Shown here: positions 1 to 33,946 of the stretch, piece by piece | Position numbering within the stretch: position 1 is the stretch's first letter | Layout: every line of letters starts with the position of its first letter | NCBI GenBank assembly: GCA_946479505.1 | Contig: CAMLGC010000025.1 | Coordinates: 1-33,946, forward strand | Source of the DNA: an uncultured Sphingomonadaceae bacterium | GTDB lineage: Bacteria; Pseudomonadota; Alphaproteobacteria; Sphingomonadales; Sphingomonadaceae | Length of the DNA: 33,946 nucleotides | Direction: 5' to 3' | Notes under the pieces: generated by a model | The model's database searches: none | Told to the model about the DNA's origin: nothing | What the model saw: the letters and a program-made list of their open reading frames with translations, nothing else | Translations under genes and position numbers: made by a program

Positions 1-2697
1 GGAGCCTTCGTAGATCTCGATGCCCGCGAACGTGTCCCCCGCGGCATCGCCCGAATTTGCGCCGGTCGACAGGTCGAGCGTGATTCCGGTGGCGCTGCCC
101 GAATAGGTCGCCGTGTCGTAGATGCCCGCGCCGCCGTCGATCGCATCCGCGCCCGCGCCACCTTCGATATAGTCGTTGCCGTCGTCGCCGCGGAGCGTGT
201 CGTCGCCCGCGCGGCCGACCAGCCAATCGTCGTCGCTGCCGCCCGAGAGCGTATCGTCGCCCGCACCGCCGGCGAGCATGTCCGACCCCGCACCGCCCGA
301 GAAATCCACCGCCACCGACAGCGATGCCGCCGCGACGAGCGAATCGTTGCCCGCATTGCCGGCGCCGTTGATATGGCCGACCGGGTCGGCATCGCCGAAC
401 GCCTGGCCGGTGCCGAACCCCGAGACGACGACCGTCCCGCCCGCGCCGGCGCGGATGTCGATCCGCTCGTCGCCGTCGCTCGCGTTCGCGATCGCGCGCA
501 GGTCCGCGCGCAGCCCGACATTGAGGGCGAGCTCGTCGCCGGTCTGCGTCGCGAGGTCGGGCGGAGGCGCGCTGGCGCCGCCGGCGCCCGCTGCATCGCT
601 TGCATCCTGGACGAACGAGAAATCGGCGAGCGTCAGGCGATCGCTGTTCCAGCGCCACAGATTGCCCCACGGCGCGTTGATGTACGCGTTGAGCCCCGCC
701 GTGATGCTGCCGTTGACATCGAAGACCCCGAAAGGGTTGGCGACAAGATCGGGGAGCTCGTCGGCATAGAGCCGGCCGTCGGCACCGAACAGGCTGTCGG
801 CGAAATCGAACAGCACGTTGCCCGCCAGATTGCCCCCGCCGCCGATCGAGGCGCCGAGGAAGTTGGCGTCGACCGCGATGCCGATGGCGGCGCGGAACAC
901 GATTTCGGGCAGATCATCGCCGCCCGACCGCTGGTCGTCGAGATAGAAGCCGTCGAGGACGAGACCCGCCTGCGCGAGATCGAACCCGTTGGCGGCGAAC
1001 GCGCGCAGGCCGCTCGTATCGTAGCCGAAGGCGAGATTGATGGCGGCCTGCGCGGCGACCGTCACGTTGGCGGTGACGAACGGGACCGGGCCGAAGACCG
1101 GCAGCGACGCGATCGTGATCGGCGTGCCGAGTGTGCCGTCGCTGGTATAGCCCGGACCGAACGAGATCGTCGGCAGATCGAGCGTGAACAGATCGGTGTC
1201 CTGCCCCAGCAGCAGGCCGATCCCGCCGAGCGGGTTTTCGAGCAGCGGGAAATTCAGCAGCGGATTGTCGACGAGCTGCTCGATCAGGTCGCCGCCGGTC
1301 GCGCCGTCGTGCGTATCGGCGAACCCGATCGCGCCGCCCGCGGCGAGACCTGCGAGGAAGCTGCCGAGATCGCCCACCGCCGAGGTGAAGGTCCCGGTCG
1401 AAAGATCGAGGTTCTGGAGCGCGTTGGCGGCATCCTGGACGTTGTCGACCACGGTCGAATAGGCGCCGAGATCGTAACCCTCGTCGGCGAAGTTGCGGCC
1501 GCTGAAGAACTCGACGAAGTCGGTGATCGCCTCGACCGTATCGATGAACTGGACGATCGGCGCCATGTCGGGCGGGTCGCCTGCGACGTCCATCGCGGTA
1601 TAGACGAAATCGAGCAGCGTAACCTTGCCGTCGGCGCTGCCGTCGGCATTGCCCGTCACATCGAGCAGCGCCGCCCAATCGTCGGGCAGGATCGGCGCGA
1701 TGTCGGTCTTGAGCACCTTCAGCGCTTCGTTGATCGGCGCCAGCACCGGATCGAGCTGCTCTAGAATCGGGGTGATGAAATCCTGCACGAAGGTGCCGAA
1801 ATCGTACTGGACGTCATCGAGCGTGAGCGTCGGCGCGCCCCAATCGTTGGCGCCGGTGCCGTTGAGCACGCTCTGATCGAACCCCCAATCGAGGTGGAGG
1901 TCCGAGCTGATCTTGGGAAGCGCCGCCGCGCCCATGTCGGCGGCGAGATGGATGTCGAGGTCGAGATCGCCGCTCATCTCGAGGTTGAGCAGGCCGGAAT
2001 CGAAGCTGCGCACCAGCCCGCTTCCGTTCCACGAGCTCGCGAAATCGAGGTTCAGCGTGTCCGCGTCGGCCGCGGGATCGGCATCGTCGATGTTCGTGAC
2101 CGCGTAATGGATCATCCCGAACGCGCCGCTTGCGCTCAGATCGTCGAGCGACACGTCGGCGCCGAGGCTGAGGTTCGACTGCCCCGTGTCGAGATAGAAG
2201 CCGCTCGAATCGAGCCCGACGGTGAAGTCGAAATCGTAGCCGAGATCGGCGGCCGCGCTGCCGTCGAGCGTCAGCCCGAGGCCGCTCATGCCGAGATCGC
2301 CCGCGTCGAACGTGACGCTCACGTCGCGGCCGGTGTCGAAGGCAAGCCCGACATCGCCGGTTGCCGCATCGACCGTCGCGGTCACGAGCCCGGAAAAGCC
2401 GCCGCCCAGATCGGTGATTGCGCCATCGATCGCGTCCTGGAGCCGCGTCTCGACCTCCGAGGCGGCGAGCGTTGCCAGATCGGGAAGGTTGGCGATCATG
2501 TCGATCGCGCCATGTATCGCCGTCTTGAGCTGCGTGATCGTGCCCAGCGCGTCGGTCGCGGCGCTCAGATGCTCGCCGATGATCGGTAGATCCTCGGCAT
2601 AGACCGCCAGCTCGAGCACGTCCTCAATATTGCCGAGCACGCTGTCGATACCGTTCTCGATCGCCACGAGATCGGCCTGATTTATCACCCCCGCCAT
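1..2697 (-). CDS. Large RTX-type calcium-binding protein, C-terminus cut by window edge
   Basis: The reading frame is open from ATG at 2697 to the window edge, giving 899 codons without a stop. The last part, from about residue 795, has glycine/aspartate nonapeptide repeats of the GGAGxDxL and GDDTLxGG type. These bind calcium and form a parallel beta-roll in type I-secreted (RTX) proteins. The preceding ~790 residues are acidic and non-repetitive, rich in Asp, Leu and Gly, and match no enzyme family I recognise. There is no N-terminal signal peptide, as expected for type I export with a C-terminal signal, but that end lies outside the window. The start is supported by GGGGAG 7 nt upstream and by coding continuity. 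Role is unknown; a secreted matrix or surface protein is inferred from the neighbouring polysaccharide genes. Confidence 0.85.
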   Translation of the reverse strand, partial: MAGVINQADLVAIENGIDSVLGNIEDVLELAVYAEDLPIIGEHLSAATDALGTITQLKTAIHGAIDMIANLPDLATLAASEVETRLQDAIDGAITDLGGGFSGLVTATVDAATGDVGLAFDTGRDVSVTFDAGDLGMSGLGLTLDGSAAADLGYDFDFTVGLDSSGFYLDTGQSNLSLGADVSLDDLSASGAFGMIHYAVTNIDDADPAADADTLNLDFASSWNGSGLVRSFDSGLLNLEMSGDLDLDIHLAADMGAAALPKISSDLHLDWGFDQSVLNGTGANDWGAPTLTLDDVQYDFGTFVQDFITPILEQLDPVLAPINEALKVLKTDIAPILPDDWAALLDVTGNADGSADGKVTLLDFVYTAMDVAGDPPDMAPIVQFIDTVEAITDFVEFFSGRNFADEGYDLGAYSTVVDNVQDAANALQNLDLSTGTFTSAVGDLGSFLAGLAAGGAIGFADTHDGATGGDLIEQLVDNPLLNFPLLENPLGGIGLLLGQDTDLFTLDLPTISFGPGYTSDGTLGTPITIASLPVFGPVPFVTANVTVAAQAAINLAFGYDTSGLRAFAANGFDLAQAGLVLDGFYLDDQRSGGDDLPEIVFRAAIGIAVDANFLGASIGGGGNLAGNVLFDFADSLFGADGRLYADELPDLVANPFGVFDVNGSITAGLNAYINAPWGNLWRWNSDRLTLADFSFVQDASDAAGAGGASAPPPDLATQTGDELALNVGLRADLRAIANASDGDERIDIRAGAGGTVVVSGFGTGQAFGDADPVGHINGAGNAGNDSLVAAASLSVAVDFSGGAGSDMLAGGAGDDTLSGGSDDDWLVGRAGDDTLRGDDGNDYIEGGAGADAIDGGAGIYDTATYSGSATGITLDLSTGANSGDAAGDTFAGIEIYEGS

Positions 2698-2757
2698 CGC
2701 TCCACTCCCCAATAGAGCACGCGCACCGGCGAGCCGCTGCCGCGTTCGATGCTTCTT

Positions 2758-2766
2758 GCAGACGCC
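2758..2766 (+). repeat. GCAGACGCC repeat, copy 1
   Basis: Exact 9-mer, 61-69 bp upstream of the RTX start codon. The same 9-mer recurs in direct orientation 26 bp further out and inverted 54 bp beyond that. Such spaced copies suggest binding sites for a regulator. Confidence 0.5.
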
Positions 2767-2769
2767 ATT

Positions 2770-2786
2770 TGCGGAAGAACTCCGCA
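2770..2786 (-). promoter_or_regulatory. Small hairpin in the probable RTX leader
   Basis: TGCGGA, five bases, then TCCGCA: a perfect 6-bp stem lying between repeat copies 1 and 2 and overlapping the first bases of copy 2. It could fold in the mRNA leader or be part of the protein-binding site. There is no T-tract. Confidence 0.35.
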
Positions 2787-2792
2787 GACGCC
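2784..2792 (+). repeat. GCAGACGCC repeat, copy 2
   Basis: Exact second copy, direct orientation, starting 26 bp after the start of copy 1. Confidence 0.5.
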
Positions 2793-2834
2793 GACTTACG
2801 GCTATCCAAATCTTGCGTGAGCGTCAAAGATTAA

Positions 2835-2850
2835 ATTGGCGTCTGCCAAT
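2835..2850. promoter_or_regulatory. Operator-like palindrome containing inverted copy 3 of the 9-mer
   Basis: ATTGGC, GTCT, GCCAAT is a perfect inverted repeat with 6-bp arms. On the minus strand it reads ATTGGCAGACGCCAAT, so it contains GCAGACGCC (2838-2846 inverted). A related 11-mer, TGGCAGACGCC, recurs at 13741-13751 in another control region of this locus. This is the best-formed copy and the likeliest true operator. Confidence 0.5.
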
Positions 2851-2868
2851 GAAATAGTGTCAAATCTG

Positions 2869-2898
2869 TACAATTACTCGCGGAATTTGGTAATTGTA
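2869..2898. promoter_or_regulatory. Long AT-rich inverted repeat
   Basis: TACAATTAC (2869-2877) and GTAATTGTA (2890-2898) form perfect 9-bp arms around a 12-base spacer. Centre-to-centre spacing is 21 bp, two helical turns, which suits a dimeric DNA-binding protein. It lies about 170-200 bp upstream of the RTX start. The A-run after it is on the plus strand, so it is not a terminator for the minus-strand genes. Confidence 0.45.
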
Positions 2899-3021
2899 AA
2901 AAATGGACAATTTCTTCAGAGCGATGGTTTTCCAAGAAAATCTAGAATGTTACGGTATTTGACATCGGCGTTCTTGGACGAGCGAGCATCTCTTCGCGCC
3001 ATAGGCGAGATCTGCAAGCCG

Positions 3022-3054
3022 GCCGAAACGGGCTAGAGCGCGGGTTCAGCCCGT
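3022..3054 (-). terminator. Possible terminator of the deacetylase-flippase operon
   Basis: On the minus strand, ACGGGCT pairs perfectly with AGCCCGT around a 13-base loop, followed by TTTCGG. It lies 44 nt past the flippase stop. The T-run is only three bases, so intrinsic termination would be weak. A second stem (GCGGCA/TGCCGC at 3062-3082) lies just before it. Confidence 0.4.
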
Positions 3055-3097
3055 CCGATGCGCGGCATGACGGTCGTGCCGCCCGCGCAGGCGTCGA

Positions 3098-4522
3098 TCA
3101 TCCGCCGCAGCCCTGCGCGATGGTCGCGTCCGTCGGCACCGCGCGGTCGCGCTCGTTTTCCGCCAGGTGCGCGCCGTTTGGTTCGGGCCGCTCGCGCAGC
3201 CCGCGCCGGCACGCGACGTTCATCCACATCGCGATGGTGCCCGCGGACAGAATCTGCGCCAGGCTGGCGCCCATCGCGCCTTCACGCGGGATCAGGATGA
3301 ACGCGCTCGCAAAGAACAGCGCGGTTCCGGCGCCCGCGATGAGCAGGACGAGCCGGGGCTCGCCCATCGACAGCAGCACCGACCGCGAGGGCGCGGCGTT
3401 CATGATGAACATCACGCTGACGAGCTGGGCGACCAGCAAGGGCGCGATATCGGCATACCGGCTGCCCAGCGCGATATGGACGATCGGCTCGCCAAGGACA
3501 GCCGCGGCGAGGATGGCGGCGAGGCCGATGCCGCCGAGCGCCACCTGCACCCGGAATTTGAGCGCGCGCAATCGCCGCACTTCGCGGCGCGCCCACAAGC
3601 GCGCCATGTCGGGATAGAGCACCGCCTGCGCCTGTGCTCCGAATTGCTGTGCGGTCTTCGCCGTGCGCTTCGCCACGTGGTAGAATCCGGCCGCGCTCGC
3701 CCCCGCCAGCCCGCCGACCAGCAGCGTGTCGGCTTCCTGCGTCATCGTTCGCATCGTCATCGACAGGTTGGTCGACCAGGCGAACGACAGAAATCCCGGA
3801 AAATCGCGGACGAGATGGCGCGGCGAAGCGCGCAGCGGGCTGGCGATCGATTGCGCGCGCAAGGCCGCGAACCCGTACCAGACGAAGATGAGCGCGCCCG
3901 CGATCTGCGCCGCCATCCATGCGATCAGGAAGCTCTCGATGCCGAGATGGTGATACCAGCAGTAGAGCGCGAACACGATCCGGAGCGGCTGCGAGAGAAG
4001 CTGGCAATAGGCGATCGTACGAAATCTGCCGGCCAGCCGCAGCGCCGCCGTCGGCATACCGGTGATGTTGAACAAGGTTCCGATACAGCAGATGCCGACC
4101 AGGGGGAGATAGCCGCTGCCGAACCCGAGCAGCGGCGCGAACAGCGCGGCGATGGAGAAGGCCGCGCTCGCCGCGATGCAGGCGGCGGCAACGTCGAGGA
4201 TCAGGCCGTAGAGGTATAGCCGCGGAAGCTGCTCCCATCCGTTTCGTGCCTCGATTTCGCTGGCGAACTTGATGAGCGGTTGCCACGATTCGAAGCGTGC
4301 GATCCGTTCGACGAGCTGCACGAAGGTGAGGATCAGCACGAAGATGCCGAATTTCTCGGTGGTCATCGCGCGCGCCGCGATCGCGGTACTGACCAGCATC
4401 AGCCCACCGCTGATGGCGCCGCCCGACAGCAGATGCCCGATCTGGACAAGGTGATGTTGGTCGCCTCCGCCCACGCGTGCCGAGCGAAGCATTCTTGGGA
4501 AAAGGCGCGGAGCCGGTTTCAT
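3098..4522 (-). CDS. Wzx-type lipid-linked oligosaccharide flippase
   Basis: The 474-residue protein is almost wholly hydrophobic, with about twelve membrane segments separated by short basic loops. Its length and pattern are those of the polysaccharide transporter (Wzx/MATE-like, MVF superfamily) group that flips undecaprenyl-linked repeat units to the periplasm. The N-terminus has the usual amphipathic lead-in followed by a glycine-rich first helix. I chose ATG 4522 because it overlaps the stop of the upstream deacetylase gene as ATGA, a standard sign of translational coupling. A longer open frame reaching 4714 only adds arginine-rich shadow sequence. The family assignment is from hydropathy and overall resemblance, since Wzx proteins share little sequence. 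It is the only flippase candidate in the window. Confidence 0.85.
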   Translation of the reverse strand: MKPAPRLFPRMLRSARVGGGDQHHLVQIGHLLSGGAISGGLMLVSTAIAARAMTTEKFGIFVLILTFVQLVERIARFESWQPLIKFASEIEARNGWEQLPRLYLYGLILDVAAACIAASAAFSIAALFAPLLGFGSGYLPLVGICCIGTLFNITGMPTAALRLAGRFRTIAYCQLLSQPLRIVFALYCWYHHLGIESFLIAWMAAQIAGALIFVWYGFAALRAQSIASPLRASPRHLVRDFPGFLSFAWSTNLSMTMRTMTQEADTLLVGGLAGASAAGFYHVAKRTAKTAQQFGAQAQAVLYPDMARLWARREVRRLRALKFRVQVALGGIGLAAILAAAVLGEPIVHIALGSRYADIAPLLVAQLVSVMFIMNAAPSRSVLLSMGEPRLVLLIAGAGTALFFASAFILIPREGAMGASLAQILSAGTIAMWMNVACRRGLRERPEPNGAHLAENERDRAVPTDATIAQGCGG

Positions 4523-5196
4523 TCGGCTCGCCAGATCTGGCGCACGGCCATGAACGCTTCGGCCGCCTCGCAGAACACCGACGCGCCGCGACTGACCGCC
4601 AGCGCACGGATCGCCTCGATCGAGCGTTCGTCGGGAAAGACTTTGAGCTGGGTCTCGAACGCGCCGAATGCAGACAGTTTGCGATCGATCTGCCGCGATA
4701 TGTCGACGAAGCAATTGGGAACGAAGGCGGGCGTTATTCCAGGCGCGTGCCAGTTCGTTTCGGACAGCGTTTCGTAGGCGAATATCCGCGCGGGCGTGTC
4801 GCGATGTCGCGGGCGCGCCCAGACCAACGCGGCGGTGAACGCCGCCTGATGATCGAGATGGATATCGCCGATGAACGGCACAAACAGCGTGTCGGGCGCG
4901 ATCCGGGCCAGTTGATCGCCGATCCGGGCATTCAGCTCCGCGACCGGCAGCGAATCGAGCGCCGCCGCCGGCAGATCGAGCCGATGCGTCCGCCGAACGC
5001 CGAGGATGGCGTGCGCCGCGTCGGCCTCGGCCATCACCCGATCCATATAGGCGTCGGAGAAGTGCGGGGGGCAGCCACGGGTGACGATCACGACGTGAAC
5101 CTCGGCCCCCGCGTCGGCCAGCCGGGCGATCGTCCCGCCACAGCCGAGCACCTCGTCATCGGGATGCGGCGCGATGATCGCGGCGCGCCGGACCAT
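4519..5196 (-). CDS. PIG-L/LmbE-family deacetylase
   Basis: The protein of 225 residues carries the family's metal-binding PHPDDE motif at residues 10-15 and the downstream HLDH at 113-116, which supplies the third zinc ligand. PIG-L/LmbE enzymes remove N-acetyl groups from GlcNAc-containing sugars or lipids. In polysaccharide loci they often deacetylate a sugar before or after assembly. I chose ATG 5196 because it places the motif ten residues from the N-terminus, as in family members. The frame stays open to 5301 but that extension is low-complexity Arg/Asp. No strong ribosome site is visible. It is followed by the flippase with an ATGA overlap. Substrate is unknown; a GlcNAc-derived residue of the repeat unit is inferred. 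Confidence 0.85.
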   Translation of the reverse strand: MVRRAAIIAPHPDDEVLGCGGTIARLADAGAEVHVVIVTRGCPPHFSDAYMDRVMAEADAAHAILGVRRTHRLDLPAAALDSLPVAELNARIGDQLARIAPDTLFVPFIGDIHLDHQAAFTAALVWARPRHRDTPARIFAYETLSETNWHAPGITPAFVPNCFVDISRQIDRKLSAFGAFETQLKVFPDERSIEAIRALAVSRGASVFCEAAEAFMAVRQIWRAE

Positions 5197-5464
5197 CGAC
5201 AGATCGGTCAAGGCGCGGGTGCCGCGGCGATCACGCGGACGCCGGGCGCGCGCATGTCCGCCGCCGGATCGCCAATCATCATCGTCCCTGCGCCTCCACA
5301 TTCGCGAGCGTCGGTGCGACCATCGGCGCCACGCCGATCGGTCCGGGAAAGCCTAGCCAGCGGCCGATCGGAAGGAAAACGCGATTCAGGCCTCACCCTT
5401 TTTCGCCGACGACCGGCGTTCGGAGGGCACGAATGCGCGCGAATGCCGGCCGGTCCGCCCGATT

Positions 5465-5478
5465 TTGCCGGGCGGCAA
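5465..5478. promoter_or_regulatory. 14-bp operator-like palindrome
   Basis: TTGCCG, GG, CGGCAA is a perfect palindrome near the middle of the divergent region. It is followed by the relatively AT-rich TTAAGGATCATC. It could be an operator. It is unrelated to the GCAGACGCC repeats. Confidence 0.3.
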
Positions 5479-5617
5479 TTAAGGATCATCGCCCGATACG
5501 CCGGCCGCCTCCACCCCGAGCGCGCTACAACCGCACCGACGATCCGACGCAGCGGGAATGACGGCGTGATGAGGAATGCCGATTGCGCGAAAACCAGCGC
5601 GATGCAGCGCGCCGGCA

Positions 5618-5640
5618 CCGCCCGCCGCGGCGGCGGGCGG
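5618..5640 (+). promoter_or_regulatory. Very GC-rich hairpin just before the polymerase start
   Basis: CCGCCCGCC and GGCGGGCGG make a perfect 9-bp all-GC stem with a five-base loop. The symmetry extends to 11 bp if the loop is closed. The hairpin ends 11 nt before ATG 5652 and just before the GAGGG ribosome-site candidate (5645-5649). No T-run follows. It could slow initiation or be a by-product of GC-rich sequence. Confidence 0.4.
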
Positions 5641-5651
5641 GCGTGAGGGCG

Positions 5652-7016
5652 ATGGGGCTCGCCACCGCCAACCGGCGCGCGCCACCAGCGGCGCGGGCCC
5701 GATATATGACGCCGCCGCGGCAACCGACGCCCGTCACCGCCGACGAAACCAGGCGTCATCGCAGTCCGCATCCGGCAGGCGCGATGTTCATGGCCCTCGG
5801 CGCGTTCCTGACGGGCTATCAGTTGCTGCGGTTGGGGCCGATCAACTTCACCCTTTCCGATCTCATGTTCGTGCTCGCCTTTGCGATCAGCCTGTCGCGC
5901 GGGCAGATCACGGCGTTGCCGTTCGGAACCGTCACGCCCTGGTGGCTCACCGGAATCGCGATGATGCTGGGGGGGCTGTTCATCGGCACGCTGTTCAATG
6001 GCGATCTCGTGCGCTGGATCGTCATCGCCTGCCAATATGCCACCGGCTTTCTGATCCTGCCGATGTTGCTGATGGCACAACCGCTGCGGATCGCACGCCG
6101 GCTGATCGCGATGTTCATCCTCGGCATGGTCGTGATGGAAAGCTTCGGGATCATCGCCAGCCTGACGATGACGCACGCCCAGGCCGCGGCGATCTTTTCC
6201 GAGGATTTCCTGGCCGGCAACGGGCGGCTGTCGAGCTTTGCTTCGGAACCCAATTGGAACGGCTCGCTCATCGCGCTCACCGCGCCGCTGCTGATCTATG
6301 CCTATATCAGCCGGCTGATCCCGCTGTGGGCGGTGACGATCATCGCGCCGATCCTGGCGTGGGCGCTGATGCTGAGCGCCTCGTTCACCGGTTTTGCCGC
6401 GGCGATGATCGCGATGTCGATCACCCTGCTGTTCATCGGCGCGCGCTACCTCGGCGGTGTGCTGCTCGTCGCCGGCGTGGCGGCGTCGATCTTCGTCGCC
6501 TCCGGTGCGCCGTTGCCCTCGATCTTCGAAAAGCGCGTCGGCAGCGCCATCTCGAACGGCGACATCGAGGAAGCCGGCACCTACAAGGGGCGCGTGCGCC
6601 TCATCAAGTTGGCGTGGCAGGATTCCGAACACACGCTGATCGTCGGGCTGGGGGTCGACAAGTTTCGCACCACCAACGCGATCAAGCAGCCGGTCCACAA
6701 TCTTCCGCTGCTGATGCTGGTCGAAGGCGGCTTGCTGGCGCTGTCCGGCCTGCTGTTGCTGATCGTGCTGTTGTTGTGGATGCCGATCTCGCGGCTTGCC
6801 ACGCACCGTGCCGAGGCCGGCGTCGCGCTGTCGGTGGTCACCGTCTTCATCATCTACGCCCAATCGAGCCCGCACATGTTTTCGCGAATGATGATCGTGC
6901 CGGTGCTGCTCGCCCTAATGATACTATTCGAAAGTAGGCCGCAGCCTATCCAGAGGAGGTACGCCACAAAGGCAGTACGCCGTCTTCGCTCGCGCCGCGC
7001 CGAAATTGCCCATTAG
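5652..7016 (+). CDS. Wzy/O-antigen-ligase-like polysaccharide polymerase
   Basis: This membrane protein of 454 residues has ten or more hydrophobic segments and one long periplasmic-type loop. The loop region ends in HNLPLLMLVEGG, the HN...E.G signature of the Wzy_C/O-antigen ligase superfamily. These enzymes join repeat units into polymer or ligate them to a lipid in the periplasm. The start is uncertain. ATG 5652 has GAGGG two bases away; ATG 5706 is an alternative that removes a basic, proline-rich leader; and the frame stays open to a TTG at 5583. The gene heads a plus-strand run of export and modification genes. Polymerase is preferred to ligase because the locus has flippase, Wzc and Wza-like partners and no other polymerase candidate. 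Confidence 0.82.
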   Translation: MGLATANRRAPPAARARYMTPPRQPTPVTADETRRHRSPHPAGAMFMALGAFLTGYQLLRLGPINFTLSDLMFVLAFAISLSRGQITALPFGTVTPWWLTGIAMMLGGLFIGTLFNGDLVRWIVIACQYATGFLILPMLLMAQPLRIARRLIAMFILGMVVMESFGIIASLTMTHAQAAAIFSEDFLAGNGRLSSFASEPNWNGSLIALTAPLLIYAYISRLIPLWAVTIIAPILAWALMLSASFTGFAAAMIAMSITLLFIGARYLGGVLLVAGVAASIFVASGAPLPSIFEKRVGSAISNGDIEEAGTYKGRVRLIKLAWQDSEHTLIVGLGVDKFRTTNAIKQPVHNLPLLMLVEGGLLALSGLLLLIVLLLWMPISRLATHRAEAGVALSVVTVFIIYAQSSPHMFSRMMIVPVLLALMILFESRPQPIQRRYATKAVRRLRSRRAEIAH

Positions 7017-7033
7017 CGTCTGTAGGCAATGGG
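7009..7033 (+). promoter_or_regulatory. Inverted repeat across the polymerase stop codon
   Basis: CCCATT (7009-7014) and AATGGG (7028-7033) pair around 13 bases that include GCGTCTG. It straddles the TAG of the polymerase and ends 48 nt before the export lipoprotein start. The core ATT-AGCGTCTG resembles ATT-GGCGTCTG of the palindrome at 2835-2850. No T-run follows, so termination is unlikely. Confidence 0.3.
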
Positions 7034-7081
7034 ATAAGATCGCCGACTTCGACACCACTCGACAATATTGGAGGGGTAGGC

Positions 7082-7666
7082 ATGCACGTCTCACGGTTCG
7101 TTGCGCGTTCCGCCATCTGCCTTGCGCTGACGGGATTGGTGTGCAGTTGCAGCACGACCTCGGGATCGCTGCCCGAGCTGCCCGCGGTCGCCAGCAATCA
7201 ATACCTGCTCGGCCCGGGCGATCAGGTTCGCGTCTATGTTTACGGGATCGATGCGTTCAACAACAACAACGCCACCTTCACCGTCGGGGACGATGGCGCC
7301 ATCTCGCTGCCGATGATCGACAAGGTGCCTGCGCGGGGCAGGACGTACGCCGCGCTCGAAGACGGCATCAAACAGGCGCTGGTTCAGCACCAGATCCTGA
7401 CAGCGCCGATCGTCAACGTCCAACCGGTCGCCCTGCGCCCGTTCTACATTCTGGGCGAGGTTGCCAAACCCGGCGAATACACCTTCCGCCCGGGCATGTC
7501 GGTACTCGCGGCGGTCTCGATGGCGGGCGGCTTCACGTATCGCGCCGATCAGGGCCATGTCGGGATCACGCGCGATATCGGCGGGCGCGCCGTGGTCGGC
7601 CGTGCCGAGGCCCGCGACCCGATCCGGCCCGGAGACCAGATCCAGGTTTACGAACGGTGGTTCTGA
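7082..7666 (+). CDS. Short Wza-like polysaccharide export lipoprotein
   Basis: The 194-residue protein has a signal peptide with hydrophobic core and a lipobox ending in Cys23 (VCSC). A polysaccharide-export (Poly_export) domain follows from about residue 40, starting YLLGPGDQVRVYVYG. An SLBB-type domain follows from about 120 (FYILGEVAKPGEYTF). This is the outer-membrane export channel family (Wza/GumB). At 194 residues it is the short GumB-like form, lacking the extra repeats and C-terminal amphipathic helix of E. coli Wza. The outer-membrane pore may therefore need the beta-barrel protein encoded next. The start is well set by GGAGGGG (7070-7076), 5 nt upstream. It overlaps the next gene by 10 bases. 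Confidence 0.93.
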   Translation: MHVSRFVARSAICLALTGLVCSCSTTSGSLPELPAVASNQYLLGPGDQVRVYVYGIDAFNNNNATFTVGDDGAISLPMIDKVPARGRTYAALEDGIKQALVQHQILTAPIVNVQPVALRPFYILGEVAKPGEYTFRPGMSVLAAVSMAGGFTYRADQGHVGITRDIGGRAVVGRAEARDPIRPGDQIQVYERWF

Positions 7667-8898
7667 GCTGCAAACGCCGGCTCGGCCTGTTGATCGCGCT
7701 GGCGAGCGGCGCACTGGCAACGCCCGGCGCGGCGCTCGCCCAGCAGATCGATCGCACCGCGCCGATCCTCGACCTGCCGGACAATGGCCTTGGGCCGGTT
7801 GGTATCCAGGCCGGGTCGATCCTGCTGCTGCCCTCGGGCGAGGCGGGGGTCACCTATGACAGCAACATCTATGCCGCGCCCTCCAATCGGGTCGACGACC
7901 TGATCGCGATCGTCACGCCGCGCATGGAGGCGCGGCTCGATCGCGACGACCTCAGCCTGTCGCTGCTCGGCGAGGCCACGCTGCGCCGCTTCTTCAAGCG
8001 CTCGAGCGAGAACAGCACCGCTGCGCTGGTCGATCTGAAGAGCAGTTTCAAAACAGGCGAATCGGATCGGTTCAGCACCGATATCGGCTGGCGACGCGCA
8101 ATCGAGGACCGCGGCGATCCCGAGGCGCGCGACAACATGACGCTCGGGCCGCGCCGGATCGACATCCTGAACGTCGACGGCGGCTGGCAGCACGACGCGC
8201 GCCTGATGCACCTCGCGGTGAGCGCCAACACCAGCCGGATCGACTACGTTTCCCCGCTCGACAGCGATCGGGACCTGGTGATCTACGGTGGGCAGGCGTC
8301 GGTCGCGCGGGACGTGAGCGCGACGGTAAGCGCGGTCATCACCGCCTTTGCCACGCGCCGCAACTTCCGGTTGGCGCGCGATTTCGCCAACATCGACCGC
8401 GATGCGACAACCTATGGCGCCCGCGCCGGCCTGCGCCTGGCCGACACCGGCCTGATCCGGGGCGATGCCTCCGTGGGCGTGTTCCGTTTCAACCCCGATG
8501 ACCCCACCCTGCCCAGCCGCACCGGCCTGTCGATCGAGGCGTCGGTGGCGTATCTGCCGACGCGCCGCGTCGCCTTCACCCTCGATGCCTTTCGCGGCGA
8601 CGTCGCCACGGTGCGCAACGGCGCCCAGGCGCGCACCGACACCCGTGTGCGGGTCGGCGTTCAAGCGGAAGCGCGCGCCAATCTGCGGCTGCAGGCTTCG
8701 GTGTTCTACCGCAACAGCGACTTCATCGGCTCGGGCGTGTCCGAACGCACGGTCGGCGCGACCGCCGAGGCCGAATATCGGCTCAACCGATTCCTGTCGG
8801 TCGCGGCGACGGCGATCTACGCGCATCGCACCAGCGACGATCCGACAGCCCCCTTCGAGCGCGCACGGTTCGGCATCGAACTGCGCGCGCAATATTGA
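7657..8898 (+). CDS. Outer-membrane beta-barrel protein of the export system
   Basis: A 413-residue protein starts at GTG 7657, overlapping the end of the export lipoprotein gene. It has a classical signal peptide (basic KRR, hydrophobic LGLLIALASG, cleavage after AALA near residue 28). The mature part is dominated by alternating hydrophobic/polar strands ending in aromatic residues, and ends ...FGIELRAQY, i.e. a terminal aromatic residue as in outer-membrane porins. This resembles the beta-barrel (BBP2/EpsL-like) proteins found beside Wza-like genes in proteobacterial exopolysaccharide operons. The role is inferred: an outer-membrane partner or secretin for polymer release. No strong ribosome site precedes GTG 7657, so translational coupling is likely. 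The upstream open frame is a shadow of the lipoprotein gene. Confidence 0.78.
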   Translation: MVLSCKRRLGLLIALASGALATPGAALAQQIDRTAPILDLPDNGLGPVGIQAGSILLLPSGEAGVTYDSNIYAAPSNRVDDLIAIVTPRMEARLDRDDLSLSLLGEATLRRFFKRSSENSTAALVDLKSSFKTGESDRFSTDIGWRRAIEDRGDPEARDNMTLGPRRIDILNVDGGWQHDARLMHLAVSANTSRIDYVSPLDSDRDLVIYGGQASVARDVSATVSAVITAFATRRNFRLARDFANIDRDATTYGARAGLRLADTGLIRGDASVGVFRFNPDDPTLPSRTGLSIEASVAYLPTRRVAFTLDAFRGDVATVRNGAQARTDTRVRVGVQAEARANLRLQASVFYRNSDFIGSGVSERTVGATAEAEYRLNRFLSVAATAIYAHRTSDDPTAPFERARFGIELRAQY

Positions 8899-8909
8899 CG
8901 GTCGACGCG

Positions 8910-10307
8910 ATGACATTTCTCCCGATCATCGTCACCAGAATCCGGCGCGCGATCGACGCGGCGATCATACCCGCGCTGATCGGCCTGGTCGCCGCCGCGG
9001 CGCCGCCAGGCTGCAGCAAGCCGACCGAAGCGGCGCCGCCGCCGCCCGCTCAGGCGGTTGCCGGCGTTGCCGCCTTTCCCGGCGCAGCCGGCTACGGCGC
9101 CGGCGCCAAAGGCGGCCGGGGCGGACGCATCATCATGGTGGATACGCTGGCCGATGCCGGCCCCGGCTCGTTTCGCGCGTGCGTCGAGGCGAAGATGCCG
9201 CGCGTGTGCGTTTTTCGCGTCGCCGGCGTGATCCGGTTCACCGGCAAACCGCCCGTCATCAACAGCCCCTATCTCACCATCGCGGGCCAGACGGCACCGG
9301 GGGGGGGAATCACGCTGGCGCATTCGGGCGGGGCCAACGGCCTGACGCCCCTGCTCATCAAGGGCAATCACGATGTCGTCGTGCGCCACATCCGCGTTCG
9401 CAACGATCGCATCGGCGGCGCGCGCGAGGCCGAGGATTCGATCACCATCGAGAACAGCCACAACGTGATCGTCGATCACGTCAGCGCCAGTTGGGCGCGC
9501 GACGAGCTCATCAATCCCTATGGCGACAACGACAATATCACGATCAGCGCGTCGCTGTTCGCGCAAGGCATCCCCAAGCACGACAAATGCGCGCTGCTCG
9601 GCAGCGATCCGGCGGGGCCGCAGCAGATCAGCTTTCTCTACAACCTGTGCGCGCACAATGGCGATCGCAATCCGGACGTCAATTTCGTGCCGAATTCCTG
9701 CATCGAGGTCATCAACAACGTCCTCTACAACGCCTCGTCGCAATTTACCGAGGTTTGGGAGAGCTACGGCGGCTCGCCGGTTTCGATCGTCGGCAACGTG
9801 ATGCGGAAGGGCCCCGACACCGCGACGCATGCGGTCGGCATCGATCGCGAGGAGATCGGATCGAAGGGCGACGCGCGAATTTACTATTTCGGCAATCGCT
9901 TCGACGGCACGTTCCAGCATATCGCGCCCGACGTGCTGGCGGTGTCGCTTTCCGCGCCGCCGTGCCCGCTGACGGTGACGCCGATGACCGCCGATCAGGC
10001 CTACGAAAAGGTGCTCGCCGAATCGGGCGCGTTTCCGCGTGATGCCTTCGATGCGGGGATCGTCGCCGACGTGCGCGGGCATCGCGGCCATATCGTGCGG
10101 CAGCCCGGCACGATTCCGGCGGTGGCGCCCGGAACCCCGTATCCCGACCAGGATCGCGACGGCATGGACGATCGCTGGGAGGCGGCGCACCACACCGATC
10201 CGGCGCACGCCGATTCCTGGGGGGACGCCGATCATGATGGCGTGCCCAATCTCGACCAGTTTCTCGCCGACCGCAGCGCGGCGTTGATCGCGGGCGACGC
10301 GTCGTGA
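8910..10307 (+). CDS. Pectate-lyase-like (PL1-type) polysaccharide lyase, exported
   Basis: The 465-residue protein begins with a basic and hydrophobic export signal ending near Cys35 (APPGCSK). The lipobox is poor, so it may be a lipoprotein or an ordinary secreted protein. A proline-rich linker leads to FPGAAGYGAG and GGRGGRIIMVDTL, the opening of the PL1 right-handed beta-helix family, with DHVSASWARDE about 130 residues on. Near the C-terminus (residues 413-450) DQDRDGMDD and DADHDGVPN look like calcium-binding TSP3/dockerin-like loops. PL1 enzymes cleave uronic-acid polysaccharides by beta-elimination, so it probably trims or releases the polymer. ATG 8910 is preferred; a TTG at 8895 overlapping the previous stop is possible. 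The next gene overlaps as GTGA. Confidence 0.85.
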   Translation: MTFLPIIVTRIRRAIDAAIIPALIGLVAAAAPPGCSKPTEAAPPPPAQAVAGVAAFPGAAGYGAGAKGGRGGRIIMVDTLADAGPGSFRACVEAKMPRVCVFRVAGVIRFTGKPPVINSPYLTIAGQTAPGGGITLAHSGGANGLTPLLIKGNHDVVVRHIRVRNDRIGGAREAEDSITIENSHNVIVDHVSASWARDELINPYGDNDNITISASLFAQGIPKHDKCALLGSDPAGPQQISFLYNLCAHNGDRNPDVNFVPNSCIEVINNVLYNASSQFTEVWESYGGSPVSIVGNVMRKGPDTATHAVGIDREEIGSKGDARIYYFGNRFDGTFQHIAPDVLAVSLSAPPCPLTVTPMTADQAYEKVLAESGAFPRDAFDAGIVADVRGHRGHIVRQPGTIPAVAPGTPYPDQDRDGMDDRWEAAHHTDPAHADSWGDADHDGVPNLDQFLADRSAALIAGDAS

Positions 10308-11362
10308 ACGGGCCGATGCGCCATGAGGCCGCGCCCGACCCGGCGCAGCGATGCGACGAGCGCTATCGCCCCAACGCCGACAGCGCCCGCCACATCGCGA
10401 AGCGCGGTGCCGCAACGATCGCGGTTCCGGTGACCCATCAGCACATCTTCACCGTGCTGCGCACGCTGATCCGCGAAGGCCGGGTGCCCCGCCCCACCGC
10501 AACCCTGCGCGTGCTCGACATCGGGTGCGGCGACGGGCGGATGATCGCCTCGCTCCAATCGCTCGCCGACCATTACATGCCGGTCGTGAAGATCGAGATT
10601 CACGGGTTCGATATCGGCGAACACGGCTTCAAGGACAGCGGCCAGATGTGCCGCACGCTGGCCTATCTGAAGGAGCATCACCCGGGCATCGACTGGTCGC
10701 AACGGATCAGCATGATTTCCGACGGCGATCCCTGGGGCTATCCCGAAGGCAGTTTCGACGTGGCGCTGTCGAACCAGGTTCTCGAGCACGTCGCGGACCT
10801 GCCGCATTTTCTGAAGAACCTGCGACACGTCCTCGCCCCGGGGGGCCGATCGGTTCACGTCTTCCCGCTGGCGCATTGCATGCAGGAAGCGCATTGCCAT
10901 GTGCCGTTCTCGCATTGGATCCGCGATTTCGACTATCGGGTCGCGTGGATCGCGCTGCTCAGCCGGCTTGGGATCGGCCGATACCGGCTCGACCGGACGC
11001 TGCTCGGCCACACGACCGTGGCGCGGCACGCCGCCGAGACCGCGGCCTTCATCGAATGCTGGACGACCTACCGGTCGTTTTCCACCATCGCCGATGCCGC
11101 GAGCGCGTTCGGAATGGCAACATCCTATGCCTTCACCAAGGATCTGTTCTTCGCCAAACTGCGCCAGATCGCGCATCGGCCGCCGGCGCCGTCTTATGGT
11201 CGGTGGACGGCGCTCGGGTTCGAATGGCTGGGCTATCTCATCGGCCGGTCGCTGTCGTCGGCGACGTTGGTCATCAGCCCGCTGCGCTATGACATCGGCG
11301 CGCGGATCGCGGCGGAAAAGGCGCATCGCGCGCGATCGGAGCGGATCAGTTGCGACTCATGA
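10304..11362 (+). CDS. Class I SAM-dependent methyltransferase
   Basis: The protein has 352 residues, with the SAM-binding motif I VLDIGCGDGR at 70-79, an acidic strand after it (IHGFDIGEHG), and the later FDVALSNQVLEH and APGGRSVHVFP motifs of the Methyltransf_11/25 fold. GTG 10304 is the start because it overlaps the lyase stop as GTGA, and an internal ATG four codons on is less well placed. The C-terminal third is an unassigned extension with a hydrophobic stretch near residues 304-325 that may touch the membrane. It probably O-methylates a sugar of the repeat unit, inferred from location between lyase and glycosyltransferase. The next gene overlaps by ATGA. Confidence 0.85.
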   Translation: MNGPMRHEAAPDPAQRCDERYRPNADSARHIAKRGAATIAVPVTHQHIFTVLRTLIREGRVPRPTATLRVLDIGCGDGRMIASLQSLADHYMPVVKIEIHGFDIGEHGFKDSGQMCRTLAYLKEHHPGIDWSQRISMISDGDPWGYPEGSFDVALSNQVLEHVADLPHFLKNLRHVLAPGGRSVHVFPLAHCMQEAHCHVPFSHWIRDFDYRVAWIALLSRLGIGRYRLDRTLLGHTTVARHAAETAAFIECWTTYRSFSTIADAASAFGMATSYAFTKDLFFAKLRQIAHRPPAPSYGRWTALGFEWLGYLIGRSLSSATLVISPLRYDIGARIAAEKAHRARSERISCDS

Positions 11363-12546
11363 CCGAAGCGCTCCGATCGGCGCGGGTGGCGCCGCCGAGA
11401 GCGATGCGCGACGCGCCGGCGCGGATCTGCTTTCCCTTCACCGGCGATGTCGTCGGCGGCAGCCATCTGTCGGTCCTCGATCTGCTGCGGCGGCTCGATC
11501 GGACCCGGTTCGACCCGCTGGTGGTCGTCCAGCATGCCGACGGCAAGCTGGCACGCCTGTTTCGGGACAACGGCATCGCGGTGGCGAGCCCGTTCGGCTG
11601 GACCGAGCTGCCGTACAACACGCCGGTCAATGTCAACGCGGCGAAGGCGGCGCTGGCGCACCTGGCGCCGCAGGTCCGCTTCCTGCGACGCAACCGGATC
11701 GCGATCGTCCACAGCAACGACGGGCGCACCCACGTCGCCTGGGCGCTCGCTGCCAAGCTGGCGGGGGCGAAATTGCTCTGGCACCATCGGGGCGACCCGA
11801 AGGCGCGCGGGCTGCGCTATGCCGCGCCGTTGCTCGCCGACCAGATCCTCGCGGTATCGCGCTTTTCGCTGCCGCGGCCCGGCATTCTCTCCGCCGCGGG
11901 CAAGGCGCGGGTAGTACACAGTCCGTTCGACACCGATATCCACGTCGATCGCGATGCCGCTCGCGCCGCCCTGCTGGCCGAACTGGACGCCCCGGCAGCG
12001 ACCCTGCTCGTCGCCTATGTCGGCGCGTTCGTCGATCGCAAGCGCCCGTTGCTGTTCATCGAGATGATCGACCGGTTGCGCGCCATGCGGCCATCGCTCC
12101 CGGTGATGGGATTGATGTTCGGATCGGCGGAGGAAGCAGCCATGGACGTGGCGATCCGCACCCGGATCGACGCCCTCGACCTTGCGGACCGCGTTCGTCC
12201 GATGGGGTGGCGCTCGCCGGGGACGACGTGGATCGCGGCGTGCGATCAGTTGATCGTCCCCGCGATCGGCGAGCCCTTCGGCCGTACCCTGGTCGAGGCG
12301 ATGCTGGTCGGCACCCCGATCGTCGCCACCCGATCGGGCGGCAATGTCGAGGCGCTGAAGGACGGCGCGCTGGGCGTGCTGGTGGAGCCCGAAAGCGCGG
12401 AGGCGCTCGCCCGCGGCGTGCTCGCGCTGGCGGACGGGGACCCGCGGGCGATCGCCGCCACCGCGCAGGCCGACGCCAGCGTCCGGTTCGGGATCGACCT
12501 GCACTGCCGCCTGGTGAGCGACGTCTATGAGGGGCTCTTGCGCTGA
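11359..12546 (+). CDS. GT-B glycosyltransferase (GT4-like)
   Basis: The 395-residue protein shows a two-domain GT-B layout. The C-terminal half has VAYVGAFVDRKRP, the start of the sugar-nucleotide domain, and IGEPFGRTLVEAMLVGTPIVAT, the E-x7-E nucleotide-sugar motif of family GT4. The N-terminal domain has the glycine turn TGDVVGGSHLS. The start at ATG 11359 overlaps the methyltransferase stop (ATGA). Donor and acceptor cannot be told from sequence. The gene's 3' end overlaps the convergent glycosyltransferase on the other strand by 22 bp, so the two mRNAs are complementary at their ends. Confidence 0.87.
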   Translation: MTEALRSARVAPPRAMRDAPARICFPFTGDVVGGSHLSVLDLLRRLDRTRFDPLVVVQHADGKLARLFRDNGIAVASPFGWTELPYNTPVNVNAAKAALAHLAPQVRFLRRNRIAIVHSNDGRTHVAWALAAKLAGAKLLWHHRGDPKARGLRYAAPLLADQILAVSRFSLPRPGILSAAGKARVVHSPFDTDIHVDRDAARAALLAELDAPAATLLVAYVGAFVDRKRPLLFIEMIDRLRAMRPSLPVMGLMFGSAEEAAMDVAIRTRIDALDLADRVRPMGWRSPGTTWIAACDQLIVPAIGEPFGRTLVEAMLVGTPIVATRSGGNVEALKDGALGVLVEPESAEALARGVLALADGDPRAIAATAQADASVRFGIDLHCRLVSDVYEGLLR

Positions 12547-13718
12547 TCGACCGTCGCCGACGATGTTCGGTCGAGCATGGTCGCCAGCAGATCGTCCCAG
12601 GCCGCGGCGATCCGGGCCGGCGCGAACCTGCGTGCGACCTCGGGCGCCGCGGCCGCGAGCCGGCGGCGCAGCTCGGGATCGCCCAGCATGCGATCGAGCG
12701 CACCGGCAAGGGCCGCGCAATCCTCGCCCGCGACCAGCAATCCGTTGACGTCGTGATCGATCAGCGCCGACGGCCCGAAGGCACAGTCGGTCGCGAGCAC
12801 CGGCAGCCCCGCCGCCATCGCTTCGCCGAGAACATTGGGGAAGCCTTCATAGCGCGACGCGAGCACGAACAGCCCCGTCTCGTCGATCCAGCCGCCGGGA
12901 CGATCGCTCAGCCCGCGCAGGCACACGCGCCCGCCGACCCCCCGGCGCAAGGCGCGCGCCCGAAGCGCGTGGTGTTCGGGCCCCGTCCCCCAGATGTCGA
13001 GCGTCCAGCCGGGATGACGCCCGGCGACCCGCGCGAACGCGTCGATCAACAGATCAAAGCCTTTTTGCGGCTCGAGCCGCCCGACGCCGACGACGTGCTG
13101 TGCGGGTTGGAAGGTCCCCCTTCGGCCGTCGGACGTCATCACCGGATTGGCGATCACGCGGACACGGCTCCGGCAGGGCTCGGGAATGCAGATCGTGCTC
13201 GCCTGCGTCTGGCAGACGATCGCGGTCGCGCGTCGATACAGCCGCCGCAGCGCGACCTTCCACAGCCAGTGCGACGGCTGGCGTTGCGGATTGTTGCGCT
13301 CCGCCACGATCACCGGCGCCGTCATCCCGATCGTCGCCGCCAGCGTGAGCACGTTGATCTTGGTGAGGAAGCTGACGATCACGTCGGGCTGCCGCTCCAT
13401 CAGGGTGCGGCGAAGCGCCGCGATGCGCCGGAGCGTCGGCGGCACGAACGACCATCGGCCGCCCCGGGCGGCGATCGCCAGACGCTCGAGCTCCGCGGCC
13501 TCGGGGATGTCGTGGTAGATCGAATCGCCGGTGCGATCGAACGACACGATCGTGACGCGCGCGCCGAGATCGAGCCAGCGGGCTGCGAGCCACGCGATGA
13601 CGCGCTCCGCGCCGCCCGCGCCGAGTGCCGCGATGACGATGCAGACGTGTCGCCCCGCGAACCGCGCTTCACCGGGGTCGAACGCCGCATCATCGGGGGC
13701 GGCGCAATGTTCCGACAT
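12525..13718 (-). CDS. GT4-family glycosyltransferase
   Basis: A GT-B protein of 397 residues. The N-terminal IAALGAGGAERVI glycine-rich loop is typical of GT4 enzymes, as is the C-terminal VGVGRLEPQKGFDLLIDAF. The E-x7-E motif is in SRYEGFPNVLGEAMAAGLPVLATD. It is closest in style to PglJ/PglH-like and WbpY-like GalNAc or mannosyl transferases, but specificity is open. ATG 13718 is preferred; the frame extends seven codons to an ATG at 13739. A GCAGACGCC repeat sits 24-32 bp upstream. It is the only minus-strand gene between two plus-strand blocks, facing its neighbour tail to tail with a 22-bp overlap. Confidence 0.9.
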   Translation of the reverse strand: MSEHCAAPDDAAFDPGEARFAGRHVCIVIAALGAGGAERVIAWLAARWLDLGARVTIVSFDRTGDSIYHDIPEAAELERLAIAARGGRWSFVPPTLRRIAALRRTLMERQPDVIVSFLTKINVLTLAATIGMTAPVIVAERNNPQRQPSHWLWKVALRRLYRRATAIVCQTQASTICIPEPCRSRVRVIANPVMTSDGRRGTFQPAQHVVGVGRLEPQKGFDLLIDAFARVAGRHPGWTLDIWGTGPEHHALRARALRRGVGGRVCLRGLSDRPGGWIDETGLFVLASRYEGFPNVLGEAMAAGLPVLATDCAFGPSALIDHDVNGLLVAGEDCAALAGALDRMLGDPELRRRLAAAAPEVARRFAPARIAAAWDDLLATMLDRTSSATVDQRKSPS

Positions 13719-13741
13719 GATCGTGGCCGATGCGGACAATG

Positions 13742-13750
13742 GCAGACGCC
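13742..13750 (+). repeat. GCAGACGCC repeat, copy 4
   Basis: Same 9-mer as the three copies upstream of the RTX gene. With two flanking bases it matches the 2835-2850 palindrome over 11 bases (TGGCAGACGCC). It lies 24-32 bp upstream of the minus-strand glycosyltransferase start. Confidence 0.4.
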
Positions 13751-13764
13751 CTCATTCTGGTCGG

Positions 13765-13816
13765 GCCTGCCCCGTCGAGCTCGACGACGCGCGATCCCCT
13801 GTCTTGTCGGGCAGGC
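13765..13816. promoter_or_regulatory. Nested inverted repeats
   Basis: Outer arms GCCTGCCC (13765-13772) and GGGCAGGC (13809-13816) are perfect 8-bp complements. Immediately inside the left arm lies the perfect 14-bp palindrome CGTCGAGCTCGACG (13773-13786). The arrangement is operator-like or could extrude as a cruciform. Confidence 0.4.
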
Positions 13817-13958
13817 TGCCAGCTTCCTCGCTCCCGAATAAGAGGCGCATCGGATCTAGTCCGGAATTGCGCGTTGAGATTCGCGCCGTCATCGGGCTTG
13901 TGGTCGCGGTGAACGGCGCTGCCGCTCGCGCGATCGAGAAAGGCGACGCCCGACGCAC

Positions 13959-15143
13959 ATGCGAATCGTGTCGATCCTGACGAGCTATACCGCGGGCGGG
14001 GCGGAGATGCTGGTATCCAACCTCTCCGGCACCTTCGTGGTGTCGGGCCATCGTTCGATCGTCGTCGCGCTCAGCACCGCGTCGGCGATCGGCAACGATC
14101 CGGACATGGAGCGAACGATGCGCGCCCGGATCGAGGACGAAGGGGGCGATACCCACATCCTCCAGGTCCGGTCGCGCCGCAACATCGTCGCCGGAGCGCT
14201 GGCGTTGCGCCGGTTCGTCTCGGCGGCGCAACCGGACGTGATCCACGCCCATACCGCGCGCGCCGTGGCGATGCTGTGGCTCGCGGGAATCCGCTGTCCG
14301 GTGGTGCTGACGCATCACAACAGCGAGCTCAGCTTTCCGCCGATCCTGTTCCGGCTGTTCGACCGGATCGTCCGACGCTACGTTGCGATCAGCCATGACT
14401 GCGCGGCACTATTGGCGGCACATACGCGCCGACCGATCGCCGCGATCGTCAACGCCGCGGGGGCCGGCTTCCTGGCCTCCGCCCCGCGCCGCGCGCTCGC
14501 CGATCGGCCCACGCTGCTGGCGGTCGGCGCGCTGACCGCGCAAAAGAACTACCCGATGCTGATCGACGCCGCCGCGCGGCTTCGCCAGATGCTCGGCGAC
14601 GAGCGGCCCTTCAGGCTTCAGATCGCCGGCGGCGGCGCGCTGCTGCCCGAGCTCGCGGCACGCGTCATCGATCGCGGCGTCACCGGGCAGGTCGAGCTTC
14701 TCGGAAGCCGCACGGACGTCGTCGATCTGATGCGACGCGCGGATATCTTCGTCAACGCATCCCATTACGAAGGCATGCCGATCGCGATGCTGGAAGCGAT
14801 GCAATCGGCGCTGCCGATCGTCGCGACCGATGTCGCCGGCACGCGCGAGCTGGTGCGTGACGGGCACAACGGGGCGCTGGTGACATCGGACGATGCGGAG
14901 GCCATGGCGCGCGGCCTGGCAAAGCTGCTGTCGCAGCCGGACGATTACGGCGCATTGTCGGCCGCCGCGCTCGACGAGGGGCGGCGGTATGGGCTGGATG
15001 CGTGCGCACGGGCGCACCTCGCGCTGTACGACGAGGTGATCGCCGAGACGCCGGCGATCGACACGCGCAGCGACAAGGCCTGGCGCGACTTGGCCGGTGG
15101 CGCCCCTCGCACCCCCAGCCACGCGCCGGGCCAAAGGGGTTAG
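13959..15143 (+). CDS. GT4-family glycosyltransferase
   Basis: A GT-B enzyme of 394 residues. The start MRIVSILTSYTAGGAEML has the glycine-rich loop of GT4 within 15 residues of the N-terminus, so ATG 13959 is secure. The middle has VIHAHTARA and the C-terminal domain LLAVGALTAQKNYPMLIDA. The donor-binding motif is SHYEGMPIAMLEAMQSALPIVATD (E-x7-E). It is likely one of the repeat-unit transferases, though sugar specificity is unknown. The tail (about 25 residues) is charged and proline-rich. A 193-bp gap with an AT-rich patch (about 15150-15180) follows before the chain-length kinase gene, enough for a separate promoter. Confidence 0.9.
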   Translation: MRIVSILTSYTAGGAEMLVSNLSGTFVVSGHRSIVVALSTASAIGNDPDMERTMRARIEDEGGDTHILQVRSRRNIVAGALALRRFVSAAQPDVIHAHTARAVAMLWLAGIRCPVVLTHHNSELSFPPILFRLFDRIVRRYVAISHDCAALLAAHTRRPIAAIVNAAGAGFLASAPRRALADRPTLLAVGALTAQKNYPMLIDAAARLRQMLGDERPFRLQIAGGGALLPELAARVIDRGVTGQVELLGSRTDVVDLMRRADIFVNASHYEGMPIAMLEAMQSALPIVATDVAGTRELVRDGHNGALVTSDDAEAMARGLAKLLSQPDDYGALSAAALDEGRRYGLDACARAHLALYDEVIAETPAIDTRSDKAWRDLAGGAPRTPSHAPGQRG

Positions 15144-15336
15144 TCACGATGCCCTTGGTTTCCTCTCAATAGCTTTTGTCTCGACGCCGGGTCGCGACCA
15201 ATATCTGCAGGCGGCGTTGGATCGTCCCGCCGCTTGCGCAACATCCGGGGCCGACGTGGCAAGCAACGCACTGACCTTTCAAGGCGATGAGTTCCAGGAC
15301 GCATCCGATACGAGCTATCGGGCGCAGGATCCCGCC

Positions 15337-17547
15337 ATGTACAATTTGCAGGCGCGCTTCATCTGGCGGGTGATCGCGCGTCACCGCTGGATCGTCATCA
15401 TCATCGTCGGCGTCGCCGTCGGCGCGGCAACCCTCTCGCAGATTCTCGCCACGCCGCTCTATCGCACCAGCTCGACGGTGCAGGTCGAGCTGGTCGACGA
15501 GGAGGGCGCCAACCAGGCCGAGGCCGCCTCGCGCAATGCGCAGCGCGTGGAGAACGAGGCCAAGATCTATCGGTCGCGCGCGGTGGCGCAGGATGTGGTG
15601 CGCGCGCTCAAGCTCTCCACCAATTCGAAGTTCATGGGCGCGGACGCCAAACCCATCGGCCGGGTGACCAATCAGGACCGCGCAGCCGCGACCACGCGAC
15701 TGGTGAAGATGGTACAGGTCGTCAGCAACGAAAAGTCCGATCTGATCGACCTGCAAGTCACCGGGCCGTACCCGAAGCTCGCCGCGGCGATCGCCAACCA
15801 ATATCCCGATTCCGCGCAGCAGATGCGGGTCAGCCGGCGGCAGGAGCGCCGGGTGCAGCTTATGGCGGGGCTCGACAAGCAGGCGACCCGGCTCGCTGGC
15901 GAGGTCGCGACCGCCGAACGTCGCATCGCCGATTTCCGCGAGGCGCACGGCATGCTCGAAGGGGCCGGCGGCACCGAGGATCTCGACCAGGTCGATCGCA
16001 TCGCCACCGAAGCCGTATCCGCCGACGGCATGCGGTCGGCGATGGCAGCGCGCTCGGCGGGGATCGCGCGCGCGTCAGGCATGCGGAGCATCGCCGGCGC
16101 CGATTCACCGCTGCTGCAGCAGCAACTGAAGGAATATGACGCGCTGCTCGACGAAAAGGCGCGGCTTTCGTCGCTCTACGGCCCCGGCTATCCGGACATG
16201 ATTCGCGTGCAGAACCAGCTCACCGCGCTGGACGCCAATATCCAGCAGGAACGGGCCCGGTCCCGGGCGGTCGCCCAGTCGGTCGCCGACGCCGACGCCG
16301 CGCAGCAGAGCCAGCTCGCCGCAAGCGAATCGGCCGCGGCCGCGGCGCGATCGAGCGCGCTCAGGAGCCATCTCGGCGCGACGCTGGCAAAGGCCTTCGC
16401 CAACACCAGGAACAACGTGGAATTGTCGCGCCTCCAGCGTGACGCGGAGGTCGCCCGCGACGTTTACATGGCGACGCACAAGCAAGCGGAAGAGGTACGC
16501 GCGCTGCTGGGCGGGATCGGTGTCAATTCGACGCTCATTTCCCCCGCCACCGCGCCGACCGACCCGATATCACCCTCGCCCAAGAAAACCATCGCGGCAG
16601 CATTCCTGGGCTCGCTGGTGCTATCCCTGCTGCTCGTGTTCGCCCGCGAGATCATGGACGACAAGGTGCGCAGCGTGGATCAGGTACGACGGTGGTTCGG
16701 CCTGCCGACGCTCGGCATGTTCCCGCTCGTCCCCGGGTTCCGCAACACGACTCTCGAGGAGAGCCCGGTATTGCGTGAGCCGCAATCGCTGTTCGCCGAA
16801 GTCGCCCGCTCGGTCTATTCCGAGGTCGCGGACCTGACCCGAGCCGACGGCACCCACACCGTGCTCATCACGTCGCCGCTGCCCGGCGACGGCAAATCGA
16901 CGGTCGCACTCAGCATATGCGCCGCGGCGTGCGCCTTCGGGCGGCGTGCGATCGTCGTCGATCTCGATCTTCGCCGTCCGGGCGCGCTGCAGGAAATCCA
17001 GCAGCAAAGCGAAGGCCCCGATCTCGTCGATCTGCTGCTCGAAGCGCCCGGGCGCAATCTGCTGCCGAGCCGCGACAGCGAAAACACCAGCCGCGAGGTC
17101 GAGACCTACAAGCCGACCGTGGTCAGCGTTCGCGAACCGGTCAAGGATCCCGCGTCGCTGCTGTCCTATCGCCGTCTCGATTCGCTGATGGATCGCCTGC
17201 GCGACCAATTCGATCTGATCATCGTCAACGGGCCGGCGGCGCTGGCGGTCCGCGATGCCCGCACGCTGTCTCACATCGCCGATCATACGGTGATGGTCCT
17301 GCGGTGGGGGCGCAGCACGATCGACGAGGTCAACGCGACGATGCAGCAGATGAACGGCAAGATCGACGGCGTCGTCTTCGATCAGGTCGACTACGCCGAA
17401 CATGCCCGCCGGGGCTACGCCGACTCGGTGCAATTCTATGTCGACAGCGCGGCCTATTATACCGGAGAGATCCCTCGCGCGCGCGGCCTGGCGGGCCGGC
17501 TGCGCGGCTTGTTCGCGTCCACCCGTGGCCAATGGCGGAAGGTGTGA
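15337..17547 (+). CDS. Wzc/GumC-type chain-length regulator with tyrosine-kinase domain
   Basis: The 736-residue length matches Wzc. The order is an N-terminal cytoplasmic lead, TM1 (about 18-38), a Wzz-type periplasmic domain with a long coiled-coil stretch (about 180-380), the proline-rich turn SPATAPTDPISPSP, TM2 (about 418-436), then a bacterial tyrosine-kinase ATPase. Walker A is PGDGKST (516-522) and Walker A' is VVDLDLRRPG (540-549). Walker B reads LIIVNGPAA, with Asn631 where Asp is normal. The tail has a tyrosine cluster (about 694-708: Y, Y, YY) for autophosphorylation. It controls polymer length and export with Wzy and the Wza-like protein. ATG 15337 has AGGA 7 nt upstream; GTG 15256 and an ATG at 15097 are in frame but lack good sites. 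Its stop overlaps the next start (TGATG). Confidence 0.92.
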   Translation: MYNLQARFIWRVIARHRWIVIIIVGVAVGAATLSQILATPLYRTSSTVQVELVDEEGANQAEAASRNAQRVENEAKIYRSRAVAQDVVRALKLSTNSKFMGADAKPIGRVTNQDRAAATTRLVKMVQVVSNEKSDLIDLQVTGPYPKLAAAIANQYPDSAQQMRVSRRQERRVQLMAGLDKQATRLAGEVATAERRIADFREAHGMLEGAGGTEDLDQVDRIATEAVSADGMRSAMAARSAGIARASGMRSIAGADSPLLQQQLKEYDALLDEKARLSSLYGPGYPDMIRVQNQLTALDANIQQERARSRAVAQSVADADAAQQSQLAASESAAAAARSSALRSHLGATLAKAFANTRNNVELSRLQRDAEVARDVYMATHKQAEEVRALLGGIGVNSTLISPATAPTDPISPSPKKTIAAAFLGSLVLSLLLVFAREIMDDKVRSVDQVRRWFGLPTLGMFPLVPGFRNTTLEESPVLREPQSLFAEVARSVYSEVADLTRADGTHTVLITSPLPGDGKSTVALSICAAACAFGRRAIVVDLDLRRPGALQEIQQQSEGPDLVDLLLEAPGRNLLPSRDSENTSREVETYKPTVVSVREPVKDPASLLSYRRLDSLMDRLRDQFDLIIVNGPAALAVRDARTLSHIADHTVMVLRWGRSTIDEVNATMQQMNGKIDGVVFDQVDYAEHARRGYADSVQFYVDSAAYYTGEIPRARGLAGRLRGLFASTRGQWRKV

Positions 17548-18287
17548 TGGTGATCGACCGCGGCCCGGCCCGGCCATCGATCACCATGGCTGCCCCGACC
17601 ACCGGCGGCGCATCGCCCTCGATCGTGATCTTCGATCGGTCGGCGTTCAACCGCAGTTGCATCGCGGCCAGCCTGACGTCGCATGACATGGCGCAGGTTC
17701 ACGCGCACGACCACGTGCGCGCCGTGCCGGCGCATATTGCGTGCGAGCTCGCGCTCTTCGTTCACCGCAATGGCGACGACCCGACCCGACTTTCCGCCGA
17801 ATTGCGGTTGGCGGCGCAGCGCTGGCCGGGCGTTCGTACCGTGGTGATGGTCGATAATGGCGGAGCGGACATGCAGTCGGTGGCGACGAAGCTGAACTAC
17901 CGACCCAGCGGCGTTCTCGCCGACGACATTGCAGCAGACCTGCTGGCGGCGGTGCTCCGTCTGGCAGGCCGCGGCTATACCATCCTCCCGCGGCCGGTGT
18001 TCGATGCGCTGGCCGATCGAGCGGGCGGCTCCGGCGAGCCGATCCCCGACGCCTGGGATGCGATCAGCGCGGAGCGGCCGCTGCTGGCTGCGAGCACCAC
18101 CCGCCAGCGCGAGGTCATGCGGTTGTTGCTGATGGGATTGTCGAACAAGCACATCGCGCAACGTCTGACGATCAGCGAGAGCACGGTGAAGGTGCATATC
18201 CGCGCGATCATGAACCTGTTGAATGTCGAAAATCGGACCCAGATCGTCGTGCGCCTGATGCGCGCGAGCAGCGAGGGGCATGGCTGA
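17547..18287 (+). CDS. LuxR-type regulator with degenerate receiver-like domain
   Basis: The 246-residue protein has a C-terminal LuxR/FixJ helix-turn-helix (about 184-236: TTRQREVMRLLLMGLSNKHI, then ISESTVKVHI). The N-terminal ~150 residues follow the outline of a response-regulator receiver (IVIFDRSAFNRSCIAASL resembles the start of NarL-type receivers). The strand that should end in the phospho-accepting Asp reads ELALFVHRN, with no Asp. It is probably not controlled by phosphorylation, and could sense another signal or partner. ATG 17547 overlaps the kinase stop by one base and has GGAAGG 4 nt upstream. Co-translation with the tyrosine kinase suggests it reports on, or is controlled by, polymer export. 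Likely targets are promoters in this locus. Confidence 0.85.
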   Translation: MVIDRGPARPSITMAAPTTGGASPSIVIFDRSAFNRSCIAASLTSHDMAQVHAHDHVRAVPAHIACELALFVHRNGDDPTRLSAELRLAAQRWPGVRTVVMVDNGGADMQSVATKLNYRPSGVLADDIAADLLAAVLRLAGRGYTILPRPVFDALADRAGGSGEPIPDAWDAISAERPLLAASTTRQREVMRLLLMGLSNKHIAQRLTISESTVKVHIRAIMNLLNVENRTQIVVRLMRASSEGHG

Positions 18288-18312
18288 CCCATTGGCCCAT
18301 GAGGCGCGCGTC

Positions 18313-19227
18313 ATGAAACATTTCACCGATCTGCTGTCCCACCGCGCGGCCGACGATCGCGCGTCGGATTATATGATGATGTCGCTGATCCGGCAGTTCG
18401 AGAGCCGGCTGCTCGACCTGTTCAGCCAGGGCCATCTGTCGGGGACGACGCACACCTGCATCGGGCAGGAAGCCAATGCGATCGCGATGATGAGCGCGAT
18501 CGACAAGCAGATCGACACGATCTGGTCCAACCATCGCTGCCACGGCCATTTCCTGGCCTATGGCGGTGACGCGGGCCGCTTGTTCGCCGAAATCCTCGGC
18601 CGCGTCGGCGGGGTATGCGGCGGGCGCGGCGGGAGCCAGCATCTCGCGTGGCGCAATTTCTTTTCCAGCGGCATCCAGGGCGGGCTCGTCCCGCTCGGCG
18701 TGGGCACCGCCTATGCCGATCGCGACCGCGGCGCCATCACGGCGGTGTTCCTCGGCGACGGCACGATGGGCGAAGGCTATGTGTACGAAGGCCTCAATCT
18801 CGCATCGCTGTGGAACTGCCCGGTGCTGTTCGTCGTGGAGGATAACGGCATCGCGCAGACCACGCCGCGCGAGCGCGGCGTCGCCGGACGGATCGCCGAT
18901 CGCGCGAGCCCCTTCGGCATCGCTTCCGCCTCGCTCCGGTCGGTCGACGTCGACGAGCTGAAGGCGGCCGCGCGAACGGCGGTCGACTATGTCCGCGGCG
19001 AACGCAGACCCTATTGGCTGCACATCGAAACCGTCAGGCTGCGCGCGCACAGCAAGAGCGACGACACCCGCTCCGACGAGGAGCTTGCGGTGCTTCGCCG
19101 ATCCGATTGTCTCGATCTCCTGCGCGCCAAGCTGGGTGCGGAAACCGGGCTGCTCGACAGCGAGATCTCGGCCTATCTCGACATGGCGTTCGCCGCCGCG
19201 ATGGAGGGCGCCGAGCCATGCGCGTGA
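18313..19227 (+). CDS. 2-oxoacid dehydrogenase E1 component, alpha subunit
   Basis: The 304-residue protein belongs to the thiamine-diphosphate dehydrogenase E1-alpha family and has the short length of acetoin dehydrogenase AcoA. The diphosphate/magnesium-binding motif GDGTMGEG ... VVEDN spans 148-178. Upstream are HGHFLAYGGD and GGRGGSQH, and downstream LRAHSKSDDTR corresponds to the conserved active-site loop. With the beta subunit it would decarboxylate a 2-oxoacid and pass the acyl group to a lipoyl arm. ATG 18313 has GAGG 8 nt upstream; ATG 18280 overlaps the regulator gene but its site is too close. The gene overlaps E1-beta by 10 bases. The 2-oxoacid (pyruvate or a hydroxylated analogue) is unknown. 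Confidence 0.9.
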   Translation: MKHFTDLLSHRAADDRASDYMMMSLIRQFESRLLDLFSQGHLSGTTHTCIGQEANAIAMMSAIDKQIDTIWSNHRCHGHFLAYGGDAGRLFAEILGRVGGVCGGRGGSQHLAWRNFFSSGIQGGLVPLGVGTAYADRDRGAITAVFLGDGTMGEGYVYEGLNLASLWNCPVLFVVEDNGIAQTTPRERGVAGRIADRASPFGIASASLRSVDVDELKAAARTAVDYVRGERRPYWLHIETVRLRAHSKSDDTRSDEELAVLRRSDCLDLLRAKLGAETGLLDSEISAYLDMAFAAAMEGAEPCA

Positions 19228-20153
19228 TCGATCAGATCAACACCAGCCTGCACGATTTCATGGCCGCCGACGCGGGCGCGCACCTGATCGGCGAGGACGT
19301 GCTCGACCCCTATGGCGGCGCGTTCAAGGCGACGCGCGGACTGTCGACCGCCTTTCCCGATCGGGTGCTGACCACCCCGATCTCCGAAGCCGCGATCGCC
19401 GGCGTCGCGACGGGCATGGCGCTGAAGGGCAAGCCGGTGTGCGTCGAGATCATGTTCGGCGATTTCATCACCCTATGCACCGATCAGCTCATCAATCACA
19501 TGTCCAAGCTGCCCTGGGTGTACAACGATCAGATCGAGGTGCCGGTGGTGGTGCGTGCCCCGATGGGCGGCAAGCGCGGCTACGGCGCGACGCACAGCCA
19601 GAGCCTGGAAAAGCACTTCTGCGGGGTGCCCGGCCTGACGGTGGTCGCGGTGAGCCAGTTCTCCGACATTCCTGGCATCTACGCCGCCGTGTTCGCCGCG
19701 CGCACGCCACACCTCATCATCGAGAACAAGCTGAGCTACGCGCGGCGCATCGAGGCGCGCGACCTGGCGCCGCACCGCGATCCCGATCTCGCGATCGTCA
19801 GCTATGGCGGCAGCACCGAAGTCTGCGTCGAGGCCGCCGACCGCCTCGACCGCGACGACGAGCTCGCGGTCAACGTGATCGAGGTGACGACGCTGTCGCC
19901 GTTCGACCGCGACGACCTGCGCCGCCGGATCGGCCACTGCACCTCCGTGCTGTCGGTGGAGGAAGGCGCCGACGGATGGGGCTTCGGTGCCGAAGTCGCG
20001 CGCGCGCTGATCGGTGCGCAGGGCGTGTCCTTCGCGAGCGTCACCGGCCCGTCGCATCCGATCCCGAGCGCAAAATCATGGGAAACGGCGCTGCTGCCGA
20101 GCAGCGATTCGGTCGTCGCCGCCGCGCTCGATCTGGTGCTGGACGCACGATGA
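19218..20153 (+). CDS. 2-oxoacid dehydrogenase E1 component, beta subunit
   Basis: This is a 311-residue E1-beta (transketolase-like pyrimidine-binding domain followed by a transketolase C-terminal domain). TPISEAAIAGVATGMALKG carries Glu57, the residue that activates the thiamine aminopyrimidine ring. GYGATHSQSLE carries the conserved active-site His126. Compared with pyruvate dehydrogenase, the region around 90-105 (DQLINHMSKLPWVYN) is divergent, which may mean a different substrate. ATG 19218 overlaps E1-alpha. Its own stop overlaps the next start as ATGA, so alpha, beta and the lipoyl fusion should be made in step. No E3 (dihydrolipoamide dehydrogenase) gene lies in the window, so a housekeeping E3 would have to serve. 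Confidence 0.9.
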   Translation: MRVIDQINTSLHDFMAADAGAHLIGEDVLDPYGGAFKATRGLSTAFPDRVLTTPISEAAIAGVATGMALKGKPVCVEIMFGDFITLCTDQLINHMSKLPWVYNDQIEVPVVVRAPMGGKRGYGATHSQSLEKHFCGVPGLTVVAVSQFSDIPGIYAAVFAARTPHLIIENKLSYARRIEARDLAPHRDPDLAIVSYGGSTEVCVEAADRLDRDDELAVNVIEVTTLSPFDRDDLRRRIGHCTSVLSVEEGADGWGFGAEVARALIGAQGVSFASVTGPSHPIPSAKSWETALLPSSDSVVAAALDLVLDAR

Positions 20154-21337
20154 CCGTCCCTCTCCCCGAGCCGGTCGCGACGTGCCACGCCGATGCCGAG
20201 CGCAAGGCGATCATCACCATGCCGCGGCTCAACGCCAATGAGGACGAGGCCCTGATCGCCATCATCGCGCTCGGCGAGGGCGACCCTTTCGAGCGCGACA
20301 CGCAGCTCTTCGCGATCGAGACGACCAAGGCCGCCAACGATATTCTCGCCCCTTGCTCCGGCCGAATGGCGCGGCTGCTGGTTCGCGAAGGCGACATGGT
20401 CGCGGTCGGCGCGCCGATCTGCGAGGCGTGGTTCGCCGCCGACGCATCGATCGACGATCTCGATTTCGTCTGGGCGGATACGCACGCAGGCGATGCGGCG
20501 AGCGTTGCCGAGGGACCCGCGCGCATATCGGCCAAGGCCCGCCTGCGCGCGCGCGACCTCGGCGTCGATATCGATCGGGTTCCCGCCGAGGGCGGTCAGG
20601 TGCGCGTCGAGGATGTCGAACGCTATGCCCAATCCGCCGGGGCCGAGGGGGTGGCGGCGACCCCCGCGCTCGCGGAACGGTACGCCGCCGACGATGCGGT
20701 GATCGTCGGCGCGGCGGGGCATGCCAAGGCGGTGATCGACGCGGCGCAGGGATGCGGCTTCACGATCGTCGGCGGCGTCGACGCCGCGATCGCGCCTGGC
20801 GCTGCGATCCTCGGCGAGATCGACGTGCTGGGCGACGAGACCCTGCTCGCCACGCTGCGCGACCGCGGCCTGCGCACCGCGTTCGTCGGGGTCGGCGGCG
20901 CGACCTCGAACGCCGTGCGCAGGCGGGTCTTCGAGCGCCTCAAGGCAGCCGGGTTCGAGCTGCCGCCGCTGGTCGCGGCATCCGCCCACCTCGGGCTGGG
21001 CAGCACGCTGGGCGCGGCGACCTATCTGTTTCCCGGCGCCAATGTGGGGCCGGGCGTCAGCATCGGCGACAATTGCATCATCAACCAGAACGCCGTGGTC
21101 GCGCACGACAGCGCGATCGGCGATCACGTCCATCTCGCGCCCAACGCCGTCGTGGCGGGCCATTGCCGGATCGGCGACGGATCGACGCTGGGGATGTGCG
21201 CGACGCTGATCTACGCCGCCAGCATCGGCGCCGATTGCCTGATCCACAATAATGTGGCGATCACCCAGGACGTGCCCGACGGCAGCGTCGTTTCGCTAGC
21301 CCGCGCGGCCGCACTACAGCCGCGCGGCGGCGGCTGA
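20150..21337 (+). CDS. Fusion: lipoyl domain + E3-binding domain + NeuD/PglD-type acyltransferase
   Basis: The 395-residue protein joins parts normally found apart. Residues 20-95 are a lipoyl domain (ITMPRLNANEDEA, then FAIETTKA with Lys60 as the lipoylation site, then CSGRMARLLVREGD). Residues 126-160 are a peripheral subunit-binding (E3-binding) domain (ISAKARLRARDLGVDI, then VRVEDVERYA). From 183 on is a NeuD/PglD sugar acyltransferase: a Rossmann-like AVIVGAAGHAKAVID, then a left-handed beta-helix from about 280 whose NQNAVVAHDSAIGDHVHLAP carries His319, aligned with PglD's catalytic His. The usual E2 catalytic (CAT) domain is absent. I infer transfer of an acyl group from dihydrolipoyl-Lys60 to the amine of a nucleotide sugar. 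ATG 20150 overlaps the E1-beta stop (ATGA). Confidence 0.92.
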   Translation: MTVPLPEPVATCHADAERKAIITMPRLNANEDEALIAIIALGEGDPFERDTQLFAIETTKAANDILAPCSGRMARLLVREGDMVAVGAPICEAWFAADASIDDLDFVWADTHAGDAASVAEGPARISAKARLRARDLGVDIDRVPAEGGQVRVEDVERYAQSAGAEGVAATPALAERYAADDAVIVGAAGHAKAVIDAAQGCGFTIVGGVDAAIAPGAAILGEIDVLGDETLLATLRDRGLRTAFVGVGGATSNAVRRRVFERLKAAGFELPPLVAASAHLGLGSTLGAATYLFPGANVGPGVSIGDNCIINQNAVVAHDSAIGDHVHLAPNAVVAGHCRIGDGSTLGMCATLIYAASIGADCLIHNNVAITQDVPDGSVVSLARAAALQPRGGG

Positions 21338-21350
21338 GGGTGCGCGCACG

Positions 21351-22454
21351 ATGGCCACCCACCCCGCCCTCGACCAGCCGCTCCGCGCGCCGCCCCGCGT
21401 CGCCCGTCGCGCCGGTTTCAACCCGGCTGCGCACGGACTGCGCGGAATCGCGTCGTTGATGGTGTTCTGGGCCCACCTGCTCGGGGGCACCGCCGAGCAC
21501 GTCTATGCAGACAACAATTTCTATGTCGCGCTGGTCTGGGCGCCGTGGAGCTTCGGCGCGTGGGGTGTGGAGCTGTTCTTCGTCATCAGCGGCTTCGTCA
21601 TCCTGCCGAGCATCATGCGCTATTCGCTCGGCGAGTTCGCACTGCGGCGGTTCTTCAGGCTGTATCCGTTGTTCTTCGTGTTCACCCTGCTGTTCGCGGT
21701 GCTCAACGGCCTGACCAATGCCTATCCGGCGCTCAACACCTGGACCGCGATCGTGGCGGGATTCCTGTTTCTCAACCTGTTCACGCATACCGAGCAACTG
21801 ACCCCCAACGCCTGGAGCCTCACCTATGAAGTGATGTTCTATGCGCTTGCAGCGACAGGGTATTTCTTCTTCCGGCGGCACAATCGAACCGGCACGATCG
21901 TTCTCGCGCTGGCATCCGGCGCGTTCCTGTTTCGCTACCCCATCGCGATCTTCTTTCTGGCCGGGGCGGTCGTGCGGCTCGTGCATGACGCCGATGTCCG
22001 CCCCCCCGCACAGATCGCGCGACCGTTGGAAATCCTGCTGGCGGCGACATGCACACTGCTCGCCGCGACGCATCGCTTCGGCTTTTCGCAGGCCGACATG
22101 GCCAGCCCCTGGGCATGGGCGCTGATGGCGGCGACGCCCGCCTATTTCTATCTCGCAATCCAGCCCGACAGCATCAGCAGCGCCGCGTTCGGCAATCGGA
22201 CGATCGGCTATCTCGGCACGGTCAGCTACTCGCTGTACCTGATTCATCCCTATACCTATTTCGCCACGCGGGCGCTGTTCGACCGATTGGGTCTGTTCAC
22301 CGACGACTGGGCGTTGTCGATGGCGCTGTTCTTCTTCGTCGCGACCGTAGTGACGCTCGCCATGACGCATGTCGGGCACAAGCTGCTCGAGGTCGGGCCG
22401 TATCGCTGGTTCTTCAAGCAGCGGATCTATCGCGGCGCAACCGCGGTCGGTTAG
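21351..22454 (+). CDS. Acyltransferase-3 family membrane O-acyltransferase
   Basis: A 367-residue integral membrane protein of the AT3 (OafA/ExoZ) family with about ten hydrophobic segments. The family's R-x10-H motif is present as Arg31-His42 (GLRGIASLMVFWAH). FGAWGVELFFVISGF and LRRFFRLYP follow, as in ExoZ-type proteins, and NAWSLTYEVMFY matches the WSL-E-F-Y motif. It would acetylate (or acylate) sugar hydroxyls on the lipid-linked unit or nascent polymer. It starts 13 bases after the lipoyl-fusion gene, so it is probably in the same transcript. There is no fused SGNH domain, in contrast to the AT3 protein at 23536. Confidence 0.9.
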   Translation: MATHPALDQPLRAPPRVARRAGFNPAAHGLRGIASLMVFWAHLLGGTAEHVYADNNFYVALVWAPWSFGAWGVELFFVISGFVILPSIMRYSLGEFALRRFFRLYPLFFVFTLLFAVLNGLTNAYPALNTWTAIVAGFLFLNLFTHTEQLTPNAWSLTYEVMFYALAATGYFFFRRHNRTGTIVLALASGAFLFRYPIAIFFLAGAVVRLVHDADVRPPAQIARPLEILLAATCTLLAATHRFGFSQADMASPWAWALMAATPAYFYLAIQPDSISSAAFGNRTIGYLGTVSYSLYLIHPYTYFATRALFDRLGLFTDDWALSMALFFFVATVVTLAMTHVGHKLLEVGPYRWFFKQRIYRGATAVG

Positions 22455-22561
22455 GCGCTATTCCTTTGAGCATCATCCGGAAAATCCCACGAAAACCGGG
22501 CGGGCTCGGCTATGATGGCGCCAATGGCGAGCTTTCGTTCGCAAGCCAAGGTATTCGCGTG

Positions 22562-23473
22562 ATGCAGCTACGAACCGGCCTTCGCGATCTGTCGTTTTCG
22601 ACCGGGGAGCTGCTCCTGCCGCGGGGCATCAAGAACAAGGGACCGCTCGGCGCGCTGCGACGGGCAGCGAGCCACTGGGCGCGCGACGCCTTCGTGCTTT
22701 CCTATCCCAAGGCCGGGCGGACGTGGTTCCGGACGATGATCGGCTACATCATCAGCCGCCAATATGCGCTCGACCTCGACAACCCGATGGAGATCCAGCA
22801 TTTCTGGAAGCTGTCGTCACGTATTCCCAACATCGCCTTCACCCACGACGATTCGCCCAACCTCAAGTTCGGCGTCGACGTCGAGACCGACAAGTCGCGC
22901 TACGCCTCGAAACGCATCCTGTTCCTGACGCGCGACCCCCGTGACGTGCTGGTATCCTATTATTTCGACGCGAAGACGCGGATGAAGGTGATCGACTGTT
23001 CGCTCGGCGAGTATCTGATGCGCGAGCGCGGCAGCATCGATGCGATCGTCGCCTTCTACAACGCCTGGGCGCGCAATCGCTTCCGCGTTCGCGCCTTCCA
23101 CTGGATCACCTACGAGGACATGCACGTCAACGCGCGCGCGGTGCTCAGGACGTCGGCGGAATTCCTGCAATTGCCGATACCGGACGACGCCCTGCTCGAT
23201 CAGGCGGTCCGGTTCGCGTCGTTCGAGAACCTCCGCAAGATCGAGCTGGCGGACGGCTTCGGGCACGAGCGGCTGCGGCCCGCCGATCGCAGCGATCCGA
23301 ACAGCTTCAAGGTCCGGCGCGGAAAGGCCGGCGGCTATGTCGATTACTTCTCCGAACAGGAGATCGCCTATATCGACGAATATCTCGCGCGGAATCTCGA
23401 TCCGTTCTTCGACATTTATCAGCGGCCCTCCTGTCGGGAGCTGGCCAGATCCGAACCCAGGCTGGCCGGCTAG
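22562..23473 (+). CDS. PAPS-dependent sulfotransferase
   Basis: The 303-residue protein shows the sulfotransferase_1 signatures. The 5'-phosphosulfate loop is SYPKAGRTWFR (47-57), a THDD at 94-97 matches the TH-x-P catalytic-His position, and the 3'-phosphate-binding LTRDPRDVLVSYY is at 122-134. The C-terminal RRGKAGGYVDYF recalls the RKG-x-x-G-D-W motif that covers PAPS. It would sulfate a sugar hydroxyl (or amine) in the cytoplasm, before export. ATG 22562 is preferred; GTG 22559 is adjacent. A 107-bp gap precedes it, with TATGAT at 22511-22516 as a possible -10 box but no clear -35. No PAPS-synthesis genes lie nearby. Confidence 0.88.
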   Translation: MQLRTGLRDLSFSTGELLLPRGIKNKGPLGALRRAASHWARDAFVLSYPKAGRTWFRTMIGYIISRQYALDLDNPMEIQHFWKLSSRIPNIAFTHDDSPNLKFGVDVETDKSRYASKRILFLTRDPRDVLVSYYFDAKTRMKVIDCSLGEYLMRERGSIDAIVAFYNAWARNRFRVRAFHWITYEDMHVNARAVLRTSAEFLQLPIPDDALLDQAVRFASFENLRKIELADGFGHERLRPADRSDPNSFKVRRGKAGGYVDYFSEQEIAYIDEYLARNLDPFFDIYQRPSCRELARSEPRLAG

Positions 23474-23535
23474 CTGCCGGCCCCTGGGACCAGGCGCGCG
23501 CCGATCAGCCGGGCAAGTGGGGTTTGCGATGACGA

Positions 23536-25614
23536 TTGACGCGACAAAGCATCATCGTTTCACGCGACCGGGCCGATAGCCCCGTGTCGGTCGTCGTCGA
23601 CGCGCCAGCACTCGCCGTTCCGCAGGCGATCGTCGCCCGCGCGGACCGATCCGCTTACCGCGCGGACATCGACGGGCTCCGCGCGCTGGCGGTGGTGCCC
23701 GTCGTGCTGTTTCATTCCGAGTTGGGGATCGTGTCGGGCGGATTCGTCGGGGTCGACATCTTCTTCGTGATTTCGGGCTATCTCATCACGCGGCTGCTGC
23801 TCGCCGAACTCGACAGGGGCGCGCTGTCGCTGACGGGGTTCTACGAACGGCGTATCCGACGGATCTTCCCGGCGCTGTTCGTGCTGCTGATCGCCTGCAC
23901 GCTGGCGGCGGTCGTCGTCCTGCTGCCGCGCGACCTCTCCAGCTATGGGGCGAATCTCGCCGCGGCGGCGACGTCGCTGTCGAACGCGTTCCTGTGGTTC
24001 CAAGCCGACTATTTCGACGGCTCCGCCAAGCTCAAGCCACTGCTGCACACCTGGTCGCTCTCGCTCGAGGAGCAATTCTACCTGTTCTGGCCGGTGCTGC
24101 TGATCGTCCTGTGGAAAATCCCGCAACGCTGGCGCCGGCCGGTCGTCACGACGCTGGGCGCGCTCTCGTTCGCTGCGTGTATCTGGGCGACGGCGCGCTG
24201 GCCGAGCGCCGCCTTCTACCTATTGCCGTACCGGACGTGGGAGCTGCTGCTCGGCGGCGCGCTGGCGATGGGCATGATCCCTCGATGCCCGAATCGTGCG
24301 ACGGCACAGGTCGTCGCCGCCGGTGGCCTCGCGATGATCGGTTATGCGATCTTCGCGCTTTCCGAGGTGACCGCCTTTCCCGGCGCCGCAGCGGCGATCC
24401 CCTGCGTCGGTGCGGCGATGATTATTCATGCCGGCGAACAATCCCGTTCCACGGTCGTGCGACGGGCCTTGTCGCACCCGCTGGCGACGTTCGTCGGCCA
24501 GATCTCCTATTCGCTCTATCTCTGGCACTGGCCGCTGTTCGTCTTCGTCCGATACCGCATGATCGAGGAGCCGCCGGCGCAGGTGCTGGTCGTCGCCACG
24601 CTCCTCGCGCTGTTGTGCTCGATCGTGTCGTGGCGGCTCGTCGAGCTGCCGTTTCGGCGCAAGCAGGTCCTGCGCGGTCGTGCGGCGCTGTTCCGGGCGG
24701 CGGCGGCGATCATGATCTGCACGGTCGCGGCCGGTGCGGCATTGATAGCGGGCAACGGGCTTCCCTGGCGCTATTCGGCCGAAACCGTGCGATTGGCGGC
24801 CTATGCCGATCACACCAACTCATACGCGTGGTCGTGCAGCGCCGAACTGCGGCTCGATCGCGCCTGCGTGATCGGTGATCCCGCCCGGCTGCGCTACGCG
24901 TTGATCGGCGATTCGCACGCGGCCGCGCTGCGCGACGCGATGCGGCGCATCGCCGAGAGCGGGCCGGCGACGCTCTACGGCGCAGCATCGCGCTGCCCGC
25001 CGCTGCTCGGGCGCGGCACCGACTCCGGCTGTCTCGAGGCGAACCGGCAGAAGCTCGCGCTTCTCGCCGTGCATCCCGAGCTCGACACCGTCGTCATCGC
25101 CGCCCGCTGGACCTATTATTATCGCGGCCGGGCGCTCGACGCCGGGCCAGCCGAAACCAACAGCGACCTGCCGCGATTGTTCGACGATTACGGCGAGGCC
25201 CCGCCCCCGCTCGGCGCCGGTGCCCGAGAGGCGCTGACCGCCGGCATCACGCGCATGGTCGATCGCCTGCTCGCCGTTGGAAAGACGGTGGTGATCGTCT
25301 ATCCGATCCCCGAGATCGGCCACGACGTGCCCTTCACCCTCGCCCGGCTGCAGGCGAAACACGGCGACGTCGACGGCTACACCATGTCGATCGACGCCTA
25401 TCGACGGCGCGAGGCAGAAACCGCGGCGATGCTCGATCGCCTCGGCGATCATCCCCGGCTGCGGCGAGTCTATCCTGCCGATATTTTGTGCCGCACGGGT
25501 CGGTGCGTCACCGCGCTCAACGGCGTTCCGCTCTATTCCGACAGCAACCACTTGAGCGCCGCGGGCGCCCGCCTACTCGCGCCCGCCATCGCGCATGCGG
25601 CCGCCGACCGATGA
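23536..25614 (+). CDS. Acyltransferase-3 / SGNH-domain fusion O-acetyltransferase
   Basis: A protein of up to 692 residues. Its N-terminal AT3 membrane domain has about ten segments and R-x10-H as Arg49-His60 (GLRALAVVPVVLFH), plus FYERRIRRIFPALF and WSLSLEEQFYLFWP. The C-terminal SGNH hydrolase-like periplasmic domain has GDSH (nucleophile Ser460) and SDSNH (Asp669, His672). This is the OafB/OatA-like two-step arrangement: AT3 passes the acetyl group across the membrane and SGNH places it on the sugar. The start is uncertain. TTG 23536 opens the frame, GTG 23584 is an alternative, and neither has a strong site. A 17-codon out-of-frame ORF starts at ATG 23529. The gene ends only 14 bp from the convergent oxygenase-like gene. 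Confidence 0.88.
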   Translation: MTRQSIIVSRDRADSPVSVVVDAPALAVPQAIVARADRSAYRADIDGLRALAVVPVVLFHSELGIVSGGFVGVDIFFVISGYLITRLLLAELDRGALSLTGFYERRIRRIFPALFVLLIACTLAAVVVLLPRDLSSYGANLAAAATSLSNAFLWFQADYFDGSAKLKPLLHTWSLSLEEQFYLFWPVLLIVLWKIPQRWRRPVVTTLGALSFAACIWATARWPSAAFYLLPYRTWELLLGGALAMGMIPRCPNRATAQVVAAGGLAMIGYAIFALSEVTAFPGAAAAIPCVGAAMIIHAGEQSRSTVVRRALSHPLATFVGQISYSLYLWHWPLFVFVRYRMIEEPPAQVLVVATLLALLCSIVSWRLVELPFRRKQVLRGRAALFRAAAAIMICTVAAGAALIAGNGLPWRYSAETVRLAAYADHTNSYAWSCSAELRLDRACVIGDPARLRYALIGDSHAAALRDAMRRIAESGPATLYGAASRCPPLLGRGTDSGCLEANRQKLALLAVHPELDTVVIAARWTYYYRGRALDAGPAETNSDLPRLFDDYGEAPPPLGAGAREALTAGITRMVDRLLAVGKTVVIVYPIPEIGHDVPFTLARLQAKHGDVDGYTMSIDAYRRREAETAAMLDRLGDHPRLRRVYPADILCRTGRCVTALNGVPLYSDSNHLSAAGARLLAPAIAHAAADR

Positions 25615-25628
25615 TCGTGTGGCGCATC

Positions 25629-26726
25629 TCACACCGCGCCCAAGAGCATCGTCACATTCCCGCTTTGCGGATCGATCGGCTCCGGCGTCTCGACTCCGGT
25701 ATAGATCACGCGGTGGAGGGTCGGCCGCAGCCCGAACGCGCGCTCCGCGAGCTTTCCCGGAAACACCGCCAGTGAATCGAGATCGACCGGCAGATCGCGC
25801 CACGCGCCGTCGGTGAAGATCTGCGTGCAGACGCTGTCACGCCGTCCGCACAGTGCGGAAAAGAAGCGTTCGTCGAGATGCTCGCGTTCCACGATCCGGG
25901 CATTCGGGCCGCTCGGCGGCGCAAGGCGGGGATCGCCGGCGATGCGGTCGATCCAGCCGGCGAGCTGGCGGCCGAGGCGGGTGAGCATCGTCAACGCCAG
26001 CGCGTCGGTAAGCCCCTTGTTTCCCAGCCGTGGATTCAGCCGCGCCCGATTGCCGTCGATGCGAAAACCGGTCCGCCCCCATCGGGCGAGCGCGTCGCAG
26101 ATCACCTCCGCAAGCTGATCGCATTCGGCCGGATTGGCCTGGTATTTCAGGCGCTGGACCGCAACCCGATAGGTCGGAAGATCATGATGCGCGGGGGTCA
26201 GCGCAGCCGTCAGGCGATCGGTGATGGCGCAGCATTCGTCGAGCGCCGCCCGAGGAACGACATAGGTGCCTGCCCCTTGCGCGAACGCCGCCGGCGTCGC
26301 GCGCGTCTGGCCGCCGCTGCGCTCGATTTCGATCTTGCGGCTGACATAGCCGTGCAGCCCCGGCTGAATGTAGATGCCGTCGCCCAGGCTCTTGGTGATG
26401 TCCCCGGAGCCGACATGATTGCGGGCGATGTCGATCAGCGTCGCCTGCCAGGGCAATTGTTCGTCCGGATTTTCGATCAGGTGCGCCCATAGGTTCCGCA
26501 GCCGCCGATCGAACCGCACGATCGCCGCCGCGGCCCCGCCACCAAAGGCGGCGGCCAGCGACCCCGGCCGCAACTCGTCGGCGTGGAGCTCGATCACTGC
26601 CCCCGACACGGCGTGCGTTCGAGCGACAGGCGACGCAGCGCGCGCGAGGCGCGATCGGGATGGCCGCTCGCTCGTCGTGGGGGCGCCGTCCACCACCGGC
26701 ACGGGCTCGGCCGGGATTGCTCTCAT
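25629..26726 (-). CDS. Probable Fe(II)/2-oxoglutarate-type oxygenase (weak similarity)
   Basis: The 365-residue protein has no family I recognise at first sight. Near the C-terminus, however, it has H283-L-D285 and H338-R-V, the two halves of an HxD...H iron-binding facial triad. His283 to His338 is 55 residues, against 56 between His214 and His270 in isopenicillin N synthase. The stretch between has the right flavour (WRDLPVDLDSLAVFPGKL before TLHRV). The RxS 2-oxoglutarate motif is not evident, so the co-substrate is doubtful. The N-terminal ~45 residues look disordered. ATG 26726 follows the aminotransferase stop after one base, so it is the third gene of the dehydratase-aminotransferase operon. 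It may hydroxylate the amino sugar or its acyl group. The family call is tentative; that it is a real gene is much surer. Confidence 0.6.
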   Translation of the reverse strand: MRAIPAEPVPVVDGAPTTSERPSRSRLARAASPVARTHAVSGAVIELHADELRPGSLAAAFGGGAAAAIVRFDRRLRNLWAHLIENPDEQLPWQATLIDIARNHVGSGDITKSLGDGIYIQPGLHGYVSRKIEIERSGGQTRATPAAFAQGAGTYVVPRAALDECCAITDRLTAALTPAHHDLPTYRVAVQRLKYQANPAECDQLAEVICDALARWGRTGFRIDGNRARLNPRLGNKGLTDALALTMLTRLGRQLAGWIDRIAGDPRLAPPSGPNARIVEREHLDERFFSALCGRRDSVCTQIFTDGAWRDLPVDLDSLAVFPGKLAERAFGLRPTLHRVIYTGVETPEPIDPQSGNVTMLLGAV

Positions 26727-26727
26727 C

Positions 26728-27936
26728 TCAGGCCGCCGCCGCGCGAAGCGCGCCGGCCACACGTATCATGTCGTCGACGTCGAACAGATGATCGACCGCG
26801 AGCATCAGGTTGCGCGCGCCGACGCGCGCAGCGACCGGCAACGCTCCATCGGTCCTCGGCCGGTGGGCTCCGAACGCCGCCTCCCGGCTCATGTCCGGGC
26901 ACGATCCCGGGCCGCATGTCACGCCCTGCGCGCGCAGCGCCGCCACGACATCGTCGATCCCGCCGATCCGCGTCGGGCGGATTTGCACGTTGAACTTGTA
27001 CCAGGCGTGGGTCAGCGCGGCGGGCACGCGCGGAACCTGGATCGCGGGGTGATCGCGCAATGCAGCTTGCAGGATCGCGGCATTGGCCCGTCGCCGCCGC
27101 AACCAGCCCGGCAACTTGACGAGCTGGCGCCGGCCGATCGCGGCCTGCATTTCGGTCAATCTGAAATTGCTGCCGAAACTGTCGTGGACGTAGCGAAACC
27201 CGCTGCCCGCCTCGCACGCCAGCTTATCCGGATTCTTGCCGTGGTCCTTATAGGCCCAGGCGCGCAGCCACCGGTCGCGATCGGACGTGGTCACCATGCC
27301 TCCCTCGCCGCCGATCGACATGATCTTGTCGGTGCAAAAGGAAAAGGCGGCGATGTCGCCGAAGCTGCCGACCCGGCGATCGCCGATCGCGGCGCCGTGC
27401 GCCTGCGCGCAATCTTCCACCAGGAACAGCCCCGCGCGGTCGCACAATGTTTTCAGCGCGGCCATGTCGCAGGGCCATCCGGCCAGATGGACGCCGATGA
27501 TCGCACGGCTGCGCGCCGACACCATGCGCGCAGCGGATGATACCGAGATGGTGTGCGATATCGGATCGATGTCGGCGAAGACCGGGGTCGCACCGACGGC
27601 GATCACGCAACTGACGGTGGCGAAGAAGCTGCGCGCGGGAACGATGACCTCGTCGCCCGGACCTATGCCCAGCGCGCGCAACGCGAGTTCGAGCGCCAGC
27701 GTGCCGTTGGCGACGGCGATCGCATGATCCACGCCGACGAAGCGGGCGAACTCCTCCTCGAACGCGCGCACCTGCTCGCCGTGGACGAGCGCGTTGACGC
27801 GACCGCTGGCCAGCACGGCCATGGCGGCGTCGATCTCGTCGGGCTCGTGGCGCGGCCAGCGCGAAGCGAGCGAGCGCAGCGGCTCGACCGGCTCGAATCG
27901 TAGGACGTCGCTCGCTCGCAGTTTCGTCGCCATCAT
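26728..27936 (-). CDS. DegT/DnrJ/EryC1/StrS-family sugar aminotransferase
   Basis: A PLP enzyme of 402 residues. It has VANGTLALELALRAL (phosphate-binding strand-turn), GDEVIVPARSFFATV, EDCAQAHGA with Asp175 that contacts the pyridine nitrogen, and FSFCTDKIMSIGGEGGM with the Schiff-base Lys204. These are hallmarks of nucleotide-sugar C3/C4 aminotransferases (PglE, ArnB, DesV group). Following the 4,6-dehydratase gene by 27 bp, it should convert the 4-keto-6-deoxy sugar to a 4-amino sugar using glutamate as donor. ATG 27936 has GGGG 5 nt upstream; TTG 27939 and ATG 27933 flank it. The product amine is the natural substrate of the NeuD/PglD domain at 20150 or of the formyltransferase at 31543. 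Confidence 0.93.
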   Translation of the reverse strand: MMATKLRASDVLRFEPVEPLRSLASRWPRHEPDEIDAAMAVLASGRVNALVHGEQVRAFEEEFARFVGVDHAIAVANGTLALELALRALGIGPGDEVIVPARSFFATVSCVIAVGATPVFADIDPISHTISVSSAARMVSARSRAIIGVHLAGWPCDMAALKTLCDRAGLFLVEDCAQAHGAAIGDRRVGSFGDIAAFSFCTDKIMSIGGEGGMVTTSDRDRWLRAWAYKDHGKNPDKLACEAGSGFRYVHDSFGSNFRLTEMQAAIGRRQLVKLPGWLRRRRANAAILQAALRDHPAIQVPRVPAALTHAWYKFNVQIRPTRIGGIDDVVAALRAQGVTCGPGSCPDMSREAAFGAHRPRTDGALPVAARVGARNLMLAVDHLFDVDDMIRVAGALRAAAA

Positions 27937-27963
27937 CAAAGCCCCATCTGGCGCCGCGCGCCG

Positions 27964-30057
27964 TCACCCTGCCGACATCAGCCGCCCGTCGTCGTTGTGC
28001 GGCCCGCGCGGTGCGTGCTCGCCGAACGGTGCGCTCATGTCGGCGCTGCCGTTGGGAAGCTTCACCAGATGATGGACAATCCGGCAGACCTCGGAATCGT
28101 CCTCCTCCGCAACCAGTTGATCGAGCCGCCGGATCGCCCGCGTGATGAGCGGCAGCGGGATCGAGGGTGAATGGGCCTCGAAGATGCGCGCGATCTGCGA
28201 TTCGACCTGCTGTTCGCAGCTATCGAACAGCTCCTCGTAGAGTTTCTCGCCCGGCCGCAGCCCGACGAAGCGGATCGCGATATCGACATTGAGTTCCAGC
28301 CCGGCGAGCAGGATCATCTGCCGTGCCATGTCGGCGATGCGCACCGGCGTGCCCATATCGAGCACGTAGATGTTGCCGCGATCGGTGTCGTTCTTGAGCG
28401 CGGAGGAGCTGCTCTGCAGGATCAACTGCACGGCTTCCTTCACGGTCATGAAGAATCGGGTGATGTCCGGATGGGTCACCGTCAGGTCGCGGCCCTCGGC
28501 GATCTGGCGCTTGAAGAGCGGCACGATCGAACCGCTCGATCCCAGCACGTTGCCGAACCGCACGGTGATGAAGCGGGGCGCGTCCGCGTCATCGATGCCG
28601 CACAGGTCGAGCGCCTGGCAGTAAAGCTCCCCAAGTCGCTTGGTCGATCCCATCATGCCGACGGGATTGACCGCCTTGTCGGTCGATACCTGCACCATGG
28701 CGCGCACGCCGAATTCGCACACGGCGTCCGCCACGTTGCGGGTGCCGATGACATTGGTGTGGACGCCCGCGCATGGATTGGCCTCGACCATCGGCACATG
28801 CTTGAGCGCGGCGGCGTGGAAAACGAACTCCGGCCGAAATCGCTCGAATGCCGCCCGCACCGCCTTGCTCTGCCGGATCGAGCACAGTGCCGGATGAAAG
28901 ACGATTCCGGGGAATTGCTCCCGAACGTCCATCTCGATCGTGTACAATGCGTGTTCGGCATGATCGAGAAGCACGATCTCGGCGGGGCCGAAACTGGCGA
29001 GCTGCTTCACCAACTCGCCGCCGATCGTTCCACCCGCACCGGTGACGAGAACGCGCGCGCCGCGAAACATGTCGGCAACGAGTTTGCGCTCCATCGTATA
29101 TTCGGGGCGGCCGAGCAATTGCGCCACCGGCAGCCCTTCGATGTCGATCTTCGGGCTGGCGCGCAGCAACTGACGGCAGGGATCGGTGACGCGGCCCAGC
29201 TCGAGCCCGAGATTGCGGGCGCGGCCGATCAGCCGCGACCGCTCGGCGAAGGCGAGCGAGTGGCCGTCGTCGCGCAGGATCAACGCCTGCGGCTTTTGGC
29301 CGCGCTCCTCCAGCATCGCGACCGCACCCGGCAGCAGCTCCGCGCCCCCGAGAACCGGCACGCCCGACAGTCGGTCGATCGGATCGCCCTTGTCGGGCAG
29401 CAGCACGCCAACGACATGCAGGTTCGAGCTATGATCGGCCCGGATCAGTTCGATCACCGACGACGCCCAGTCGGGCGGCCCCAGCAGCAGCACGTGCCGC
29501 CGTTCGGTCGCGCGCACCCAATCGATGCCCGGCGAAACATGGGTCTGGCGTCGTTCGCGCAGATGCCGCCGGACGACGCGCATTGATCCCATCACCGCGG
29601 CGAGCGTCGATCCCTGCATTACTCCGACCGCGATCAGCACCGCACCCAGCGAGCGCATCGCCGGAACCGCGAGCGCCGCGATCCAGGCCGCCGTCAGCCC
29701 CAGCGCGATCACCTTCGCCAGGAAGATGCAATCGGCGAAGCGCAGAAAGCGCCAGCTCCGTCGGTAGAGCCCGGCGAAGAAGAAGACCGACGTCGCGATC
29801 GTCGCGAACAGCAGATAGATTGTCGCCTGCCACAACGGATCGCCTGTCCGTGCCTGATCCACGAATTGCAGCGCCATCGCCATCGTCGCGGCGACCGCGA
29901 TGAAATCGAGCGCCATGACGATCGCGAGCCGCAGCGTCTTGCGCAGCGACGGCGATCGGCCCGCCGACGGCCGTCGCGCGACACGATCCCATAGCGACCG
30001 CGGCGCCTCTAAACGCATGCTGTCGGGGGATGCCGCGTCCACTGTCAGGTTGGGCAT
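27964..30057 (-). CDS. FlaA1/CapD-type membrane nucleotide-sugar 4,6-dehydratase (PglF/WbpM-like)
   Basis: The 697-residue protein has an N-terminal membrane part with four hydrophobic segments (about 43-150), a CoA-binding-like Rossmann region (about 185-300) and a catalytic SDR domain. The NAD loop VTGAGGTIGGE is at 338-348, and STDKAVNP and MMGSTKR (about 458-474) give the Thr/Asp/Lys and Met-x-x-x-Lys triad in which Met replaces the usual Tyr. This is the long membrane form seen in PglF and WbpM, which turn UDP-GlcNAc into UDP-4-keto-6-deoxy-GlcNAc. The start at 30057 has GAGG six bases upstream. It leads the three-gene minus-strand operon. Residues are consistent with retained activity; a 5-epimerising variant cannot be excluded. 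Confidence 0.93.
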   Translation of the reverse strand: MPNLTVDAASPDSMRLEAPRSLWDRVARRPSAGRSPSLRKTLRLAIVMALDFIAVAATMAMALQFVDQARTGDPLWQATIYLLFATIATSVFFFAGLYRRSWRFLRFADCIFLAKVIALGLTAAWIAALAVPAMRSLGAVLIAVGVMQGSTLAAVMGSMRVVRRHLRERRQTHVSPGIDWVRATERRHVLLLGPPDWASSVIELIRADHSSNLHVVGVLLPDKGDPIDRLSGVPVLGGAELLPGAVAMLEERGQKPQALILRDDGHSLAFAERSRLIGRARNLGLELGRVTDPCRQLLRASPKIDIEGLPVAQLLGRPEYTMERKLVADMFRGARVLVTGAGGTIGGELVKQLASFGPAEIVLLDHAEHALYTIEMDVREQFPGIVFHPALCSIRQSKAVRAAFERFRPEFVFHAAALKHVPMVEANPCAGVHTNVIGTRNVADAVCEFGVRAMVQVSTDKAVNPVGMMGSTKRLGELYCQALDLCGIDDADAPRFITVRFGNVLGSSGSIVPLFKRQIAEGRDLTVTHPDITRFFMTVKEAVQLILQSSSSALKNDTDRGNIYVLDMGTPVRIADMARQMILLAGLELNVDIAIRFVGLRPGEKLYEELFDSCEQQVESQIARIFEAHSPSIPLPLITRAIRRLDQLVAEEDDSEVCRIVHHLVKLPNGSADMSAPFGEHAPRGPHNDDGRLMSAG

Positions 30058-30367
30058 GCGTCGCCTCGTCCAAACCGCCGACGCGTTCGTTCCCGACGAG
30101 GAACGACCTCGAAAGACCGCGCGTCAGCCCGCCTTGAACTTAGCCGAGAGCGTGCTGCGAGAAACTCGGTCAAACAGCCACTACCCGTAATGGCGGCGTT
30201 GGCGCGTCGGAGAGCCTATCCGAGATCAACCGTGCAGGCCGACCGCGCGACATTGTCCGAAAGCGCTGCGGCGAACCGAAAGTATATCAGCCCGAATCCT
30301 GCGTTCCACGCTGCGGGTCGGCCCGTAATATGCGCAATCGACGTGGCAAAAAGGTGCAGCGCATCAG
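30058..30367. promoter_or_regulatory. 310-bp divergent control region
   Basis: It lies between the dehydratase operon (minus) and the GT/formyltransferase pair (plus). No gene is recognisable in it, and a short open frame crossing it is a shadow. It is moderately AT-richer near 30280-30360. A 7-bp inverted repeat lies at 30087-30106 (separate entry). I see no copy of the GCAGACGCC repeat and no convincing promoter boxes. Confidence 0.45.
30087..30106. promoter_or_regulatory. Inverted repeat upstream of the dehydratase gene
   Basis: TCGTTCC and GGAACGA form perfect 7-bp arms around six bases, 30-49 nt upstream of the dehydratase start codon. This could be an operator or a leader hairpin. Confidence 0.35.
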
Positions 30368-31558
30368 ATGAGGATCCTCGTTCATTCCAGCCTCGCCTAT
30401 TCGCTCGTCAATTTCCGCGGAGCGCTGCTCCACGCCCTGGTGGCCGCCGGCCATGACGTGATCGCCACGGCGCCCGATCGCGACCCGGAGGTCGAAGACC
30501 GCCTCGCATCGATGGGAATCGTGTTCGTGCAGATCCCGATGGCGCGTGCCGCAATCAGTCCGCTCGCCGATCTGTTGATCCTGGCGGCCTATATTCGGCT
30601 GATGTGGCGGTATCGGCCCGACGCGGTGCTCGCCTATACGCAGAAGCCGATCATCTATGGCGGGCTTGCCGCCCGCTTGTTCCCGCGATCGCGCTTTCAC
30701 GTCATCATGAGCGGCCTCGGGTACGTCTTCAGCGCCGAAGCCGATCATCGGCCTCGGCTGCGCGCGCTGGTCAGCCTGATCTACCGTGCGGGGGTCCGTT
30801 CGGCGCGGACCGTTTTCGTGTTCAATGCCGATGATCGCGCCGCGATGCTGCGCCACCGCATCATCACGCACGACCATTATGTCGTGCAGGTGCCGGGATC
30901 GGGGATCGACATCGGCCATTTCGTGGACCAGCCGCTGCCCGAGGGACCACCGGCGGTGCTGATGGTCGCGCGGCTGATGCGCGACAAGGGCGTCCATGAT
31001 TTCGTCGAGGCGGCACGCATCGTGCGGGCGCGCTCGCCCGACGTGCGGTTCCGGATTCTCGGCCGTCTCGAACGCGACAATCCGACCGCGGTGTCGCCGG
31101 ACGAATGTCGGCGCTGGTCCGATGAGGGGTTGATCGAGTTTCTTCCCGAAACCCGCGACGTCCGCCCCGATCTGGCAGCGTGCACGTTGTTCGCGCTTCC
31201 CTCTTTCTATCGCGAGGGTCTGCCGCGCACGATCCTCGAGGCGCTGGCCAGCGGGCGCCCCGTGATCACGACCGATCTTCCCGGCTGTCGCGACGCGATC
31301 GTCGATGGCGAGAACGGGCGCCTGGTGCCGCCACGCGATCCGCGCCGGCTCGCGGACGCCATTCTCGAGATGCTGGCCGATCGGCCAAGGCTGCGCGCGA
31401 TGGCGGCAGCCGCACGGCGCCGCGCGGTCACGCAGTACGATGTCCGCGACGTCAACCGCGCGCTGATCGGCTGCATGGGGCTCGATACCGCGTCTCCCCC
31501 GCGCGGCAGCGTGGGCGAACGCCCCCGGGCCGCGAAAGATTCATGCCCGAGCTCGTGA
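30368..31558 (+). CDS. GT4-family glycosyltransferase, PglA-like
   Basis: A GT-B protein of 396 residues. MRILVHSSLAYSLVNFRGALL resembles the N-terminus of the PglA/WbnK-type enzymes, which add HexNAc to undecaprenyl-PP-bacillosamine. HVIMSGLGYVFSAEADH and VLMVARLMRDKGVHDFVEAARI follow. The E-x7-E motif lies in FYREGLPRTILEALASGRPVITTD. ATG 30368 sits at the family's usual N-terminus. The gene overlaps the formyltransferase start by 16 bp. PglA-like second-sugar transfer is inferred from resemblance and from the PglC-like initiator two genes on; specificity is not proven. Confidence 0.88.
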   Translation: MRILVHSSLAYSLVNFRGALLHALVAAGHDVIATAPDRDPEVEDRLASMGIVFVQIPMARAAISPLADLLILAAYIRLMWRYRPDAVLAYTQKPIIYGGLAARLFPRSRFHVIMSGLGYVFSAEADHRPRLRALVSLIYRAGVRSARTVFVFNADDRAAMLRHRIITHDHYVVQVPGSGIDIGHFVDQPLPEGPPAVLMVARLMRDKGVHDFVEAARIVRARSPDVRFRILGRLERDNPTAVSPDECRRWSDEGLIEFLPETRDVRPDLAACTLFALPSFYREGLPRTILEALASGRPVITTDLPGCRDAIVDGENGRLVPPRDPRRLADAILEMLADRPRLRAMAAAARRRAVTQYDVRDVNRALIGCMGLDTASPPRGSVGERPRAAKDSCPSS

Positions 31559-32457
31559 TCGTCGGCGCCGTGGAGAGCACGGAGGTGGCAATCAAGGCCG
31601 CGGCGCGCGCCGAAAGCTGGCGGGTCCGCCTGATCGTGACGCTCCCGCCCGAGCGCGCGGGGCGCCATTCCGATTTCTGCGATCTCGCGGCCGCCGCGGA
31701 AAGCGCGGGCGCGGAGCTCGCCTACGCCGTGCGGATCAACGATCCCGAGATCGTCGATCGCATCCGCACCGCCCGTCCCGACCTCATTCTGGTGGTCGGC
31801 TGGTCTCAGATCTGCGGCCCTGCCTTTCTGGATATACTGCCGGCCGGGGTGCTCGGCTATCATCCCGCCGCTTTGCCGCGACTTCGCGGCCGCGCGGCCA
31901 TTCCCTGGACGATCCTGCACGCCGAACCGATCACCGCGGGCACCTTGTTCTGGATCGATGCCGGAATGGACAGCGGCGCGATTCTGGAACAGCGCTTCTT
32001 CCATGTCGCGCCCAACGAAACGGCGCGCTCCCTCTATTGCAAACACATGCGCGCGCTCGATGCGATGGTGGTAAGCGCGCTCGCCCGGATCCAGGCCGGC
32101 GACGCCGCCGGGACGGTCCAGGACGAGCGATGCGCCACTTATGGCGCGCGTCGAACGCCCGCGGACGGGGCGATCGACTGGGCAATGTCCGCCGCCGTCA
32201 TCGATCGCCTGATTCGCGCGGTCGGCCGGCCCTATCCGGGCGCCTTCACGCATCACGGCGAGGGGCGCATCACCTTGTGGGAAGCGAGCCCGCACGCCGA
32301 CGATTCTCGCTATCTCGGCGCGCCGGGCCAGATCGTGCGGCGCGACGACGAGGCGTTCTGGATCAAGACGGGGGATGGCCTGCTGCGAGTCGACAATTGG
32401 GATGGCCCGACGGGATCGGCGCCCCCGTTGCACGCGATACTGGGCCGAAATGCCTGA
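31543..32457 (+). CDS. Formyltransferase-family protein (sugar N-formyltransferase-like)
   Basis: The 304-residue protein has the formyl-transferase N-terminal fold (ELVIVGAVESTEVAI, then LILVVGWSQICGP) and the folate-binding/active-site stretch GYHPAALPRLRGRAAIPW. The catalytic triad of ArnA/WlaRD-type enzymes is Asn-x-His...Asp. Here His107 and Asp143 are kept with the same 36-residue spacing, but the Asn position is Gly105. The C-terminal part (about 215-304) fits a formyl_trans_C-like barrel. It could formylate the 4-amino sugar with 10-formyl-tetrahydrofolate, or a shifted residue may do the Asn's job. ATG 31543 is chosen for its 16-bp overlap with the glycosyltransferase. Upstream in-frame sequence is shadow coding. 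Confidence 0.82.
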   Translation: MPELVIVGAVESTEVAIKAAARAESWRVRLIVTLPPERAGRHSDFCDLAAAAESAGAELAYAVRINDPEIVDRIRTARPDLILVVGWSQICGPAFLDILPAGVLGYHPAALPRLRGRAAIPWTILHAEPITAGTLFWIDAGMDSGAILEQRFFHVAPNETARSLYCKHMRALDAMVVSALARIQAGDAAGTVQDERCATYGARRTPADGAIDWAMSAAVIDRLIRAVGRPYPGAFTHHGEGRITLWEASPHADDSRYLGAPGQIVRRDDEAFWIKTGDGLLRVDNWDGPTGSAPPLHAILGRNA

Positions 32458-32668
32458 ATATCTCGTACTTTCGTCCAGTCACAGTCCGCCTCGTCCTGAC
32501 CCTGGGGGTCGGCCACGTATTTTCCCTATCCGTAATCTTTCGGAGGAAAACCAAAGAATTATGACTCGACTCCTCCCACCGCATCGCGATAAATTTTCGG
32601 CTAGAAGGCAACGCTGTTCCGAAGCTGCCCCGTCGCTGATCGCAGAACCTTTTGAGGGGAGACATCAC

Positions 32669-33427
32669 ATGAACGGTCCAGTCCACATCATCCTTTTGGG
32701 TCGGAACGCGTTGATCAGAGAAGGCCTGCGCCACATTCTCGCCGAAGAGCATTTCCAAATACTCCATTCGGTCGAGGATGCCGCCGATCTCGGGCAGGTG
32801 GCTTGCGCCGAAGGCAGCACGATCATGATCGTGATCGACCAGGGCTCGAGCGACGATGGGGACGACCAGCTTCGCGATCTGCAGGCTCGCTTTCCCGGCG
32901 CGCGCCTCGTGCTTCTGGCGGAGGCATTCGACTTCGAAAACATGGCCAGCGCGTTCCGGGCCGGCGTCGATGGCTATATCGTCAAGGACATCGGCTGCGC
33001 GAGCCTCATAAGCTCGCTGCAACTGGTCGCGCTGGGCGAAAAGGTGCTGCCGGGCGCATTGGCGAACCGGCTGCCGAGCAGCCCGGCCGCGCCGATCGCG
33101 TCGGGCCGGCTCGACAAGGAATTGTGCGAACTGCTGTCCGGCCGCGAGATCGAAATTCTCCGCTGCCTGGTGACCGGCTATCCCAACAAGCTGATTTCGC
33201 GTCGGCTGGATATCAGCGAGGCCACCGTAAAGGTGCATGTGAAGGCGATCCTGCGAAAGCTCAATGTTCACAACCGGACGCAGGCTGCGATCCACGCGCT
33301 CAGCCGCGGCATCGACGGCAGCTCGATCGATGCCGGCATTGATGCCCGGCCCGAAGCGATGATGCGAACCTTCGTCCCGATTCCGCCGGCGGCCCCGGCC
33401 GCCGTCGCGAATGCCGTCGCCGCCTGA
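32669..33427 (+). CDS. LuxR/NarL-type response regulator with atypical receiver
   Basis: The 252-residue protein has an N-terminal receiver (about 5-120) and a C-terminal LuxR helix-turn-helix (about 157-210: LSGREIEILRCL, ISEATVKVHVKAILRKLNV). The receiver keeps a possible phosphoacceptor Asp57 (VIDQG) and Lys106 (GYIVKD). The acidic pair near residue 11 that binds Mg is Gly-Arg (IILLGRNALIREGL), and the switch Thr/Ser is Ala. Phospho-control is therefore doubtful. ATG 32669 has GAGGGGAG 7 nt upstream; an in-frame ATG at 32561 would add 36 residues but its GGAGG is 14 nt away. A tail of ~40 residues rich in Ala/Pro follows. It resembles the regulator at 17547 and probably controls this locus. 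Confidence 0.9.
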   Translation: MNGPVHIILLGRNALIREGLRHILAEEHFQILHSVEDAADLGQVACAEGSTIMIVIDQGSSDDGDDQLRDLQARFPGARLVLLAEAFDFENMASAFRAGVDGYIVKDIGCASLISSLQLVALGEKVLPGALANRLPSSPAAPIASGRLDKELCELLSGREIEILRCLVTGYPNKLISRRLDISEATVKVHVKAILRKLNVHNRTQAAIHALSRGIDGSSIDAGIDARPEAMMRTFVPIPPAAPAAVANAVAA

Positions 33428-33442
33428 CGACGCGGCCCCGCG

Positions 33443-33946
33443 ATGCGCGCGGCGCCCCATCCGACCGGCGGTCCGCGACGACCGGTCCTGACGCCCGCGC
33501 TGTTCAGCCGGGTGGCGGGGGCACTGGCGCTCCTCGTGGCGCTACCGGTGATCGCGGCAATCGCCCTGGTCGTGCTGATGGCGCTGGGCCGCCCGATCCT
33601 GTTCAGGCAACGGCGATCGGGGATCGCGCAGCGGCCGTTCGGCCTGGTCAAGTTCCGAACCATGATCGATCGCCGGGACGCGACAGGCCTGTCGATGCCG
33701 GACGAGGACCGCACGCCGCCGGTCGGGCGCTTCCTCCGATCCACACGGCTCGACGAGCTGCCCAGCCTCGTCAACGTCGCGCGCGGCGAGCTACGCCTGA
33801 TCGGGCCGCGCCCCTTGCTGCCCGAAACCGTCGGCGCGATGGGGGCGATCGGCCGTCAGCGCGCGCGCGTCGCCCCCGGCATGACCGGCTGGGCGCAGGT
33901 CAACGGCAACGTCCTGCTGACGAACGAGGAAAAGGCCATCCTGGAT
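33443..33946 (+). CDS. Initiating phosphoglycosyl transferase (PglC-like), 3' end cut by window
   Basis: The first 168 codons of a bacterial sugar transferase are present. One membrane-entering helix (about 18-48) is followed by FRQRRSGI, FGLVKFRTM, the Asp104-Glu105 dyad (TRLDELPSLVNV), LIGPRPLL and APGMTGWAQVNG. These are the landmarks of monotopic phosphoglycosyl transferases, which attach sugar-1-phosphate to undecaprenyl phosphate as the first assembly step. The short form without extra membrane helices is the PglC type, which uses UDP-diNAc-bacillosamine. The ATG at 33443 lies 15 bases after the regulator stop. The remaining C-terminus is outside the window. Confidence 0.93.
   Translation, partial: MRAAPHPTGGPRRPVLTPALFSRVAGALALLVALPVIAAIALVVLMALGRPILFRQRRSGIAQRPFGLVKFRTMIDRRDATGLSMPDEDRTPPVGRFLRSTRLDELPSLVNVARGELRLIGPRPLLPETVGAMGAIGRQRARVAPGMTGWAQVNGNVLLTNEEKAILD

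Follow-up and report, generated by a model that had tools for sequence, protein, structure and literature searches.

Which donor and which acceptor serve a protein in which the lipoyl arm of a 2-oxoacid dehydrogenase complex is joined to a sugar acyltransferase? The window (the whole stretch of 33,946 nt analysed here) encodes one such protein, with a lipoyl domain, an E1/E3-binding domain (PSBD) and a NeuD/PglD left-handed-helix (LbH) acyltransferase domain in a single open reading frame (Table 1). Based on the sequences of this fusion and of the E1alpha and E1beta genes beside it, we propose that the three proteins would act as a 2-oxoacid dehydrogenase complex that moves an acyl group from dihydrolipoyl-lysine onto the amine of a nucleotide sugar (probability about 0.68).

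Domain architecture of the fusion

Reading of the frame together with Pfam and PDB matches bore out the original prediction of a single gene with a lipoyl Lys60, a PSBD and a complete NeuD/PglD enzyme with His319. The start codon overlaps the stop codon of E1beta, and a mechanical open reading frame from 18989 (782 aa) is merely the fusion frame extended upstream through E1alpha and E1beta. The Pfam search suggested for the 395-residue product matched Biotin_lipoyl (residues 22–91), PglD_N (residues 184–264, 5.9e-9) and Hexapep (2.4e-17), so that both PglD_N and the hexapeptide left-handed helix were found, and left E3_binding unmatched at 0.01. The 2-oxoacid_dh domain (PF00198, CAT-like) was also unmatched at 0.01; the C-terminal half is NeuD/LbH, and NeuD does stand in place of the E2 catalytic domain. 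No described protein with the order lipoyl-PSBD-NeuD/PglD was found in the open-licence literature searched, as the original prediction had supposed.

Table 1 Features of the fusion and its neighbourhood (positions in the window).
Feature	Position	Strand	Evidence
E1alpha, pyruvate dehydrogenase type (PF00676)	18280..19227	+	PF00676 4.8e-47
E1beta (Transket_pyr + Transketolase_C)	19218..20153	+	PF02779 1.3e-23, PF02780 2.7e-14
Lipoyl-PSBD-NeuD/PglD LbH acyltransferase fusion, 395 aa	20150..21337	+	ATG start, without internal stop
Lipoyl domain (residues 22–91)	20213..20422	+	PF00364 5.5e-8
Lys60 codon, predicted lipoylation site in E-T-T-K-A	20327..20329	+	K in 121/121 aligned
PSBD (E1/E3-binding), diverged (residues 122–165)	20513..20644	+	HHalign probability 97%, E 1.3e-10 (single comparison)
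NeuD/PglD acyltransferase domain (residues 180–391)	20687..21322	+	
His319 codon, catalytic base by homology	21104..21106	+	invariant in 121/121; aligned with PerB His141
Gly337 codon, probable oxyanion-hole glycine	21158..21160	+	invariant in 121/121
Membrane acyltransferase 3	21351..22454	+	PF01757; 51% identical counterpart near trio in Mesorhizobium L003
AT3-SGNH acyltransferase	23536..25614	+	PF01757 + PF19040; 45% identical counterpart near trio in Mesorhizobium L003
DegT/DnrJ sugar aminotransferase, Pcryo_0638-like	26728..27939	-	PF01041 1.1e-98; best PDB relative 7l7x, 325 bits
PglF-like UDP-GlcNAc 4,6-dehydratase	27964..30057	-	PF02719 9.6e-105; best PDB relative WlaL (5bju) 2.8e-74
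ArnA-like N-formyltransferase, rival N-acylating enzyme	31555..32457	+	PF00551/PF02911; ArnA 3.1e-32

The same architecture occurs in at least 142 proteins of ≥350 aa including the window fusion, all keeping the lipoyl motif; these are the best-scoring proteins rather than a random sample, the profile search having given the best 120 of 423 matches. Because the architecture recurs in this way, across several sources and with invariant residues in both halves, the fusion is neither a chance reading frame nor an assembly join, and a frameshift or assembly error that united two genes has a negligible probability. Among the 121 of these 142 proteins that were aligned, the lipoyl domain was matched in every one (Pfam, 0.01), and Lys60, His319 and Gly337 are invariant. 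No relatives were found in viral contigs, and none of the 56 plasmid records that matched the fusion covered >80% of the query.

In a predicted structure model, Lys60 sits between strands 52–57 and 62–66, and it would be expected to be lipoylated. The PSBD, modelled with helices 128–137 and 153–164, was recognised by comparing the family's PSBD columns (121 rows) with 15 canonical PSBDs, namely those of 22 E2 open reading frames that fitted the search pattern, the other seven being omitted from HHalign. The window PSBD also matches the PDH-E2 PSBD chain 1w4i (residues 129–172, 4.9e-4), and Pfam called E3_binding in 32/121 relatives (0.01). Thus, the predicted E3-binding domain is present but not as an ordinary one, since it has diverged and goes uncalled by Pfam in the window fusion.

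The acyltransferase half scored 152.6 bits against TIGR03570 (NeuD), under the cut-off of 160.8, which two of three relatives tested (G001 and G002) passed. His319 aligns with the residue mutated in the PerB H141N/H141A chains. Gly337 is the probable oxyanion-hole glycine based on its spacing of 18 from the catalytic histidine, equal to that between His142 and Gly160 in Pcryo_0637 (available text of PMC8040287). The residue that follows Asp211, taken as the counterpart of PglD Asp36, is Ala in the window fusion and Asp in only 39/121 proteins.

Dedicated E1 genes and their relationships

The predicted link to an E1 pair holds: E1alpha and E1beta adjoin the fusion on the same strand in the window, the sole sphingomonad locus among those read, and adjoin it in 14/15 other loci. 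The window E1alpha is 47–58% identical to E1alphas next to fusions elsewhere; its best PDB relatives are PDH E1alphas, with a TIGR03182 score (219.8 bits) under the cut-off of 393.85, and those of E1beta are PDH or 2-oxoacid dehydrogenase beta subunits. One lipoyl-NeuD gene (L152, genome G1081) lies on a 7.4 kbp contig from which E1 is absent, no E1alpha/E1beta match was found at L155, L157–L162 and L173, and L154 and L113 denote a single gene of genome G995.

In the E1 tree, which left out the single-chain E1-like matches of L164 and L166 (806 and 805 aa), fusion-linked E1s are split from housekeeping E1s with 100/100 support. A closed clade of fusion-linked E1s held against housekeeping-type sequences only and was rejected once L205–L207 and L212 were added (AU test: p-value 1.7e-7, descriptive because the groups were named after the hits were seen); for a single clade of lipoyl-LbH-linked E1s, which was rejected too, E1 replacement could be the cause, the tree being built on E1s alone. 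Fusion-linked E1s and those of lipoyl-CAT loci form one clade (100/100), in which the L153 E1 pairs with that of L205. Since L205, L206 and L212 carry a lipoyl-CAT protein instead, this E1 clade is not exclusive to NeuD: in the Chloroflexota sample the fusion was seen at 7/11 clade-type E1 loci, the other four being these three and L207, which has no readable partner. The L206 locus adjoins an NRPS-like gene (by eye).

Among Chloroflexota E1beta loci at which no fusion was known, the first 11 were taken and ten were read, one of two G1100 loci being skipped. Besides the three lipoyl-CAT loci, they comprised two lipoyl-LbH loci (L208 and L209), an ordinary E2 (L213), an E1alpha that carries a lipoyl domain (L211) and three loci with no lipoyl partner seen (L207, L210 and L214). 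The E1s of L208 and L209 are unrelated to those of the main clade, and the lipoyl-LbH plus E1 arrangement probably arose more than once. In one Chloroflexota syntenic slot, E1alpha, E1beta and the lipoyl-PSBD part are jointly absent and NeuD alone remains.

Donor, acceptor and the proposed transfer

In the proposed complex, the E2 core would be the NeuD/PglD acyltransferase, whose relatives are trimeric, and not a CoA-acylating domain. With ThDP as its cofactor, E1 would decarboxylate a 2-oxoacid, or else a donor of the ketose type, and would acylate the lipoyl group on Lys60 reductively, after which the lipoyl domain, on flexible linkers, would swing into the LbH inter-subunit cleft, the usual site of the CoA thioester. 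There the nucleotide-sugar amine would attack the thioester with His319 as the base and Gly337 as the oxyanion hole, and housekeeping lipoamide dehydrogenase (E3), probably docked on the PSBD, would re-oxidise the dihydrolipoyl group. Lipoamide dehydrogenase is present in 13/13 genomes with fusion relatives, a set that lies outside the window's own genome; such genome counts are lower bounds because G937 (L209) stayed below the 1e-55 cut-off.

Direct transfer without CoA, as originally predicted, is what we infer for the fusion. In a channelling scheme that we consider unlikely, the acyl group would pass from lipoyl to CoA, on the housekeeping E2 or at the NeuD site, and NeuD would then use acyl-CoA, the fusion only boosting local supply. 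This would fit the structures of PerB, PglB, PglD and Pcryo_0637, which contain CoA or acetyl-CoA (structure titles), and the classical E2 present in 11/13 of the genomes that encode a lipoyl-NeuD protein. However, the fusion is without PF00198, i.e., the CoA-acylating E2 domain, one would hardly expect a dedicated E1 were bulk acetyl-CoA enough, and two genomes had no classical E2 at 1e-20 (G1146 and G002, the latter a metagenome-assembled genome whose E2 absence may reflect incompleteness).

The C-terminal GxPA motif, the proline of which turns cis upon CoA binding (available text of PMC8040287), is missing in 141/142 fusions, the lone match being out of register, and was found in 120/120 standalone proteins (P0033 and its relatives among the matches listed). 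It is also missing in 19 of 42 NeuD-type open reading frames without a lipoyl match, Chloroflexota ones among these, which had been selected by the fusion profile and aligned to it in the NeuD part alone; for this reason its loss is not proof of CoA independence, and we dropped it as decisive evidence. At L209 and L152, the lipoyl-NeuD protein has the motif.

The fusion and E1 genes lie in a polysaccharide gene cluster. Amino-sugar pathway genes in the window agree with the predicted sugar-amine acceptor: the PglF-like and Pcryo_0638-like enzymes are expected to yield a 4-amino sugar of the kind that PglD enzymes acylate, and the acceptor here would probably be UDP-2-acetamido-4-amino-2,4,6-trideoxyhexose. 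The ArnA-like enzyme raises a doubtful alternative, in which the formyltransferase caps the 4-amine and the fusion directly acylates another amino or hydroxyl group; several relatives are named sugar O-acyltransferase, NeuD family, by their sources, and at 10/15 main-type loci the DNA read contained no DegT. In contrast, Mesorhizobium L003 has DegT (48% identical), E1alpha, E1beta and the fusion in consecutive order, and no formyltransferase match at 1e-8 within 21 kbp. Because DegT was seen at only 5/15 main-type loci, window included, the acceptor may differ at others.

As for the acyl group, acetyl appears most likely and glycolyl second. A glycolyl donor, from a ketose phosphate or hydroxypyruvate as has been proposed for QncN/QncL-type systems and leading to N-glycolyl sugars, seems rather improbable. 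It draws on the clade shared with lipoyl-CAT-locus E1s (one of them the NRPS-adjacent L206) and on the description of QncN/QncL/QncM as C2 glycolicacyl suppliers (available text of PMC6335953). Both E1 subunits, however, are nearest to pyruvate dehydrogenase among solved structures, and the E1 tree held no QncN/QncL sequence, so that a Qnc placement in the clade is a guess.

Comparison with known systems

The earlier view that lipoyl-bound acyl groups go to CoA alone needs correction, since QncN/QncL-type systems are reported to deliver them to ACP, which would make this transfer the nearest mechanistic precedent for the fusion. QncN/QncL/QncM and SclQ1-4 likewise combine E1-like proteins with a lipoyl protein and a non-CoA acceptor (all in the available text of PMC6335953), but with an acyltransferase domain of the usual type and ACP as acceptor, whereas the fusion has a NeuD C-terminal half and a proposed sugar acceptor; the lipoyl-CAT loci are possibly of the Qnc type. 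With the E2s of PDH, OGDH, BCKDH and acetoin complexes, the fusion shares the lipoyl E-T-x-K motif, the PSBD and adjoining E1alpha/E1beta, but an LbH sugar acyltransferase replaces 2-oxoacid_dh (PF00198). Compared to NeuD/PglD/PerB (TIGR03570; PerB 4ea7, PglD 2vhe, Pcryo_0637 7l7z), it adds the N-terminal lipoyl domain and PSBD and adjoining E1 genes, scores under the family cut-off and lacks GxPA. LpxA and LpxD, which are LbH enzymes with acyl-ACP donors, use a separate ACP as carrier, whereas the carrier here is the fused lipoyl domain.

Whether amino sugars form a third class of 2-oxoacid dehydrogenase acceptor after CoA and ACP, with an E1 and a lipoyl-armed LbH enzyme making an amide without any CoA ester, is in our judgement evenly poised. 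If so, a glycan-modifying enzyme would be fed from central carbon metabolism by a protein-bound lipoyl arm that bypasses the acyl-CoA pool, which would open a route for acyl groups without a ready CoA thioester and tie lipoate status to surface polysaccharide chemistry. With the acceptor domain behind a single E1 clade swapped between LbH and CAT, the lipoyl arm would then be a general acyl carrier, neutral as to the acceptor. More than 100 proteins (at least 142 seen) would also need renaming; where named, the relatives are called plain sugar acyltransferases, biotin/lipoyl-containing proteins or hypothetical proteins by their sources.

Conservation of the fusion and its putative donor genes

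Protein searches returned 38 and 423 relatives (the best 120 of the 423 are listed) of the window's fusion, which joins a lipoyl domain, a diverged subunit-binding domain (PSBD) and a NeuD/PglD acyltransferase. Listed matches and fetched loci comprise at least 142 proteins of this type (≥350 aa, the window's included). All 142 carry the lipoyl motif E[TS][TS]K, and across the 121 that were aligned the predicted lipoylation site Lys60, the putative catalytic base His319 and the probable oxyanion-hole glycine Gly337 are invariant, with Asp320 conserved in 119. Because so many proteins share the type, the motif and these residues, two genes joined by error are excluded and the fusion described in the original prediction is real. 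Where named, the relatives are called ‘biotin/lipoyl-containing protein’, ‘NeuD/PglB/VioB family sugar acetyltransferase’, ‘sugar O-acyltransferase’, ‘PglD-related sugar-binding protein’, ‘acetyltransferase EpsM’ or ‘hypothetical protein’ in their sources.

Besides the window, 15 loci with a lipoyl-NeuD ORF were examined (L001–L004, L011, L144–L153). In 14 of them, the fusion gene is immediately preceded, on its own strand and at a distance of <1 kb, by genes for E1alpha and E1beta, 2-oxoacid-dehydrogenase-type subunits (L002 and L004 have an opposite-strand ORF inside the gap); the sole exception is L152, on a 7.4 kb contig. At L153, the two subunits form one ORF. Fusion-linked E1alphas share 47–58% identity with that of the window, compared to 28–36% for E1alphas of housekeeping type, most of which come from the same genomes. 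In trees of both subunits, the 15 fusion-linked E1s form one side of a 100/100 branch, versus 11 and 12 others.

Two Chloroflexota genomes, G947 and G979, have the order NAD-epimerase, MPG, E1alpha, E1beta, lipoyl-PSBD-NeuD, bactofilin, proS, which G1122 matches as far as its contig end at E1alpha, and the order in G995 is NAD-epimerase, MPG, NeuD, bactofilin, proS (names by eye), with no E1 or lipoyl-PSBD match at 1e-6 in the slot. Likewise, NeuD adjoins bactofilin in L112 and L116, two 3.6 kb pieces with no E1 or lipoyl match. The E1 and lipoyl-PSBD parts come and go as a single block ending within the NeuD gene, and we interpret this joint presence or absence as evidence that the block serves the NeuD domain. 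The same slot holding NeuD alone in G995 shows that such NeuDs can manage without it. We consider it very likely that E1, the lipoyl domain and NeuD work together as a single complex. In a set of 13 genomes with a lipoyl-NeuD gene, all encode lipoamide dehydrogenase and LipA (over the cut-off), and 11 a classical E2 catalytic domain, which was not found at 1e-20 in G002 and G1146 (for G002, a MAG, this absence carries little weight).

Acceptor domains behind the E1 clade

The 400 Chloroflexota genomes used for counting fusions were also searched with the window E1beta, and ten of the resulting loci, none with a known fusion, were inspected. At L205, L206 and L212, fusion-like E1s neighbour a lipoyl protein that has a CAT-like (usual E2 catalytic) domain and whose lipoyl domain starts like that of the window fusion (P-x-x-N-x-N); at L207, such E1s have no readable partner. 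The fusion is present at 7 of the 11 clade-type E1 loci seen in this sample. By eye, an NRPS-like gene adjoins L206 and glycosyltransferase-like genes adjoin L205. At L208 and L209, lipoyl proteins with a left-handed helix (LbH) part are found next to E1 pairs of the housekeeping side, and DegT aminotransferases are encoded close by. The remaining four loci (L210, L211, L213, L214) belong to the housekeeping side; L211 has a lipoyl domain on E1alpha itself.

A 36-row tree placed fusion-linked E1s and those of L205–L207 and L212 in one 100/100 clade. A single clade of all lipoyl-LbH-linked E1s was rejected (AU test, p = 7.7e-16), as was one of main-type (window-like) fusion-linked E1s alone (p = 1.7e-7); both p-values are descriptive, because the groups were named after the hits were seen. 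Within this E1 clade, the acceptor domain has therefore been switched, and lipoyl-LbH proteins occur with E1s of more than one type, so that either the arrangement originated repeatedly or its E1s were swapped.

Features of the window and of fetched loci
Locus	Position	Strand	Feature	Remark
Window	373-1764		ORF	
Window	1894-2589		ORF	
Window	3167-4219		ORF	
Window	4477-5646		ORF	
Window	3098-4714	-	Polysaccharide flippase-family match	
Window	22640-23473		Sulfotransferase	PF00685; between two membrane acyltransferases
Window	26728-27939	-	Aminotransferase, Pcryo_0638-like	Closest PDB entry 7l7x, 325 bits
Window	27964-30057	-	PglF-like dehydratase	Closest PDB entry WlaL
Window	31555-32457	+	ArnA-like N-formyltransferase	Second possible N-acylating enzyme for 4-amino sugar
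L011	3347-11110		E1–fusion trio in cluster	
L144	3480-11901		E1–fusion trio in cluster	
L153	10840-12828		E1alpha + E1beta	662 aa; adjoins lipoyl-NeuD gene
L205	2019-5364		Lipoyl-CAT locus	Possible relative of QncN/QncL
L206	4109-7171		Lipoyl-CAT locus	Possible relative of QncN/QncL
L212	4139-7215		Lipoyl-CAT locus	Possible relative of QncN/QncL
L208	4000-7546		Lipoyl-PSBD locus	LbH part of different look (by eye)
L209	4645-8885		Lipoyl-NeuD locus	Intact GVPAK; in row with E1alpha, E1beta, DegT
L211	3665-5155		E1alpha, 496 aa	Lipoyl domain at N terminus; then E1beta

Acyl transfer and the acceptor sugar

The anatomy of the system, with a dedicated E1 that would make the acyl-lipoyl arm, a fusion lacking the E2 domain that acylates CoA, and on the same chain an LbH site of the thioester-accepting kind, argues that the acyl group probably passes directly from the lipoyl arm, free of CoA. 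The LbH fold can take acyl groups from a carrier protein, as in LpxA and LpxD. For the PglD-type enzyme Pcryo_0637, excerpts of PMC8040287 describe a conserved last-turn proline that switches from trans to cis upon CoA binding, and we took the C-terminal pattern GxPA as holding this proline. GxPA is missing from 141 of the 142 fusions and present in all 120 standalone proteins (P0033 and its relatives among the matches listed). Its loss does not decide for a CoA bypass, because the pattern is also absent from 19 of 42 NeuD-type ORFs that the fusion profile matched over their NeuD part alone, and L209 and L152 combine GxPA with a lipoyl domain. Acetyl is a tentative assignment for the acyl group, at slightly below even odds; a group other than acetyl or glycolyl is rather unlikely, and glycolyl unlikely.

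Two window genes bear on the acceptor through their closest PDB entries: WlaL we take to be PglF, and 7l7x is presumably Pcryo_0638, judging by its number next to the Pcryo_0637 entries 7l7y and 7l7z. As described in excerpts of PMC8040287, Pcryo_0638 acts on UDP-4-keto-6-deoxy-GlcNAc and Pcryo_0637 is an LbH enzyme that acetylates the sugar formed by Pcryo_0638. Because of these relatives, and because the fusion alone among 28 window ORFs scanned has PglD_N/hexapeptide matches, the gene content suggests UDP-2-acetamido-4-amino-2,4,6-trideoxyhexose as acceptor. The ArnA-like formyltransferase counts against this role, since it could possibly N-acylate the 4-amino sugar instead; on balance, we find a UDP-4-amino sugar as acceptor of the window fusion fairly likely. 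The fetched DNA includes DegT genes at 5 of the 15 main-type loci (those of the window, L002, L003, L011 and L153), as well as at L208 and L209. By eye, the L144 and L011 clusters resemble CDP-4-keto-6-deoxyglucose pathways (with a C-methyltransferase-like gene), so their acceptor may differ from the window's.

L003 and the window have AT3 and AT3-SGNH genes in common; the sulfotransferase has no match in L003 at 1e-8. Its position between acyltransferases suggests a sulfated, O-acylated exopolysaccharide in the window. Four ORFs at 373-5646 (231–463 aa) lack a Pfam match at 1e-4; some are probably not genes, because the flippase-family ORF lies opposite.

Known relatives and distribution

Mechanistically, the closest system is QncN/QncL/QncM with its homologue SclQ1-4, which, according to excerpts of PMC6335953, make and attach a C2 glycolicacyl unit via a lipoyl/acyltransferase protein and an ACP. 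In keeping with the original prediction, which knew of no described protein with this domain order, no paper on lipoyl-NeuD proteins was found in one open-licence library. The finding is a variant of both the 2-oxoacid dehydrogenase complex and the NeuD/PglD family, and a full member of neither.

The lipoyl-NeuD module is rare and patchy. Full-length matches occur in 2/385 and 2/397 genomes from the class and order, respectively, of a Mesorhizobium genome (one common to both samples), 8/400 Chloroflexota genomes, the phylum of an Anaerolineaceae MAG (seven main type, plus G1081), and 2/369 from the class of a Chromatiales MAG; these counts are lower bounds, because L209 (G937) surfaced only in a later search. 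Among relatives from the protein search, the nearest named ones of the window fusion are sphingomonads (Stakelama, Sphingomonas, Altererythrobacter).
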